This document shows, piece by piece, positions 1 to 56,979 of a DNA stretch of 56,979 nucleotides. This DNA is from Acidobacteriota bacterium. Lineage in GTDB: Bacteria; Actinomycetota; Acidimicrobiia; ATN3. The translations under genes and the position numbers were made by a program. Where the stretch lies: positions 1 through 56,979 of the forward strand of contig QEUQ01000010.1 in NCBI GenBank assembly GCA_003577105.1. The letters are read 5' to 3'. Within the stretch, counting starts at the first letter, position 1. The number at the start of each line of letters is the position of its first letter. The notes under the pieces were generated by a model. It worked only from the letters and a program-made list of their open reading frames with translations, did not search any database and was not told the DNA's origin.

Positions 1-384
1 GGTTCGCATACCAAGACGCACCGTGAGCTACCGGGACTTGACTCCGAAGCCCTCCACGACGAAATCGCCGGATCACGAGAAGAACTCCAAGAAAAGCTCG
101 GCGTGAAAGTTGAGAGCTTCGCCTACCCCAGGGGGCTTTACGATCACCGGGCCAAAGCTGCCGTACGCCAAGCCGGTTACTCAAGGGCGGTGGTGACTCC
201 GCGCGGCTCGGGGCATCAGGCCGATCGCTTCACGATCGAGAGGGTCGGAGTCTACGGACACACGGGGCCAACTGAATTCACACTCAAGGTTTTGGGCATT
301 TACAGCCAAATCAAGCGAACGAGCGTTGGCGCCCGGGTTTCAGCTGCGCGAGACGCACGACGCACGAATGCTGAACGGCGATGA
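1..384 (+). CDS. Polysaccharide deacetylase (NodB fold), C-terminal part
   Basis: The frame is open from the left edge, so only the last 127 residues are present. The visible start has a Ser-His-Thr-x-x-His motif (His3 and His7), the metal-binding pair of NodB/carbohydrate esterase 4 enzymes, and Phe40-Ala-Tyr-Pro-x-Gly45 is the usual later motif of that family. Such enzymes remove N- or O-acetyl groups from envelope polysaccharides. The catalytic Asp of the first motif would lie outside the window. The stop overlaps the next ATG (ATGA), so the gene belongs to the downstream glycan operon. The tail after about residue 100 is basic and poorly conserved in appearance. The family call is fairly safe; the substrate is unknown. 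Confidence 0.8.
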   Translation, partial: GSHTKTHRELPGLDSEALHDEIAGSREELQEKLGVKVESFAYPRGLYDHRAKAAVRQAGYSRAVVTPRGSGHQADRFTIERVGVYGHTGPTEFTLKVLGIYSQIKRTSVGARVSAARDARRTNAERR

Positions 385-1502
385 CGCACCCGCTGAAGAT
401 CCTCCACATACCCACCGATACCGCACTCGGTGGAACCGAACGCCGATTCGCCGACTTCATAGCTGCATCGAATCCCGAGCACTTCCGCCACGCTGTTCTG
501 ACCCTGAAACCTGTTGGCGTCGTCGGTGAGGGCCTCGCCAGAGCTGGCTTTGAGGTCGAATCGCTCAACCTGAGCAGAGCCCGCGCGGCGGTGGGAGCTC
601 CGGCACTTCTCAAGGCGATCAGGCAGTACAAGCCGGACATTGTCCAGACCTACCTGTTCGGAGGAAATACGGCGGGGCGCCCGGCGGCAAGACTCGCCGG
701 GGTTCCGGTTGTGGTATCGGGCTATGCGAGTACCGATCCGTGGATGCGCCCTCACCACATTGCCGCGGACATGACCAGCGCCAAGTTCGCAACCGCGCAC
801 CTAGCCAATGCTGAGGCAGTTGCCGATTCGGTGGTGCGCAGATGCAAGGTGCCGCGGGCGTCAATTGAGGTGGTCCACACGGGACGGCCGATACCCGACA
901 CTCCGGCAAGGCATGCCGCCCGCCCTGACGGGACGGTGGTGGGAATCGCCGCCGGTCGGGTCCACAGAGCCAAGGGGTACGACGTCCTTATTGAGGCATT
1001 AGCTCAGGCCGATTCGCGAATAAGAATCAAGGTCGCCGGCTCCGGCCCCATAGTTCACGGTGGACTTTCTGCCATCCAAGAACTTGAAGATGCAGCTGAA
1101 CGAGCGGGGGTGGCAGACCGGATTGAATTCCTGGGCGTGCGAGACGACATCAACGCTCTCATGGCCGAAGGGGACTTCCACGTGTTGCCATCACGATGGG
1201 AGGGTCTGCCCGGCGTCTTGATCGAAGCAATGGCAATGGGGTTGCCATCGGTAGCAAGCGCGGTTGGAGGAGTATCAGAAGCCCTCGTTGACAGCAAGAC
1301 CGGCTTCTTGACTGAGCCCGGCGATCCGACAAGCCTTGCAGACGGCCTGAACCGGATTGCCACAGCGGATCGCGCGACCCTTGGGGAGGCGGCTCGGTTG
1401 AGGGCTATAGAGAGCTTCTCGGTCGACGCGATGACGCATCGCTGGGAGAACTTCTATCGCCGTCTCGCACGACTCGCTCACCTCGAGGGACCAGGCCTTT
1501 GA
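381..1502 (+). CDS. Glycosyltransferase family 4 (GT-B fold)
   Basis: This 373-residue protein is of typical GT4 length. It has an N-terminal glycine-rich loop (Leu-Gly-Gly-Thr-Glu near residue 13) and the C-terminal donor-binding signature around residues 265-300: Ser-Arg-Trp-Glu-Gly-Leu, then Glu-Ala-Met-Ala-x-Gly-Leu-Pro-x-Val, then a Gly-Gly-Val-x-Glu. Enzymes of this family transfer sugars from nucleotide-sugar donors at the cytoplasmic membrane face. It starts with ATG inside the stop of the deacetylase gene and ends in a TTGA overlap with the next glycosyltransferase, so translation is probably coupled. It is likely one assembly step of the surface glycan made by this operon. Donor and acceptor cannot be read from sequence. 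Confidence 0.85.
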   Translation: MTHPLKILHIPTDTALGGTERRFADFIAASNPEHFRHAVLTLKPVGVVGEGLARAGFEVESLNLSRARAAVGAPALLKAIRQYKPDIVQTYLFGGNTAGRPAARLAGVPVVVSGYASTDPWMRPHHIAADMTSAKFATAHLANAEAVADSVVRRCKVPRASIEVVHTGRPIPDTPARHAARPDGTVVGIAAGRVHRAKGYDVLIEALAQADSRIRIKVAGSGPIVHGGLSAIQELEDAAERAGVADRIEFLGVRDDINALMAEGDFHVLPSRWEGLPGVLIEAMAMGLPSVASAVGGVSEALVDSKTGFLTEPGDPTSLADGLNRIATADRATLGEAARLRAIESFSVDAMTHRWENFYRRLARLAHLEGPGL

Positions 1503-2440
1503 GCATCACGGTCGTCATACCCACCTACAACCGAGCGGAACTATGCCTAGAAGCCGTCAACACCGCGCTGGATCAAACATGCCCCCCTTCAGAGGTCATC
1601 GTGGTCGACGACGGTTCAACCGACTCGACCCCAGACCTGTTCAAAGACGCTAAGCCCCCCGTCAGATATCTCAGACAGGAGAACGCCGAACGAGCGGCAG
1701 CCCGCAACAGAGGAATCAGAGAGGCTGGAGGAGACCTGATTGCATTCCTCGATTCAGATGACCGATGGGATCCGCACCATCTCGAACTCTCGCAGGCCGC
1801 GCTTGCCGCTCATCCAAATGCGGCACTTGCCTTTGGCAGGGCCGCCTACACCGCTCCAGACGGGCGAGTCCTTTGGGAGGCGCCATCGCCCCCGATAGAG
1901 GCCGGCCAGTGTGACGACGCGGTCCCGTCGCTGACCGCCAAGGGCATCGGCTTCCCGCTCTCCACCGTTGTCGCGAGGCGCGAGGTTCTCACCGAGAATC
2001 CGTTCAACGAAGACAGGCTCCTCTCTCGCTCTGAGGATTGGGAACTCTGGATACGGATATCAGCCCGCCACCCGGTTGTGGCAACCGGTGAAGTCACGGC
2101 GTTTCTACGCATGCATGAGGGAAACACGAGTCAGGACGCCGCCGCCGTGGGGGAGGCGATGAAACGGGCGCTCAGCTATGTACTCGACGACCCCGTAGCC
2201 GGTCCGAAAGTAGCCGAGCACAAGGACTCAATCGGAGACGCCATGGAGGTCGAAATCGCCCGACTTGAGTTGAAGGCGGGCGACAGGGCGGCCGCAAGGC
2301 GGCGACTGAAGACCTTGGCACGACCCACTCCGGAGTCGCGGCGACTCGAGTTCACCCTCTGGGTTCCGGTCCCGATCGCCGGACTCGCCAGGCGCCTCCG
2401 ACGTATCCTTGCAGCACGCAAGAGCATGGAGCCCAAGTGA
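1499..2440 (+). CDS. Glycosyltransferase family 2 (GT-A fold)
   Basis: The 313-residue protein begins with Val-Val-Ile-Pro-Thr-Tyr-Asn and has Asp-Asp-Gly-Ser-Thr-Asp near residue 37 and Phe-Leu-Asp-Ser-Asp-Asp-Arg-Trp near residue 84. These are the nucleotide- and metal-binding motifs of inverting GT2 enzymes. Arg-Ser-Glu-Asp-Trp-Glu-Leu-Trp further on supplies the usual catalytic acidic residues. The C-terminal third is charged and alanine-rich and is not recognised. Start is TTG at 1499, in a TTGA overlap with the previous stop; the end overlaps the pseB GTG start. The context suggests it adds a sugar to the glycan that also carries the nonulosonic acid. Confidence 0.85.
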   Translation: MSITVVIPTYNRAELCLEAVNTALDQTCPPSEVIVVDDGSTDSTPDLFKDAKPPVRYLRQENAERAAARNRGIREAGGDLIAFLDSDDRWDPHHLELSQAALAAHPNAALAFGRAAYTAPDGRVLWEAPSPPIEAGQCDDAVPSLTAKGIGFPLSTVVARREVLTENPFNEDRLLSRSEDWELWIRISARHPVVATGEVTAFLRMHEGNTSQDAAAVGEAMKRALSYVLDDPVAGPKVAEHKDSIGDAMEVEIARLELKAGDRAAARRRLKTLARPTPESRRLEFTLWVPVPIAGLARRLRRILAARKSMEPK

Positions 2441-3429
2441 GTCTCGACGGCAAGACAATCCTGATCACCGGTGGAACGGGGTCATTTGGACGCGCATTCA
2501 TCAGCGCTGTCCTCACCCGGCACCAGCCGCATGCGATCCGAGTTCTGTCCAGAGATGAACTGAAGCAGAGCGAACTTGCCCGCCAATATCACGGGGATGA
2601 CCGCCTCAGGTACCTTCTCGGTGACATCAGAGATCTCCCCCGTCTGCGTCAGGCATTCAACGGCGTTGATCTGGTGGTGCACGCGGCCGCCATGAAGCAA
2701 GTGCCCGCCTGTGAATACAACCCGTTCGAGGCGGTGAAGACCAACATCTTGGGCACCGAAAACGTGATTGCCGCCGCGATCGAGTGCGACGTCGAGACGG
2801 TCGTTGCGATCTCTTCGGACAAGGCCGTGAGCCCGGTGAACCTTTACGGAGCGACCAAACTCTGCGCCGAGAAGCTCTTCTCCCGCTCAAATGCATATGT
2901 CGGTGCCGGCAGAACCCGCTTCGCTTCGGTCCGTTACGGCAATGTGGTTGGCAGTCGCGGCAGCGTTGTTCCCCTCTTTCAAGAACAGGCAGCCGAAGGG
3001 CGGCTGACAATCACCGACCCGGAGATGACCCGCTTCTGGATCACACTGACGCAGGCGGTCGATTTGGTTATCGAATGCGCGACACGGGTTTCAGGCGGGG
3101 AGGTGGTCATCCCCAAGATCCCATCGACAAAGATCACGGACCTCGCGGAGGCTATTGCGCCTGGGGTGCCCTATGAAGTCACAGGTATCCGCCCGGGTGA
3201 GAAGCTGCACGAAGACCTGATTACTCCTGACGAATCGAGAAATGCCATTGAACTCGACGGTCAGTACGTGATCCTCCCTGACGATCCGTCATGGCAGCCG
3301 GCGTCGCCTTGGCCAGAGGGCAAGGCCGTCGCGCCGGGATTCCGATACACGAGCAATACAAACGACTGGTGGCTCACGGGTGACGAACTCAAACGAGTCA
3401 TCGCAGAGTCTGGAGCCGGTGAGTACTGA
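2437..3429 (+). CDS. pseB: UDP-N-acetylglucosamine 4,6-dehydratase (inverting)
   Basis: PseB carries out the first step of pseudaminic acid synthesis: UDP-GlcNAc becomes UDP-2-acetamido-2,6-dideoxy-L-arabino-hexos-4-ulose. The 330-residue sequence is of family length. It has the NADP-binding Thr-Gly-Gly-Thr-Gly-Ser-Phe-Gly at 11-18, His-Ala-Ala-Ala-Met-Lys-Gln-Val-Pro at 82-90, the catalytic Ser-Ser-Asp128-Lys129 and Tyr137-x3-Lys141. The Met-Lys-Gln-Val-Pro stretch is typical of inverting dehydratases and argues against a LegB or RmlB assignment. Start GTG overlaps the preceding stop by four bases. The aminotransferase that uses its product follows at once, with a CTGA overlap. Confidence 0.92.
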   Translation: MSLDGKTILITGGTGSFGRAFISAVLTRHQPHAIRVLSRDELKQSELARQYHGDDRLRYLLGDIRDLPRLRQAFNGVDLVVHAAAMKQVPACEYNPFEAVKTNILGTENVIAAAIECDVETVVAISSDKAVSPVNLYGATKLCAEKLFSRSNAYVGAGRTRFASVRYGNVVGSRGSVVPLFQEQAAEGRLTITDPEMTRFWITLTQAVDLVIECATRVSGGEVVIPKIPSTKITDLAEAIAPGVPYEVTGIRPGEKLHEDLITPDESRNAIELDGQYVILPDDPSWQPASPWPEGKAVAPGFRYTSNTNDWWLTGDELKRVIAESGAGEY

Positions 3430-4577
3430 AGAGGATTCCCTATGGGCACCAGCGAATCGATCAGCGTGATATCGACGCGGTCTCGGCAGTTCTGGGGAGT
3501 GACTGGCTGACAACCGGCCCGCAGGTCGAGGCCTTTGAGGAGGAACTGGCTGCCTACTGTGGGGCGCGCCACGCAGTCGTAACCAGCAGTGGGACCACCG
3601 CCCTCTACGGAGCCTGCAATGCACTTGGCCTCGCACCTGGAACTGAAGGAGTCGTTCCCGCTCTCACCTTCGCGGCGTCCGCTACCTGTCTCTTGAGCGT
3701 CGGCGCGAAACCGGCCTTTGTCGATATCGACCCGGAGACCGGCAACATCGATCCGGCTGCGGCCGAAGCTGCAATCACCCCCGGGACCCGGGTGGTCATT
3801 CCCGTTCATTTCGCCGGCCTGCCCGCCAACCTTGATGCACTTGCCGAGATTGCCAAACGACGGCAGGTAGCAGTCCTCGAGGACGCCGCCCACGCACTGG
3901 GCGCCTCGGTAGGCGACGAGAAGGTGGGGGGATGCGCGAAATCGCAAATGGCGATCTTCTCGTTTCATCCGGTCAAGGCGATCACCACTGGCGAGGGAGG
4001 GGCGGTGCTGACCAATGACGACCACCTCGCCGAGAGAGTCCGCACATGGCGCAACCACGGGATCAAGCGCTACCCGGCCCAAGGTAGCTGGTACTACGAG
4101 ATCGAATCGCTGGGGAGCAACGCCAGGCTGACAGATTTCGCGTGTGCTCTCGGGCGCGCGCAGCTCAAGACACTAGATGTGCGAATCTCCGAGCGACAGG
4201 GAATTGCCGCCGCCTACGACAGGCTCCTCGACCCATTTGCCGATCATGTAATCAAGCCACCCAAGCCGCCCGATGGCACCCGCCACGCGTGGCACCTATA
4301 TGTGATCCGATTCAAGGATCCCAGCGTGCGAGAGGTCGTGTACAGAGAGATGCAGGCGGCGGGGATCGGTGTACAGGTTCACTACGTTCCCGCCCATTGG
4401 CACCCGGTCTTCAAGCCCTTCGGGGCACCACCGCGAGGCTCGCTCTCCAACACCGAAGCTTGGTATGAGGCCTCGCTCTCGCTCCCGATCTATCCGGGGC
4501 TCACCTATGACGACCAGGTTCGGGTGATCTCGGTCTTGAAGCGTTCACTCGAGATTGCTTCTCAGGAAACGCTATGA
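3426..4577 (+). CDS. pseC: UDP-4-amino-4,6-dideoxy-AltNAc aminotransferase, CTG start
   Basis: This DegT/DnrJ/EryC1-type PLP enzyme aminates the PseB product. The first in-frame ATG/GTG/TTG is at 3693, which would remove about 90 residues. Those residues are clearly coded upstream: Ile-Pro-Tyr-Gly-His-Gln, Asp-Trp-Leu-Thr-Thr-Gly-Pro and Ser-Ser-Gly-Thr-Thr-Ala are standard N-terminal family motifs. The frame is blocked by TGA at 3420-3422, so the start must lie between 3423 and about 3441. CTG at 3426 fits: it forms a CTGA overlap with the pseB stop, has GGAG about ten bases upstream, and gives 383 residues starting Met-Lys-Arg-Ile-Pro. The PLP lysine in His-Pro-Val-Lys is then Lys184. Function is confident; the start codon is inferred. 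Confidence 0.88.
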   Translation: MKRIPYGHQRIDQRDIDAVSAVLGSDWLTTGPQVEAFEEELAAYCGARHAVVTSSGTTALYGACNALGLAPGTEGVVPALTFAASATCLLSVGAKPAFVDIDPETGNIDPAAAEAAITPGTRVVIPVHFAGLPANLDALAEIAKRRQVAVLEDAAHALGASVGDEKVGGCAKSQMAIFSFHPVKAITTGEGGAVLTNDDHLAERVRTWRNHGIKRYPAQGSWYYEIESLGSNARLTDFACALGRAQLKTLDVRISERQGIAAAYDRLLDPFADHVIKPPKPPDGTRHAWHLYVIRFKDPSVREVVYREMQAAGIGVQVHYVPAHWHPVFKPFGAPPRGSLSNTEAWYEASLSLPIYPGLTYDDQVRVISVLKRSLEIASQETL

Positions 4578-5830
4578 ACGATCAGACGAGAGAGCTTCTC
4601 CGGCGTGCACTTACGGTCATACCCGAAGCAACCCAGACTCTGAGCAAAGGGCCGAGCCAATTTGTCCAGGGCCCGTCACCGGTATTCATAGAACGCGGCC
4701 GCGGCTCGAGGGTCTACGACTCTGAGGGTACGGAGTACATCGACTGGCCGATGGCACTTGGTCCGGTTCTGCTCGGACATTGCGACCCCCGAGTCAATCA
4801 AGCGATACGAGATCAGCTTGAGTTGGGGATCACATTCACCCTCCCGAGCCCGCTCGAGACCTCCGTTGCGGAACAGCTTGTGGCGACTGTCCCAAGCGCT
4901 GAGATGGTCAGGTTCGCGAAGTCGGGATCTGAGGCCGTTGCAGGAGCGATCCGCCTCGCTCGCGCTGTCACCGGGCGCGACCTGATACTCACATCCGGAT
5001 ATCACGGATGGCACGACGCCTTTGCATCGCATACCGGACGCAGTGCCGGAGTCCCCTCGGTCACAGCAGCACTCTCGATCGAATTCACCGAGACGGAGGT
5101 GCTCAAGACACTCCTCGATGATCGCGGTGCCGCCGCCGTGATAATCGAGCCGGCCACGGGGCGAGCACCTGCGCCCGGATATCTCGAAGAAGTTGCTCGC
5201 CTGACACGTGAAGCGGGGGCGCTCCTGATCTTCGACGAGATTATCACGGGCTTCAGGTGGGCGCCCGGCGGAGCGCAGGAGTACTACGGAGTCGCGCCGG
5301 ACATCACTGTCGTCGGAAAGGCCCTCGGCAATGGCATGCCGATATCGGCCATCTGCGGATCAGCCACGATCATGGAGCACTTCTCGGAAATCTTCGTCTC
5401 GGGGACCCATGGTGGAGAGTGCCTGTCTCTGGCCGCGGCAGGAGCTGTGCTCAGGGCAGTCAACGAGACGGATGTTATCGAGAAGATCTGGGCAACTGGA
5501 CGCCGGGTGGGCGATGGCATCGGCAAGCTAATTGCAGGTCATGATTTGGATTCTCATTTCGAATGCGCCGGCGAACCACCGCGGGTAGTTGTAACGGTAA
5601 TCGGAGGGGACCTCGCCGTCAGAAGCCTTCTGCAGCAGGAGTTAGCCAAGGCGCGCATCCTCTTCAATGGCTCACTGTTTCCGACTCCTGCACACTCGAA
5701 GACCGACGTGGATCAGACCCTGGACGCTTTCGACAAGGCCTTCCGAGCAGTAGCACGCGGAATCGCTTCGGGAGACCCGGCGTCGCTAGTCGAGGGGGAG
5801 CTAATCGCTCCCGCCTTCCGCCAAGCCTGA
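4574..5830 (+). CDS. Class III aminotransferase, glutamate-1-semialdehyde type
   Basis: The 418-residue protein resembles glutamate-1-semialdehyde 2,1-aminomutases. It has Lys-Ser-Gly-Ser-Glu-Ala at 116-121, Gly-Tyr-His-Gly-Trp-His-Asp near 142-148, Phe-Asp-Glu-Ile-Ile-Thr-Gly-Phe-Arg near 220-228, and the PLP lysine in Val-Gly-Lys249-Ala-Leu-Gly-Asn-Gly. It lies between pseC and pseI in an ATGA-overlapped operon with no haem genes, so a job in haem synthesis is unlikely. It may instead aminate or isomerise a sugar intermediate or side group, giving a modified nonulosonic acid. Such genes do occur in nonulosonic acid loci of other bacteria, but the reaction here is not established. The family call is strong; the role is inference. 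Confidence 0.8.
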   Translation: MNDQTRELLRRALTVIPEATQTLSKGPSQFVQGPSPVFIERGRGSRVYDSEGTEYIDWPMALGPVLLGHCDPRVNQAIRDQLELGITFTLPSPLETSVAEQLVATVPSAEMVRFAKSGSEAVAGAIRLARAVTGRDLILTSGYHGWHDAFASHTGRSAGVPSVTAALSIEFTETEVLKTLLDDRGAAAVIIEPATGRAPAPGYLEEVARLTREAGALLIFDEIITGFRWAPGGAQEYYGVAPDITVVGKALGNGMPISAICGSATIMEHFSEIFVSGTHGGECLSLAAAGAVLRAVNETDVIEKIWATGRRVGDGIGKLIAGHDLDSHFECAGEPPRVVVTVIGGDLAVRSLLQQELAKARILFNGSLFPTPAHSKTDVDQTLDAFDKAFRAVARGIASGDPASLVEGELIAPAFRQA

Positions 5831-5867
5831 AACGGTAGAAAATGGTTGCGGCCAGAGTGAGGAAGCC

Positions 5868-6917
5868 GTGAACGAAAACTTCGAAATCGGTGGTAAGCCT
5901 GTCGGTGCGGGCGCTCCATGCTTTGTGATTGCTGAAGCAGGTGCCAACCACGACCGCGACTTCGAGCAGGCCAAGCGGTTAATCGATGTCGCAGCAGAGA
6001 CCGGAGCCGATGCCGTCAAGTTCCAGACTTATACGGGCGCCCGCCTCTACTCGCGCAAGACGCCCAAGTTTCAGTACCTCAAGGGCGTGAGTGAGCTGCC
6101 TCCGGCCGAACTTCTCGACTCGATTGCACTGCCCCGCGAATGGCAAGGCGAACTCGCGAGCTATGCGGCGGACAAGGGGATCTTGTGGTTCTCATCTCCC
6201 TTCGACCTTGACGCAGTGGCATCGCTTGAGAGCATTGGTGTGCCGGCATTCAAGATTGCGTCGTTCGAGATCGTGGATTTGGAGCTGATCCGGAGGTGCG
6301 CATCGACTGGAAAGCCAGTCGTGATCTCGACAGGCATGGCGACTCTGGGGGAGATCGAAGATGCCATCGAGGCCTGCCGAAGTGAGGGGAACGAATCAGT
6401 CGCCCTCCTGCAATGTGTCTCGCTCTACCCTGCGCCCGCCGAAAGCATGAACTTGAGGGCGATGGAGACTCTCCGATCAGCTTTCGGTGTTCCAGTCGGT
6501 CTCTCGGACCACACGATCGGCACGCCGGTGGCAATTGCGGCAGCGGCAATCGGGGCCAACTTGGTGGAGAAGCATTTCACCCTCGACCGGACTCTCAAGG
6601 GGCCGGATCACCCGTTTGCGGCTGAGCCACAGGAGCTCGCTGAACTCATAGCGGGAATCAGGGCAGCAGAACGGGCCATGGGGGATGGGCGCAAAATCGG
6701 TCCAATCCCGGAGGAGAGCGAGGAGATGTTCGACCTTGCTCGCAGGTCGGTGGTGGCTGCCATGCCGATACCGAAGGGCACCATCATCACGAGGGAAATG
6801 CTTACCGTGAAGCGCCCGGGCTGGGGAATCCGGCCGAAGCACATCGAACTGGTCGTCGGCCGCGAAGCCAAGGCCGACATTGAAGATGACGAGGTCCTCA
6901 CGTGGGAGATGGTCTGA
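5868..6917 (+). CDS. pseI: Pseudaminic acid synthase (NeuB family with SAF domain)
   Basis: The enzyme condenses a 2,4-diacetamido-trideoxyhexose with phosphoenolpyruvate to the nine-carbon nonulosonic acid. The 349-residue protein has a NeuB barrel: Glu-Ala-Gly-Ala-Asn-His-Asp near 24-30, Lys-Phe-Gln-Thr-Tyr near 51-55, Ile-Ala-Ser-Phe-Glu-Ile-Val-Asp, and Glu-Lys-His-Phe-Thr-Leu-Asp around residue 228. A C-terminal antifreeze-like SAF domain follows from about 285. The Ser-Phe-Glu-Ile stretch favours pseudaminic over sialic acid synthases. Start GTG at 5868 has GAGGAAG just upstream. A 37-base gap from the previous gene is one of the few breaks in the operon. NeuB and LegI are alternatives, disfavoured by pseB and pseC. 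Confidence 0.9.
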   Translation: MNENFEIGGKPVGAGAPCFVIAEAGANHDRDFEQAKRLIDVAAETGADAVKFQTYTGARLYSRKTPKFQYLKGVSELPPAELLDSIALPREWQGELASYAADKGILWFSSPFDLDAVASLESIGVPAFKIASFEIVDLELIRRCASTGKPVVISTGMATLGEIEDAIEACRSEGNESVALLQCVSLYPAPAESMNLRAMETLRSAFGVPVGLSDHTIGTPVAIAAAAIGANLVEKHFTLDRTLKGPDHPFAAEPQELAELIAGIRAAERAMGDGRKIGPIPEESEEMFDLARRSVVAAMPIPKGTIITREMLTVKRPGWGIRPKHIELVVGREAKADIEDDEVLTWEMV

Positions 6918-7375
6918 GCGGCTCATTAACGCTCCGGCCGGCCACCGAAGACGATGCCCGGTTCTTCTTCGAACTGCGCAATGAAGTCGGGGTTCGAGAG
7001 GCATCCTTCAGTTCCGAGCCGTTTTCCTGGGAGCATCACCTTGACTGGTTCGAGCGCCGACTCGCTTCGGGCGACCCAATCTTCGTAGCCCAGTCAGGAG
7101 GCGAGAACGTCGGCTATGTCCGCCTCGATTCGCTGGGCGACGACGAGTACGAAGTATCAGTGGCTGTCATTCCCGAGGTGAGAGGGCATGGAATCGGGAC
7201 TTCGCTCATCAAGCAGGCCTCCGAAGCTGCCGAAGCTGAGGGCGCGATTCGCCTGATCGCACGGATAAGACCAGGAAACGACGCATCAATGAAGGCCTTC
7301 GAGGCTGCCGGATATTCGGGAGGGCTTCATCACAACGGCGAGGAGATGTTTCTCGCCCGGTCGGCTGTGAAATGA
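6902..7375 (+). CDS. pseH: GNAT N-acetyltransferase, PseH-like
   Basis: This 157-residue GNAT protein has the motif A region Val-Arg-Gly-His-Gly-Ile-Gly-Thr-Ser-Leu at about 96-105, which binds acetyl-CoA, and the usual N-terminal Leu-Arg-Pro-Ala-Thr-Glu-Asp-Asp. In the Pse pathway PseH acetylates the C4 amine made by PseC. Its place between pseI and pseG supports that role, though GNAT sequences alone do not define the substrate. The GTG at 6902 overlaps pseI by 16 bases. A CTG at 6914 would give a 4-base CTGA overlap and the more natural N-terminus Met-Ser-Gly-Ser-Leu-Thr-Leu-Arg, so the true start is uncertain. It ends in ATGA with pseG. Confidence 0.78.
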   Translation: MGDGLSGSLTLRPATEDDARFFFELRNEVGVREASFSSEPFSWEHHLDWFERRLASGDPIFVAQSGGENVGYVRLDSLGDDEYEVSVAVIPEVRGHGIGTSLIKQASEAAEAEGAIRLIARIRPGNDASMKAFEAAGYSGGLHHNGEEMFLARSAVK

Positions 7376-8373
7376 ACGCGCTAATCGCCGTGGATTTCAC
7401 CCCGGATAGTGGCCTGGGTCACGTGAGGCGGGGACTAGCGATTGGCGCCGCTCTCTCCGGGCTTGGCTGGAATGTCACGTTGGCTAACACAGCATCTGCC
7501 GAGATCGCCCTTGGCGATGGAGCCGGTGACATCGGCACCCTCTCAGGGCTCGGGTCTGGTGAGCGCGGGACCGGCGGGCGCGGGTCCGACGGGCTCGACC
7601 CCGCTTCGCTTCGCCCGAACTTCGATGCATGCGTCATCGATTCATACAAGGCGACTCCCGAGCTTCGCAGGGCCCTAGCTCCGTATCTCGCGATCGACGA
7701 CTATTACCTCCCGCTTCCCGGTGCGATTGCGGTGCTGAACCCAGCACCCGGCGCGGACGCGGCCCAATACCAGATTGATGAAAAGCTGTTGGGACCCAGA
7801 TACGCGCTCCTCGGCGGGGACGTTCTCCTCGCCCGCGAATCGTGTGAGGAACCAGAGTTCCCACCTCGACGGGTGTATGTGTGGCTCGGAGCCGCTGGTA
7901 CTACCGAACTAGCTGGAATCGTGAAGAGCACCCTCGCCGGGTTGCTCCCCGCGGCGGAAGTGATATTTCCGCCCGCTCACGCCAACCCGATACAGCCTCA
8001 GGCCGGGCCCGCGGAAACTCAAGTCAGCTTCAATGGCGGCGCCCGCTACATTGCGATGGCCGACATGGTCGTGTGCGCAGGAGGTGTCACCGCACTCGAA
8101 GCTGCATGCATTGGCAGACCTACCGTGGCACTCGCTCTCGCGGAGAATCAGCTGGCCAACGTCGCCGGCCTTGCCGGCGAGGGCACCCTCGTCGCGGCGA
8201 CGGATTCGACACTTGGGCAAGTGGTAAGCGAGCTCTTATCCGACCGGGAGAAATTCCTGGGACTTGGGAGCCGAGGGCGCAAACTTGTAGACGGACTTGG
8301 TGCCGAACGGGCAGCAGAGGCAATAGGTCGGATCTTCTCTGAGCCGGCAGGAGGGAGCCCCCACCTTGACTGA
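7372..8373 (+). CDS. pseG: UDP-2,4-diacetamido-2,4,6-trideoxy-altropyranose hydrolase
   Basis: PseG releases UDP from the diacetamido sugar before condensation by PseI. The 333-residue GT-B-like protein opens with Asp-Ser-Gly-Leu-Gly-His-Val-Arg-Arg at 12-20; the Gly-x-Gly-His loop carries the catalytic His in this family. Near residue 225 it has a Met-Val-Val-Cys-Ala-Gly-Gly-Val-Thr-Ala-Leu-Glu-Ala donor-site motif. Residues 49-76 are an unusually glycine-rich stretch between the first strands that looks like a flexible insertion. The ATG overlaps the pseH stop. The order H-G is as expected for a Pse operon. Confidence 0.85.
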   Translation: MNALIAVDFTPDSGLGHVRRGLAIGAALSGLGWNVTLANTASAEIALGDGAGDIGTLSGLGSGERGTGGRGSDGLDPASLRPNFDACVIDSYKATPELRRALAPYLAIDDYYLPLPGAIAVLNPAPGADAAQYQIDEKLLGPRYALLGGDVLLARESCEEPEFPPRRVYVWLGAAGTTELAGIVKSTLAGLLPAAEVIFPPAHANPIQPQAGPAETQVSFNGGARYIAMADMVVCAGGVTALEAACIGRPTVALALAENQLANVAGLAGEGTLVAATDSTLGQVVSELLSDREKFLGLGSRGRKLVDGLGAERAAEAIGRIFSEPAGGSPHLD

Positions 8374-9370
8374 AGACGGCTTACCTTCAATTGCGGTGAT
8401 CGGGCTGGGCTCGATTGGAGTGCGGCATGCCGGCAATTTCCAGTCTCTCGGCTGCCAAGTGATCGGCGCGGACTCCGATCCAGGGCGACTTCAGATGCTC
8501 GACCGATTCCCCGAGGCGGCCGCCGCGGCGAACATCGACGATGCCATCGAGCGGTCAGACGCCGTAGTCATCGCGACCCCGGCTTCGTCGCACATTCCAA
8601 TCGCCGCGCAAGCACTCTCAGCAGGGCGCCACCTCCTCATCGAGAAGCCTCTCTCGACTGATCTAAGCGGCTCCGACCAGCTCGAAGACCCCGCTGACTC
8701 GATCGTGATGACAGGCTTCAACCTTAGATTCCTGCCAGCTGTTGGAAAGGCAAAGACCCTCATTGACGACGGCGCGATTGGGCGGATCCTCAACGGCTCC
8801 TTTGAATTCGGCTATGACCTCCGCAAGTGGAATCCACACCGCGACTATCGCAAGACCTACTCGGCCAGAGTTGAAGACGGCGGCGGGGTTCTCCTCGATG
8901 CGATCCACGAGCTTGATCTGCTGCTGCACCTCTGCGGAGCAGCAGACTCCGTGATCGCGACGCTCGGAAGCTCCGGCCTACTCGAGATCGACGGTGAGGA
9001 CAGGGTTGTCGCCGCCGTCACCATCGAAGGGGGCGGAATTCTTCAAGTCGCCCTCGACTACCTCTCGCCCACCTACTACAGGGGATTTCGCATCGTTGGC
9101 GACGAGGGCCTGATTGAGTGGGACTGGAACACCGGCACCATGAATTTCATCAGGGGGGATGCGCGGGCCCAATTCCACTGGAACACAGACGCGGACGCGA
9201 CCTACGTCGAGGAGGCCCGCCACTTCCTAGCCTGCATCGCTGAAGGGCAGGTGAAGCCACCGGCCGCCGACATTGCTGCAGGGATCTCATCGCTTGAATT
9301 GGCCATGGCAATACGTGAATCAGACTCCGAGAGCGCGCGTGTCTTCCTCGGAGAGACTCCCGATGAATAG
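8366..9370 (+). CDS. Gfo/Idh/MocA family oxidoreductase
   Basis: The 334-residue protein has a Rossmann start, Ile-Gly-Leu-Gly-Ser-Ile-Gly-Val-Arg-His at 12-21. Glu-Lys-Pro-Leu-Ser is near residue 94, where the Glu-Lys-Pro motif binds cofactor and substrate in this family. Asp-Gly-Gly-Gly-Val-Leu-Leu-Asp-Ala-Ile-His-Glu near 172-183 includes the usual second-domain His. Members oxidise or reduce ring hydroxyls of sugars with NAD(P). It is not part of the canonical CMP-pseudaminic acid route, so its place between pseG and pseF suggests a tailoring step on the nonulosonic acid or a precursor. TTG start overlaps pseG by eight bases. The exact reaction is unknown. Confidence 0.8.
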   Translation: MTEDGLPSIAVIGLGSIGVRHAGNFQSLGCQVIGADSDPGRLQMLDRFPEAAAAANIDDAIERSDAVVIATPASSHIPIAAQALSAGRHLLIEKPLSTDLSGSDQLEDPADSIVMTGFNLRFLPAVGKAKTLIDDGAIGRILNGSFEFGYDLRKWNPHRDYRKTYSARVEDGGGVLLDAIHELDLLLHLCGAADSVIATLGSSGLLEIDGEDRVVAAVTIEGGGILQVALDYLSPTYYRGFRIVGDEGLIEWDWNTGTMNFIRGDARAQFHWNTDADATYVEEARHFLACIAEGQVKPPAADIAAGISSLELAMAIRESDSESARVFLGETPDE

Positions 9371-9504
9371 GCGAGGCTCCCTACGGAGGCTCCCAAGAAG
9401 CACATCGTCGGCCATGCCAGAACTGCGGCCTCTCGGGGGTTCAAGTGGCAGTTAGCAGGATCTCTTACGAAATTGCCCGCCAGCTGCCACTGCCGCCCGA
9501 GGAG

Positions 9505-10191
9505 ATGCGGCCGACTGCAATCATCCAGGCCCGCATGGGCTCTGAGCGCCTTCCGGGCAAGGTACTCATGCAACTCGGGGAGAAGCAGGTACTTGAGCAC
9601 CTTGTTGATCGGGTCTCTCGCGCTGAAGGGGTTGGCCGGATTCTGATTGCGACAACTGACCTTGAACCGGACAACGCCATTGCCGCATTTGCGACTGCCC
9701 GGGGCGTTGGGCTCTTCAGAGGTGACTCTTCGGACGTCCTCCTGAGATATGTCGAGGCGGCATCAGCTGACTCGTCACCCGCGGTGCTGCGTATAACCGG
9801 GGACTGCCCCCTGATAGATCCCGCTGTCATAAGCGCAGTCGTCGGCGCGTGGTGGAACAATGGCGATCCCTACGACTATGGCGGAAACACACTAGAACGC
9901 ACATTCCCTGACGGCATGGATGCAGAGGTGATGACCCTTGAGACACTGGGGCGCCTCGACAAGCAATCAGTCGGGATTGATCGCGAACACGTCACAAGCA
10001 GCCTCATCCGCGACCCGGAACCGTTCCGGTGCATCAACATCGAATATTCCCGATACCTCGCTGACATCCGTATGACGATCGACACCGACGACGACCTGGC
10101 GAAACTGCGCTGGGTTGTGCGCGAAGCGGCGGCTCGCAACCCGGGCTTCACCCTAAATGACCTGCTTGTAGTCGAAGGGTATGGGGGGTGA
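9505..10191 (+). CDS. pseF: Pseudaminic acid cytidylyltransferase (CMP-NulO synthetase family)
   Basis: The protein activates the nonulosonic acid with CTP. From ATG at 9505 it has 228 residues and begins Arg-Pro-Thr-Ala-Ile-Ile-Gln-Ala-Arg-Met-Gly-Ser, then Arg-Leu-Pro-Gly-Lys-Val-Leu. That is the nucleotide-binding N-terminus of the SpsF/CMP-sugar cytidylyltransferase group, with no preceding residues expected. Thr-Gly-Asp-Cys-Pro-Leu-Ile-Asp and Asp-Gly-Met-Asp-Ala-Glu-Val further on fit the family. The frame can start earlier at GTG 9445, adding 20 atypical residues; GAGGAG directly abuts ATG 9505, so the start is not settled. The end overlaps the flippase start by GTGA. SpsF-type enzymes vary in substrate; neighbours support Pse. 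Confidence 0.8.
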   Translation: MRPTAIIQARMGSERLPGKVLMQLGEKQVLEHLVDRVSRAEGVGRILIATTDLEPDNAIAAFATARGVGLFRGDSSDVLLRYVEAASADSSPAVLRITGDCPLIDPAVISAVVGAWWNNGDPYDYGGNTLERTFPDGMDAEVMTLETLGRLDKQSVGIDREHVTSSLIRDPEPFRCINIEYSRYLADIRMTIDTDDDLAKLRWVVREAAARNPGFTLNDLLVVEGYGG

Positions 10192-11801
10192 GCGAGGACA
10201 CTCCCGCCCCCGCAAGCAGGCGATTGCTGCTGGTGCGCAACACAGCCTGGAACCAGGCAGCCCAGCTCGTCCGGATGCTCTCTCAGTTCATACTCCTGCC
10301 CTTCATCGTCAACCGGATCGGCGCAACCGAAGCCGGGATCTATTTCCTGGCCCTCTCGTTCACTGCATATTTTGGGATCCTCGATTCGTCCTTCTCCCAG
10401 CCGCTCATCAAGTTCATCGCGGAGTACCGCGCAACGGGTGAAGATGACAAGCTAAGAGCGTCGGTCCGGGCTGTCTTCAGAGTCTTCACCGGGGTCGGGG
10501 TGGTCGCAGCCATGCTGCTCGGCGCTGCCGGCATCTGGGCACTTGGAATTCTTGAAGTCCCTCAAGATCAAACCTCACTCGCACGAGCCACCTTCGCCGT
10601 GGCAGCCATCGCTTCGCTTGCTACTTGGCCGATGACGACCTACGACAACATTCTCCGCGGGATCCAGAGATTCGACCTGGTAAGCAAGGTATCGATCGTC
10701 GTAACTGCCGTGGCCTTCACCGGGCAGCTGATTGCCATCGCCTCGGGCCTTGGTCCGCCAGTACTGATCGGCATCACCCTTGCATCAGTTGCCGCTGGAA
10801 TGAGCGTAAGCCGGTACCTCGCGCGACGTGAGCTGCCGCAGATCCGAAGCGGTCCCGGAACGCCGAGATCCATCTCAAAGCGGCTTGCCGGATTCGCAGG
10901 CACGCTCTTCTTGATTGGCCTGACCGATCTCGTGATCTATCAAGTGGATCGAACAGTGGTCTCGGTGACCGCCGGGGTGGCCGCAGTCACGATCTATGAA
11001 TTCGCAGCGCGGTTCCACAAAGTCCCCCGCGATCTTCATGCAATCGCCGTTTCCGCGGGCATGCCTGCCGCCTCTGAGCTCGACGCTGCGGGCGACCGGG
11101 AGCGGCTTGCGAAGCTCATGTCCGATGGCACTCGGTTCACCGTTGCGCTAGTGCTACCGGTCACCATTGCAATCCTCGCGCTCGGACGTGCGCTGACCTC
11201 GTCATATGCGCCGCCCGAGGCCTGGGCTCCCCTGGTCATCTTCACCTCATACTGGGTGCTCAACGCGAATACGGGGATTCCGTCGGTGATCCTCGCCGGC
11301 ATGGGGCGCCTCAAGGTACTGCTCGTCTATGCCTACGCAGTTGCCGCGCTAAACCTCATACTCTCGATCCTTCTCGCACGGCGCTACGGAGTGTCTGGAG
11401 TGGTTGCCGGGACTACGATCTCCTATGCCTTGGCGTTCCCAGTCTTTCTTGCCATCTCAATGCGAGTGATCGGTGTGCGCTTCTTCGAATTCGCGAAGCG
11501 GGCTTGGTGGCCCGCATATCCAATGGCGGCAGTTCTCGGCGGAGTCTTGCTCCTTGCGGCGGGCCCGCTCGCTCGCTCGGGCAATTTCGTACTCACTGCC
11601 GGAAGCGGAGCTATGGCGGTGGGAATCTACCTCGCGGTCTTCTGGGCCTTTGCCGTCACCAAAGATGAGCGCAAGGACTTCACAGATGCGCTGACCGGAA
11701 AGCGGCAGGCACTCCCGTCGGAATCCCTTACTGAAGAAGAGATTGCGGTCGTACCCGATTCGAGAGTCACACCACACACCAAAGAAATGGAATCCGAGTG
11801 A
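10188..11801 (+). CDS. Polysaccharide flippase, Wzx/MOP superfamily
   Basis: This 537-residue, very hydrophobic protein has roughly 12-14 membrane segments spread along its length and no soluble domain. The N-terminus reads Asn-Thr-Ala-Trp-Asn-Gln and Gln-Phe-Ile-Leu-Leu-Pro, similar to oligosaccharide flippases of the MATE/MOP superfamily. The role of such proteins is to move lipid-linked repeat units across the cytoplasmic membrane. The C-terminal 40 residues are acidic and charged. The start GTG overlaps pseF and the end overlaps the next gene, placing export of the finished unit in the same operon as synthesis of the CMP-sugar. A second flippase lies near 32418. Confidence 0.8.
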   Translation: MSEDTPAPASRRLLLVRNTAWNQAAQLVRMLSQFILLPFIVNRIGATEAGIYFLALSFTAYFGILDSSFSQPLIKFIAEYRATGEDDKLRASVRAVFRVFTGVGVVAAMLLGAAGIWALGILEVPQDQTSLARATFAVAAIASLATWPMTTYDNILRGIQRFDLVSKVSIVVTAVAFTGQLIAIASGLGPPVLIGITLASVAAGMSVSRYLARRELPQIRSGPGTPRSISKRLAGFAGTLFLIGLTDLVIYQVDRTVVSVTAGVAAVTIYEFAARFHKVPRDLHAIAVSAGMPAASELDAAGDRERLAKLMSDGTRFTVALVLPVTIAILALGRALTSSYAPPEAWAPLVIFTSYWVLNANTGIPSVILAGMGRLKVLLVYAYAVAALNLILSILLARRYGVSGVVAGTTISYALAFPVFLAISMRVIGVRFFEFAKRAWWPAYPMAAVLGGVLLLAAGPLARSGNFVLTAGSGAMAVGIYLAVFWAFAVTKDERKDFTDALTGKRQALPSESLTEEEIAVVPDSRVTPHTKEMESE

Positions 11802-13543
11802 GTTCGGCCTTCATCGCGACTTCAGTGGACTCCCTGGGCTCAGTGGAGAAGGGCGACGTTGTCTATACGGATTATTGGGATGTGATTCAGGCCGCGAGAT
11901 CCGCTGGGATCGAGTGCCGTGATCTCCGGGAAGTCTTTGCTGACGAACCCGAACGCGTCGACGCCGCTGTCATGGAATGGGCCGATTGGGTTACGTCTCT
12001 GGCCGAACCGACATGGCGCGGAGCCCCTCTAACTCCGGCGATTCGCGTCGATCTGACTTGGAGAGTCTTCTTTCCACTGGCCCGCCACGCGATAGCTGCA
12101 TGCACGCTGGCAGAGTCAGGGTCGCCGATCACGATCGATCTACCCAGTGGAACTCTGATCGGTGATGCGGTACTAGCCGGGGCACGCGATGCCGGCGGCA
12201 AGGTCAGTCAGCTCGCGAGCGGCAAGTCGCTTCCGCTTCCGGCCTCGCACGCTCCAGTCACCCCCGAGATTGGAGCAAGCCTCCAGCGCTACCGCGCGCT
12301 CAGGCTCATTTCACCGCTTATCTCGCTTCGTTCTCGAATCGCCGGAAGAGGGCTAGATGGCCGGCCTCGAATTGCGATCTCTTACTACACAAGCCTGGTA
12401 CCGATCCTCCACCGGCTCGCAGAGCGAGCATGGTTCGCACTTTGGCCGTGGGCGCTCCCGCCACCGGCTCAGGCGGGCATGATGCTCTCGGACGGTGGAA
12501 GTTGCCTTGACCCTTCAACGCCAGCCGACGCCGTAGATCTCGAGGAAGCGCGATCCACGTTCGTCGAGATCCTCGGCGGCGCGGATTTCGACGCCTCGGG
12601 AATCGAGGTGAGCGAGATTTTTCGGCGGCACACATCCGCCGTCGCCGGTGAACTGCTCCGCTACTCGCTCTATCGAACCGCTGCGGCCCACTCATCTCTC
12701 GGTTCGACGCGACCCGATGCAGTCCTTGTCCCATTCGATGTAGGGCTCAGCGCTGCGCCATTGGTAGCGGCCGCCAACGAACTTGGAATACCGACAATCC
12801 TCGTACAACACGGGGCCGAAGGCTCGCTCATCCCCGGAGACAAGCGCCTTGCGAGCGACGTTCTGGTCTGGTCTGGACAAATCGCCGACCACTATCGGTC
12901 AATGCCCGAATACGGCGATCCCTCCAAGTTCCGGGCAACGGGGGCCGCGATGCTTGAGCCGCTAACCGGCTTGCGGCCCACTGCCGGCCGAGAAGGTGAG
13001 CGCGATGGGGTGCTATTCCTTTCGCATCCGACTCTTCACAACACCGCCTGCGACTCATGGATGGCCTCGGAGAACTACCTTGCCGCCATTGCTGAAGTAG
13101 TGAGGAATCTGCCTGAGGGGATGCGCGTTTCGGGCCTCAAAATTCACCCGAGCGAATCGCACGAGCACTATCGACAAGTGGCTGAGGCGGTCGGTCTGCA
13201 TGTGCCGCTGATTACCGACGGACGAATTCCCGACGTGCTCGACGGAGTGCAACTGGTCGCGGGCCCGGAATCGACCGGGCTGCTCGAGGCGTGGCAGGCG
13301 GGGCGAGCGCCTGTATGCGCCAACCTCGGTGGAATTCCAATGGCGCCACCGTTCGATGGATCTACTGAAATCCCCGTCGTGCCATCTGTGACAGTCCTGA
13401 CTGATCTCCTCAGGCGCTGGCACGAAGGCAAGTGGAGCTTTGCCGACCCCGCGCCAAATCTCGAATGCGAAATTGGCAACGTTGCCGGGTCGATCGACGA
13501 GACCGTGGAAGCGATCCTCGAGATCGCCGGGAGAGGGCGATAG
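11798..13543 (+). CDS. Unassigned 581-residue protein, candidate surface-sugar transferase
   Basis: I do not recognise a named family. The N-terminal third is variable. The second half looks like a GT-B fold: Gly-Ile-Pro-Thr-Ile-Leu-Val-Gln-His-Gly-Ala-Glu-Gly at about 329-341, Leu-Lys-Ile-His-Pro-Ser-Glu near 447-453, and a donor-site-like Ala-Gly-Pro-Glu-Ser-Thr-Gly-Leu-Leu-Glu-Ala near 486-496. Gln-His-Gly and Lys-x-His-Pro motifs recur in capsule, Kdo and sialic-acid-type transferases. It is the last gene of the overlapped nonulosonic acid operon, directly after the flippase, and no other obvious CMP-sugar transferase is nearby. A nonulosonic acid transferase is therefore the best guess, but it remains inference. 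Start GTG overlaps the flippase stop. Confidence 0.55.
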   Translation: MSSAFIATSVDSLGSVEKGDVVYTDYWDVIQAARSAGIECRDLREVFADEPERVDAAVMEWADWVTSLAEPTWRGAPLTPAIRVDLTWRVFFPLARHAIAACTLAESGSPITIDLPSGTLIGDAVLAGARDAGGKVSQLASGKSLPLPASHAPVTPEIGASLQRYRALRLISPLISLRSRIAGRGLDGRPRIAISYYTSLVPILHRLAERAWFALWPWALPPPAQAGMMLSDGGSCLDPSTPADAVDLEEARSTFVEILGGADFDASGIEVSEIFRRHTSAVAGELLRYSLYRTAAAHSSLGSTRPDAVLVPFDVGLSAAPLVAAANELGIPTILVQHGAEGSLIPGDKRLASDVLVWSGQIADHYRSMPEYGDPSKFRATGAAMLEPLTGLRPTAGREGERDGVLFLSHPTLHNTACDSWMASENYLAAIAEVVRNLPEGMRVSGLKIHPSESHEHYRQVAEAVGLHVPLITDGRIPDVLDGVQLVAGPESTGLLEAWQAGRAPVCANLGGIPMAPPFDGSTEIPVVPSVTVLTDLLRRWHEGKWSFADPAPNLECEIGNVAGSIDETVEAILEIAGRGR

Positions 13544-13593
13544 GGCGATATCCTGATTGACTGAACCGGGGGGTCTCGCTCTGTCGGGAATAG

Positions 13594-13608
13594 GGCGGCT
13601 CTGCCGCC
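13594..13608 (+). other. GC-rich hairpin before the PLDc_N gene
   Basis: A perfect 6-base inverted repeat, GGCGGC and GCCGCC with a 3-base loop, lies between the nonulosonic acid operon and the next gene, ending 18 bases before its ATG. No T-run follows, so a standard rho-independent terminator is not supported. It could attenuate or shape translation of the downstream gene. Confidence 0.35.
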
Positions 13609-13626
13609 GGGGATGTAGCTGGCGCA

Positions 13627-14250
13627 ATGTTTCTGATTTTCGGGCTGTTTTACCTGGTCATATTTGCGATCTCCATCGGTGGCCTCATCGTTTGGATCTG
13701 GATGCTGATCGATGTAGCAACCCGCCCCGCTTGGCAATTCCCCGATGCCCGCCCCGACAGCCAAAACAAGGTTCTCTGGATTCTGATAGTCGCGCTCGGC
13801 GGATGGATTGGCGCACTCATCTACTACTTCATGATCTTGAAGAAGGCGGGCAAGGCAAACTCGTCGCTGCCGGCGCCACCGTGGTGGTTTCAACCTCCAC
13901 CGGGGTATCCCCAGCCCGGAATGGCGTACGGGGGGCAGCCATATGCCGCCCAGCCCGGCGCGGGGCAGCCGTACCCACAGCCTGGCCCGCCCCCGCCATA
14001 TGCCGCCCAGCCGTACCCACAGCCTGGCCCGCCCCCGCCGTATGCTGCCCAGCCGTACCCACAGCCCGGTCCGCCCCAGGCATATGCCGCCCAGGCGTAC
14101 CCGCTGCCGCCAGGCATTTCCGCGCCCGATGCGATCGAAGCCCCCGGCGCGCATCCTCCTGATGGCATCCCCGCCCAGACTCCCTCAACAGCTGAAACGC
14201 AACGGCTGCCGCACATCGAACCGCCGACGCACTCGGCAACCCAAGATTGA
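13627..14250 (+). CDS. PLDc_N-domain membrane protein with proline-rich repeat tail
   Basis: The 207-residue protein has two membrane segments in its first 75 residues. Around the second is Lys-Val-Leu-Trp-Ile-Leu-Ile-Val with a downstream Gly-Ala-Leu-Ile-Tyr-Tyr-Phe, the pattern of the phospholipase D nuclease N-terminal (PLDc_N) membrane domain; no catalytic PLD domain follows. Residues 85-160 are a low-complexity tail built of Tyr-Pro-Gln-Pro-Gly-Pro-Pro-Pro-Pro-Tyr-Ala-Ala-Gln-Pro repeats. It is probably a short membrane anchor with a disordered cytoplasmic or cell-wall-facing tail. ATG start; the stop overlaps the TTG of the dehydratase gene (TTGA), so it is coupled to sugar genes. Function unknown. 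Confidence 0.75.
   Translation: MFLIFGLFYLVIFAISIGGLIVWIWMLIDVATRPAWQFPDARPDSQNKVLWILIVALGGWIGALIYYFMILKKAGKANSSLPAPPWWFQPPPGYPQPGMAYGGQPYAAQPGAGQPYPQPGPPPPYAAQPYPQPGPPPPYAAQPYPQPGPPQAYAAQAYPLPPGISAPDAIEAPGAHPPDGIPAQTPSTAETQRLPHIEPPTHSATQD
13948..14083 (+). repeat. In-frame 42-base tandem repeat coding the proline-rich tail
   Basis: About three near-identical copies of a 42-base unit (beginning with CAGCCGTACCCACAG) run head to tail. The unit is a multiple of three, so copy changes would lengthen or shorten the protein by 14 residues without shifting frame. Differences between copies are mostly single silent or conservative changes. Confidence 0.75.
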
Positions 14251-15236
14251 GCTGGAGTGGCCGCAAGGCCCTGGTAACCGGTGCCACAGGATTCATCGGC
14301 AGTCACCTAACCGAATCACTTGTTCGGGCTGGTGCCAAGGTCAGAGCCCTTGTCCACTACAACGCGGATGACCGGCAAGGAAACCTGGAGCTTCTCTCGA
14401 GTGATATCCGTAAAGAGATCGAGGTTGTCCGTGGCGACATTCGCAATCCAGAGGGCATGGATGCCGCGGCCGAGGGAGTCGATGTCGTTTTCCACCTTGC
14501 GGCACTAATCGCGATTCCGTACTCCTATGTGAATCCACGTGAGCATTTCGAAACCAACGTGATCGGCACCTACAACGTCGCGAGAGCAGCCCAGCGAGCC
14601 GGGGTTGAACGATTTGTCCACACATCAACCAGTGAGGTTTACGGGACCGCGCGTTTCACTCCTATCACAGAGGATCACCCGCTCCAGGGCCAATCCCCGT
14701 ACTCAGCCTCAAAGATCGGAGCCGACAAGGCCGTGGAGTCGCTGCAATTGAGCTTTGATCTCCCGGCGGTGACTGTGCGCCCCTTCAACACCTACGGACC
14801 GCGCCAATCTCGACGAGCGATCATCCCGGCGATCATCTCGCAACTGCTGACGAGTTCGACTCTGAGGCTTGGGAGTCTCGAACCCGAACGCGACCTGACC
14901 TTTGCGAGCGATACGGCGGACGGATTTATCGCCGCTGCAGATGCTCTTGCGTCCGACGCAGTAGGGCAGACATTCAACTTGGGAAATGGTGCTTCGATTT
15001 CCATCGGCGAGCTTGCGAATCGCCTGATTGAAATGATCAGACCCGGTGCGAGAATCGAGACCGATCCGGCCCGCGTGCGACCCGCGAAAAGCGAAGTCGG
15101 ACTCCTTCTTGCATCAAACGAGAAGGCACGTACTGTGCTCAAGTGGGAACCACGGGTGGGACTTGATGAAGGGCTGGAGCGAACCGCCGAGTTCATGACC
15201 AAGCAATCCGAATTGGGCACGGACTACGCGATCTAG
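14247..15236 (+). CDS. legB: NAD-dependent sugar 4,6-dehydratase, LegB-like
   Basis: The 329-residue extended SDR has Gly-Ala-Thr-Gly-Phe-Ile-Gly-Ser-His at 12-20, Ser-Thr-Ser-Glu-Val-Tyr-Gly near 125-131, Tyr-Ser-Ala-Ser-Lys near 152-156, and Arg-Pro-Phe-Asn-Thr-Tyr-Gly-Pro-Arg-Gln around 174-183. The last run, followed by Arg-Arg-Ala-Ile-Ile-Pro, is characteristic of the LegB group, which makes the 4-keto-6-deoxy intermediate of legionaminic acid, in Campylobacter on a GDP-sugar. No LegC-type aminotransferase lies next to it; the adjacent genes are a nucleotidyltransferase and a reductase. It may instead feed a 6-deoxyhexose. Start TTG overlaps the previous stop. Confidence 0.75.
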   Translation: MSWSGRKALVTGATGFIGSHLTESLVRAGAKVRALVHYNADDRQGNLELLSSDIRKEIEVVRGDIRNPEGMDAAAEGVDVVFHLAALIAIPYSYVNPREHFETNVIGTYNVARAAQRAGVERFVHTSTSEVYGTARFTPITEDHPLQGQSPYSASKIGADKAVESLQLSFDLPAVTVRPFNTYGPRQSRRAIIPAIISQLLTSSTLRLGSLEPERDLTFASDTADGFIAAADALASDAVGQTFNLGNGASISIGELANRLIEMIRPGARIETDPARVRPAKSEVGLLLASNEKARTVLKWEPRVGLDEGLERTAEFMTKQSELGTDYAI

Positions 15237-15246
15237 AGGAGAGACC

Positions 15247-15969
15247 TTGGCCAACACCGCTGTTGTACTAGCGGGGGGAGAGGGGCGTCGGCTCAGGCCA
15301 TACACGACCGTGTTGCCCAAGCCGCTACTGCCGGTCGGCGACCAGTCGATTCTTGAGATTATCTTGCGTCAATTGGCTTCCAGTGGCTTCACCGAGGTGG
15401 TCCTGGCAGTCGGATATCTCGCTGAACTGATAGAGGCATTTGCCGGGGACGGTTCACGCTTTGGAATCAAAGTCAGGTACGTGCGCGAATCAGGAAAGCT
15501 GGGCACGGCCGCGCCTATCGCTCGTATTGGCGATCTCCCGGACCCAGTCCTGGTAATGAACGGCGACGTCCTGACGGATTTGGACTACTCGGCAATCCTC
15601 AGGCATCACGAGAGCTCAGGCGCAATGGCTACTGTCGCAGTTATTCGAAGGGCACTGAGTATCGAATTCGGAGTGGTCGAGACCGACGAAGCCGGAATGC
15701 TGGCAGAACTCGTGGAAAAGCCGTCTCTGAGCCATCTCATTTCGACAGGGATCAATGTTCTTTCGGCTGAGGCAATTTCGATGATCCCACAAGAGGGCCA
15801 GTTCGATCTGCCCGATCTGATTCACGCTCTGAAGCGAGCCGATAAGCCCGTGGCCGTATTTGAAATGGATGGCACCTGGCTCGACATTGGGCGCCCATCT
15901 GACTACGAAGCTGCGTTGGCGGAATTGGAGGCGAACCCAGGGCGGTACCTTCAACCAGGTAAGGCTTGA
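15247..15969 (+). CDS. Sugar-phosphate nucleotidyltransferase
   Basis: The 240-residue protein opens with Val-Val-Leu-Ala-Gly-Gly-Glu-Gly-Arg-Arg-Leu-Arg-Pro and then Leu-Pro-Lys-Pro-Leu-Leu-Pro-Val-Gly, the NTP-binding signature of sugar-1-phosphate nucleotidyltransferases. Val-Met-Asn-Gly-Asp-Val-Leu-Thr near residue 97 holds the metal-binding Asp. It lacks a long C-terminal left-handed helix domain. Next to a LegB-like dehydratase it could be a PtmE-type guanylyltransferase. It could also supply the activation step missing from the heptose genes at 22382-24521 (HddC role). Start TTG follows a GAGGAGAG Shine-Dalgarno run. Sugar specificity cannot be assigned. Confidence 0.8.
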   Translation: MANTAVVLAGGEGRRLRPYTTVLPKPLLPVGDQSILEIILRQLASSGFTEVVLAVGYLAELIEAFAGDGSRFGIKVRYVRESGKLGTAAPIARIGDLPDPVLVMNGDVLTDLDYSAILRHHESSGAMATVAVIRRALSIEFGVVETDEAGMLAELVEKPSLSHLISTGINVLSAEAISMIPQEGQFDLPDLIHALKRADKPVAVFEMDGTWLDIGRPSDYEAALAELEANPGRYLQPGKA

Positions 15970-15975
15970 ACAAGC

Positions 15976-16824
15976 GTGCGGATACTGATCACAGGGGCAA
16001 GAGGCTTTGTTGGCACACACCTGAGCAATGCGAGCACCGCGGCCGGCCATGAAGTCATCGCATGTACTCGAGATGACTGCGATTTTGAGTCTGGCGTAGC
16101 CGAGGTCAGATCAAGGATGTCTCGGCTTATCGAAGAGGCCGAGCCAGACGCGCTGATTCACCTTACCGGTCCGCTTCCAACCTCTGACGCCGAGCGATGC
16201 CGGCTCCTGTGCGTTGACGGAACTCGCGGTCTCCTTGAAGCGCTAGAGGGCTTTCCTGGCACACGACTGGTAGCAGCTGGCTCAGCCTCGGAGATCGGAA
16301 CGTTTTCTGAACCGCGACCTTGCGTCGACGAGGACGTGACCTGCAATCCAATCTCCGATTACGCCAAAGGGAAGCTCGCGCAGTCAGAGGCCGTACTCGA
16401 ATCAGGAGGCACCTCGATTCGCCTCTTCAATTCAACCGGCCCCGGCCAGGGTACAAATGTGGTCGCGGGACGGGTGATTCACCAGCTCGCCAAGGGTGCA
16501 ACAGAGCTCAAAATCCGAGAAACAAGCTCAGTGAGAGATTTCCTAGATGTGCGCGACGCTGCAGACGCCTTTCTCTTAGCTGCTGAGCGCCTTCCCGCCG
16601 GGAGGTACAACGTCTGCTCGGGGAAACCCCGCAGCATCGGCGACCTCGTCGACCTTGCGTGCGAAGTGGCAGGAATCAGTGACCTCAACATTGACGTCGA
16701 GATTCCCGACTACCAAGGTGACTTCGTATGTGGGGACCCGTCACTCCTGGAGTCGCACGGATGGAGTCGTAAGTTCGAACTCGACCAGACTCTTCGCGAC
16801 TTCCTCGCCTGGGCGTGCGCGTAG
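15976..16824 (+). CDS. NAD-dependent epimerase/dehydratase, GDP-6-deoxyhexose reductase type
   Basis: The 282-residue short-chain reductase starts Arg-Ile-Leu-Ile-Thr-Gly-Ala-Arg-Gly-Phe-Val-Gly-Thr-His. It carries Tyr-Ala-Lys-Gly-Lys near residue 130 as the Tyr-x3-Lys catalytic pair, and Phe-Asn-Ser-Thr-Gly-Pro-Gly-Gln near residue 152. The Asn-Ser-Thr-Gly-Pro-Gly run and the short length resemble GDP-4-keto-6-deoxy-D-mannose reductases (Rmd). With the LegB-like dehydratase and nucleotidyltransferase it would complete a three-step route to a nucleotide-linked 6-deoxyhexose. GTG start six bases after the preceding stop. The family is secure, the substrate is inferred. Confidence 0.72.
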   Translation: MRILITGARGFVGTHLSNASTAAGHEVIACTRDDCDFESGVAEVRSRMSRLIEEAEPDALIHLTGPLPTSDAERCRLLCVDGTRGLLEALEGFPGTRLVAAGSASEIGTFSEPRPCVDEDVTCNPISDYAKGKLAQSEAVLESGGTSIRLFNSTGPGQGTNVVAGRVIHQLAKGATELKIRETSSVRDFLDVRDAADAFLLAAERLPAGRYNVCSGKPRSIGDLVDLACEVAGISDLNIDVEIPDYQGDFVCGDPSLLESHGWSRKFELDQTLRDFLAWACA

Positions 16825-16873
16825 GGTCCCCCCCGGCGCTTTTCATCCGGCTGCGAAAGTGCAGCTTGTCTGA

Positions 16874-16996
16874 GCAGGCCTTTGAGCGGACACCCGCGCA
16901 GGCCTTCGCGCCGACACCCGCGCAGGCCTTCGCGCCGACCGCCAAGCCGACCGCGGAGCAGGCCTTTGAGCGGACACCCGCGCAAGCCTCAGCCGA
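16874..16996 (+). repeat. 24-base tandem repeat array at the 3' end of the HNH gene
   Basis: Four full or near-full units starting GCAGGCCTT occur at about 16874, 16898, 16922 and 16958, with a decayed unit at 16982. Units 1 and 4 are identical over 24 bases; units 2 and 3 carry CGCGCCGAC in place of GAGCGGAC. The array sits in the convergent gap between the reductase gene and the minus-strand HNH gene and touches the HNH stop codon. All six frames stay open through it, which creates spurious ORFs. No spacers are present, so it is not CRISPR-like. Confidence 0.75.
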
Positions 16997-18254
16997 CCTG
17001 CGCAAGCTCCATTACGAGTGGTCCGGTTTCGTAGACCTGCCCGTACGGTGACTTGATCACCAGCCCTGAACTCGCGGTACCCATCATCAACCAGCCGCCT
17101 TCATGAACAAGGTGGTGGTGGAAGAAGCACAGTGCCGCCAGGTTTTCCTCAATTGTCCGTCCGCCCTTCGCGGCGTGGACTACATGATGGATCTGAATAT
17201 GCCTGTCTTCGTTGCAGTTCGGAAAGACGCACGTCTTGTCTCTTGCCCTAATCAACCTCGAAAGGCGCTTTGGCACCGATCGCGTATTGGCTCCGAGTCC
17301 GATTGGGCGATTCTGCTGGTCAACCAGGACTACCTCGATATCAGAATCGCACATGAGACGCCTCGCGACCTCCGCAGAAACGAATCCCGAGCCAACTCTG
17401 ACGGCGGCCTCGTTGGATGACATCTCTTGTGCCGTTGCAACAACTGTGACCTGTGCCCGACTGCCGGCAAAGACCTCGCTGACACTTCCGGATGAGAGCG
17501 TGGAGATCAGCGCGTCTGCACAGCGCCTGCTGTACTCCTCGCGGGACTTTTCATGAATCCCCTGCTCCGTGTCACCTCGCGGGCCGGAGTTGGCGGCAGA
17601 GGCAAACCCGTGGACATGTGTACCCGAGTCGATATGTCTACCCGGGTCCGTATGTGTACCCGAGTCGGCGCAGCAGTTCTCATCACCGCCCGCTCGCTTC
17701 GCGTCGGCACGTTTCACCTCTGTCTCTATGACCGAAATCAACAACTCGCCTTCAGCAGCAGGAAACAGCCCCTTGAAATTCACATGCCTGCGATCAGCGT
17801 CATAGAACCAGCGAAATGAACGCGTCTCGTGCAACTTGCGCGCTTCCTTTTCCGCTATGGCCCGCCTCCGCCTAGCAGCCTCTTCTGCCTGAGGAACTGA
17901 CCAGGACTTGGCCTGGTCGGCAATCTTCCTATCTTCTTCAGGGGTGGCGAACTTCAGCAGCTCTGTCGCCACATCGACCTTGATCTCTCCCGATTCCACT
18001 CCCTTTGCCACTTCGGGCAGGTGCTCGAGACCCAGCGCCAGACCGGAAATCTGCCTGGCCTCTCTTGGAGCAATACCAGCCTCGCTCGAGAGGTTGTGCC
18101 CAAATCGATCGGGCTTACTCCCTGATTCTGCACGGCGAGCCTCGATCGCCCTCACGACGGCGACCTTCTCAATACGAATCTCCTCACTGGCGTGATCCAG
18201 CTCCCGAATTCGCTTGTAGAGGTCTCTCAGCCCCCAGGTTGAATAGTCATGCAT
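16989..18254 (-). CDS. HNH endonuclease-domain protein, DUF222 / 13E12 repeat family
   Basis: The 421-residue protein has a charged helical DUF222-like N-terminal region of roughly 300 residues and a C-terminal HNH motif: Cys-Val-Phe-Pro-Asn-Cys, then His-Ile-Gln-Ile-His-His-Val-Val, then Asn-Leu-Ala-Ala-Leu-Cys-Phe-Phe-His-His. Such 13E12-type genes are multicopy and mobile-looking in actinobacteria. I chose ATG at 18254 because a GGGGGGAGAG run precedes it by a few bases; a TTG at 18332 would add 26 residues without a clear ribosome site. About mid-protein a His/Asp/Gly/Thr-rich repeat (Asp-Ser-Gly-Thr-His) interrupts the sequence. Its promoter carries a LexA box, so induction by DNA damage is expected. 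Confidence 0.82.
   Translation of the reverse strand: MHDYSTWGLRDLYKRIRELDHASEEIRIEKVAVVRAIEARRAESGSKPDRFGHNLSSEAGIAPREARQISGLALGLEHLPEVAKGVESGEIKVDVATELLKFATPEEDRKIADQAKSWSVPQAEEAARRRRAIAEKEARKLHETRSFRWFYDADRRHVNFKGLFPAAEGELLISVIETEVKRADAKRAGGDENCCADSGTHTDPGRHIDSGTHVHGFASAANSGPRGDTEQGIHEKSREEYSRRCADALISTLSSGSVSEVFAGSRAQVTVVATAQEMSSNEAAVRVGSGFVSAEVARRLMCDSDIEVVLVDQQNRPIGLGANTRSVPKRLSRLIRARDKTCVFPNCNEDRHIQIHHVVHAAKGGRTIEENLAALCFFHHHLVHEGGWLMMGTASSGLVIKSPYGQVYETGPLVMELAQVG
17608..17675 (-). repeat. Internal short repeat in the HNH gene (Asp/Ser-Pro-Gly-x-His units)
   Basis: Three degenerate copies of a unit containing ATGTSTACCCG on the + strand encode an Asp-Ser-Gly-Thr-His / Asp-Pro-Gly-Arg-His type repeat. 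It lies in a hydrophilic loop between the DUF222 region and the HNH domain. It looks like a linker expansion rather than a conserved domain. Confidence 0.6.
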
Positions 18255-18363
18255 TTCGCTCTCCCCCCCAGCCGTCTTGTCGAACCGATTAAGTTCGGCC
18301 GACCAACCCGACCATCTAGCCTGGCCAGTCAATTCCAGGTGACAAGCCCAGCCGTCTTGCCTA

Positions 18364-18391
18364 GCCGACTACTTCCGGCCGACTACTTCCG
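18364..18391. repeat. Tandem duplicate of a 14-base unit in the HNH leader
   Basis: GCCGACTACTTCCG occurs twice head to tail, with further partial GCCGAC/GCCGTC matches on both sides. It lies in the untranslated leader between the LexA operator and the HNH start codon. No function is apparent. Confidence 0.6.
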
Positions 18392-18412
18392 GCTGGCTTG
18401 CCCAGCCCGGTA

Positions 18413-18426
18413 CGAACATTTGTTCG
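18413..18426 (-). promoter_or_regulatory. LexA (SOS) box
   Basis: CGAAC-ATTT-GTTCG is a perfect match to the Gram-positive/actinobacterial LexA consensus CGAAC-N4-GTTCG. It directly follows the -10 hexamer of the minus-strand promoter, so bound LexA would cover the transcription start of the HNH gene. Confidence 0.85.
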
Positions 18427-18455
18427 ACACTATCCGCGCCTCGCCCGGCCGTCAA
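18427..18455 (-). promoter_or_regulatory. Sigma-70-type promoter of the HNH gene
   Basis: On the minus strand TTGACG (18450-18455) and TAGTGT (18427-18432) are separated by exactly 17 bases. The LexA box starts at the next base. Transcription would begin near 18420, giving a leader of about 165 bases before ATG 18254. Confidence 0.7.
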
Positions 18456-18589
18456 TAGTGTTTTCGACTAATTACCAATTGGCGCGAAATGCCTAGACAT
18501 CGGGGCGGTCGCCGCGGATCGCGTCGGGCGGTGCGGCCACCCGGAGCCGGTCGATGACCGCGAGCCGACCCTCCGTGATACGTCGGCTA

Positions 18590-18617
18590 TTGCGTTGTCG
18601 CACCCGTCTGTTACGAT
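18590..18617 (+). promoter_or_regulatory. Probable rpsF operon promoter
   Basis: TTGCGT (18590-18595) and TACGAT (18612-18617) with a 16-base spacer resemble -35 and -10 elements. They lie about 85 bases before the rpsF start, leaving a leader of about 80 bases, a size that could hold autoregulatory structure. Confidence 0.5.
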
Positions 18618-18702
18618 GCGAACGCTTTTCCGCACTTTCCCGCCAACCTGCTCCGCTTTGCGGGGCCGCTCACGATACGGGTGTCCACAGGAGGTGACCC
18701 CT

Positions 18703-19008
18703 TTGCGGTTGTACGAGATCATGGTGATCATCGTCCCTTCAATAGATGAGGGCGAGGTCAAGGCCGAGCTCAAGAGGCTCAACGCAGTCTTAGAAGAGCG
18801 CGGTGCCAAAGTCGCCAAGACTGACGACTGGGGCAAGCGCCGATTCGCATATGAGCTGAATCACGAAATCGAGGGCTACTACGCAGTCATCGAGGTCGAA
18901 GGCGACTCAGCCGCAATGGATGAATATTCCAGGGTTGCAAATCTGTCTGACAAGGTGCTCAGGCACAAGATCGTACGGCTTCCCCAGCCTGCAAAGTCAG
19001 CGAGCTGA
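18703..19008 (+). CDS. rpsF: Ribosomal protein bS6
   Basis: bS6 binds bS18 in the small-subunit platform. From TTG at 18703 the protein has 101 residues starting Met-Arg-Leu-Tyr-Glu-Ile-Met, which matches the family N-terminus; AGGAGGTGA ends five bases before the TTG. Upstream in-frame codons back to 18595 would add residues unlike bS6. Tyr-Glu-Leu-Asn-His-Glu-Ile-Glu-Gly-Tyr-Tyr in the middle and Arg-His-Lys-Ile-Val-Arg near the end are typical. It heads the conserved rpsF-ssb-rpsR-rplI-dnaB block. Confidence 0.95.
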   Translation: MRLYEIMVIIVPSIDEGEVKAELKRLNAVLEERGAKVAKTDDWGKRRFAYELNHEIEGYYAVIEVEGDSAAMDEYSRVANLSDKVLRHKIVRLPQPAKSAS

Positions 19009-19061
19009 CGCCGCAGAGAAACCGACAACCCGGACGCGTGTCCGGGGGAATGGAGAGCCAA

Positions 19062-19502
19062 ATGGCAAACGGGAACACAGTGGTCCTAGTGGGCAACCTC
19101 ACAGATGACCCGGAACTCAGATTCACCTCTTCAGGTCAGGCCCTCGCGAAGTTCACTCTCGCGGTGAACCGGCGTTGGCAGAACCGCTCAACAAACGAGT
19201 GGCAGGAAGATACGAGCTTCATTCGTTGCACTTGCTGGGGTGAGCAGGCAGAGCGCATCGCAGAGTCGCTCCAGAAGGGCGCCCGTACGATCGTCACTGG
19301 CCGGCTTCAAGAAAACAAGTGGGAGACCAAAGAAGGCGAGAAGCGCTCAACGATAGAGATCAGCATCGACGAGTGTGGACCGAGCCTCAGGTGGGCGACC
19401 GCCAGCGTGACAAAAGCGCAACGAAAGGGAGGCGGAGACGGAGATTGGGCAGGCCCACCACCGGGCGCAGGCGACGACGCCGGAGACGACGAGCCGTTCT
19501 AG
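19062..19502 (+). CDS. ssb: Single-stranded DNA-binding protein
   Basis: SSB coats single-stranded DNA in replication and repair. The OB-fold covers residues 1-110: Val-Val-Leu-Val-Gly-Asn-Leu-Thr, Phe-Thr-Leu-Ala-Val-Asn-Arg-Arg and Phe-Ile-Arg-Cys-Thr-Cys-Trp. A glycine/acidic tail follows and ends Asp-Asp-Glu-Pro-Phe, the usual acidic tip that recruits partners. I chose ATG at 19062 because TGGAGAG lies just upstream and the family begins close to the first strand; GTG 19038 or ATG 19050 are alternatives. The tail is short and proline/glycine rich. Position between rpsF and rpsR is the standard arrangement. Confidence 0.95.
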   Translation: MANGNTVVLVGNLTDDPELRFTSSGQALAKFTLAVNRRWQNRSTNEWQEDTSFIRCTCWGEQAERIAESLQKGARTIVTGRLQENKWETKEGEKRSTIEISIDECGPSLRWATASVTKAQRKGGGDGDWAGPPPGAGDDAGDDEPF

Positions 19503-19612
19503 GCAGATATTTGGCAACAGCGGGCCGAGATGGCCGGCACCGCAAAGTGCGCGACGAATTGCTCGGCGCGCAGACACATCAAGACGAGCACGCAAGGCAG
19601 GCATAGCAGGAC

Positions 19613-19873
19613 ATGGCAGACAAGAAGCGACGCAAAGACAAAGACGCACCGGCCTACGGCCGCAGGCCAAAGAAGCGCGTGTGTCAGTTCTGCAAGGACA
19701 AAGTCGACTATGTCGACTACAAAGACGTTGGCGTGCTGCGCAAGTACATGTCAGAACGGGGCAAGATCCGGGCTCGCCGAGTAACCGGCAATTGCGCTGT
19801 GCACCAGCGTGACGTCGCCATAGCAATCAAGAGTGCTCGCGAAATGGCGCTCTTGCCGTACACAAATAGGTAG
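19613..19873 (+). CDS. rpsR: Ribosomal protein bS18, zinc-binding type
   Basis: The 86-residue basic protein has Cys-Gln-Phe-Cys early and Gly-Asn-Cys-Ala-Val-His later. Together these Cys/His residues form the zinc-binding (C+) version of bS18. Many bacteria, including many actinobacteria, also keep a C-minus paralogue that is expressed under zinc limitation; none is in this window. The start ATG is 110 bases after ssb. The C-terminal Leu-Leu-Pro-Tyr is typical of bS18. Confidence 0.95.
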
Positions 19874-19879
19874 CCAGCA

Positions 19880-20326
19880 ATGAAAGTTCTGCTCAAGGCC
19901 GACGTCGAGGGACTCGGAAACAAGGGAACGGTCTGTGATGTGGCCGACGGCTACGCTCGTAACTTCCTGATCCCCAAAGGTTTTGCGATTCAGGCAACGC
20001 GGGGTGTCGTCAAGCAGGCGGCCGACATGGCACGCGCTCGCGAGGCGGCTGAAGCGCGAGAGATTGCAGCCGCGGAAGAAATCGCATCTCAGCTGAGTGG
20101 GAAGTCCTTCTCAATTCCCATGAAGGTCGGCGACGGCGGCAAGCTCTTCGGATCGGTAGGTCCCCACGACATCGCACGCGCAATCGAAGAGCAGGCATCA
20201 GTGGAGATCGATCGAAAGCAGATTGGCCTAGAGCATCCGGTCAAGGAGCTCGGCAGCCTCAAAGTGCCAGTCAAGCTACATTCGACCGTGACTGCGGAAA
20301 TCTCCGTAGAAGTCATCAGCGCCTGA
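19880..20326 (+). CDS. rplI: Ribosomal protein bL9
   Basis: The 148-residue protein has the N-terminal L9 domain with Leu-Gly-Asn-Lys-Gly-Thr-Val and Asp-Gly-Tyr-Ala-Arg-Asn-Phe-Leu-Ile-Pro-Lys-Gly (the L9 signature, about residues 12-35). A long connecting helix rich in Ala/Glu/Arg follows, then the C-terminal domain with Lys-Leu-Phe-Gly-Ser-Val. Length is normal. It follows rpsR by six bases and is presumably cotranscribed with it. Confidence 0.95.
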   Translation: MKVLLKADVEGLGNKGTVCDVADGYARNFLIPKGFAIQATRGVVKQAADMARAREAAEAREIAAAEEIASQLSGKSFSIPMKVGDGGKLFGSVGPHDIARAIEEQASVEIDRKQIGLEHPVKELGSLKVPVKLHSTVTAEISVEVISA

Positions 20327-20518
20327 AAAAATCTCCAATCGAGATTGTCACAGGGCAACGTCACAATAGTGATAGTCGCCTACGTGGTCTTTCGCTGAAC
20401 TTCAAAGGTTTCCCACAGCCTGGAGCAGCGATTTCCACAGGATTTCCGGGGTGCTATCTCCCTAGCGATTCACAGGCGACATGCGTCATGTTGCCACGAC
20501 AACGAGAGGAGGAATGAC
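20327..20518. other. Gap between rplI and dnaB
   Basis: It contains a 6-base inverted repeat AATCTC/GAGATT at 20330-20346 preceded, not followed, by an A-run. It also has two weak TTNTCCACA-like words (TTTCCCACA and ATTTCCACA, each two mismatches from a DnaA box) around 20410-20442. GAGAGGAGG near 20500 is the dnaB ribosome site. There is no open frame of note. Confidence 0.5.
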
Positions 20519-21892
20519 TTGGCCGTACCTATGAGCATTGCGCCTGACGAAGCGCGCGGCAGAATCCCGCCCCATAACTCCGAATCTGAGCGCTCAGTGC
20601 TGGGCTCGATGCTCCTCGATTCCAACGCGATCTCAGAAGTCCTCGAAATCCTCACCGCCGAAGACTTCTGGGTACCAGCCCATCGAGAGATATTTGACGC
20701 GATGTGCTCGCTCGATCGGGAGGGCCAGCCGGTCGACCTAGTCACCGTAGGAGAAGAACTCAGGCGCCGGAGCGAGCTCGATCGAGTAGGCGGCCAGGGA
20801 GTGCTTCTCGACCTAGTCAACTCAACGCCGACGTCGGTCAACGCCGGCAGATACGCGACATATGTGCGCGACCATGCCCGCCTCCGCCGCCTGATCACGG
20901 CCGCTGGAGAAATAAGTGATATGGGCTACGACGCGGCCGGAGAGGTCACAGAGATCCTTGATCGCGCAGAGTCGATGATCTTTGAGGTCGCGCAGCACGG
21001 CTCCGGCGAGCTGTTTGCTCCAGTTCAGAATCTTCTCGACGAAACTCTCATCAAGCTCGAAGACCGCTACAACAACAGCGGGTCCATTACCGGGCTCACT
21101 ACGGGCTTTCGCGATCTCGACGACCTTACCTCGGGGCTTCAGCCGTCAAACTTGGTAGTCGTAGCCGCCAGGCCATCAATGGGTAAGACGGCCCTCGTCC
21201 TGGGAATCGCCCAAAATGCGGCCCGCAGTACCGGCAAGTCCATTGCCATCTTCAGTCTTGAGATGTCAAAGACTGAGCTGGTGCAGCGACTCCTATCTTC
21301 AGAGGCCGAGGTGGATTCGAACAAGCTTCGAACCGGGCGCATGGGAGACTCCGATTGGACTGATCTCATGAACGCCGCGGGGCGAATGGCCAACGACCCG
21401 CTCTTTATCGATGACTCCGGTGCGCTCACGGTCATGGAGCTGAGAGCAAAGTGCAGGAGGTTGGCGAGCCGCCACGACCTCGGGCTTGTAATCGTGGACT
21501 ACATGCAGCTCATGGAGTCTTCGTCATATCGCAGGGAATCCAACAGGCAACAGGACATCTCAGAAATCTCACGAAGCCTCAAGGTGCTAGCCCGTGAGTT
21601 GAACATTCCCGTGATTGCTGTGAGCCAGCTCAATCGCGCGCCCGAAGCTCGATCCGACAAGCGGCCCCTCCTGGGTGACCTGCGAGAGTCCGGTGCGATT
21701 GAGCAAGATGCCGACATCGTGATTTTCCTCTATCGCGATTCCTACTACGATCCCGACACACCCGACAAAGGACAGGCTGAGGTAATAGTCGCCAAGCACC
21801 GCAACGGCCGAACCGCGACAGTGAAACTTCTATACCTAGACCACTTCACAAAGTTCAAAGACCTGACAACGAGACCTTCACCAGAGTTCTGA
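20519..21892 (+). CDS. dnaB: Replicative DNA helicase DnaB
   Basis: DnaB unwinds the replication fork as a hexamer. The 457-residue protein has the N-terminal DnaG-interacting domain (Pro-Pro-His-Asn-Ser-Glu-Ser-Glu-Arg-Ser-Val-Leu-Gly at about 17-29) and a RecA-like domain with Walker A Ala-Arg-Pro-Ser-Met-Gly-Lys-Thr at 217-224. Val-Ile-Val-Asp-Tyr-Met-Gln-Leu (Walker B region) and Leu-Arg-Glu-Ser-Gly-Ala-Ile-Glu-Gln-Asp-Ala-Asp follow. Length is normal, so no intein interrupts it. TTG at 20519 is chosen because GAGGAGG precedes it by a proper distance; ATG 20531 is possible. Confidence 0.95.
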   Translation: MAVPMSIAPDEARGRIPPHNSESERSVLGSMLLDSNAISEVLEILTAEDFWVPAHREIFDAMCSLDREGQPVDLVTVGEELRRRSELDRVGGQGVLLDLVNSTPTSVNAGRYATYVRDHARLRRLITAAGEISDMGYDAAGEVTEILDRAESMIFEVAQHGSGELFAPVQNLLDETLIKLEDRYNNSGSITGLTTGFRDLDDLTSGLQPSNLVVVAARPSMGKTALVLGIAQNAARSTGKSIAIFSLEMSKTELVQRLLSSEAEVDSNKLRTGRMGDSDWTDLMNAAGRMANDPLFIDDSGALTVMELRAKCRRLASRHDLGLVIVDYMQLMESSSYRRESNRQQDISEISRSLKVLARELNIPVIAVSQLNRAPEARSDKRPLLGDLRESGAIEQDADIVIFLYRDSYYDPDTPDKGQAEVIVAKHRNGRTATVKLLYLDHFTKFKDLTTRPSPEF

Positions 21893-21898
21893 TCAGCC

Positions 21899-22297
21899 AT
21901 GCTAGACATGAACTCGCTGGTGCCCGAGATCCTCATCGGCGTGGGAGCTGCAATCTTCGTCGGTAGCCTTCTCGCGCTTCTCAGGCAGCGCACGCCCACG
22001 GGGCTACTAACCAAACACCCATCTCACCGCCCCAGAGCAGTTGCAGACGAGCAACTTCCGGTCCCGACTGAGTCAGCTAAGGAAAGCAAACCAAGCCAAA
22101 GTACCGAGCACGAACGCACCGCAGTAGGCACCGAATCGAGCGAACAAGAAACTAGTAACGCTGACGTAACAAGTGCCGATAATGACAGTGAAATAACTCA
22201 GACCTTCAGGCTCCGGCGGGCACGGACGATCTTCTTCATGATCGCTGGTTTCGTCGCCACCGTTTGGGGAATAGCTACTATTCTCGCTCGTGGCTGA
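21899..22297 (+). CDS. Small two-helix membrane protein, unknown
   Basis: The 132-residue protein has a hydrophobic segment at about 8-28, a long Ser/Thr/Glu-rich polar linker of about 80 residues, and a second hydrophobic segment near the C-terminus (Ile-Phe-Phe-Met-Ile-Ala-Gly-Phe-Val-Ala). The two membrane helices flanking a disordered acidic linker suggest a small envelope protein. It starts six bases after dnaB and its stop is in frame with the hddA reading frame that follows. I recognise no family. Codon use looks less GC-rich at third positions than in dnaB. Confidence 0.65.
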   Translation: MLDMNSLVPEILIGVGAAIFVGSLLALLRQRTPTGLLTKHPSHRPRAVADEQLPVPTESAKESKPSQSTEHERTAVGTESSEQETSNADVTSADNDSEITQTFRLRRARTIFFMIAGFVATVWGIATILARG

Positions 22298-22381
22298 GGA
22301 GGGTCGCGGAACTCGGATGGCGACTCCGCGGCTCTCCAAGCCGCCCCTCTCATCTTCGAGGTCATAGCCATTCACTCTTCG

Positions 22382-23395
22382 CTGCTTAGATCGCGCGCCC
22401 CGCTCCGAATCTCCTTCGCCGGAGGCGGCACGGACGTTGCTCCCTACCCGGCCGAGGCCGGGGGATTCGTCTTGTCTGCAACGATCAACATGTACTCCTA
22501 CGCATCGCTCATTCCCGTTGACTCGCCGGAGCGCCTAATCGTCGAGTCTCCCGATCTCGGCACGGTCTTCCATCTCGAATCGCGAAACAAGACGGACGGG
22601 GCCGATCGCTCAGACATCGTCGAGGCCGTCCTCGCCGAGTGCCATATCGACGAGTCCTCTCACCGCCTGGTTCTCCACTGTGATGCTCCCCCAGGCTCCG
22701 GCCTGGGATCCTCGTCAGCAATGATTGTCGCCCTCACCGCCGCACTGGCCGACAACTACGGCGAGGTGCTCGGGCCATACGAGATCGCGCAACGTGCCGT
22801 AGTCATAGAGCGCGAGCGCATGGAAATCCCGGGCGGCCTCCAAGATCAGTTCGCCGCGACGTTTGGAGGCTTCAACTTCATGGAGTTCGACGGTGATGGA
22901 ACCCTTATACATCCATTGGCGCTACGCCCCGAAACCCTCAACGAACTACACGCCAGCTTGATTCTCTGCTTCACCGGGCAGACAAGACTTGGTGGGCACA
23001 TCCTCAAGAATCAAATCGCAGGATTTACTGAGAAGAGGGCGGCCTCCGTGGAAGCGCTCGGCGAGATCAAAGCGCTTGCGATCGAAATGCGCTCAGCTCT
23101 GCTTCGTGGTGACCTCACCCGCTTCGCGGAAGGGATCGCCGAGGGGTGGGAGGCGAAAAAGCGTCTCGCCGACGGCATAACAGTTGACGCACTGGATCGC
23201 CTCTACGAACTCGGATGCGCACACGGAGCAACTGCCGGAAAGGTGCTCGGGGCTGGCGGAGGCGGGTATTTCCTCTTCTACTGCCCGGTCGAAAAGACGG
23301 CCGGGCTGAGAGAAGCGTTGGAGAGCGATGGCAAGAGAGTTGTCCCATTTTCATTTGAGAAAAGGGGCGTCCAGACGTGGAGGGTTCCGAACTGA
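22382..23395 (+). CDS. hddA: GHMP kinase, D-glycero-D-manno-heptose 7-phosphate kinase type
   Basis: The kinase phosphorylates heptose 7-phosphate at C1 in the GDP-heptose route. The first ATG/GTG/TTG in frame (TTG 22472) would cut off the family N-terminus, yet upstream codons read Arg-Ala-Pro-Leu-Arg-Ile-Ser-Phe-Ala-Gly-Gly-Gly-Thr-Asp, the exact GHMP start motif. Before that, no canonical start exists back to the stop of the previous gene. CTG at 22382 gives 337 residues; ATT at 22370 has a GAGG eight bases upstream and is the other candidate. The ATP loop Pro-Pro-Gly-Ser-Gly-Leu-Gly-Ser-Ser-Ser is present, as is Gly-Ala-Gly-Gly-Gly-Gly-Tyr near the C-terminus. Fucose-type kinases are related alternatives, but gmhB and gmhA follow. 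Confidence 0.82.
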   Translation: MLRSRAPLRISFAGGGTDVAPYPAEAGGFVLSATINMYSYASLIPVDSPERLIVESPDLGTVFHLESRNKTDGADRSDIVEAVLAECHIDESSHRLVLHCDAPPGSGLGSSSAMIVALTAALADNYGEVLGPYEIAQRAVVIERERMEIPGGLQDQFAATFGGFNFMEFDGDGTLIHPLALRPETLNELHASLILCFTGQTRLGGHILKNQIAGFTEKRAASVEALGEIKALAIEMRSALLRGDLTRFAEGIAEGWEAKKRLADGITVDALDRLYELGCAHGATAGKVLGAGGGGYFLFYCPVEKTAGLREALESDGKRVVPFSFEKRGVQTWRVPN

Positions 23396-23946
23396 GCCGG
23401 GCGATCTTTCTCGATCGCGATGGAGTGATCATCGAGGACACGGGTCACCCGGGTGATGCTGAGGAAATCCACCTACTGCCCGGAGTCACGGAAAGCCTGA
23501 CCAAACTCAGAGACTCCGGTTACCTGTTGCTCGTCGTCTCCAACCAAGCCGGGATCGCCAAGGGCCTCTTCGGCCAAGAGGTCCTCGGCCAGATCGAGAG
23601 GGAGATCGTCAGTCTCATGGGCTTCGACCTAGACGGTTGGTACTACTGCCCACATCATCCGGAGGGACAGATCGAGGAACTCAAGAGATACTGCGATTGC
23701 CGCAAGCCCAAACCGGGAATGCTCCTCCAAGCGATCGAAGAACACCACATCGATCCGGCCAAGAGCTTCATGTTCGGAAACATGTGGCACGACGTGCTCG
23801 CCGCAAACCGTGCCGGCGTAAAGGCAGTGCTAGTCGACTCAACCCCAGAAAAGGCACTCGCCGATCCCTGCAAGGAAATTGCGACTGCCTGGGCAACAGC
23901 GCATGGCATCGCCGAGGCCACGGCAGCTGTACTCTCTAGCCCATGA
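23377..23946 (+). CDS. gmhB: D,D-heptose 1,7-bisphosphate phosphatase (HAD family)
   Basis: The 189-residue HAD protein has Phe-Leu-Asp-Arg-Asp-Gly-Val-Ile (nucleophile and acid Asp), Val-Ser-Asn-Gln-Ala-Gly-Ile-Ala, a zinc-site-like Cys-Pro-His-His-Pro and Cys-Asp-Cys-Arg-Lys-Pro-Lys-Pro-Gly-Met, all GmhB hallmarks. It removes the C7 phosphate left after HddA. GTG 23377 overlaps hddA by 19 bases. CTG 23392 would give a 4-base CTGA overlap and the usual Met-Ser-Arg-Ala-Ile-Phe-Leu-Asp N-terminus, so the real start may be that codon. The end overlaps gmhA by ATGA. Confidence 0.9.
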   Translation: MEGSELSRAIFLDRDGVIIEDTGHPGDAEEIHLLPGVTESLTKLRDSGYLLLVVSNQAGIAKGLFGQEVLGQIEREIVSLMGFDLDGWYYCPHHPEGQIEELKRYCDCRKPKPGMLLQAIEEHHIDPAKSFMFGNMWHDVLAANRAGVKAVLVDSTPEKALADPCKEIATAWATAHGIAEATAAVLSSP

Positions 23947-24521
23947 CCGAAAAACTCGACACCGGGGCATTGCTCCGAAAAAATCGAGCTGAACTCGAGG
24001 CCGCGCTTTCCCAACTGGAGCCAATTGAAGATCAGATTGGCGCCGCCGCACAGGCAATGCTCGATGCGATCAAGGCCGGGGGCAAGATACTCGTGGCTGG
24101 CAACGGCGGCTCGGCGGCAGAGGCTCAGCACCTGACAAGCGAACTCGTCGGGCGCTTTGTCGATGAGCGCAGGGCAATACCTGCGCTTTGCCTTCACGGG
24201 GACTCCTCAGCGGTTACGGCGATAAGCAACGACTACGGCTATGAGCGAGTGTTCGCCCGCCAAGTTGAAGCTCACGGGCAACGCGGAGACGTACTGGTTC
24301 TCCTCTCGACGAGCGGCGCGTCCGCAAATCTGATTGAGGCGGCTCGCACCGGAACCGAGATGGGCCTGACCACAATCGGAATCCTAGGAAGGACTCGCCG
24401 GGCACTCCACGAGTTAGTCGGCATCTCCATCGAAGTCCCCTCCGATTACCAACCGGCCGTCCAAGAGATGCACCTTTTCCTAGTCCACGCTCTCACAGGA
24501 ATCATCGAGGCAGGTCTGTGA
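23943..24521 (+). CDS. gmhA: Sedoheptulose 7-phosphate isomerase (SIS domain)
   Basis: GmhA is the first enzyme of heptose synthesis. The 192-residue SIS protein has Ala-Gly-Asn-Gly-Gly-Ser-Ala-Ala-Glu-Ala-Gln-His around residue 52, then Glu-Leu-Val-Gly-Arg-Phe, and Leu-Ser-Thr-Ser-Gly-Ala-Ser-Ala-Asn near residue 121; all are typical. Val-Gln-Glu-Met-His-Leu near the end supplies the usual Glu and His. With hddA and gmhB it gives three of the four GDP-heptose steps; the nucleotidyltransferase is not adjacent. It ends in GTGA with pyrF. Confidence 0.92.
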   Translation: MTEKLDTGALLRKNRAELEAALSQLEPIEDQIGAAAQAMLDAIKAGGKILVAGNGGSAAEAQHLTSELVGRFVDERRAIPALCLHGDSSAVTAISNDYGYERVFARQVEAHGQRGDVLVLLSTSGASANLIEAARTGTEMGLTTIGILGRTRRALHELVGISIEVPSDYQPAVQEMHLFLVHALTGIIEAGL

Positions 24522-25207
24522 CCGACCGGCTCATAGTCGCGCTCGACTTCGAAGACGCTCACCAGGCCACCGAGATCGTTGAGGAATTGGGCGACCTCGC
24601 CAATTTCTACAAGGTCGGCCCAAAGCTCTTCTACGAGACCGGGCCGTCGATCGTCAGAGATCTGACCGGCCTTGGTAAGAAGGTCTTCCTAGACCTGAAA
24701 TTTCACGACATCCCCGCGACGGTCAAAGGCGCGGTCCGTCAAGCAGCTGCCATGGGGGCCACCTTTGCGACAGCTCACGTGGCAGACGGATCTGCTGCCG
24801 CAGCGGCCGAAGAAGTTGCTCGGATCGGACTCCCCGTACAGGTGCTCGGCGTCACAGTTCTCACGAGCACGTCACAACACGATCTGACAGCCGACGGATA
24901 CAGCTACCCCCTCGAAGATCTCGTGCTTGCGAGGGCAAGGGCCGCTATCGAAGCGGGATGCGCGGGCATCGTCTGCTCTGCCAATGAAGTTGCTCGTCTT
25001 CGCAGCGAGCTTGGTTCGGCTCCAATTCTCGTGACACCAGGGATCCGCCGCGAGACTGATGCAGCCAGCGACCAAGCCCGAACCTCAACACCAAGAGCGG
25101 CAATCGCGTCTGGGGCCGACTATCTGGTTGTGGGCCGCCCGATTATTGAATCCCCCGATCCACGAGGTGCCACCGAGGCGATCCTCGCCGAGATCACGGC
25201 AGCCTGA
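24518..25207 (+). CDS. pyrF: Orotidine 5'-phosphate decarboxylase
   Basis: The 229-residue protein is a short (E. coli-type) OMP decarboxylase. Val-Ala-Leu-Asp-Phe at the start, Tyr-Lys-Val-Gly, the catalytic Asp-Leu-Lys-Phe-His-Asp-Ile-Pro around residue 66, and Val-Thr-Pro-Gly-Ile-Arg near the C-terminal phosphate site are all present. It performs the last step of UMP synthesis. Its GTG overlaps the gmhA stop by four bases, an unusual coupling of pyrimidine and heptose genes. No other pyr genes are seen in the window. Confidence 0.93.
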   Translation: MTDRLIVALDFEDAHQATEIVEELGDLANFYKVGPKLFYETGPSIVRDLTGLGKKVFLDLKFHDIPATVKGAVRQAAAMGATFATAHVADGSAAAAAEEVARIGLPVQVLGVTVLTSTSQHDLTADGYSYPLEDLVLARARAAIEAGCAGIVCSANEVARLRSELGSAPILVTPGIRRETDAASDQARTSTPRAAIASGADYLVVGRPIIESPDPRGATEAILAEITAA

Positions 25208-25268
25208 GCCTGCGAACAGTAATCAGCGCAATGTCTGGCCCGCGCCCCAAGGCCCGGGAAATCAAGAG

Positions 25269-25339
25269 AGCGGATGAGGGGAATCGAACCCCCATTCCAA
25301 GCTTGGGAAGCTTGTGTTCTGCCTTTGAACTACATCCGC
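25269..25339 (-). tRNA. tRNA-Gly (anticodon CCC)
   Basis: Read on the minus strand, a 7-base acceptor stem (GCGGATG with CATCCGC) pairs perfectly. The D stem is GTTC/GAAC, the anticodon stem is CAAGC/GCTTG around the loop TTCCCAA, and the T arm carries GTTCGATT. Loop positions 34-36 are CCC, so the tRNA reads GGG. The discriminator is U, as usual for glycine tRNA, and CCA is not encoded. The gene lies between the ends of pyrF and the ABC permease. Confidence 0.93.
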
Positions 25340-25349
25340 GGATTCGCAC

Positions 25350-25355
25350 ATTCTA
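25350..25355 (-). promoter_or_regulatory. Likely -10 element of the tRNA-Gly gene
   Basis: TAGAAT on the minus strand lies 10 bases before the mature tRNA 5' end and overlaps the 3' end of the permease gene. No good -35 hexamer is visible 16-18 bases upstream, so this is a weak call. Confidence 0.4.
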
Positions 25356-26102
25356 GTTGGGCCTGCGAACCAAACCCCACACAAAGATCACGCCTGCACA
25401 GACTCCTCCCACCAGAAGCGATCTCCAGTAGCTGACCACCGACTCACCGGCGGCCAGCGGCCCCACGGAGGTTCCGAGGGCGGTCGGTGACCATGCTGCC
25501 AGGACTCCGAAAAGCTCGAAGATGCTCAAGAAGAAGAGCGAACCATATGCAGTGGCTACGGCAGCGAGTGCCGAGCGAAACGCGGCTCCTCCTCCGACAA
25601 GCAAGGCGGCTGCAATGAGCCAAAACAACCCAGTGAGTGGGATCGACTTCAAGACAGCGCCAAGCGGCACGGAACCAAAGAGCGGAATCGAGATTAGCGT
25701 TGCAACGAGGTACCCGACCAAGAAGGATCCCCACCCCACCCCAAAGGCCACGATCAGCTTGGACCAAACCAAACTCGACGACCTCACCTGACGGGTGAAA
25801 ACAAACGCGCCTGCGCCCGAGTCGCGTTTGAACTCGTCAGTAGCCATTCCCATGAAGGACAGCGCAAAGGCAAGCATCGCCAAGCGCGAGGAGTCACTGG
25901 CGTAGGCCTTGAGGGCATCGGCAGCGTTCTGGTCAGGCAGACCCATGACCTCCAACTTGCCCACCGCTTCAATGATCTTTGGCAAGAACTTGGAACTCAC
26001 AGGATCGAGCAGAGCCGAGAACAAGCAGAAGGCCAGCACGATCCATATTCGCTTGGTGCGAAAGGCCCGTTTCCACTCGTGGCTGATCAGCGTCGAGATC
26101 AT
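25353..26102 (-). CDS. ABC-2 type transporter permease
   Basis: The 249-residue protein has about six membrane segments, a short cytoplasmic start (Ser-His-Glu-Trp-Lys-Arg-Ala-Phe-Arg-Thr-Lys) and no other domain, the usual layout of an ABC-2 export permease half. It overlaps the ATPase gene upstream by ATGA, so the two make one exporter. The cargo is unknown; such pairs export antibiotics, lipids or polysaccharides. A large polar loop around residues 60-75 follows the first membrane helix. Confidence 0.8.
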   Translation of the reverse strand: MISTLISHEWKRAFRTKRIWIVLAFCLFSALLDPVSSKFLPKIIEAVGKLEVMGLPDQNAADALKAYASDSSRLAMLAFALSFMGMATDEFKRDSGAGAFVFTRQVRSSSLVWSKLIVAFGVGWGSFLVGYLVATLISIPLFGSVPLGAVLKSIPLTGLFWLIAAALLVGGGAAFRSALAAVATAYGSLFFLSIFELFGVLAAWSPTALGTSVGPLAAGESVVSYWRSLLVGGVCAGVIFVWGLVRRPN

Positions 26103-27019
26103 CGGGGCGCCAGTACCTTGAGAAAGACCTCTTCGAGGCTGGGGTCAGCGCGAGCGAACTCAATCAAAGGCACAGAACGGGTGACGATGAGCTGGAGAAG
26201 ATCTCGCCGCGCGGTCTCAAAGTCCGTCACGGTAACGGTGTAGTAGCCGGGTTTGCCGGCGACGACGCCGGCAAACCACGGATACCGGGAGATCTCAGCT
26301 ATGAGGCCCTGGTCATCAAAGTCCAGCGCCAGCCGAAATCCGGGGGCGGCTCCATACTGTCTGATCGCCTCGATCGGGCCGGCCATGATCACCCGCCCGC
26401 GATCCAGCATCGCGACAGAATCGCAAACCCTCTCGACGTCAGAGAGCAAGTGTGTCGAGAAGATCACGGTGGCGCGCCCGGCAAGCGAGGAGATGATGTC
26501 TAGAACCTCGACCCGGCCAGCTGGATCAAGCGCTGAACACGGCTCGTCAAGGAGCAAGACCGGCGGATCGCCCAACAGCGTTGCCGCCATGGCAAGCCGC
26601 TGGCGCATGCCTCTCGAGTAGTCGCCGATCTTGGTCTGATCGCCAGGCCCGACCTGGCTGAGCCCGACCTGAGCCATGCGCCACGAGATTTCGCTGTCAT
26701 CTATCTTGATGGAGCGCAGGCGCGCCGCGTAGTCGAGGAGTTCGGGCCCCGTCAGCCACGGGTAGTAGGTCGGAGTATCGGGCATGAATCCGATCCCGGT
26801 TCCGTCCGGACCGAGCGAGAAGGTCCCTGACGTGGGAGCCTTCAGCCCCGCGAGTATCGACAGAAGGGTCGTCTTTCCGGCTCCGTTTGGACCCACCAAG
26901 CCAAAGATGGCACCGGGGGCAATCTCGAGATCAACCCCCGCCAAGGCGGGCTTGGAACCGTAGTTCTTCGCGAGCGATCTGACGCTAACTGCGAACACCG
27001 TCGAGTACCACCTCGCCAC
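26099..27019 (-). CDS. ABC transporter ATP-binding protein
   Basis: The 306-residue ATPase has Walker A Gly-Pro-Asn-Gly-Ala-Gly-Lys-Thr-Thr, the ABC signature Tyr-Ser-Arg-Gly-Met-Arg-Gln-Arg, Walker B Val-Leu-Leu-Leu-Asp-Glu-Pro-Cys and the switch His in Phe-Ser-Thr-His-Leu-Leu. It then has about 90 C-terminal residues as found in drug/antibiotic-type exporters. It powers the permease encoded next. The start is uncertain: the listed codon overlaps the PhzF-like gene by 35 bases, while GTG at 26998 would overlap by 14 and start Met-Phe-Ala-Val-Ser-Val. Confidence 0.88.
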   Translation of the reverse strand: MARWYSTVFAVSVRSLAKNYGSKPALAGVDLEIAPGAIFGLVGPNGAGKTTLLSILAGLKAPTSGTFSLGPDGTGIGFMPDTPTYYPWLTGPELLDYAARLRSIKIDDSEISWRMAQVGLSQVGPGDQTKIGDYSRGMRQRLAMAATLLGDPPVLLLDEPCSALDPAGRVEVLDIISSLAGRATVIFSTHLLSDVERVCDSVAMLDRGRVIMAGPIEAIRQYGAAPGFRLALDFDDQGLIAEISRYPWFAGVVAGKPGYYTVTVTDFETARRDLLQLIVTRSVPLIEFARADPSLEEVFLKVLAPR

Positions 27020-27773
27020 CGATCACAATCCCTCGCTCATTCATCGAGACATCGATTCGGCACTCAGTCTGATTGACGGTCAGCTCGCTCGGCGATCGCC
27101 GGCTGAATCGAGCGAGATATGCCATGAGAGCCAGCGCCGCACTGCCTGTACCCGGATCTTCAGCGATTCCCACCGATGGCGCGAAGCAGCGGGATGTGAC
27201 CTCATCGCCCCTCATGGCAAAGCAATAGAGTCCGACCTCGGCCACCCCCTTGACCATGTCGAAATCAGGCTCCAATTCGAGAACTCGCTGCGGTTCGGCA
27301 AAGGGCACAAATGTCCACCTGGCGCCATGACCGCATCGTGCAATCGGGAGACGCGGAGTCAGGTCTGCCGGATCAGCCCGAAGCGCTTCGACCACAGAGA
27401 ATGGATCGTCTGAAGCACCTCCTACCTCGGGGGGCTCGGAGCGCAGATATGCCCGGTCGCCAACGCGCCACGCCTCGATCTCGCCATAAGGCACGACCAG
27501 CCGGTTCACCGGATTCCCCGCAAGCTCCTCGAAGAGCCACGCCGCCCCCACAATCGGATGGCCGGCGAAAGGGATCTCTCCCTCCGGCGTGAAGATGCGC
27601 GCTGTCCGGACGCCGGCGCGAGAAGACGGCTCGCCGCCAAGAAAGACAGTCTCCGAATACCCAATCGCGGCCGCAGTGGCGCGCATGTCTTCAACGGGCT
27701 CGGTGAATACGGCTAGCGGGTTACCGCCCAGGCCTTCGGTGCAGAAGACTCTTAGGTCGTACCAGCTAGCCAC
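26985..27773 (-). CDS. PhzF-family isomerase/epimerase-like protein
   Basis: The 262-residue protein starts with Asp-Leu-Arg-Val-Phe-Cys-Thr and has Gly-Asn-Pro-Leu-Ala-Val-Phe, then Ser-Glu-Thr-Val-Phe-Leu, which holds the conserved catalytic Glu of the PhzF fold. Phe-Ala-Gly-His-Pro and Asp-Pro-Gly-Thr-Gly-Ser-Ala complete the family pattern. PhzF itself works in phenazine synthesis, but most homologues have unknown substrates; no phenazine genes are present here. It overlaps the ABC ATPase gene, so they may be cotranscribed. Confidence 0.85.
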   Translation of the reverse strand: MASWYDLRVFCTEGLGGNPLAVFTEPVEDMRATAAAIGYSETVFLGGEPSSRAGVRTARIFTPEGEIPFAGHPIVGAAWLFEELAGNPVNRLVVPYGEIEAWRVGDRAYLRSEPPEVGGASDDPFSVVEALRADPADLTPRLPIARCGHGARWTFVPFAEPQRVLELEPDFDMVKGVAEVGLYCFAMRGDEVTSRCFAPSVGIAEDPGTGSAALALMAYLARFSRRSPSELTVNQTECRIDVSMNERGIVIGGEVVLDGVRS

Positions 27774-27789
27774 TCAGCCGACTGCTTGC

Positions 27790-29886
27790 TCAGCCTCCGC
27801 CGGGCAACCCGACGCCTTGTACGCCAGTGTCGAGGCTCGCAGCAATCAGCATCGAGAGGTCTCCGACTTTGACGTCATCCCGGCCACGCTCCTTGGCGCC
27901 GTCGTCAAGCATGACCAGGCAGAAGGGGCAGGCAACCGCAATTATGTCGGGCTCGGTGCCTAGGGCCTCATCGGTCCTCTCGACATTGATCTTCTTGCCC
28001 ATTCGCTCTTCCATCCACATGCGAGCGCCGCCCGCGCCGCAGCAGAAGGACTTCGTGCGATTTCGGTCCATCTCAAGTACCTGCACTCCGCCGATTGACG
28101 CGACAACCTTGCGAGGTGGCTCATAGATGTCGTTGTGCCGGCCGAGATAGCAGGAGTCGTGCAGGACGATCCTCTTGCCCGCCAATGCGTCCCCAGGAGT
28201 CAGGCGCCCTTCATCGATTAGATGCTGCAGCAACTCGGAGTGGTGGATGACTTCGTACTCGCCTCCATACTGCGGATACTCATTGGTCATCACGTTGAAG
28301 CAATGCGGACAGTGGGTGATCACCTTCTTGACGCCTGCCTCGTTGAGAGTCTCGATGTTCTGGAAGGCGAGCATTTGGAACAGATACTCATTGCCGGAGC
28401 GGCGCGCCGGGTCTCCTGTGCAGAGCTCAGACGGGCCGAGTATTGAGAAATCGACCCCGGCATGCTTCAGCAGCAGTGCTGTCGAGCGAGCGACGCGTCT
28501 GTTTCTGTCATCGAATGAACCCGCGCATCCCACCCAATACAGATACTCGGACTCGAGGGGCTCACCCGGCTCAATCACCTTGACGTCAAGACCTTCAGCC
28601 CACTCGGCTCGCGACTGCTGACCCATGCCCCATGGGTTCGAGGAGTTCTCCAGGTTCTTGTAGGCGACCCCGAGCTCCGTCGGGAAATCCGACTCCATCA
28701 AGCTCAAGTACCGGCGCATGTCGAGGATCTTGTCGAGGATTTCAATTCCGACAGGGCAATTCTCGTCACAGGCCTTGCAGGACGTGCACGACCAGACTTC
28801 GTCAGATGACACCCGGCCAAAGACCGTGTCCGCAGTAAGTGTGATCTCCTGATCGACCATGACGGGAGTGGCGACCCCGCCCGTGCGCGCCATCACTTCG
28901 CCAACCTTGAGGACGATCTCTCGCGGATCAAGCGGCTTGCCGGTGCCGTTGGCCGGACAGACCGAGGTACACCTCCCACAAACGGTGCACGCGTCGGTGT
29001 CATAGAGCTGCTTCCAGGTGAAGTCCTCAATTGCCGATGCACCGATTGTCTCGACTTCCTCCTCCATGAGGTTGGGCATCGGCCTCATTGCGCCCTTCGG
29101 GCGTTCACGCTTGTGAAGCGCGAGGTTGATCGGGGATGTGATCGCGTGGCGAACCTTGGTGATAGGGAGGATCGCCAAGAAGAGCAAGAAGGTTGCGAAG
29201 TGGAGCAGCCAGAGTGCCCGGTGCACCCCGACAACGCCGTCATGGGGCATCCATGAGAAGAGGAGCTTGCCGGTCGCCCATCCGACGAAACTCCATCTTT
29301 CAAAGTTCGGGAAACCAGCGACTGCGATCCGAGCTCCCTCGGCCAAGAAGCCAGAGACGGCGATCGCGAGGAGTGTGATCAGAATCAGCGCATCTTCTGG
29401 ACTTGTCTTGCCAAGGCGATATGGCTTGAGAACATACCGGCGAGCCGCCGCCAGAATGAGGCCGGCGATCAAAGCTAGACCCGCGATCTCCAAAATGAAT
29501 GAGTACGCCAAGTAGGTGTTGCCAACGAGGAACTTCACTGGCGAAACATTGTTGATCTCAAGAGTGATGGTGCCTATGAAGAGCACCATGAACCCGTAGT
29601 AGAGAAGTGAGTGCATAACGCCCGCCCGCTTGTCGAGCAGAAGCGTCTTCATGAACATGCCGCGCGAGAACTCCCTCGCGCGCTCAGCCACATAGCCTGA
29701 GCGATCGTCAGCACCTCCCCGCTTCCAGTTGAGGAAGCGGATTGTGAAGAGGTATGCCGTCAACCCGACGAAGCCGGCAGCCAGCACGTAGAAGAGTATT
29801 TCGAGACCGTAGGGAATGTTCCCGAAGGTCTCTCTTGATACCTCGCCGGAGGCGGAGCCTGCGGCGTTGGTTGCAGCCAAAAGCAT
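27790..29886 (-). CDS. Membrane Fe-S oxidoreductase, FadF/HdrD-like
   Basis: The 698-residue protein has an N-terminal membrane domain of about six helices resembling nitrate reductase gamma subunits. A ferredoxin-like region follows with two clusters: Cys-Thr-Val-Cys-Gly-Arg-Cys-Thr-Ser-Val-Cys-Pro near residue 296, and Cys-Thr-Ser-Cys-Lys-Ala-Cys-Asp-Glu-Asn-Cys-Pro near 367. Then come two cysteine-rich CCG-type domains; the second has Cys-Cys-Gly-Ala-Gly-Gly. The same architecture is known in Bacillus FadF and related ETF-linked oxidoreductases, which pass electrons from beta-oxidation to menaquinone. Full length suggests it is functional. No ETF genes are adjacent, so the donor is inferred. 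Confidence 0.85.
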   Translation of the reverse strand: MLLAATNAAGSASGEVSRETFGNIPYGLEILFYVLAAGFVGLTAYLFTIRFLNWKRGGADDRSGYVAERAREFSRGMFMKTLLLDKRAGVMHSLLYYGFMVLFIGTITLEINNVSPVKFLVGNTYLAYSFILEIAGLALIAGLILAAARRYVLKPYRLGKTSPEDALILITLLAIAVSGFLAEGARIAVAGFPNFERWSFVGWATGKLLFSWMPHDGVVGVHRALWLLHFATFLLFLAILPITKVRHAITSPINLALHKRERPKGAMRPMPNLMEEEVETIGASAIEDFTWKQLYDTDACTVCGRCTSVCPANGTGKPLDPREIVLKVGEVMARTGGVATPVMVDQEITLTADTVFGRVSSDEVWSCTSCKACDENCPVGIEILDKILDMRRYLSLMESDFPTELGVAYKNLENSSNPWGMGQQSRAEWAEGLDVKVIEPGEPLESEYLYWVGCAGSFDDRNRRVARSTALLLKHAGVDFSILGPSELCTGDPARRSGNEYLFQMLAFQNIETLNEAGVKKVITHCPHCFNVMTNEYPQYGGEYEVIHHSELLQHLIDEGRLTPGDALAGKRIVLHDSCYLGRHNDIYEPPRKVVASIGGVQVLEMDRNRTKSFCCGAGGARMWMEERMGKKINVERTDEALGTEPDIIAVACPFCLVMLDDGAKERGRDDVKVGDLSMLIAASLDTGVQGVGLPGGG

Positions 29887-29945
29887 TGGGGAATCTCCGC
29901 TAGACCACGGTGGGCAACGAGTCTAACAGCGCGCCTCCATTTCGA

Positions 29946-29951
29946 TACGAT
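29946..29951 (+). promoter_or_regulatory. Possible -10 element for the lipoprotein gene
   Basis: TACGAT, the same hexamer as the proposed rpsF -10, lies 77 bases before ATG 30028 in the divergent gap 29887-30027. The -35 region is weak (TCTAAC). Low-confidence call. Confidence 0.3.
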
Positions 29952-30027
29952 TTGAGCACCTGCCAACCGGGCCGAATTTCAACAGCTTCGGCTCCCCGCC
30001 GGGACTCGCGCACTCGAGGAGACAACC

Positions 30028-30696
30028 ATGCCGCTCAGAAGAACTTTGATCCTGCTTGCCGTCCTCCTCTTTGCTGCATGCAACAAGGTCTCTCCGCCAG
30101 ACACGACCGCTCCAGCCCCAAGTGGACCAGGACAGGTCAAAGGTGCGGTGACCGCGCGCGACAGCGGGGATCCACTAGTGCAGGTGTCAGTCTCGTTTTA
30201 CTCGGACAACGGAGAGGTATCCGGTCAGAGCGCATTTACAGACTCCCGCGGAAACTTCTCGATCGAACTGCCGGCCGGCAAGTACCGAGTTCTGACCAAC
30301 TCCGCCACGGAGGCCAAGCCACTCGGCTGGAACGGATACGCACCGGTCTGGACAAATGGCGAGCTGACCGATCTGGACACCCAGCGCTTCGTGGTGCGAA
30401 CCGGCACGGTCAGCACCTACGATGCAGTCCTCCCCAAAGTCTGGTCATGCTCGGGGCGGGTTGTTGCCAGCGGGGGTTCGATTTCTCAAGGAAACGTGAC
30501 GGCGGTGAAGTTTCGCGACGGAACGGTGTTCGCATCCCTTCCGCTTCCAGCCACAGGCAGCTATACGTTCCCGCTCCCAGACGGGGAATGGCAGATGCAA
30601 GTTGACGTCCCCGGTTTCAAGCAGGCGGTCTCAACCAAGTTTGTAGTGGCTGGCGCGCCGGTCACCATTCCCGATGTGGCCCTCTCAGCCGCCTAG
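30028..30696 (+). CDS. Putative lipoprotein with carboxypeptidase-regulatory-like domains
   Basis: The 222-residue protein has a clear type II signal peptide: Arg-Arg, a hydrophobic stretch, then Leu-Phe-Ala-Ala-Cys, with Cys19 as the lipidated residue. The mature part looks like two beta-sandwich (carboxypeptidase regulatory/CnaB-like) repeats: Gly-Ala-Val-Thr-Ala-Arg-Asp-Ser-Gly-Asp-Pro-Leu-Val, then Asp-Ser-Arg-Gly-Asn-Phe-Ser-Ile-Glu-Leu-Pro-Ala-Gly-Lys-Tyr, with a similar Gly-Ser-Tyr-Thr-Phe-Pro-Leu-Pro-Asp-Gly-Glu later. GAGGAGA precedes the ATG. It probably sits on the outer face of the membrane; a specific role is unknown. Confidence 0.75.
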   Translation: MPLRRTLILLAVLLFAACNKVSPPDTTAPAPSGPGQVKGAVTARDSGDPLVQVSVSFYSDNGEVSGQSAFTDSRGNFSIELPAGKYRVLTNSATEAKPLGWNGYAPVWTNGELTDLDTQRFVVRTGTVSTYDAVLPKVWSCSGRVVASGGSISQGNVTAVKFRDGTVFASLPLPATGSYTFPLPDGEWQMQVDVPGFKQAVSTKFVVAGAPVTIPDVALSAA

Positions 30697-30725
30697 CCGT
30701 AGCCGCACAGAACCACAGGAGTCAG

Positions 30726-31619
30726 TTGCTACAAAAGACCCGCATCGGGTGGATGACAGCCGCGTCAGTCCTGATTGCGGTAACCGTTCTGCCAGGCTGC
30801 CAGAGTCGCGGGGCGATTCCGCCCAACGGACTGACTGCGATTCTCAGGTCGATTCCGATTGCAGCCGCCCCGGGCCCCATTCACCTCAGATCGGGGGATC
30901 CATCGGAAGCTCGGAGGCTTTCGGGGGGAAGCGCTCCACCTGAGACGATTCCCAAAATCGCAAAGCAACGGGTCGCCGACGGTTGGATACCCGAGCAAAT
31001 TGAGGCGTGGCTCGAGGTCACCCCTTCGGGGACCGCACCTTTTGTGGTTCTAATCGGCGACTTCGACTCAAAGTCCGTCAAGTCCAGCCTTGAATCCAGG
31101 GACTACCAGTCAACAAAGGTCGAGTTGACAGAGATCTTCAACCGCTCCGACACGACTGCCGCTATCGGCGTCGCTCCCGGGCGTCTCGTATACGGCTCGC
31201 TCGAAACCGTTGAGAGGATCGGTGCATTTCGAGGCGGCAACGGATCGCTGCTCGATGTGGCCGGACTCAGAGATGTAGCTGTCGCCACGGGGCGTTCAGG
31301 CGTGGCCGCCGTCTTCGAGCCGGCATCCGGTTGCCCTCGGGCGTCCTGGATTGCGGCGGCCTCCCGATTCGAGAACGCCGTAGCCGACACAAGCCTCGTG
31401 TGGTATTACCCAGACGCCGAGGCAGCAACGCGGGCGGCTCGAGAACTGAGGACCCAGCTCCCGTCACGCCTGCCATCAGGAGTGACATTGAGGCTCTCGG
31501 ATCCTCGCAATCGTCAAGCTGTGCAGGTCCTCGAGACGCCGCGCGAGAAGGCGGATGCGGTGATCGAGATCACTCGTCCTGGCGGACCGTTCGAGGGGCT
31601 TCCAGAGTGTCCGAAGTAG
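30726..31619 (+). CDS. Putative lipoprotein, unknown function
   Basis: The 297-residue protein starts at TTG with AGGAG upstream. It has an N-terminal hydrophobic segment ending Val-Leu-Pro-Gly-Cys, so Cys25 is a likely lipidation site. The mature part has no motif I can name. It contains a Trp-Leu-Glu-Val-Thr-Pro-Ser-Gly / Phe-Val-Val-Leu-Ile-Gly-Asp-Phe pattern resembling proteins that report per-residue scores or transport sensing, but this is not enough for assignment. It follows the other lipoprotein by 29 bases and may be in the same transcript. Confidence 0.6.
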   Translation: MLQKTRIGWMTAASVLIAVTVLPGCQSRGAIPPNGLTAILRSIPIAAAPGPIHLRSGDPSEARRLSGGSAPPETIPKIAKQRVADGWIPEQIEAWLEVTPSGTAPFVVLIGDFDSKSVKSSLESRDYQSTKVELTEIFNRSDTTAAIGVAPGRLVYGSLETVERIGAFRGGNGSLLDVAGLRDVAVATGRSGVAAVFEPASGCPRASWIAAASRFENAVADTSLVWYYPDAEAATRAARELRTQLPSRLPSGVTLRLSDPRNRQAVQVLETPREKADAVIEITRPGGPFEGLPECPK

Positions 31620-31659
31620 AATTGACGCGCACCGGCCATCCCAAAGGATCGGGGAAGCA

Positions 31660-32427
31660 ATGAAGGTGGTCATCCTTGCCGGAGGGCTGGGAACCAGGCT
31701 CTCGGAAGAAACCCACGCAATTCCGAAGCCAATGATCGAGGTAGGTGGGCGCCCGATCATCTGGCACATCATGAAGCATTACGCTCACCACGGATACAAC
31801 GAGTTTGTCGTTCCCGTCGGCTACCGAGGCGACGTCGTCAAGCGATTCTTCCTCGACTACTACACGGTCAACAGCGACTTCTCGGTCAGCCTCAACGACG
31901 GCTCGGTAACCGTCAAGGAGCGCCCCGTGGAGGACTGGACCGTCCACATCGCCGCAACCGGTCTGAACACCAACACCGGCGGACGACTCGGGCGGGTACG
32001 AGAGGATCTCGACGCCACCTTCATGGTCACCTATGGCGACGGAGTCTCGGACGTCGATATCAACGAGATTCTCAGCTTTCACAACGAACACGGCCGGCTC
32101 GTGACCATGCTCGCGGTGCGTCCTCCCGCAAGGTTTGGCGAGCTTGATTTCACCGAGGGCCCCGAGGTGCGCCTCGTGGAGAAGCCCCAGCTCGGAGCCG
32201 GGTGGATCAACGGCGGATTCATGGTCATGGAGCCTGAAGCCCTCGACGCGATCGAAGGTGACGACTCGAGTTTGGAGGTCGACGTTCTCGAGAAGCTATC
32301 GGCCGCGGGCCAGGTCTGCGCGATGCGCCACGAGGGGTTCTGGCAGTGCATGGACACCGCTCGCGACCTCCGCTTGCTCCGCGAGCTCTGGGACTCAGGG
32401 CACGCACCTTGGAAGTCGTGGACCTGA
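31660..32427 (+). CDS. rfbF: Glucose-1-phosphate cytidylyltransferase
   Basis: RfbF makes CDP-glucose, the precursor of CDP-3,6-dideoxyhexoses. The 255-residue protein has Ile-Leu-Ala-Gly-Gly-Leu-Gly-Thr-Arg-Leu-Ser-Glu-Glu-Thr at 5-18, then Pro-Lys-Pro-Met-Ile-Glu-Val-Gly-Gly. Ser-Glu-Glu-Thr after the nucleotide loop, Asp-Phe-Ser-Val and Asn-Thr-Gly-Gly-Arg are specific to RfbF. Thr-Tyr-Gly-Asp-Gly-Val-Ser-Asp carries the metal-binding Asp. No CDP-glucose dehydratase or later rfb gene is nearby, so it is an orphan in this window. ATG start with GGGGAAG upstream. Confidence 0.85.
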   Translation: MKVVILAGGLGTRLSEETHAIPKPMIEVGGRPIIWHIMKHYAHHGYNEFVVPVGYRGDVVKRFFLDYYTVNSDFSVSLNDGSVTVKERPVEDWTVHIAATGLNTNTGGRLGRVREDLDATFMVTYGDGVSDVDINEILSFHNEHGRLVTMLAVRPPARFGELDFTEGPEVRLVEKPQLGAGWINGGFMVMEPEALDAIEGDDSSLEVDVLEKLSAAGQVCAMRHEGFWQCMDTARDLRLLRELWDSGHAPWKSWT

Positions 32428-33944
32428 CAGAAGAAACACCCGAAAAAGAATCAGAGGCGGCCCCTACCGGCAAGATCCTCAGGAACATGGGCGTGCTTGT
32501 CATCGGGCAGGCTGCGACGGTTCCTCTGGTCTTCGCCACCTCTGTCTTACTCGTTCGCCACCTCGGAAGCGAGGGGTTCGGCGAGTACGCCTTCGTCTAC
32601 GCCTTTGTCGGGCTGTTCACATGGCTTGCCACTTTCGGCATGGAAAACATCGTGGTCAGGGAGGCCTCGAAGGATCCCGAGCAGGCGGGCGAGATTTGGG
32701 GCAGCGCGTTTGTCACTGCTGCTCTTGCCTCGCTAGCGGCCGCGGCCCTGGCAATTGGCGTAGCTCTCGTATCCGGATATTCATCAGGCAAGCTACTGGT
32801 CCTGGCCGGGATCGAAATCATTGCCTTGGCGACGCCTCGCCTAGTTCTGGTTGCGTTCCAGGTTCACCTACAGCAATGGAAAGGAGTCGCAACAAACTTT
32901 GGCCGCCAGGTCGCGTGGCTTGGGGCTGTGGTGCTACTCGTTCGCTCCGGTGCCAGCGTTGGTCAGCTTGTCTTCTGGCGAGTGGTGATTGCTGCGATCG
33001 AGACTGGAATCAACGTCTTTCTTGCCCGGAACCTGCTGGGCAGACCCCTCAAGTTCTCAAGGCCACGGTTTAGGTACCTCCTCGGGGAGGGCTGGCCGCT
33101 TGCTCTCACCTATCTGAGCATCGGCGTCTATCACAGAATCGACCGCGTACTGCTCGAGCGCTTCGTTGGGCCTTCCGAACTCGGCTACTACGCCGCAGGC
33201 GACAACATACTGACGTTTTTCACCGTCATACCTCTTGCGTTCATGATGTCGGTTTACCCAATCCTGTGTCGCAGGCTCGATCAACAACATGCGTTCGATC
33301 GAATTGCCCGGAGTTCCTATCGCCTCACTCTCTTCTGGATAGTTGGGGCCTGCGGCACGCTCTACGGGATCAGCTATCCAGTTGTTACGACTCTTTACGG
33401 CGACGAGTTTGCGTTCACAGCAAAGCTCATGAACATCTTGCTCTTGTCACAGGTCGCGTCTGCATACGGGGTTGTGATCTCCCAAGTAATGATCGCCAAG
33501 TCCCGACAACGGCTTATCACGGTGACGACCGTGGCCGGAGCAGTAATCAATGTGGGCGCGAACCTCTACGCGTTGCCCCGCTGGGGGGCCGTTGGCGCGG
33601 CATGGGTAACGGTCGGGAGCTATTGGACCGCTGGAATCCTGCTGTACCACGCATTCCCGAGCGCACGCCACGACAGCAAGATCGGGTTGGGTGTGCTTGC
33701 ACGAGTATCAGTAGTTGGTGCCGTGGCATTTGGAGTGCCTCACCTAGCTTTTGACGGCTACTTGGCTCCGGTAGCATCCGGAATGATGCTCTTCGTGGCC
33801 GGATCGCTGCTGGCGCGAATCGTCGGTAGGGGTGACATTGATCTTCTTAGGCGTGCAATCAAGCGGGAGATGCCGCCCGACGATCCGGCTGCGCTCGCCG
33901 AGGAAGAAACCTTGCTCGAAGTATCTAGATCAGAGACGACCTGA
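32418..33944 (+). CDS. Polysaccharide flippase, Wzx/MOP superfamily (second copy)
   Basis: This very hydrophobic protein of about 508 residues has 12-14 membrane segments. It contains the usual flippase N-terminal region Val-Arg-His-Leu-Gly-Ser-Glu-Gly-Phe-Gly-Glu-Tyr-Ala-Phe and a charged tail. The frame extends upstream inside rfbF, but GTG 32418 gives a natural start; CTG 32424, in a CTGA overlap with the rfbF stop, is also possible. It is distinct from the flippase at 10188, so the region probably serves two lipid-linked glycans. Confidence 0.78.
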   Translation: MDLTEETPEKESEAAPTGKILRNMGVLVIGQAATVPLVFATSVLLVRHLGSEGFGEYAFVYAFVGLFTWLATFGMENIVVREASKDPEQAGEIWGSAFVTAALASLAAAALAIGVALVSGYSSGKLLVLAGIEIIALATPRLVLVAFQVHLQQWKGVATNFGRQVAWLGAVVLLVRSGASVGQLVFWRVVIAAIETGINVFLARNLLGRPLKFSRPRFRYLLGEGWPLALTYLSIGVYHRIDRVLLERFVGPSELGYYAAGDNILTFFTVIPLAFMMSVYPILCRRLDQQHAFDRIARSSYRLTLFWIVGACGTLYGISYPVVTTLYGDEFAFTAKLMNILLLSQVASAYGVVISQVMIAKSRQRLITVTTVAGAVINVGANLYALPRWGAVGAAWVTVGSYWTAGILLYHAFPSARHDSKIGLGVLARVSVVGAVAFGVPHLAFDGYLAPVASGMMLFVAGSLLARIVGRGDIDLLRRAIKREMPPDDPAALAEEETLLEVSRSETT

Positions 33945-34805
33945 CGGCAAACAAAGCAAGTTGGTGTCCGCGTCGCGAGCGACCGCTACATCAGCTTTAG
34001 TTGGATGCGCGGGGCGAACAACACCCCAGCGAAACCGGCCCTTGTCAATGCGATACAGCTTGTATTGCTGCTCACAGAGAAACGCCTTCAGATCAGCAGT
34101 GTCATAACCAAAGCCAGCGTGGCCAAATGGCCACTCTTCGATAATCAGTACAGGCCGATCTCTCTGAATGGTCTCGACAGCGCCACGCAGCGCAAGCAGT
34201 TCAGCGCCCTGAATGTCCATTTTGATCAAGCCAACAGTCACGCCCGGATACCCTCGAAAATGCTCATCGAGAGTCACTTGATCGACGTCGATTCGGGAAT
34301 CAAGGTCGTCGTGAACCTGAACGAGAGATGAAAGCTCCGTAACCGATTCATGAAGATGGAGCTGCCCATGCCCGCTCGAATCCGATACTGCAGCCTGCAC
34401 TAGGGTCACGCTATCGAAGCCGTTGAGCTCTAAGCTTTCTCGCAAATCAGCAAGTGGACCAGGGTTGGGTTCGAAAGCGAAAACTCGGTGAGTCTTTGCT
34501 GCAATCAAGGAGTAGTACCCGCGATTAGCCCCGACATCCACAAAGCAGCTACTCGGCGAGATTTCCTTTAGTTGCCTCCTGAACACCGGGGTCACGTCGG
34601 GCTCAATACTCCCGAGATACCAGAAATCCGGTCTCTCTCCATCAGACAAGAGCATCTTGGCGCCCCCAGGCAGCTTTGCGTAGGCGGGTTCTGGAAGAGC
34701 TCCAAGCCTTGGGGCTGCAAGATGTACAAGGCGATGCTTCCCTCTTAGAAGCGGTAGCTCTCGAATCGCGAATTGAATGAGTGTCTTTGGGCTTCTCGAA
34801 GTCAA
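33930..34805 (-). CDS. FkbM family methyltransferase
   Basis: The 291-residue protein has the SAM-binding start Cys-Phe-Val-Asp-Val-Gly-Ala-Asn-Arg-Gly-Tyr-Tyr-Ser near residue 89 and Phe-Ala-Phe-Glu-Pro-Asn-Pro, then Ile-Lys-Met-Asp-Ile-Gln-Gly-Ala-Glu near residue 195. These are hallmarks of FkbM O-methyltransferases, often found in polysaccharide loci, where they methylate sugar hydroxyls. TTG start in a TTGA overlap with the glycosyltransferase gene. The gene converges with the flippase, overlapping it by 15 bases. The DNA here looks less GC-rich than the housekeeping blocks. Confidence 0.85.
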   Translation of the reverse strand: MTSRSPKTLIQFAIRELPLLRGKHRLVHLAAPRLGALPEPAYAKLPGGAKMLLSDGERPDFWYLGSIEPDVTPVFRRQLKEISPSSCFVDVGANRGYYSLIAAKTHRVFAFEPNPGPLADLRESLELNGFDSVTLVQAAVSDSSGHGQLHLHESVTELSSLVQVHDDLDSRIDVDQVTLDEHFRGYPGVTVGLIKMDIQGAELLALRGAVETIQRDRPVLIIEEWPFGHAGFGYDTADLKAFLCEQQYKLYRIDKGRFRWGVVRPAHPTKADVAVARDADTNLLCLPSGRL

Positions 34806-35935
34806 GACAGCTTCCTAGAGCGCACACGCGTACGCAGGTCTAACAGGCGCCGAGTCGCACCGGTCATTAGACCCACGCGCCTAGCGAGACCCTTGGCAGC
34901 CAAGTAGATTGCTGTTAGCTGGTTCCACCTCCTGCCTGAGAACTCGCCAGCAATTGCCAACTGCGGCTCCACCAGTCTGAGCGCGGCATATAGCCGCGCA
35001 TACTCGAGCTTCGCTTGCGATGTACTCAATCTTCGAATGGGGGCCATTCGATCCGGCCGGCTTGTGGCCACATCAATAACCCTTTCGCACCGATGCTGGT
35101 AGGTGTGATCGCTCAAGGCCGCCTCTTGTCCGACGCGCGCGATTTTCTCTCGCTCGTTCTCATGATCAAGGTAATAGCGGATCTTCTCGATCATCTCCGC
35201 GTCACTTGAGTACTCAACGAAGTGGACTCCGTCTTCAAAAAGATCGCTTTGCCCGTTCGCTACGCGCTCGGTAACAAGTAATGAGCCACTTGCCATACCC
35301 TCGAAAACGCGCATGTTGACCTCATCACCAACTGCACAATTGAAGACAATTCGTGACCGCGAGTACACCTCAGCAATCTCTTCTTTCGGATAAGACTTCG
35401 TGTAGTCGTTGGTGGAAAAGTGATCGGCTACTAGCTCGAGCTTGCGCAAACGCTCGGGATCTTGTCTTGCATTGCCTACAAAGCCAACGTCCCACTTCTT
35501 TTCGAATTCACGGCCGAGATGCAGCGCGCTATCGCAGGCAAGCGGCAGCCAGTGGACAGACGGGTGATCGAAGCGATCAAGATAATCGCGCTGGGCGACA
35601 AAGACATGGTCGAAGAAACGAGCCATCTCTTGCTCGAGTCGCAGGTTCTGATGCACGTCGATCAGGTAAGCGGCCGTTGGGGCCGCAATGCGGTCTAAGC
35701 CACGCGGAAAATACGGGAGTCCAGAATCTACAAACAGAACTAGATCGGGCACGTTAATCACGGAGACGTCTACGTCGATGCCGAATCCGGCTCTGTCCTC
35801 TCCTGAGGATATCCCATCACCGGAGACGAACGGTAACCCTACAAAGGCAACGGAATGCCCCATCTCCACGAGGGCTCTTTCAACATAGACGCCCGTGGTG
35901 TGTGGCAAGTATCCGTAGGCAACCGCGATGTCCAT
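34802..35935 (-). CDS. Glycosyltransferase, CgeB type
   Basis: The 377-residue protein has a variable N-terminal half and a C-terminal donor-binding domain of the spore-protein CgeB/GT1-like group: Arg-Val-Phe-Glu-Gly-Met-Ala-Ser-Gly-Ser-Leu-Leu-Val-Thr-Glu, Phe-Glu-Asp-Gly-Val-His-Phe, then an Arg-Val-Gly-Gln-Glu-Ala tail. It resembles the other CgeB-type gene at 48131. Its ATG overlaps the stop of the upstream methyltransferase (TGATG), and it ends in a TTGA overlap with the FkbM gene, so the three form one transcript. Sugar specificity unknown. Confidence 0.8.
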   Translation of the reverse strand: MDIAVAYGYLPHTTGVYVERALVEMGHSVAFVGLPFVSGDGISSGEDRAGFGIDVDVSVINVPDLVLFVDSGLPYFPRGLDRIAAPTAAYLIDVHQNLRLEQEMARFFDHVFVAQRDYLDRFDHPSVHWLPLACDSALHLGREFEKKWDVGFVGNARQDPERLRKLELVADHFSTNDYTKSYPKEEIAEVYSRSRIVFNCAVGDEVNMRVFEGMASGSLLVTERVANGQSDLFEDGVHFVEYSSDAEMIEKIRYYLDHENEREKIARVGQEAALSDHTYQHRCERVIDVATSRPDRMAPIRRLSTSQAKLEYARLYAALRLVEPQLAIAGEFSGRRWNQLTAIYLAAKGLARRVGLMTGATRRLLDLRTRVRSRKLS

Positions 35936-36642
35936 CAGCGGGCAGGAACTGCTTTGTACATGAGGTGAAACCCAAACAGTCCCGGAAATCGTGCCAGACC
36001 GACTTCATCAAGCTTCGACCACAGTTTCGGGGCTTTGCCTCGCAATCCGAGGCTAGGCACAGCACCTGAGACTCTCTGATCAGCGATCCGATAACCAGCT
36101 CCCTCAATCAACAGCCGGGCGGATCCAATGTCAAAAAATCGGAGGTGGGTTTGATCCATGATTCCGGTCTCCGAGTAGCGGAAACGGCCCCTCATGAACT
36201 CCCACCGCTGCTTGTAATGGACCGCATTTGGGAGGGCAACATAGATCGCGCCACCCTCTGCGACTAGAGGCCTAAGCGCGGCCAATAAACTGGCTGGCTC
36301 TTGGAGATGCTCTAGTACATGGCTTAGCAAGACCCCGTCGAAGGATTGATCTGCAAAGGGTAGGTGTGGCTGAGCGGCATCGGCGACTACTACTTGAAAT
36401 CCACCCCGACTGCACTCGACAGCTTCCTCCCAAGAGATGGTCATACCAGTCACAAGATGCCCGCGCGCCTTCATTGCGCGAAGATTCGAACCCGTGCCGG
36501 TACCAACATCGAGGATTCTCCGATGATCTGCCTCTACCATGCCGATCAGTTCCTGCAAGACCGGGCTGTCGTAGCAGCGCTCTCCTAGACGGAGTGATGC
36601 TGTGCCTCTGTCATCCAATTCTTCAGCCATTTCTCGAAGCAT
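35935..36642 (-). CDS. Class I SAM-dependent methyltransferase
   Basis: The 235-residue protein has Ile-Leu-Asp-Val-Gly-Thr-Gly-Thr-Gly-Ser-Asn (motif I, about residue 43), Phe-Ala-Asp-Gln-Ser-Phe-Asp-Gly-Val-Leu-Leu-Ser-His-Val-Leu-Glu-His (motif II, methyltransferase type 11) and Ala-Leu-Arg-Pro-Leu. It is the first gene of the minus-strand trio. It may methylate a sugar or a lipid-linked glycan end, as such genes often do in O-antigen loci, but the substrate is not visible. Confidence 0.82.
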   Translation of the reverse strand: MLREMAEELDDRGTASLRLGERCYDSPVLQELIGMVEADHRRILDVGTGTGSNLRAMKARGHLVTGMTISWEEAVECSRGGFQVVVADAAQPHLPFADQSFDGVLLSHVLEHLQEPASLLAALRPLVAEGGAIYVALPNAVHYKQRWEFMRGRFRYSETGIMDQTHLRFFDIGSARLLIEGAGYRIADQRVSGAVPSLGLRGKAPKLWSKLDEVGLARFPGLFGFHLMYKAVPAR

Positions 36643-36714
36643 AGTGGGCGCTTGCCATCAACACCCGCCAGCTAGAATCGCTCATCCATAACTCCTAGAC
36701 GAGTACATCGACGC

Positions 36715-37206
36715 GTGACCCACCCAAGAGACGAACACCCACGGCCAGTCAGGATCACCCTGCTCACGATAGGCATTGCAGGCGCCGCAGTTCGCCTTTG
36801 GTTCATCTTCGGTCTCCACTTCATGGAGGAAGACTCCCTCATAACACTCAGATACTCACAGAATCTCTGGCGAAGTGGAGCTCTCGTCTATAACACCGGA
36901 GAGCGCGTTATGGGCTTTACCTCGCCTCTCTGGACGCTGCTCATGTCATTACTCAAGCCCCCCGGCTGGGGAGCTGAGCAAATTCAGACCTTCCAACCCG
37001 GCTGGATCACCCTTCGCAGCTACGAAGTCCCCAAGAACCGTTTCTACGCTTCATCTGATCGGGCAATGTTTGCAACTCCCGCTCAGCGCGAATGGTTCGA
37101 GTCCAACTACACAGAGCAAGTCCGCTTTGGTGAGGGGGAGTTGGGCCTAGTAGTAATGCGGAAGAGGAGCGCCCCTACTCCCTGTACTCAGGATTCGCGC
37201 TCTTGA
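36715..37206 (+). pseudogene. Internally deleted AftB-like arabinosyltransferase
   Basis: The 163-residue reading frame joins two ends of a much longer protein. Residues 26-78 match residues 29-78 of the intact gene at 51904-53535 in motif order: Arg-Leu-Trp-x-Ile-Phe-Gly, Glu-Asp-Ser-Leu-Ile-Thr-Leu-Arg-Tyr, Gly-Glu-x-Val-Met-Gly-Phe-Thr-Ser-Pro-Leu-Trp. From residue 80 it matches the extreme C-terminus of that protein (Pro-Gly-Trp-Gly-Ala, Asn-x-Phe-Tyr-Ala-Ser), which begins near residue 464 there. About 380 residues (about 1.15 kb) are missing without frame loss, and the join lies near 36950. With one membrane helix left it cannot work as a GT-C enzyme. It lies beside dprE2, a fitting place for an arabinosyltransferase. 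Confidence 0.75.
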
Positions 37207-37958
37207 ACTTTTCTCCACAACCATAAGGGCAAGTGACGCATGACCAGCGACACCCACCGCAGGATTGACGGTGTCCATATCACAGCGTCCTTGCGTGCGA
37301 GGCCGCGAATGACCTCCCTGGCAACATCATCGGCAGTTGTCGAAAACGGCGCCTCTGGCATTCCGGCAGTCATCTTGGTATGCACGAACCCCGGCCTCAC
37401 CACGACAATGCGCACTCCTGTGCCCGCGAGGCTTTCAGCCAGACCTCGGCAAAAGAAATCGATACCCGCCTTGGATGACCCGTATACGTAGTTGGCGCGC
37501 CGCGGTCGGACTGCAGCTACTGATGAGAGAAGAACAATTACTCCATGCCCTTGGGCCTTCAAGCGCTGGCTCACCGCAAGCGACACGACTGCCGGGCCCA
37601 CGTAATTTGTCTCCATTACTGCTATAGCTTCGTTTGGTTCAGCCTCTGCTGCCGACGTGGAACCAAGGACTCCGGCCGACAACAACACGAGATCAAACTC
37701 GCCTCCCGCCACAAACGCTGCGTCAACAAGAGACTCCTGCCGCCGTCCATCTGCTACGTCCCACTCCATCGTCTCAACATCAGCTACTCCGGAATCACGG
37801 ATTTGGGCTTCCGCCGAAGCGAGAGATTCTCGACTCCGACCGGCGAGTACCACGCGCTCCAAGCCCTTCCCGGCCATGGCCTTCAGAACCGCTACTGCTA
37901 TCTCCGATGCACCCCCTATCGCTAGTACCGACTGGGGAATTCCGAACGCGTTCTCCAT
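37188..37958 (-). CDS. dprE2: Decaprenylphosphoryl-2-keto-ribose reductase (SDR)
   Basis: DprE2 reduces the 2-keto intermediate made by DprE1 to decaprenylphosphoryl-arabinose. The 256-residue short-chain dehydrogenase has Ile-Gly-Gly-Ala-Ser-Glu-Ile-Ala near residue 13, the DprE2-like variant of the Gly-x3-Gly-x-Gly loop. Leu-Leu-Ser-Ser-Val-Ala-Ala near 144 and Tyr-Gly-Ser-Ser-Lys near 159 supply the catalytic Ser/Tyr/Lys. Arg-Pro-Gly-Phe-Val-His-Thr-Lys-Met follows as in the family. It starts two bases after the dprE1 stop, which overlaps its AAGGAG ribosome site. It overlaps the 3' end of the AftB-like remnant on the other strand. Confidence 0.85.
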   Translation of the reverse strand: MENAFGIPQSVLAIGGASEIAVAVLKAMAGKGLERVVLAGRSRESLASAEAQIRDSGVADVETMEWDVADGRRQESLVDAAFVAGGEFDLVLLSAGVLGSTSAAEAEPNEAIAVMETNYVGPAVVSLAVSQRLKAQGHGVIVLLSSVAAVRPRRANYVYGSSKAGIDFFCRGLAESLAGTGVRIVVVRPGFVHTKMTAGMPEAPFSTTADDVAREVIRGLARKDAVIWTPSILRWVSLVMRHLPLWLWRKVQERES

Positions 37959-37960
37959 GC

Positions 37961-39307
37961 CTACTCCTTAATCCGAAGTCGCCGCGAGAGATCCGACCGA
38001 AACACACCTTCAGGGTCAACCCCTCCGGCAACCTCGCGCCATTCGCTCAACCGCGGATACATCGCCTCGACAAGCCCAGATGACATACGCGAATCCTTTG
38101 CCAGATAGACGCGCCCACCCACCTCGGCAACCCATTGGTCAAAGCGGTCAAGCATCTCTCCAAGTCCCTCATACGCAACGGGAAAGTCGAGTGCCAGCGT
38201 CCACCCCTCGATTGGGAACGAGAGCATCCCGCCACTCGACGGGCCCATCTGCTTCAGCACTGCCAGATACGAAGGCGATCGCACCTGTTCATCAAGGACC
38301 CTGCGAACAACATCCTCCGCTCCATAGGGCACAACAAACTGGTACTGGACAAATCCCGCTCGGCCGTAAAGCCGGTTCCAGTCAGCGACGACGTCGAGAG
38401 GGTGGAAGAAGGCCGGAAAAGCTTCGAGCTTCTCCCTCTCCCGCGAGGGACTGCGGCGATAGCGGAATTCGTTGAAAGCGCTAACTGCAATTGGCCTGAG
38501 CGCACCAGTCGGTACCAGATCTGGCGGCGCAAGCCTCGGTCCGCGCTCAAACTGGGATTCTCCGCGAGCGAGAGTGGCCTCTGGCAATTCAGACGCGTAG
38601 TTCGCTCGCTGGAGGACACCCCGCCCAAGCGACGCTGCGCGTGCGAAGCAATCGATCCATGCGACCGAGAACTTGTAACGCTCATCCCCTTCGCTCATGA
38701 GCGTCATCAGGCTCTCGAGGTCGCCAACACGGTCGGTATCCATAGAAACGAAGGGCGAACTGATCGCCTCCGTCTTGAGGGTCGCATCGACGATCGCTCC
38801 GGTAAGCCCCATGCCCCCTACGGTTGCATTGAAAAGCTGTGGTTCGCGCTCGCGTGACACATTGATCATTCCGCCCGGCGTCGCAAGGCGGAAGGACTCG
38901 ACGTACTCGCTGAAGGCACCGTCGACGTGATGGTTCTTACCATGCACATCAGCCGCGATTGCACCTCCAACCGAGACTTCCGCTGTACCAGGCAGGACTG
39001 GCAAGGTCGTGCCACGAGGAATGAGATGAGCGAGCAACCGGCGCAGAGATACCCCGGCCCCAGCCACAACCCCGCCGTCGGATAGCGAGTCAAGGCGCAG
39101 AGTCGAGATGACCGTCCCCCCCGCGTTGAGAGCTGCATCTCCGTAGCTACGCCCCATGCCCCTTGCTACAACCCCCCGAAGACCGGAGTCAGAGATCGCG
39201 GCCTCGACACCTGATGCAGTTAGCGGCTCAACCAAGTCAGCGGCCGTCCGCGTGGCGCGGCCCCAGCCGGCAAGAAGGACTGTGGCAGGCGCCTCTTCAG
39301 GCTGCAT
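37961..39307 (-). CDS. dprE1: Decaprenylphosphoryl-ribose 2'-oxidase (FAD)
   Basis: DprE1 oxidises decaprenylphosphoryl-ribose at C2'. The 448-residue protein has the FAD motif Gly-Arg-Ser-Tyr-Gly-Asp-Ala-Ala near 52-59, Leu-Pro-Gly-Thr near 104, and Val-Gly-Gly-Ala-Ile-Ala-Ala-Asp-Val-His-Gly-Lys-Asn-His near 112-125. At the C-terminus it has Pro-Ile-Glu-Gly-Trp-Thr-Leu-Ala372-Leu-Asp-Phe-Pro and Ala-Lys404-Asp-Ser-Arg. Lys404 aligns with catalytic Lys418 of the M. tuberculosis enzyme. Ala372 aligns with its Cys387, the residue attacked by benzothiazinones; the codon at 38192-38194 reads GCA. It overlaps ubiA upstream by 11 bases. Confidence 0.88.
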   Translation of the reverse strand: MQPEEAPATVLLAGWGRATRTAADLVEPLTASGVEAAISDSGLRGVVARGMGRSYGDAALNAGGTVISTLRLDSLSDGGVVAGAGVSLRRLLAHLIPRGTTLPVLPGTAEVSVGGAIAADVHGKNHHVDGAFSEYVESFRLATPGGMINVSREREPQLFNATVGGMGLTGAIVDATLKTEAISSPFVSMDTDRVGDLESLMTLMSEGDERYKFSVAWIDCFARAASLGRGVLQRANYASELPEATLARGESQFERGPRLAPPDLVPTGALRPIAVSAFNEFRYRRSPSREREKLEAFPAFFHPLDVVADWNRLYGRAGFVQYQFVVPYGAEDVVRRVLDEQVRSPSYLAVLKQMGPSSGGMLSFPIEGWTLALDFPVAYEGLGEMLDRFDQWVAEVGGRVYLAKDSRMSSGLVEAMYPRLSEWREVAGGVDPEGVFRSDLSRRLRIKE

Positions 39308-40163
39308 GTATTCCCATCGCTAGCAAGGCTGCTAGGACCACTGATGAAACGATCACAAAACGATCACCCATCAATGCCTCCTCGGGAAACTCACCCGCGC
39401 CATCTTCAACGATCAGCGCGTACCTCAAGATGATTGCGAGAAACGGAATTATCGAGAGTTCAATCCAAATTCCGCCACGCGCGCCCTCCGCACGCTCGAA
39501 TGCCCAGAGGCAATACCCGAGAAGCGTCACCGCCGCAGAAATGGAGCGCACATCGCCGAGATATCGGCTCGTGTACGCCTCCAGCGAAATCCTTTGATGC
39601 CCTGTGTCCTTTCCGGCATGTTGTGAATAACGCTTTCCAGCAACTATGAACAGCGACCCGAAAGAGACCACAATTACAAACCACTTGGAAATCGGAATGT
39701 CGATCAAGATTCCGCCGGCGACGGAGCGGATGATGAAGCCCGATGCCACCGCAAGCATGTCAATCACGACGATTCGCTTGAGCCAGAGGCTGTACGCCAC
39801 CGATATGCCCGCGTAGGCGCCAATTGCGGTGGCGAACCTCGCGTCACGCATCAAGACGGCAGCGGCAATCACGGGCGCGGCAAGAGCTACTGCGCCGGCT
39901 CCAAGCGCAACGCTGACGGGCAAGGCACCCGAGGCCACCGGCCTCTCCTTCTTCCGCTCGTGCCTGCGGTCGGCTTCAACGTCGACGGCGTCGTTGATGA
40001 GGTATACGCCGGCGGAGGCCACCACAAAGAGCAAGGCCGCACCGGCCAATACCGCAATGTGGTCGAGCAGGACGCCAGCAGCGGCCGGAGCGGCAAGGAC
40101 CAAGAGGTTCTTGGGCCATTGCCGGGGACGCGCCGCTTGAAGAAGCGCTTTCGCTGTACTCAT
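39297..40163 (-). CDS. Decaprenyl-phosphate phosphoribosyltransferase (UbiA family)
   Basis: The 288-residue membrane protein has seven to nine helices and the UbiA motif Asn-Asp-Ala-Val-Asp-Val-Glu-Ala-Asp-Arg near residue 57, followed by Lys-Lys-Glu-Arg-Pro-Val-Ala-Ser-Gly. Leu-Lys-Arg-Ile-Val-Val-Ile-Asp is a second conserved site. It matches the Rv3806c-type enzyme, which puts 5-phosphoribose from PRPP on decaprenyl phosphate, because it is immediately upstream of dprE1 and dprE2. A prenyl-quinone UbiA is the alternative, made unlikely by context. It would be the first step of arabinose donor synthesis. Confidence 0.85.
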   Translation of the reverse strand: MSTAKALLQAARPRQWPKNLLVLAAPAAAGVLLDHIAVLAGAALLFVVASAGVYLINDAVDVEADRRHERKKERPVASGALPVSVALGAGAVALAAPVIAAAVLMRDARFATAIGAYAGISVAYSLWLKRIVVIDMLAVASGFIIRSVAGGILIDIPISKWFVIVVSFGSLFIVAGKRYSQHAGKDTGHQRISLEAYTSRYLGDVRSISAAVTLLGYCLWAFERAEGARGGIWIELSIIPFLAIILRYALIVEDGAGEFPEEALMGDRFVIVSSVVLAALLAMGIHAA

Positions 40164-40240
40164 GTTTGATCCGTTTCGGACCCAAGATCTGCGAGCGAAG
40201 AAGCCGCGAGATCACCTGAGGGGAGGGCGCGCAAGAGCAT

Positions 40241-41074
40241 ATGCGAATCATGCGCGTAACATGCCCTCAGAGCAATCACCTTGGAGGACTGCCAATCAGA
40301 GTGCTTCGGACGGCCAAGAAATATCTGTACGCGCTGGGCTCGGCGATCTACATGTTTACGCTCGGCATGCGCCACACCCGTGAGCGCATGCACGTCTACC
40401 AAATTGCCGACTGGCACGGCTACCCATCACCAGTCCCAACCTGCACCGTCCCCGAGGTCGAGGCCGACGAGATCTCGGACCCTACGACTGCGATTGAGCT
40501 GCGCCACCCGATCGGCGTTGATGGGAACGTCCCTTTGGCACAGCTGGTCGTGATGATGAGACTAATTCGCACTCACGATCCGCAGGGCATCTTCGAAATC
40601 GGCACCTTCGACGGACGCACCACGCTGAACATGGCGGCGAACGCTGGTAGCGATGCTCGAATCGTCACACTAGACCTGCCTGCTGGTCAGATTCAGGATG
40701 CCGCTCTTCCGACCGATGTCGGAGACAGCGCATACTCCGAGAAGGCTGCCTCGGGGGCCCGATTCAAGGGCAGCCCACTGGCCTCCAAGATCACTCAGGT
40801 ATTTGGAGATTCGGCGACCTTTGACTTCGGGCCACACGCAGGCCAGATGGACTTGGTTTTCATAGACGGCTCTCACTCATATGAGTACGTCCTGAGCGAC
40901 ACCGAGAATGCGCGCAAGCTGCTGCGAAATGGCAAAGGCTGGATCCTCTGGGACGACTACGGGATCTGGGAGGGCGTCACGCGCGCGCTGAACGAGCTCC
41001 ACGGAACCAACCCTGACTACGCCGACATGCTCCACGTCAAGGGGACTCCGTTGGCGCTCATTCAGTTTTGTTGA
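40241..41074 (+). CDS. Class I SAM-dependent methyltransferase (Methyltransf_24 type)
   Basis: The protein has Ile-Phe-Glu-Ile-Gly-Thr-Phe-Asp-Gly-Arg-Thr-Thr near residue 117, Ile-Val-Thr-Leu-Asp-Leu-Pro (acidic loop) and Leu-Val-Phe-Ile-Asp-Gly-Ser-His-Ser-Tyr-Glu-Tyr. The last run is a signature of the O-methyltransferases found in glycan and rhamnosyl-modifying operons. The start is uncertain: ATG 40241 adds some 20 basic residues that look unlike the family, and GTG 40301 is an alternative with GGAGG 15 bases upstream. It lies alone between ubiA (divergent) and dnaK. Confidence 0.75.
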   Translation: MRIMRVTCPQSNHLGGLPIRVLRTAKKYLYALGSAIYMFTLGMRHTRERMHVYQIADWHGYPSPVPTCTVPEVEADEISDPTTAIELRHPIGVDGNVPLAQLVVMMRLIRTHDPQGIFEIGTFDGRTTLNMAANAGSDARIVTLDLPAGQIQDAALPTDVGDSAYSEKAASGARFKGSPLASKITQVFGDSATFDFGPHAGQMDLVFIDGSHSYEYVLSDTENARKLLRNGKGWILWDDYGIWEGVTRALNELHGTNPDYADMLHVKGTPLALIQFC

Positions 41075-41100
41075 CGGGTCGGCCACGACTGAAGCGATGA

Positions 41101-41136
41101 GGTCCGCGCAAGAGGACCGAGAAATCACCTGATTTC
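41101..41136 (+). other. Two adjacent inverted repeats upstream of dnaK
   Basis: GGTCC/GGACC (41101-41105 and 41114-41118) and GAAATC/GATTTC (41121-41126 and 41131-41136, loop ACCT) are perfect inverted repeats in tandem, 128 bases before ATG 41264. They may terminate the methyltransferase transcript or bind a regulator. No T-run follows, so neither is certain. Confidence 0.4.
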
Positions 41137-41171
41137 AGGAATGAACCGCTTCAAGCGTATGTTGGGATGAC

Positions 41172-41202
41172 TTGCGAGAGTTGATAGCCCTGCACTTAGA
41201 TT
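41172..41202 (+). promoter_or_regulatory. Candidate dnaK promoter
   Basis: TTGCGA (41172-41177) and TAGATT (41197-41202) are separated by 19 bases; TTAGAT at 41196 gives 18. The distance to the dnaK ATG is about 60 bases. The region lacks a recognisable HAIR (CTTGAGT-N7-ACTCAAG) or CIRCE element. Weak call. Confidence 0.35.
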
Positions 41203-41263
41203 TTGTGCGTTGCAGGTGCTCAATGCCGCCAAGACACATTCAACCAACAGGGAGCTGACAGAA

Positions 41264-43093
41264 ATGGCAAAAGCAGTCGGAATCGATTTGGGGACCACAA
41301 ACTCGGTCGTCGCAGTACTTGAAGGCGGCGAGCCGACAGTTATCCCCAATGCAGAGGGGAGTCGCACGACACCATCGGTCGTCGGATTCGAGAAAAAGAG
41401 CGGCGAGGTCTTGGTGGGCGAGGTCGCCAAGCGACAAGCCATCACAAATGCCGATCGCACCGTGCGTTCGGTGAAGCGACACATGGGGACCGACTGGAAT
41501 CTCAAGATCGACGACAAGGACTACACGGCCCAAGAGATCTCCGCGCGCATTCTTATGAAGCTGAAGCGCGACGCCGAGTCCTACCTGGGTGACACGGTCA
41601 ACCAGGCAGTGATCACGGTTCCCGCCTACTTCGATGACGCACAGCGCCAGTCCACGAAGGAAGCAGGCCAAATTGCCGGGCTCGAAGTGCTGCGAATCAT
41701 CAATGAGCCGACTGCGGCCGCTCTCGCCTACGGTCTCGACAAGGAGGGCGCCGAGCACAAAGTGCTCGTCTTCGACCTCGGGGGCGGGACCTTCGATGTA
41801 TCGGTTCTCGAAATCGACGAGGGACAATTCGAGGTCAAGTCAACTTCTGGCAACACACAGCTTGGCGGAGACGACTGGGATCAGCGAATCATCGATTGGA
41901 TGGTCGATGAGTTCAAGAAGGCGCACAACGTCGATCTCTCCAAAGACAGCATGGCGATGCAGCGCCTAAAGGAAGCCGCTGAGAAGGCCAAGGTAGAGCT
42001 GTCGCAGGTAACGGAGACCACCATCAACCTGCCGTTCGTCACGGCCACCGACGAAGGCCCGCTCCACCTAGACATGCGCCTGTCGCGTTCGGAATTCCAG
42101 AGAATGACCGAGGATCTCCTTGACGCCTGTAAAGGCCCGATGGAGCAAGCCATCAAAGACGCCGCCATGTCCTTCTCCGATATTGACGAGGTAATCCTCG
42201 TTGGTGGCTCGACGCGCATGCCCGCAGTCGCCGATCTGGTCAAGTCGCTCACCGGCAAGGAGGCACACAAGGGTGTCAACCCCGATGAGGTGGTTGCCAT
42301 CGGCGCGGCAATTCAGGCTGGTGTGCTCAAGGGGGAGGTCAAAGATGTCCTGCTCCTAGACGTAACTCCGCTCAGTCTCGGTATCGAGACCAAGGGTGGC
42401 GTGATGTCTCGCTTGATCGAGCGCAATACAACGATCCCCACCAAGCGGTCGGAGATCTTCACCACGGCCGATGACAATCAGCCATCGGTGCAAGTGCGTG
42501 TCTTCCAGGGCGAGCGAGAAATGACTGCAGGAAACAAGCTGTTGGGCACCTTTGAGCTCGTCGGAATTCCACCCGCGCCTCGCGGAACCCCTCAAATCGA
42601 AGTCGCGTTCGACATTGACGCCAACGGCATTGTTCACGTTTCGGCGAAAGACCTCGGGACTGGCAAAGAACAGGCTATGACCATTACCGGAGGGACTGCA
42701 CTACCCAAGGAAGATATCGACCGCATGGTCAAAGACGCAGAGGCTCACGCCGATGAAGACAAGAAGCGGCGCGCGGAAGCCGAGGTACGGAACAACGCGG
42801 ACAATCTCGTCTATCAGACCGAGAAGCTCCTAGAGGAACAGGGCGAGAGCTTCACGGGAGACGAGCGTAAGTCAGTCGAGGAGAACCTCGAGGGGCTCAA
42901 GGAGGCTCTGAAGAACGATGACATCGAGGCCGTCAAGTCCAAGACCGAATCGTTGCTGACAGCCAGCCAGGAGTTTTCGACCCGCCTCTACGAAGAGGCC
43001 AGCAAGGCGTCCAATGCGCCTCAGGCCGAAGGAGGATCGACCGGCGAAGAAGGTGACGACGACGACATCGTCGATGCCGAGGTCGTCGACTGA
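41264..43093 (+). CDS. dnaK: Chaperone DnaK (Hsp70)
   Basis: The 609-residue protein starts [14 protein letters not shown], the ATPase phosphate-1 loop. It holds Leu-Gly-Gly-Asp-Asp-Trp-Asp, Leu-Val-Gly-Gly-Ser-Thr-Arg-Met-Pro and [10 protein letters not shown], then a substrate-binding domain and helical lid ending [12 protein letters not shown]. ATG 41264 is chosen because the family begins there and GGGAG lies upstream; the frame extends 18 codons further. It heads a four-gene chaperone operon plus hspR, as in other actinobacteria. Confidence 0.96.
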
Positions 43094-43108
43094 ACCTGAG
43101 GAGCGAAG

Positions 43109-43567
43109 ATGTACCCAACGCGACGAAACGTGGGCGACATTGCCGGCGAAGACATGCGGCGCTTGCTGAGCTGGGCTCTCGAAGGGGGCCAGCCGGGTTC
43201 CGTTAGGCGCGGAACCTGGCTGCCGGCACTTGACATTTTTGAAACCGAAGACGCAATTACCGTCTTGGTTGATCTCCCTGGAGTGAAATCAGAGGATCTC
43301 GACGTGAGCGTGGAGGAAGGTGTTCTTGTGATCCGGGGCATGCGGCAGAGCAGTGCCGGCCAAGATGCCAACTATCACCGCATTGAACGCCCGGTTGGTG
43401 AATTCCAACGTTCAGTCCAACTTCCCCGAAAGATCGAAGCCGACAAGATCACCGCCAACATCGACGACGGTGTCCTCACGGTTCGGATACCCGCGCCGCA
43501 GCCGCCGAAGGCGCGAAAGATTGCTGTGCGAACCGGCTCTGAGCAGCTCACCACAGAAGAGTCCTGA
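43109..43567 (+). CDS. Small heat-shock protein, Hsp20/alpha-crystallin family
   Basis: The 152-residue protein has an alpha-crystallin domain from about residue 40: Val-Leu-Val-Asp-Leu-Pro-Gly-Val-Lys-Ser-Glu-Asp-Leu, Gly-Val-Leu-Val-Ile-Arg-Gly, Phe-Gln-Arg-Ser-Val-Gln-Leu-Pro and Asp-Gly-Val-Leu-Thr-Val-Arg-Ile. It holds unfolding proteins for DnaK. It sits between dnaK and grpE, an uncommon insertion into the operon, with GAGGAG before its ATG and a 15-base gap from dnaK. Confidence 0.92.
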   Translation: MYPTRRNVGDIAGEDMRRLLSWALEGGQPGSVRRGTWLPALDIFETEDAITVLVDLPGVKSEDLDVSVEEGVLVIRGMRQSSAGQDANYHRIERPVGEFQRSVQLPRKIEADKITANIDDGVLTVRIPAPQPPKARKIAVRTGSEQLTTEES

Positions 43568-43569
43568 CA

Positions 43570-44193
43570 ATGAGAGACACCGGAGAAGCTGGGGAGACTC
43601 AGGAACCTCGCGCTGAAGCTCCCGAAGATGAGCCTGGCGAAAGCCTCGATGAGGGCCTCGACGAAAGCCTCGATGAAACCTTGAACGAGGAAGAATTGCG
43701 CCAGCGATTGCGAGAATTGCGCGCTGCGGCTGAATCGGCCGAGTCAAAGGCCTCAGAGCACCTCAATGACCTACAGCGCCTCAAGGCGGAATTCGACAAC
43801 TTCCGAAAGCGCGTCTTGCGGGAGCAGACTGAGGCAATCGGTCGAGCCGGCGAGCGCCTAGTAGAGGAATTGCTCGATGTGGTCGACGATTTCGATCTCG
43901 CGCTCGATGCGCTCGAGAGCTTGGGCGATGAGCACTCGGGACTCGCGAAGGGCATCGAGGCCGTTTACGGCAAGCTATTCGCGCTTCTGGACAAGCAGGG
44001 AGTAGAGCGAATCGACACGCGCGGAGTCCCGTTTGACGCGGAGGTCCACGAAGCAGTCGCCCACGATGACAGCGGCGCCGACGGTGAGCTGATCGTCGCA
44101 GAGGTATTCAGGCCGGGCTACAAGATGGGGCAGAAGGTGATTCGCCCCGCAATGGTCAAGGTGGCATCCGATACCGGGAGCCAAAGCAGGTGA
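43570..44193 (+). CDS. grpE: Nucleotide exchange factor GrpE
   Basis: The 207-residue protein has an acidic low-complexity start (Glu-Ser-Leu-Asp-Glu-Gly repeats), a long coiled coil (Leu-Lys-Ala-Glu-Phe-Asp-Asn-Phe-Arg-Lys-Arg) and a beta domain ending Gly-Tyr-Lys-Met-Gly-Gln-Lys-Val-Ile-Arg-Pro-Ala-Met-Val-Lys-Val. The last run is the GrpE signature. It releases ADP from DnaK. ATG lies two bases after the hsp20 stop, and it ends in a GTGA overlap with dnaJ. The repeated Glu-Ser-Leu-Asp-Glu stretch is unusually regular for this family. Confidence 0.95.
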   Translation: MRDTGEAGETQEPRAEAPEDEPGESLDEGLDESLDETLNEEELRQRLRELRAAAESAESKASEHLNDLQRLKAEFDNFRKRVLREQTEAIGRAGERLVEELLDVVDDFDLALDALESLGDEHSGLAKGIEAVYGKLFALLDKQGVERIDTRGVPFDAEVHEAVAHDDSGADGELIVAEVFRPGYKMGQKVIRPAMVKVASDTGSQSR

Positions 44194-45335
44194 AGATCAG
44201 TCCGCAGGATCTCGAGCGCGACTTCTATGCCGTCCTCGGCGTGGAGAAGTCCGCAACGGCGAAAGAGATCAAGCGCGCCTATCGCAAACTGGCTCAGGAG
44301 TACCACCCCGACAAGCATCCTGGTGACTCGGCGGCTGAAGAGAAGTTCAAGGAGATCTCGTACGCGTACGACATCCTTGGAGACGAGGAGAAGCGCTCAG
44401 ACTACGACGAAGGACGCAAGTTGATGGCCGGGGGTGGGTTCCGATTCGGGCCCGGGGGGCAAGGCTCCGCCGGCTTCGGAGGAGGCGGATTCCCCGGTGG
44501 CATTCGCCTCGAAGACTTGGGCGGATTCGCATCCTTCTTCGATATGGGCGGCGGCATGGGGGGGAGTTCGCAGCGCGGTCCCAGGCGAGGGCGCGATGTT
44601 GAGACTAGCTTGACCCTCGGCTTTGCTGACGCGCTCAAAGGTGTCACTACGACAATCACGACTCGGACCGAAGCCAAGTGCGCGTCGTGCAACGGCACGG
44701 GTGCAGAGCCGGGAACTCTGCCTGTTCAATGTCCCCGCTGCTACGGGAGCGGAAGCGAGACCGAGACCCAAGGAGGCTTTGGCTTCGTCAGGGCATGCAC
44801 CCAATGCGGGGGTAGCGGTCAGATAATTGAGCACCCATGCGCAGGGTGCGGTGGCTCCGGAATCCAGGTGCGCCCACGCAACATCAAGGTCCGGATTCCC
44901 GCAGGTGTCGAAGACGGCCAGACGATTCGACTCAAAGGCAAGGGTGCTGCAGGTGCCAGAGGCGGTCCAGCAGGGGATCTCTATGTGAAGGTGAAAGTGG
45001 CTCCACATCCGATTTTCGGCCGAAAAGGGGCGGACTTGACGATCACGGTGCCGGTGACCTTCACTGAGCTTGCCCTAGGTGCCAACATCAGAGTCCCGAC
45101 CATGGAGGAACCGGTCACCATCAAAATTCCGGCAGGCACGAGATCCGGGCGTACATTCAAGGTGCGCGGAAAGGGTGCTCCGAAGAAGCGGGGAGGGCAG
45201 GGGGATCTCCTTGTCAAGGTCGACGTGGTCATTCCCCAGAAGCTGAAGGCGCGCGAGAAGGCGCTTCTCGAGGAGTTCGCCGAACTCCATGACGAGTCTC
45301 CCCGTGTCCGCCTCGACGAGTACATGAAGGACTGA
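44190..45335 (+). CDS. dnaJ: Co-chaperone DnaJ (type I)
   Basis: The 381-residue protein has the J domain with His-Pro-Asp near residue 36 (Glu-Tyr-His-Pro-Asp-Lys), a Gly/Phe-rich linker, four zinc-binding repeats (Cys-Ala-Ser-Cys-Asn-Gly, Cys-Pro-Arg-Cys-Tyr-Gly, Cys-Thr-Gln-Cys-Gly-Gly, Cys-Ala-Gly-Cys-Gly-Gly) and the C-terminal substrate domains. All type I features are present. GTG start overlaps the grpE stop. The extended N-terminus Ser-Pro-Gln-Asp-Leu-Glu-Arg-Asp-Phe is common for actinobacterial DnaJ1. Confidence 0.95.
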   Translation: MKISPQDLERDFYAVLGVEKSATAKEIKRAYRKLAQEYHPDKHPGDSAAEEKFKEISYAYDILGDEEKRSDYDEGRKLMAGGGFRFGPGGQGSAGFGGGGFPGGIRLEDLGGFASFFDMGGGMGGSSQRGPRRGRDVETSLTLGFADALKGVTTTITTRTEAKCASCNGTGAEPGTLPVQCPRCYGSGSETETQGGFGFVRACTQCGGSGQIIEHPCAGCGGSGIQVRPRNIKVRIPAGVEDGQTIRLKGKGAAGARGGPAGDLYVKVKVAPHPIFGRKGADLTITVPVTFTELALGANIRVPTMEEPVTIKIPAGTRSGRTFKVRGKGAPKKRGGQGDLLVKVDVVIPQKLKAREKALLEEFAELHDESPRVRLDEYMKD

Positions 45336-45336
45336 A

Positions 45337-45759
45337 ATGAGCGAAGGTCAGACTCCTGGGCACCGGCGGCGCGAAGCAGCGCGAGGGCTGTACATGATCT
45401 CTGTCGCCGCCGAGCTTGCCGGAGTTCACCCCCAGACACTTCGCACTTACGAACGCAGGGGGCTCTTGACGCCGAGGCGCTCGGCCGGAAACACGCGGAA
45501 GTACTCAGATGAGGACATCAAGAGGCTCGAGCGCATCAAGGAGCTGGCGGAAACGGGGCTGAACCTAGCGGGGATTCGCGTGGTTCTCGATATGGACGAT
45601 CGTGTCACCGAACTTGCGGGGCAACTCGAGAAGGCGAGAGCGGAGCTCAAACGCGCCCGCGAAGCCGTGGCTGACGAGGTCGCGGCGGTTCACAGCCAGT
45701 ACCGAAGAGAGCTCGTTCCCTTTCAGCCGCACCTACCTGCGAGGCGGACTACCGCGTGA
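45337..45759 (+). CDS. hspR: Heat-shock repressor HspR (MerR family)
   Basis: The 140-residue protein has a MerR helix-turn-helix: Tyr-Met-Ile-Ser-Val-Ala-Ala-Glu-Leu-Ala-Gly-Val-His-Pro-Gln-Thr-Leu-Arg-Thr-Tyr, then Glu-Arg-Arg-Gly-Leu-Leu-Thr-Pro-Arg-Arg, Asn-Thr-Arg-Lys-Tyr-Ser and a coiled C-terminal region. In other actinobacteria HspR with DnaK represses dnaK and often clpB by binding HAIR sites. The dnaJ-hspR order is the actinobacterial arrangement. I find no HAIR near dnaK or clpB, so its operator here may have drifted. It ends in GTGA with the next glycosyltransferase. Confidence 0.92.
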   Translation: MSEGQTPGHRRREAARGLYMISVAAELAGVHPQTLRTYERRGLLTPRRSAGNTRKYSDEDIKRLERIKELAETGLNLAGIRVVLDMDDRVTELAGQLEKARAELKRAREAVADEVAAVHSQYRRELVPFQPHLPARRTTA

Positions 45760-46865
45760 AGGTAGCGCTGCACGCAGTAGCCGCAACAAAACAAGGCGCA
45801 TCTACTGAGGTGATAGCCGGCACCTTGCGCGGCCTGCGCCATGCCGCCCCAGAGAACGACTATGTGCTCTTTCTCAATTCGGAGCTCGACATCGACTTAC
45901 CGGCGGGGACTTCGCGGATCGAGGCGCGACTCGGCGGAGCTGCATCTCGAATTCTCTGGGATCAAGTCAGCTATCCGCGGCTCCTAAAGCGCATCGGTGC
46001 CGACATCTCAATTGCATGCTTCGGATTTACGGCAATCCGCCCCGAAGTTCCCCAGGTCGTGATTCTCCAAAACGCGCTGTATTTCTGCGGAATCCCAAAG
46101 ACCTCGCCCTACGCGAGCCAGCGCTCACTCAGATTGGAGCGCTGGCTGCTTCATCGCATTGTCCGCTCGGCTAACAGCGTTGTCGTGCCGTCTCAGACAA
46201 TGGCCGACGGGGTCAGACCATGGCTCAGTCACTCCTCGGGCGGAGCAATCGTGATTCCGGATGCCTGGGAATACGAGGTCTCCGATGTCATGACGCGTAG
46301 CTGGTCGGAGCCCTGGAAGCTCGTCTACATCGCGCACCTAGAGCGCCACAAGGCTCACCTCGAACTCATAGATATTGCCTCTGAACTCAGGCGTCGTGGG
46401 CGCCGGGCGGTCTTCTCGATCGGTATCGACGAGAAGGATGAGCCCGAAATCTACGCCGCGTTCACCAGGCGCATGGCAGAGGAGGACCTCGCCGACTGGT
46501 TTGACGTCAGCGGACGGGTGCCGCGCGCAGCGGTAACCAAGAAGATGCTCGCTGCGGACTGTTTCATCTCACCTACCAAGTGTGAATCGTTCGGTTACTC
46601 CTATCTTGAGGCCACCGGCGCTGGACTTCCCGTCGTCTCCTCAGACATTCCAATTGCCAGGGAAATGCTCGGCGACGGGGCTCTGTTCTACCGTGACGCA
46701 AGCAAGGCAGCCGACCAGATCGAAAGACTCTCGGCCGAGCCATCCCTCGGGGTCGAACTAGCCGAGAAGGCGCGCTCACACCAGAAGCTGTGGACTCTGA
46801 CGTGGGAGGAGTACGGAGAGCGCCTCGCAACTGTCATCTCCAGCCTGTCGTCGTCTCCCCGCTAG
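45756..46865 (+). CDS. Glycosyltransferase family 4
   Basis: The 369-residue GT-B protein has Ser-Arg-Ile-Leu-Trp-Asp-Gln near residue 69 and the donor-site region Ser-Pro-Thr-Lys-Cys-Glu-Ser-Phe-Gly-Tyr-Ser-Tyr-Leu-Glu-Ala, then Gly-Leu-Pro-Val-Val-Ser-Ser-Asp. These fit GT4 enzymes of O-antigen or exopolysaccharide synthesis. It overlaps hspR by GTGA, so it is probably transcribed from the chaperone operon, which is unexpected for a sugar gene. Substrate unknown. Confidence 0.8.
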   Translation: MKVALHAVAATKQGASTEVIAGTLRGLRHAAPENDYVLFLNSELDIDLPAGTSRIEARLGGAASRILWDQVSYPRLLKRIGADISIACFGFTAIRPEVPQVVILQNALYFCGIPKTSPYASQRSLRLERWLLHRIVRSANSVVVPSQTMADGVRPWLSHSSGGAIVIPDAWEYEVSDVMTRSWSEPWKLVYIAHLERHKAHLELIDIASELRRRGRRAVFSIGIDEKDEPEIYAAFTRRMAEEDLADWFDVSGRVPRAAVTKKMLAADCFISPTKCESFGYSYLEATGAGLPVVSSDIPIAREMLGDGALFYRDASKAADQIERLSAEPSLGVELAEKARSHQKLWTLTWEEYGERLATVISSLSSSPR

Positions 46866-46876
46866 AATCCAAGTTC

Positions 46877-48121
46877 TTGGGAAAGACCGACTTCAACCCG
46901 CTAAACATCTCGGCAGCCAAGCCCTTCCGGCTAGCGGTAGTGAACGCGTTCCCGATTCAGTACCATGCACCATTGTTTCGCGCTCTGGCGCAACGCCCCG
47001 AAATCGAACTCACGGTGCTGTACGCCAGCCTTCTGGGAGCCGAAGAGGCTCGCGACTACGAACTGGGCATCGACATCAAATGGGATATTCCGCTCCTTGA
47101 CGGCTACGAATACAAGGTGCTGAAGACCGTAGGCGACGCAAAGTCAGCTGCTGACTGGCGCTTCTTCTCATTTGCCGTCACATCAGAACTAAGTGAGAAG
47201 AATTTCGACGGCGCCCTGATTCATGGCTGGGGCTCGTGGTTCGACCGGGTAGCAATAGCCACGTGCATGGCCAAGAAGGTCCCGTATCTCTTGACGGGGG
47301 ACTCGGCGCCTATATTCCCCGAGTCCCCGATCAAGGGGGCGCTGAAGCACATCTTGATTGGCTGGGTTGTCCGACGCGCGTCGGCGCTTCTTTACACGGG
47401 GACTCTGCAAAGGATCTTCTACGAACGCTTCGGCGTGCAGAACGAACGGCTCTTCCCGCATCCGCTGGCAATCGAAAACGACCGGTTCTTTCGCGCCTCC
47501 GAGAAGGCGATCAAGAGCGTGCCGGAGATAAGGGGCGAGTGGGGCATTGACCCCGACCTCCCCGTGGCGGTCCTTGCCGGAAAGCTCATTGAGCGAAAAC
47601 GTCCAGCCGACTTGATCCGGGCTATCGGAGTCCTTCAGGAGAGCGGGCTCGAGTGTGGTGCCGTCTTGATAGGTGAGGGCAGCGAAAGGGCGGAGCTCGA
47701 GCACCTGACACGCCAACTCGGCCTGAAAAATGTCGTCTTCACAGGATTCGTAAACCAGGTAGAGCTCCCCCGTATCTTGACCGCCTGTGACCTCCTTGTG
47801 CTGCCATCCGAAATCGAGCCCCGAGGGCTGGTAATCAACGAGGCCATGGCGTGCGGACTTCCAGTTGTGATCTCACACCGGGCAGCCGACTGGGGTCCGG
47901 GTGACATCGTCGCCGACGGAATCACAGGCTACGTATATTTCGCGGGCGACACCGATGCGCTGGCTAACAAATGCATCCGCCCGCTTTTCGAGGATGCTGC
48001 ACTCCGTCAGAAAATGGGCATAGCGGCACGCCAACGAATCGAGACATGGGGAATCGAGGAGCGCCTCGAGGGCGTTGTAAGGGCTGCTGACTACATCGCA
48101 GGAATGAAGACCTCGGACTGA
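46877..48121 (+). CDS. Glycosyltransferase family 4
   Basis: The reading frame spans 46790-48121, but its first part lies inside the previous gene. TTG 46877 gives about 414 residues and leaves a gap of 11 bases, and the family-like part begins near Arg-Leu-Ala-Val-Val-Asn-Ala-Phe. The C-terminal donor-site motif is clear: Ser-Glu-Ile-Glu-Pro-Arg-Gly-Leu-Val-Ile-Asn-Glu-Ala-Met-Ala-Cys-Gly-Leu-Pro-Val-Val, followed by Asp-Gly-Ile-Thr-Gly-Tyr-Val-Tyr. No good ribosome site is seen, so the start is uncertain. It probably acts after the neighbouring GT4 enzyme. Confidence 0.78.
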   Translation: MGKTDFNPLNISAAKPFRLAVVNAFPIQYHAPLFRALAQRPEIELTVLYASLLGAEEARDYELGIDIKWDIPLLDGYEYKVLKTVGDAKSAADWRFFSFAVTSELSEKNFDGALIHGWGSWFDRVAIATCMAKKVPYLLTGDSAPIFPESPIKGALKHILIGWVVRRASALLYTGTLQRIFYERFGVQNERLFPHPLAIENDRFFRASEKAIKSVPEIRGEWGIDPDLPVAVLAGKLIERKRPADLIRAIGVLQESGLECGAVLIGEGSERAELEHLTRQLGLKNVVFTGFVNQVELPRILTACDLLVLPSEIEPRGLVINEAMACGLPVVISHRAADWGPGDIVADGITGYVYFAGDTDALANKCIRPLFEDAALRQKMGIAARQRIETWGIEERLEGVVRAADYIAGMKTSD

Positions 48122-48130
48122 AGTCTTGGT

Positions 48131-49135
48131 CTAGAACGTGACCTCAAGTAGCTTCTCGATCCTGCGCTCGAAGGTGTGTTCGGTGTGTGCGCGAGCGCGG
48201 GCTGCATCACCGACCGCCCGTCGCTCTTCATCACGCTCGAGCCAGAATTCAAGCAAATCCCTCAATTCGCCTGCACTTCTGTAGTAAACGATCTCCTCCC
48301 CATCCCTGAAGAGCTCGTCGAAACCGGGCCGCCACTCCGCTAGCTGAAACGCTCCGCAGCCAGCTGCCTCAAACATGCGGCAATTGGAGCTCTCGATCTC
48401 ACCATAGTGGAGATTGTTGAGGACCGCTTTCGAACAGCGCATTGCCATTGCCTTCTCATCACCAGCAAGAAATCGCCCCATGTGCTTCGCTTCGACCGGA
48501 CTCTCAAGCCATCTCGGCCAGAGCCTCCCCCAGATCTTCACATCAAAGTCGAGCAACTGCTCGAGAAGCCTTACTCGACTGGGGTGAATGTTTCCAATCA
48601 TTGCCACGTCTGAAATGAGCTCAGCGGGGGCAGGTTCAATCGGCCGATGCACCTCGGGATCGCACGCTTCCGGAAGGAAGCGGGCTGGGAGCGAAGCGAC
48701 CTTGGAGCAATACCGAACCATGTACGGGTCTTTCAGAAAAATCTGGTCATACGGCGCAAGGAACATGATCTGGCGCCCGAAATTGACTAATGCGTCAAGA
48801 AACCAAAGCACTACCTTCGCCCCTTGAGCCCTGAGAATCCTGACGGTGTCTGGCCACAGATGAGCATCAAACGTGACCACGAGATCAGGAGACCACTCCA
48901 AGACTTTCCCGGCCATGCGCTTCTCTGCCCGCATCGATGCACTTGTTGACAGCTCGAGCGTCAGACGGATGCTCCTCTCGAGAACGCGGTTGATCAAATC
49001 AGGACGGAATCTTGAGATCCCGAAGGTGGAGGGTGCCACAAAGATCTCGGCCTCATGACCGAGTTGCCTAAACCATTTCGACAAGTAGCGGGCGGAGGCC
49101 TCGGGGTAGACCTGACCAATTACTGCAACTCGCAT
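48131..49135 (-). CDS. Glycosyltransferase, CgeB type (second copy)
   Basis: The C-terminal half has the CgeB/GT1-like region: Arg-Met-Phe-Glu-Ala-Ala-Gly-Cys-Gly-Ala-Phe-Gln-Leu, Leu-Phe-Arg-Asp-Gly-Glu-Glu-Ile-Val-Tyr-Tyr, Ala-Arg-Ala-Arg-Ala-His-Thr-Glu-His-Thr. It resembles the gene at 34802. I chose ATG 49135, giving 334 residues beginning Met-Arg-Val-Ala-Val-Ile-Gly-Gln-Val; the frame continues upstream but with sequence unlike the family. It converges with the 46877 gene and diverges from clpB. Confidence 0.78.
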   Translation of the reverse strand: MRVAVIGQVYPEASARYLSKWFRQLGHEAEIFVAPSTFGISRFRPDLINRVLERSIRLTLELSTSASMRAEKRMAGKVLEWSPDLVVTFDAHLWPDTVRILRAQGAKVVLWFLDALVNFGRQIMFLAPYDQIFLKDPYMVRYCSKVASLPARFLPEACDPEVHRPIEPAPAELISDVAMIGNIHPSRVRLLEQLLDFDVKIWGRLWPRWLESPVEAKHMGRFLAGDEKAMAMRCSKAVLNNLHYGEIESSNCRMFEAAGCGAFQLAEWRPGFDELFRDGEEIVYYRSAGELRDLLEFWLERDEERRAVGDAARARAHTEHTFERRIEKLLEVTF

Positions 49136-49163
49136 CAGCTTGTGATCCAATCGGCAAAAGAAT

Positions 49164-49201
49164 GTAGATGAATCTACCCGATTTCTACCCTGAACAGGGT
49201 A
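49164..49201. promoter_or_regulatory. Two perfect palindromes in the clpB upstream region
   Basis: GTAGAT-GA-ATCTAC (49164-49177) and TACCCTG-AA-CAGGGTA (49186-49201) are both perfect inverted repeats with two-base centres, nine bases apart, in the 130-base gap between the divergent CgeB-type and clpB genes. CTACCC recurs at 49174 and 49185. They look like operator half-sites, but differ from the known HAIR consensus. No clear -35/-10 pair is visible. Confidence 0.5.
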
Positions 49202-49265
49202 AATGCGACCCCGCCAAAGGAATATGCAGCCCGGTATTCTTGGTTGGTCTGATCGGAGGGAATCA

Positions 49266-51848
49266 TTGGATCTTGAACGTCTGACACAAAAATCACGCGA
49301 GGCCTTACAGGCCTCGATTTCGATCGCGCAAGAAAATGGCAATCAGTTCGTCGAGCCTGAGCACCTTTTGCGCGCGCTGCTAGACCAGCCCGAGGGCGCC
49401 ATCTATCCGACTCTGCAGAAGCTCGAAATCTCACCACGCGCAGCTCGTGACAAGGTCGATGAGCTGATATCGCGCCTTGCCAAGGTCTATGGTCCGGATC
49501 AGGAGTCCCAACTCTCGAAGGACATACAGAAGCTGCTCGATCTAGCCGACAAGGAACGCGCGGGTCTCGGTGATGACTACATCTCTACCGAACACTACCT
49601 CCTCGCTATGGCTACCCAGCCGGGGTCGGTCCAGCGGCTACTGACAGAGCTTGGCGCCACCCGCGACAACCTCATGGCAGCACTAGCAGAAGTGCGAGGC
49701 CGGCACCGAGTTGACTCCGCGAATCCAGAGGAGAAGCTTCAGGCGCTCGAACGCTTCGGGAGAGATCTGACAGATTTGGCACAACGAGGAAAGCTCGACC
49801 CGGTCATCGGCAGAGATGACGAGATCCGGCGAGTGATCCAGGTCTTGTCCCGCCGCACCAAGAACAACCCTGTCCTGATTGGCGAGCCAGGTGTTGGCAA
49901 GACCGCGATCGTCGAAGGGCTCGCGCTGAGGATTGCTGAGGGAGATGTCCCAGAGGGCCTAAAGACTAAGAAGGTCGTTACGCTCGACATTGGCTCCATG
50001 GTTGCCGGATCGAAATTCAGAGGCGAGTTCGAGGAACGCCTCAAAGCGGTCCTCGATGAGATCCGTCAATCCGAGGGCGAGATCATCACCTTCATCGACG
50101 AGATGCACACGATTGTCGGTGCAGGCGCCGCGGAAGGATCGATGGACGCGGCAAACATGCTCAAGCCGATGCTCGCCCGGGGGGAGCTGCGCATGATCGG
50201 CGCGACGACACTCGACGAGTACCGCAAGTACGTTGAGAAGGATCCCGCGCTCGAGCGACGCTTTCAGCCGGTATATGTCGGTGAGCCCTCGGTTCCCGAC
50301 TCGATCGCCATTCTCCGAGGCCTGAAAGAGCGCTACGAGGTCCACCACGGCGTGCGAATTCAGGATGCCGCCCTGGTTGCCGCTGCGGTCCTTTCCGACC
50401 GGTACGTAGCCGGGAGGTTCCTTCCGGACAAGGCAATCGACTTGATCGACGAGGCGGCCAGCCGTTTGCGAATTGAGATCGACTCAAAGCCGACTGAAAT
50501 CGATGAAGTAGACAGGCGCATGCGCCAGCTCGAGATCGAGAAGACGGCTCTGGCAAAAGAGAAGGACGACGCCAGCCGTGCACGCCTCGAGGCAGTCGAG
50601 AGAGAACTGGCGGACCTCGCAGAGCAGAGCGACGCCATGAACGCGCAGTGGCAAAACGAGAAAGACGCGATCGACGAGATTCGCTCGCTCAAGGAGAGAA
50701 TCGAAGAGACCCGTGGCGAGGCAGAGCGCGCCGAGCGAGACGGAGAGCTGGAGCTCGCGTCCGAACTTCAGTACTCAACCCTGAAGGAGCTCGAGCGAGA
50801 GCTGGCTGAGAAGAACACGAGGCTCGAAGAACTCCAATCAGAGCAGAAGATGCTCAAAGAGGAAGTTGACGAGGAAGACGTAGCTGAGGTCGTGAGCCGT
50901 TGGACGGGTATCCCGGTTAGCCGCCTAATGGCTGGAGAAGTCGAGAAACTGGTGCACATGGAGAGCAATCTCCACGCGAGGGTAGTCGGTCAAGACGAGG
51001 CTGTTGTCGCTGTCGCCAATGCCATTAGGCGCTCACGCTCGGGCTTGTCTGATCCAAACAGGCCGATTGGCTCATTCCTCTTCTTGGGGCCGACCGGTGT
51101 TGGCAAGACAGAACTCGCCCGCGCGCTAGCAGAGTTTCTTTTCGACGACGAACGGGCAATGGTGCGCATTGATATGTCCGAGTACATGGAGAAGCACACC
51201 GTCAGCCGCCTAATTGGCGCGCCGCCCGGTTACGTCGGGTACGAAGAGGGTGGCCAGCTGACCGAGGCCGTAAGAAGGCGCCCGTACTCGGTGATCCTTC
51301 TCGATGAAATCGAGAAGGCGCACCAAGACGTCTTCAACGTTCTCCTCCAGCTCATGGAGGACGGCAGGCTAACCGACGGCCAGGGCCGCACCGTGGACTT
51401 CACCAACTCGGTTCTGATCATGACGTCAAATGTGGGAAGTCAGTTCATTGACGCGGACCTGACCGAGGAGGTCGTCAAGGCAAGGATCATGGGTGCTGTC
51501 GAATCGACCTTCAAGCCAGAGTTCATCAACCGAATCGATGAGATCGTGGTCTTCAGCCGCTTAACCCGCGACGAGCTGACGGAGATCGTCTCGATCCAGC
51601 TCGATCAACTCAAGGCACGTCTTGCAGATCGCGGACTGAGCATCGAGATCACCGAGGGAGCCGCTGAGCACCTGGCCGATGCCGGCTTCGACCCCGCCTT
51701 CGGCGCCCGACCGCTGAAGCGGGTGATCCAGCGCGAAGTCGTTGATCCACTGGCTCGCGCGATGCTCGAAGGCGGATATCCGGAGGGATCAACAATTGAA
51801 GTTGTCTGCCACGATGGCAAGCTCGGCTTTACTTCTCGATCTAGATGA
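49266..51848 (+). CDS. clpB: Disaggregase chaperone ClpB
   Basis: The 860-residue protein has the N-terminal ClpN repeat ([13 protein letters not shown]), the first AAA module with Walker A Gly-Glu-Pro-Gly-Val-Gly-Lys-Thr, a middle coiled-coil domain (Glu-rich, about residues 400-540) and a second AAA module with Gly-Pro-Thr-Gly-Val-Gly-Lys-Thr-Glu. TTG 49266 is chosen because GGAGGG lies five bases upstream and the ClpB N-terminus begins there. With DnaK/DnaJ/GrpE it would resolve protein aggregates. It is separated from the dnaK operon by three sugar genes. Confidence 0.94.
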
Positions 51849-51903
51849 TGTTGACCTTGCTCACGGGCTCACTTCAGCGAAAGCAGCTGCGGCCACGACC
51901 CCT

Positions 51904-53535
51904 TCAGCACAGTGGCCGTACATCATTCCTGGCATAAAGCACCAGAGGTAACTCCACCTTTCCATCCCACTCGAACACCTTGATCTCTCTGTAGGTTTCA
52001 AGAAACGTTTGCCGCTCATGCTCAGAGGCAAACATCGGTGCGAGTCCGCTCGCGTAGAACTTGTTGTGCTCCACTTCGCCGGCCCTGAGTATCAGATACT
52101 CCGGGCGCAGGGCATGTACTTCCCTCGCTCCCCAGCCTGGCTCAAGCTTGTCCCGAGTCGCCGCGAGCTCAGGAGATACCAAGCCGCCCAGATCCAGAAT
52201 CCTGCGGTCGGAGAAATATCCGATGTACCCAATAGGTTCAAGCATCACGGCTGAGTCATTGTCTGTGCACTCCCTGAGGTACTCCCCAATTGGCTGACGA
52301 ACACTCTCCTCGTAGAGCTGGAACTCCTTGGCATTGCCAAGCCTAGGCCACATCGCGATACACGCGATCAGAGCCACCAACACGGCTGTCACACTGACAA
52401 TTCTGCTCCCGATCTGCCGCCCTTGACTCGGTACCTTAGTGTGAACTGGTGTGTCGCCATCCCCGGTGCCCTCCCTGACGACATCGACTAGATCGTCGGC
52501 CACACATCCGGCTGCTACCGCGAGGACCACGAGAGAAGTAACTGCATACCAGGGAAAATAAATCGCCCTGCCGAAGTAGTAGAACAACAGCAGAGCTCCC
52601 ATCAGCGCCTGCAGCATTAGGGCGGTTCCTCTCTCCCTGCGAAACGCCGACCACAAGCCCAGAACCCAAGTAGCCGCAACCGCCGCTACCGCTGCTCCTC
52701 GAAGACCAGCCGGAAGTCCGGTGAGGCGACCGACGGTCATGTCCCGCCAAACTACCTCAAGATCTCCGGGTCTAGTCAACGTCGACAGTACGGACTCGCC
52801 GCCCGATGACCAACCCGACTTAGCGCGGGCCGAGAGTGCCACCGGTGAGCCAAAATAGGCGCTCGCGAAGGCCAGCCACGGCAACACGACCGGAGCCGAG
52901 AAAAGCACTGCCTGCTGGAGCGGTGCTTTCCGCTTGATGTACCAGATGTGCGCGAACACAACGACCCACAGAAGGACTCCCTCGGGCCTCGTCAAGAATG
53001 AAAGCGAAGCAACCAAGAAGGCAAGGCCGAACTTGTTCTTCTCAATGGCCAAAGCCGAAGAAGCCATGAACAAGACGAAAAGGGACATTTCCATGCCACC
53101 GACCGACTCGGTGACGAGCCGGGGTTCAAGCGCTAGAAGAGCGGTGAGCACTAGAAAGCCGGCGGGGGCCAACCGGAACGAAGTCTTCGCAAGACCAAGA
53201 ATGATACCTACCGCAGCGACATAGAACGCCAGGCAAAGGAGGCCTAGACCGACTCTTGCCATTCCATAGGAATTCACTCCTGCGATCGGTGCTGTCATCA
53301 TGGTCCAGAGAGGAGATGTGAATCCCATCACCTTTTCGCCGACGTTGTAAGTGAGACCATCGCCTCTCCACAAGTGCTTCGCGTACCTGAGCGTTATTAG
53401 CGAGTCCTCTTCGGTGTATCTGACTCCAAAGATCAGCCACAACCGCAGTACGAGACCAGCAAGCAGCAGCGTCGCTGCCAATAGCTTGGTCAGAAAGCCG
53501 ATTTCGGTCGACTCAGCTTTGCTTCTCAATCTCAA
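51904..53535 (-). CDS. AftB-like arabinofuranosyltransferase (GT-C fold), intact copy
   Basis: The 543-residue protein has about ten to twelve membrane segments. Its first large loop carries Tyr-Thr-Glu-Glu-Asp-Ser-Leu-Ile-Thr-Leu-Arg-Tyr at 40-51 and Gly-Glu-Lys-Val-Met-Gly-Phe-Thr-Ser-Pro-Leu-Trp at 66-77; Glu42/Glu43/Asp44 stand where GT-C enzymes keep their metal/base acid. The pattern Asp-Ser-x3-Leu-Arg-Tyr with Gly-Glu-x-Val-x-Gly-Phe/Tyr-Thr-x-Pro-Leu-Trp is that of AftB-type terminal arabinosyltransferases. An extracytoplasmic C-terminal domain follows. With dprE1/E2 and ubiA in the window, decaprenylphosphoryl-arabinose is its likely donor; this is inference. Confidence 0.7.
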   Translation of the reverse strand: MRLRSKAESTEIGFLTKLLAATLLLAGLVLRLWLIFGVRYTEEDSLITLRYAKHLWRGDGLTYNVGEKVMGFTSPLWTMMTAPIAGVNSYGMARVGLGLLCLAFYVAAVGIILGLAKTSFRLAPAGFLVLTALLALEPRLVTESVGGMEMSLFVLFMASSALAIEKNKFGLAFLVASLSFLTRPEGVLLWVVVFAHIWYIKRKAPLQQAVLFSAPVVLPWLAFASAYFGSPVALSARAKSGWSSGGESVLSTLTRPGDLEVVWRDMTVGRLTGLPAGLRGAAVAAVAATWVLGLWSAFRRERGTALMLQALMGALLLFYYFGRAIYFPWYAVTSLVVLAVAAGCVADDLVDVVREGTGDGDTPVHTKVPSQGRQIGSRIVSVTAVLVALIACIAMWPRLGNAKEFQLYEESVRQPIGEYLRECTDNDSAVMLEPIGYIGYFSDRRILDLGGLVSPELAATRDKLEPGWGAREVHALRPEYLILRAGEVEHNKFYASGLAPMFASEHERQTFLETYREIKVFEWDGKVELPLVLYARNDVRPLC

Positions 53536-54370
53536 TGATCTTTGCGGCGGTCAAGAACGGGTACCAGAAGTCGTGGAGCACGTAGTAAATGAACCCTTCC
53601 CGCCCATCGAGAAAGCCCGCCTGCACGAAGTAGCGATAGAAGAACGACGCGAACGGCATTAGTAGCGGCGGGATCCGAGGGACAATACGCCGCCTGATAA
53701 AGGCGCGAAAACGATGTTCGGTGACCTTCACTGCTCCGTGAGAGAAGGCCTTGCGATCTTCGGCCTCGCGCGTCGAGTACCAGTCGTGCTTGATGATCCA
53801 GTCCGAGAGTGGCCGGTGGTTTTCGTGAATCATCGGGGCTCGCAGGTGACCGGTTTCCCCCTCGACCTTGGTGTATTCGAGGGTACGCGTCTGTTCAAAG
53901 ACACTCGAAAGTGGCGGGTGAACCAGGCGAAGGATCAAGTTGTTCGCGTACGGACCATGACGCAGCGGGTGCCCCATGAACCAGAACTCGCGCCGTATGT
54001 AGAAGGCTGCGGCCATTGGACCGGGCTCGGGCAATTCCCTGAGTTCTTTGGCCAGGCCGGGAGTAAGTCTCTCGTCCGCGTCAAGGAACAGGACCCAGTC
54101 GTACTTCGAACCGTACTCCTCTAGAACCCAATTCCGCTGTTTGGCAATGGAGACAAACTCGTGCTCGACCATCTCGTAGCCATAGTCACGAGCGATCTCA
54201 CCTGTCGAGTCTGTGCTGCCCGAGTCGACAACAAGTACGTCTGCTCGTGCCTCGCCAAGGGTCTCTAGGCAGCTCGGCAGGTTGGCCTCTTCGTCAAGGG
54301 TCAACACCGCGATCAGCAGGCGGGGCTTGGTGGGCTTGGTGGGCTTGGTGGGCTCAGTCATAGGGTTCAC
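53513..54370 (-). CDS. Glycosyltransferase family 2
   Basis: The 285-residue protein has Leu-Ile-Ala-Val-Leu-Thr-Leu-Asp-Glu-Glu-Ala-Asn-Leu-Pro-Ser-Cys-Leu near residues 18-34, Val-Val-Asp-Ser-Gly-Ser-Thr-Asp (nucleotide site) and Leu-Phe-Leu-Asp-Ala-Asp-Glu-Arg (metal site). It resembles glycan-modifying GT2 proteins that work on lipid-linked sugars. A Thr-Lys-Pro triple repeat precedes the domain, coded by tandem 9-base units; GTG 54370 or ATG 54361 are possible starts. It overlaps the AftB-like gene by 23 bases, so the two are likely cotranscribed. Confidence 0.82.
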   Translation of the reverse strand: MNPMTEPTKPTKPTKPRLLIAVLTLDEEANLPSCLETLGEARADVLVVDSGSTDSTGEIARDYGYEMVEHEFVSIAKQRNWVLEEYGSKYDWVLFLDADERLTPGLAKELRELPEPGPMAAAFYIRREFWFMGHPLRHGPYANNLILRLVHPPLSSVFEQTRTLEYTKVEGETGHLRAPMIHENHRPLSDWIIKHDWYSTREAEDRKAFSHGAVKVTEHRFRAFIRRRIVPRIPPLLMPFASFFYRYFVQAGFLDGREGFIYYVLHDFWYPFLTAAKIIEIEKQS

Positions 54371-54408
54371 ACGATAGGCTATCTCCCCAATGACACAACG
54401 GAAACTCT

Positions 54409-55113
54409 GTGTCAGCCGATCGTACGGAGGTTCTTGCCCGCTTGGCCGCCGAACCGTCTACCTTTGACTACGAAGGTGAGAAGAACTTCTTCAACGAGGC
54501 CGTGTCGCAAGTCCACCCATACGAGTGGCTCGACGATGACATGCGGCTGTGGATTCCTGGATTCCCCGAATCGCTCGAGGACAAGCTGATTCTCGACATT
54601 GGCGCCGGTGAAGCACTCCAGGGAATTCTTCTCTGTGAGAGGTACTCTCCTAAGCACTTCGTAGCGCTCGAGTTGGTACCTCAGCGCCTCTTCGCCGCCT
54701 CCAAGCGCGCAAACGAACTAGACGCCTTGTCGGTCCTCGCCGGGGATGCATACCGAACTCCCTTTGCCGACGCGACATTCGACGTCGTGATTGGCAATGG
54801 CGCCCTCCACCACATGCCCGAACCAGAGAAGGTTGCCCACGAGGTGAGGCGAGTCCTCAGACCTGGAGGCGTCTTCTTCGGCCGAGAGCCCAACTTTCAC
54901 AATCCCGCGATTCGCCGCCGTGTTCTGCGCAGCGGGGATGTCTCACCCAACGAATGGGCGGTTTACCCCGAAGAGATCAAGCGCTCCTTCGGGGCCGAGG
55001 GCTTCGACGTGACAATCAGGCTCTTTTGGCGACGCTTTCCCTGGGTGCGAGGCAAGCACTTCGCCGTCTCCCAGGCAATCGAGGCCCGCCTCCCCGGAGG
55101 CTCGTCCTCATAG
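54409..55113 (+). CDS. Class I SAM-dependent methyltransferase
   Basis: The 234-residue protein has Leu-Ile-Leu-Asp-Ile-Gly-Ala-Gly-Glu-Ala near residue 60, Phe-Ala-Asp-Ala-Thr-Phe-Asp-Val-Val-Ile-Gly-Asn-Gly-Ala-Leu-His-His near 119, and Val-Leu-Arg-Pro-Gly-Gly, all methyltransferase type 11 motifs. It diverges from the GT2 gene and is followed by wecB, overlapping it. A sugar- or lipid-linked substrate is likely from context. Confidence 0.82.
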   Translation: MSADRTEVLARLAAEPSTFDYEGEKNFFNEAVSQVHPYEWLDDDMRLWIPGFPESLEDKLILDIGAGEALQGILLCERYSPKHFVALELVPQRLFAASKRANELDALSVLAGDAYRTPFADATFDVVIGNGALHHMPEPEKVAHEVRRVLRPGGVFFGREPNFHNPAIRRRVLRSGDVSPNEWAVYPEEIKRSFGAEGFDVTIRLFWRRFPWVRGKHFAVSQAIEARLPGGSSS

Positions 55114-56189
55114 CCCGGATTGCCTGCCTCGTGGCAGCCCGGCCCAATTTTGTCAAGGTCGCGCCCCTGATCACCGCCATGACGTCAGAGGGAACTCACG
55201 AGCCCGTACTGATTCATGCGGGCCAACACTACGACGCCGCCCTTGACGAATTCATAACTTCAGATTTGAAGATGCCGCCGCCCAACTACCACCTCGGGGT
55301 CGGTTCCGGCACCCACGGATATCAAGTAGGCGAGACCATGGTTCGGCTCGAAGAAGTGTTTTCGGCAGATAAGTTCGCGGGCTTGGTGGTCGCAGGAGAT
55401 GTCAATGCGACACTGGCCGGAGCACTTGTCGCCGCCAAGGCGCGCCTGGCCCTAGCCCATCTCGAAGCAGGTATCCGCAGCTACGACAGGTCGATGCCCG
55501 AAGAGATAAACCGAGTGCTGACCGACCAAGTCGCTGATCTGTGTCTGACGCCATCGAGAGACGCCGCGCCGAACCTGCTGAGCGAGGGGATAGATAAGTC
55601 ACGAATTCACTTTGTGGGCAACACCATGATCGACAGTCTCGACCTCCACATCGAGGATGCGCGATCCCGGCAGGTGGCAATAGCGCACGGCCTTGCACCC
55701 CAGCGCTATGGCGTGATCACCCTTCATCGGCCAGCCAACGTCGATGACGAAGTCGCTCTCGGCGAACTTCTCGAAACGCTTGGCGAAATCAGCGGTCGAC
55801 TACCGCTTCTCTTTCCAATTCACCCCAGAACGCTCCAACGACTGGGGTCCGGCCGGCTACCCGACGGCGTGAACGCAATCGAGCCGATGGGATACGTCGA
55901 CTTCCTGTCTGTGGTGAGTGATGCTCGCCTTGTTCTCACTGACTCTGGTGGAATTCAAGAGGAGACAACGGTGCTCGGAGTCCCCTGCATCACCTTGCGC
56001 GACAACACGGAACGACCAGTAACGATCACCGAAGGGACAAACCGGCTCAGCGGCACTGACCGAGATCGGATCTGGCAAGCAGTCAACGAGATTCTCGACT
56101 CGCCTATGCCCGAGCCGGTCCGTCCCGATGGCTGGGACGGTCACGCCGCCGAGCGTGGGGCGGAAGTTCTCGCGCGCTACTGCGACTGA
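55110..56189 (+). CDS. wecB: UDP-N-acetylglucosamine 2-epimerase (non-hydrolysing), ATA start likely
   Basis: WecB makes UDP-ManNAc from UDP-GlcNAc. The protein has Ala-Ala-Arg-Pro-Asn-Phe-Val-Lys-Val-Ala-Pro-Leu at the N-terminus, His-Ala-Gly-Gln-His-Tyr-Asp, Leu-Glu-Ala-Gly-Ile-Arg-Ser, Pro-Glu-Glu-Ile-Asn-Arg and Leu-Thr-Asp-Ser-Gly-Gly-Ile-Gln-Glu-Glu. All are standard. The frame is open back to ATG 54954, but everything before 55107 is antisense-looking to the methyltransferase gene and unlike WecB. The expected N-terminus is Ala-Arg-Ile-Ala-Cys-Leu-Val, which would start at ATA 55110; GGAGG lies nine bases upstream and ATAG overlaps the methyltransferase stop. GTG 55131 would lose the first strand. 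The gene gives about 359 residues. Confidence 0.85.
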   Translation: MARIACLVAARPNFVKVAPLITAMTSEGTHEPVLIHAGQHYDAALDEFITSDLKMPPPNYHLGVGSGTHGYQVGETMVRLEEVFSADKFAGLVVAGDVNATLAGALVAAKARLALAHLEAGIRSYDRSMPEEINRVLTDQVADLCLTPSRDAAPNLLSEGIDKSRIHFVGNTMIDSLDLHIEDARSRQVAIAHGLAPQRYGVITLHRPANVDDEVALGELLETLGEISGRLPLLFPIHPRTLQRLGSGRLPDGVNAIEPMGYVDFLSVVSDARLVLTDSGGIQEETTVLGVPCITLRDNTERPVTITEGTNRLSGTDRDRIWQAVNEILDSPMPEPVRPDGWDGHAAERGAEVLARYCD

Positions 56190-56196
56190 CCGCTTG

Positions 56197-56817
56197 TCAA
56201 TTCCAAACAAGCACGCCATTCTCAAGACTCGATGTGCGCAACCTCCCTTGCTGGGTGTCGGTCATCGACAGGCCCCCGCTCGAAGTAAGCGCTGCCACCT
56301 TGCTGCCATCGGCCCTGAAGACTTCGACCCCGGCCTCGCTGATGACATATCGCGATACTCCCGAGGCGTCCTTGTATTCGATTCGACCGTCGGACATGAC
56401 TTGTATCTTGCTATCACCCTGCAGCGAGCGGACCACCATGCCCTGCGAGGTGTTGACCGTCACATCTATTCCGGCGTTAAGCCAGATTCTCCCACCGGTC
56501 GAATTCACATCGATGTTTCCGTCCGTGTACCAGGTGCGGCCACCGGAAGAGAACATAGCCTGACCCATCACGAGGTTACCAACGCCGCCAACGCTGAGCG
56601 CGCCCGAGTTGCGAACCGACAGCACCTCCGCACCCTGGTTATTCAGGACCGTGAATACGTTCGCGTTCGCTACTGAAGGATCGGACGGATCAATGCCTGG
56701 TGAGAGGTCGCTCCGTTGCACCGTCGCTCCATATGCTCCGGTACCGCGAAGCGCGATTTCACCGCCATTCACGTGGAAATATGGCCCATAGAACTGCGCC
56801 GTACCGTCAACTGTCAC
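56197..56817 (-). CDS. Phage tail/structural-like protein, 5' part unclear
   Basis: The 206-residue frame, rich in Gly, Ser, Asn and Thr, has beta-rich repetitive sequence of the kind seen in tail fibre or surface-appendage proteins: Phe-His-Val-Asn-Gly-Gly, Val-Leu-Asn-Asn-Gln-Gly-Ala-Glu-Val-Leu-Ser-Val, Asn-Ser-Gly-Ala-Leu-Ser-Val-Gly. The first codon, GTG 56817, is probably not the real start, because coding-like sequence continues upstream (Pro-Tyr-Tyr-Asp-Ser-Thr-Thr-Gln-Ala-Asn-Phe-Arg). That upstream frame meets a stop at 56908-56910, while the frame open to the window edge is shifted. A prophage or surface-fibre remnant is possible; identity is not certain. Confidence 0.5.
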   Translation of the reverse strand: MTVDGTAQFYGPYFHVNGGEIALRGTGAYGATVQRSDLSPGIDPSDPSVANANVFTVLNNQGAEVLSVRNSGALSVGGVGNLVMGQAMFSSGGRTWYTDGNIDVNSTGGRIWLNAGIDVTVNTSQGMVVRSLQGDSKIQVMSDGRIEYKDASGVSRYVISEAGVEVFRADGSKVAALTSSGGLSMTDTQQGRLRTSSLENGVLVWN

Positions 56818-56979
56818 ACCTTTCTTGAAACGGAAGTTGGCTTGTGTCGTGGAGTCGTAGTAAGGCGTGCCGCTGGATTCGATGCTCCTATGCCGCGCAA
56901 GTTGAGTTCAGCGACTCCAGCCAGTCCCGATATCGCGCTGTAAGTTCGTAGTTGGCTCCCCGGCCGCACTCGATATTGC

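Follow-up and report, generated by a model that had tools for sequence, protein, structure and literature searches.

The operon at positions 2437–13543 of the analyzed window (the whole 56,979-nucleotide stretch), which comes from a member of the phylum Actinomycetota, carries the genes of a pseudaminic acid (Pse) pathway together with two further enzymes, a class III aminotransferase (AT3) and a Gfo/Idh/MocA dehydrogenase (GFO). This raises the question of which sugar the operon makes, and whether the two additional enzymes act on it. In our estimate, the chances are about even that the product made and exported by the operon is a sugar of the pseudaminic acid type with one extra, third amino group, as far as can be judged from the genes.

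Operon layout and the pseudaminic acid core

The genes form one tightly overlapped operon on the plus strand, and every named gene is present and intact (Table 1). From PseB onward, the order is PseB, PseC, AT3, PseI-type, PseH-like, PseG-like, GFO, SpsF-type, flippase and X581. Neighboring genes share 4 to 16 bases at eight junctions (GT2/PseB, PseB/PseC, PseC/AT3, PseI/PseH, PseH/PseG, PseG/GFO, SpsF/Wzx and Wzx/X581), and only two intergenic gaps, of 37 and 74 bases, occur in the operon. The overlapped arrangement of intact genes described in a first-pass annotation was thus confirmed, as were the flippase, which is of the Wzx type (Polysacc_synt), and an unassigned transferase-like gene, X581. 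No Pfam family matched X581, and its C-terminus resembles a BFO_1060 family glycosyltransferase weakly (E-value 0.0014, score 17.8 versus a cut-off of 200).

Table 1. Genes of the operon, with window coordinates and the main evidence for each assignment.
Gene	Assignment	Coordinates	Strand	Evidence
GT4	Glycosyltransferase encoded upstream in the same operon	381..1502	+	Pfam Glyco_trans_1_4 9.6e-33; relative adjoins PseB in G006
GT2	Glycosyltransferase, 4-base overlap with PseB	1499..2440	+	Pfam Glycos_transf_2 1.4e-31
PseB	UDP-GlcNAc 4,6-dehydratase (5-inverting)	2437..3429	+	TIGR03589
PseC	4-Aminotransferase (DegT family)	3426..4577	+	TIGR03588 and sequence
AT3	Class III PLP aminotransferase, extra enzyme 1	4574..5830	+	Aminotran_3 4e-50
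PseI-type	Nonulosonate synthase (NeuB family; NeuB and SAF domains)	5868..6917	+	Pfam NeuB 6.9e-90
PseH-like	GNAT N-acetyltransferase	6902..7375	+	Acetyltransf_3 1.9e-16
PseG-like	UDP-sugar hydrolase	7372..8373	+	TIGR03590
GFO	Gfo/Idh/MocA dehydrogenase, extra enzyme 2	8366..9370	+	GFO_IDH_MocA domains
SpsF-type	Cytidylyltransferase, in the place of PseF	9445..10191	+	Pfam CTP_transf_3 5.7e-23
Wzx	Wzx-type flippase	10188..11801	+	Polysacc_synt 6.1e-16; relative in L008, 48% identical
X581	Candidate nonulosonate glycosyltransferase	11798..13543	+	Weak C-terminal BFO_1060 match; same-place relative in L008

All six steps to CMP-pseudaminic acid had been read from the sequence at first, and this holds in part. 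Using curated profile models, PseB scored 456.3 bits with TIGR03589, above the cut-off of 407.75, but just 49.9 with the LegB model (cut-off 475). PseC reached 422.0 bits with TIGR03588, 1.5 below the cut-off of 423.5, over positions 2–378 of the 380 in the profile. No fitting ATG, GTG or TTG start was found for it; a CTG at 3426 is the probable start, and there the sequence CTGA holds both this start and the PseB stop. The PseH-like GNAT protein (22.6 versus a cut-off of 93.1 with the PseH model) and the PseG-like hydrolase (59.7 bits with TIGR03590, cut-off 153.6) score weakly; both are proteins of the expected kind at the expected position, and they form a single fused protein in two other loci (L006 and L028). 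The supposed PseF, in contrast, is matched by no PseF model and is of the SpsF type (CTP_transf_3), with 6oew as its best sequence match in PDB (1.1e-33).

For the synthase, scores fell slightly below the cut-offs of both the PseI model (TIGR03586, 327 versus 340) and the NeuB model (TIGR03569, 365 versus 400), so the models alone leave its Pse or Neu type undecided. However, both residues that mark Pse-type as opposed to Neu/Leg synthases (PMC7371886) are present, F133 (in KIASFE) and S185 (in LQCVS), and the C2-specificity site is Phe, not the Gly of the CMP-legionaminic acid pathway. Together with the LegB score, the suggested comparison of active sites between Pse and Leg enzymes came out on the Pse side. 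Compared with the known CMP-pseudaminic acid pathway (PseB, C, H, G, I, F), the locus appears to have the same five sugar-building steps, and it has the same Pse-type synthase residues; it differs in that an SpsF-type enzyme replaces the PseF-type one and two enzymes are added.

The two additional enzymes and their distribution

Both additional enzymes are intact and retain their active-site motifs, as had been claimed. AT3 keeps its PLP lysine (K249). It scores 256 with the model of HemL, the glutamate-1-semialdehyde (GSA) aminomutase, against a cut-off of 527; Lys25 replaces the substrate-binding Arg of HemL (SPVR), and Asn replaces the Glu of the HemL SxFE motif. All nonulosonate-linked AT3 proteins examined likewise have Lys for this Arg, lack the HemL Glu motif and keep the PLP lysine. 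A canonical HemL is encoded elsewhere in the same genome (584 bits, above 527). Identity of AT3 with HemL was ruled out by its score, the replaced substrate residues and this second gene. In four loci of other phyla (L019, L038, L063 and L086), AT3 is fused to an SpsF-type cytidylyltransferase, an arrangement that puts AT3 close to the CMP-activation step rather than at the level of UDP-sugars. A search of phages and plasmids returned distant relatives only (at most 43% identical). The structure model of AT3 has a pLDDT of 78.

GFO retains EKP and His181, both invariant across six relatives. Its nearest named sequence family is UDP-GlcNAc 3-dehydrogenase (90 bits, far below the cut-off of that family), and its weak matches include YjhC and a Gfo/Idh entry of the NanOx/YjhC kind. 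Given this nearest family, a UDP-sugar is a possible substrate of GFO. The structure model (pLDDT 78) has levoglucosan dehydrogenase, GnnA, WlbA and GenD2 among its fold neighbors; it fits many sugar dehydrogenases about equally and singles out no substrate. GnnA, WlbA and GenD2 act together with PLP aminotransferases, and GFO and AT3 are likewise a dehydrogenase and a PLP enzyme, both intact, that occur together, as in the tailoring pairs GenD2/GenS2 and GnnA/GnnB.

The first-pass annotation had regarded a complete nonulosonic acid set in an actinobacterium as notable in itself. This was not borne out, as a synthase of this family occurs in 39 of the 247 genomes of the class and at least 13 have PseB, PseC, PseI and PseG; the Pse core is ordinary for the class. 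AT3, on the other hand, is present in only 4/247. Among 17 loci of the class or phylum, all four with AT3 (counted within the phylum as AT3 beside a NeuB-type gene, n = 4) also have GFO, while the 13 with PseB/PseC/PseI/PseG have neither; these counts come from related genomes, and the association is not statistically independent. AT3 and GFO behave as one add-on: they come and go as a unit, while the Pse core otherwise stays constant. This joint gain and loss and the AT3–cytidylyltransferase fusions tie both enzymes to the nonulosonic acid pathway, as had been supposed.

A search for the same set with both additional enzymes among the genomes of the class, proposed earlier as a check, found it in two other genomes. 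The eight-enzyme set is also present in one Methanoregula archaeon, and Endomicrobiales and Giovannonibacteria loci have the greater part of it; due to this recurrence, the grouping of the genes is not a matter of chance. The oxidoreductase partner of AT3 varies by locus: GFO, an aldo-keto reductase (8 loci) or, in others, an SDR. In four nonulosonate-linked AT3 loci (L036, L049, L053 and L077), of which L036 and L053 lie on short contigs, no oxidoreductase was recognized, and PseC is not in view on the short contig of L053. Similar, uncharacterized enzyme pairs occur in archaea and across bacteria, Legionella and Aeromonas among them.

Proposed product and alternative readings

A modified end product, as suggested at first, is still the best reading, although a sequence does not display chemistry. 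PseB, PseC, the PseH-like GNAT protein, PseG and PseI would yield a Pse-configured 5,7-diamino nonulosonic acid. GFO may then oxidize one of the hydroxyls left free, and AT3 would transaminate the resulting ketone, and the SpsF-type enzyme would activate the aminated product with CMP. GT4, GT2 and X581 may serve as the transferases, and Wzx is predicted to carry the glycan unit outward. What GFO and AT3 do, at which site and in which order, and whether the new amine is free or acylated, we infer and do not read from the genes. In such a molecule only C4 and C8 have free hydroxyls, since nitrogen occupies C5 and C7, the ring is closed through C6, and C9 is a methyl group. For the new amine C8 would be the most likely position, which would make the product an 8-amino sugar: oxidation at C8 would produce a methyl ketone, the kind of substrate typical of class III transaminases, and an 8-amino-3,5,7,8,9-pentadeoxynonulosonic acid exists chemically; the choice of C8 over C4 is made by chemical elimination and precedent. 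To our knowledge, Tenacibaculum maritimum is the sole organism with an 8-amino nonulosonate.

Alternatively, the operon could make plain Pse5Ac7Ac while GFO and AT3 provide a second amino sugar, distinct from it but in the same glycan, by 3-oxidation and 3-amination of a UDP-sugar, in the style of GnnA/GnnB or WlbA/WlbE. The nearest named family of GFO and its fold neighbors GnnA and WlbA are in line with this, and the two further glycosyltransferases in the operon imply other sugars in the glycan. We nevertheless consider it rather unlikely, since four loci encode AT3 as a fusion with SpsF, which transfers CMP, since AT3 lies in Pse loci across phyla, and since GnnB and WlbE belong to the DegT family, not to class III. 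Moreover, were the hexose aminated at C3 upstream of PseI, the nonulosonate would lose the oxygen needed for ring closure. That GFO and AT3 act at C4, leaving a 4-amino sugar, or alter the stereochemistry without leaving an amine, is improbable. C4 has the other free hydroxyl, and Gfo/Idh enzymes of the NanOx/YjhC kind, found among the weak GFO matches, work at C4 of sialic acid; however, an 8-amino nonulosonate has been described, whereas we know of no natural 4-amino one, and an epimerase has no need of a PLP transaminase.

A legionaminic-type product, as made by SpsC–SpsG of Bacillus subtilis, has little probability. The sps genes, which make Leg (PMC7439481), have the SpsF-type cytidylyltransferase, UDP-linked precursors and relatives of SpsE and SpsG in common with this locus, and SpsE is the best PDB match of the synthase. 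The sps pathway as described has neither a class III aminotransferase nor a Gfo/Idh enzyme. SpsE, however, has Tyr/Ala where the synthase has the Phe/Ser of the Pse type, and a Vibrio cluster with an SpsF-type domain yielded PseAc2 by MS (PMC7371886). Legionaminic acid was rejected on these synthase residues and on the scores for the inverting PseB and for LegB. Finally, AT3 could be a second GSA aminomutase and GFO an unrelated dehydrogenase, both in the operon by chance. GSA aminomutases are the closest solved structures of AT3, yet with a canonical HemL elsewhere, the substrate residues replaced in all nonulosonate-linked AT3 proteins, and AT3 recurring with Pse genes in many phyla, we regard this as extremely improbable.

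Related systems and implications

The combination of genes is not new, contrary to what had been proposed. An oxidoreductase and a class III aminotransferase in Pse loci have already been described in Aeromonas and are visible in Legionella Sg6/12, without an assigned function. In the group I flagellin glycosylation islands of Aeromonas, both accompany the pse genes and are present or absent together (PMC7874193). These islands differ in that the reductase is of another family than Gfo/Idh and the locus is flagellar, with a Maf transferase. The ‘alpha/keto reductase’ of Aeromonas is probably the aldo-keto reductase of other AT3 loci. The Legionella pneumophila Sg6/Sg12 O-antigen locus joins CapD, DegT, NeuB, PseG, a cytidylyltransferase, a GSA-aminomutase-like gene, an aldo/keto reductase and an oxidoreductase-domain protein, but adds HisF/HisH-like and other LPS genes and uses Wzm/Wzt export (PMC3694923); that study does not read the locus as a modified-nonulosonate pathway.

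The flagellin glycan of Aeromonas hydrophila AH-1 has a mass of 403 Da, for which a nitrogen-free formula was tentatively given (PMC4691044). Being odd, this mass calls for an odd number of nitrogens, and a third amine would fit that, as would an acetamidino group equally; this is a lead only, and would bear on the enzyme pair if AH-1 carries it.

The predicted type of product is known from the O-polysaccharide of Flexibacter (Tenacibaculum) maritimus, an 8-amino-3,5,7,8,9-pentadeoxy-manno-nonulosonic acid (5,7,8-triamino, tentatively L; PMC3210612). There it is known as chemistry only. If our reading is correct, the operon offers a candidate biosynthetic route for this sugar, two genes would foretell from sequence which bacteria bear a triamino nonulosonic acid, and an explanation would be at hand for a conserved gene pair of unassigned role in the flagella of Aeromonas and in Legionella O-antigens, where serotype depends on surface sugars. 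More tentatively, and with the balance against it, AT3 with an oxidoreductase (Gfo/Idh, aldo-keto reductase or SDR) may be an unrecognized route to 8-amino (5,7,8-triamino) nonulosonic acids in many bacterial phyla and in archaea. Legionella Sg6/12 and most of the group I flagellar islands of Aeromonas would be among its carriers, and a surface sugar recorded from a single fish pathogen would turn out to be common. The motif Q-x-L-S-K, which AT3 has in place of SPVR, could allow annotators to drop the HemL label for such genes.

Operon structure and sugar backbone

The window is contig C74 of a 2.87 Mb genome (104 contigs, 95% complete). Between 2437 and 13543, ten intact plus-strand genes form a single operon with eight overlapping junctions and gaps of only 37 and 74 bases, confirming the operon with two extra enzymes described in the first-pass annotation: a class III PLP aminotransferase (AT3) and a Gfo/Idh/MocA dehydrogenase (GFO). 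Two further glycosyltransferases are encoded immediately 5′ of PseB in the same operon. At the PseC start (3423-3440), no ATG, GTG or TTG is in register; the frame begins at CTG 3426, within a CTGA overlapping the PseB stop, and this CTG is the sole plausible start.

Coordinates of the operon genes and of selected genes in comparison loci
Locus	Feature	Position	Strand
Window	PseB	2437-3429	+
Window	PseC	3426-4577	+
Window	AT3	4574-5830	+
Window	PseI-type synthase	5868-6917	+
Window	PseH-like	6902-7375	+
Window	PseG-like	7372-8373	+
Window	GFO	8366-9370	+
Window	SpsF-type	9445-10191	+
Window	Wzx flippase	10188-11801	+
Window	X581	11798-13543	+
L038	SpsF-AT3 fusion	9242-11290	
L063	SpsF-AT3 fusion	9065-11290	
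L019	SpsF-AT3 fusion	9191	
L086	SpsF-AT3 fusion	1098	
L007	AT3	4481-5668	
L009	Transketolase cassette	6800-13671	
L034	HisF-like gene	7469-8233	

Against curated family models, PseB scored above the cut-off, PseC 1.5 bits below it and the synthase slightly below both the NeuB and PseI cut-offs, while PseG and PseH scored weakly. The cytidylyltransferase is SpsF-type and had zero matches to the PseF model. Of the six pseudaminic acid (Pse) steps read earlier, the assignment of a standard PseF is not supported. The unassigned X581 matched no Pfam family; its C-terminal part weakly matched the BFO_1060 glycosyltransferase family, which in Tannerella is a nonulosonate transferase.

Pse synthases carry Phe where Neu and legionaminic acid (Leg) synthases have Gly, and Ser at the Neu/Leg Asn/Tyr site (Halsor et al., 2020; PMC7371886). 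In the active-site comparison proposed earlier, the window synthase was of the Pse type (Phe133 in KIASFE, Ser185 in LQCVSLYP), as were those of the related loci L006, L008 and L028. Since, in addition, PseB exceeds its cut-off and reaches only 50 of 475 bits with the LegB model, the backbone is predicted from sequence to be Pse-type. The SpsF-type domain is compatible with this, as mass spectrometry showed PseAc2 to be made by a Vibrio cluster that also has an SpsF-type domain (PMC7371886).

Distribution of the two extra enzymes

Among 247 genomes of the window's class, 39 have synthase relatives and just four have close AT3 relatives. Sixteen synthase loci were retrieved for gene-content comparison; 13 encode PseB, PseC, PseI and PseG, mostly with an SpsF-type enzyme, and AT3 and GFO are both absent from these 13 without trace. 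AT3 stands beside a NeuB-type synthase in four loci, all of which have GFO: the window, L006, L008 and, from elsewhere in the phylum, L146. The phylum assignment has indirect backing, in that one genome assigned to this phylum contains DNA about 90% identical to Streptomyces plasmids. Consequently, AT3 and GFO are gained or lost jointly as an add-on to the Pse core, which is a pattern rather than an independent statistic, the genomes being related. The proposed search of actinobacterial genomes recovered the pair in three further loci. The Pse core, previously considered notable in an actinobacterial locus, is ordinary. In L007, from one class genome, the 16 kb retrieved include a same-type AT3 but not a single nonulosonate gene.

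A genome collection was scanned with an AT3 alignment, and all figures from it refer to the matches listed, not to a census. Among these, AT3 adjoins nonulosonate genes in many loci, including Endomicrobiales, Giovannonibacteria, Leptospirales, Pedobacter, Moorena and Neptuniibacter; a Methanoregula locus has all eight enzymes. An aldo-keto reductase replaces GFO in at least eight loci and an SDR adjoins AT3 in others; no recognised oxidoreductase was present in L036, L049, L053 and L077, two of them on short contigs. In at least four loci, SpsF and AT3 are fused in one polypeptide. One of these, L086, also has an aldo-keto reductase; its record is titled Bifidobacterium breve MAG, a label which is possibly wrong.

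In L009, an SpsF-type gene, two transketolase halves, AT3, an SDR, a NeuB-type synthase and a HAD-IIIA phosphatase form a cassette recurring in Methylomagnum and others (L013, L015, L016, L017, L029); SpsF, AT3 and NeuB are spaced alike in all, full gene names being annotated in L009 only. The cassette looks like a separate nonulosonate-like pathway with two-carbon transfer. The HisF-like gene within the L034 nonulosonate locus, which has a counterpart in Legionella Sg6 (HisF4/HisH2), probably belongs to an amidine-making system.

Similar gene pairs have been reported. Two genes lie amid the pse genes of most group I Aeromonas flagellar islands, one for a reductase named 'alpha/keto reductase', the other for a class III aminotransferase; subgroups IF and IG have neither (Forn-Cuni et al., 2021; PMC7874193). 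Matched by description, this reductase is probably the aldo-keto reductase of our AT3 loci. The Legionella pneumophila Sg6/Sg12 O-antigen locus encodes CapD, DegT, NeuB, PseG, a GSA-aminomutase-like protein, a cytidylyltransferase and an aldo/keto reductase (PMC3694923). Neither paper was found to assign the pair a function, and a literature search, with most subscription journals outside its coverage, brought up no such enzyme with an established function. The pair is real and widespread and, in the papers covered, uncharacterised.

Proposed role of the aminotransferase and dehydrogenase

The PLP lysine of AT3 is conserved in 100 of 100 aligned relatives. The Arg of SPVR and the Glu of SxFE are substrate-binding residues of the aminomutase HemL. 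The genome has a canonical HemL on contig C65 (584 bits against a cut-off of 527), which retains both motifs, as do the other true HemLs aligned. In all nonulosonate-linked AT3s of this alignment, Lys replaces the Arg (Q/M-x-L/F-S/A-K) and the Glu motif is absent. With a canonical HemL elsewhere in the genome and these residues altered, AT3 is ruled out as HemL.

GFO is an NAD(P)-dependent sugar dehydrogenase type with catalytic Lys94 and His181, and its fold neighbours include GnnA, WlbA and GenD2. The usual route from sugar hydroxyl to amine combines such a dehydrogenase with a PLP aminotransferase, as in GnnA/GnnB, WlbA/WlbE and GenD2/GenS2. By this scheme, GFO would oxidise and AT3 aminate a free hydroxyl of Pse. 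The fusion of SpsF and AT3 in some loci points to AT3 acting on the nonulosonate, near CMP activation. Together with the joint occurrence of AT3 and GFO, the fusions leave a modified nonulosonic acid, as suggested initially, and here a modified Pse, as the best reading of the end product. In finished Pse, free hydroxyls are available at C4 and C8 only; amination at hexose C3 ahead of PseI would take away the ring oxygen. Oxidation at C8 would yield a methyl ketone, which is the classical kind of substrate for class III transaminases; C8 amination is the most likely modification. An 8-amino-3,5,7,8,9-pentadeoxynonulosonic acid, tentatively L-manno, occurs in the Flexibacter maritimus O-polysaccharide (PMC3210612).
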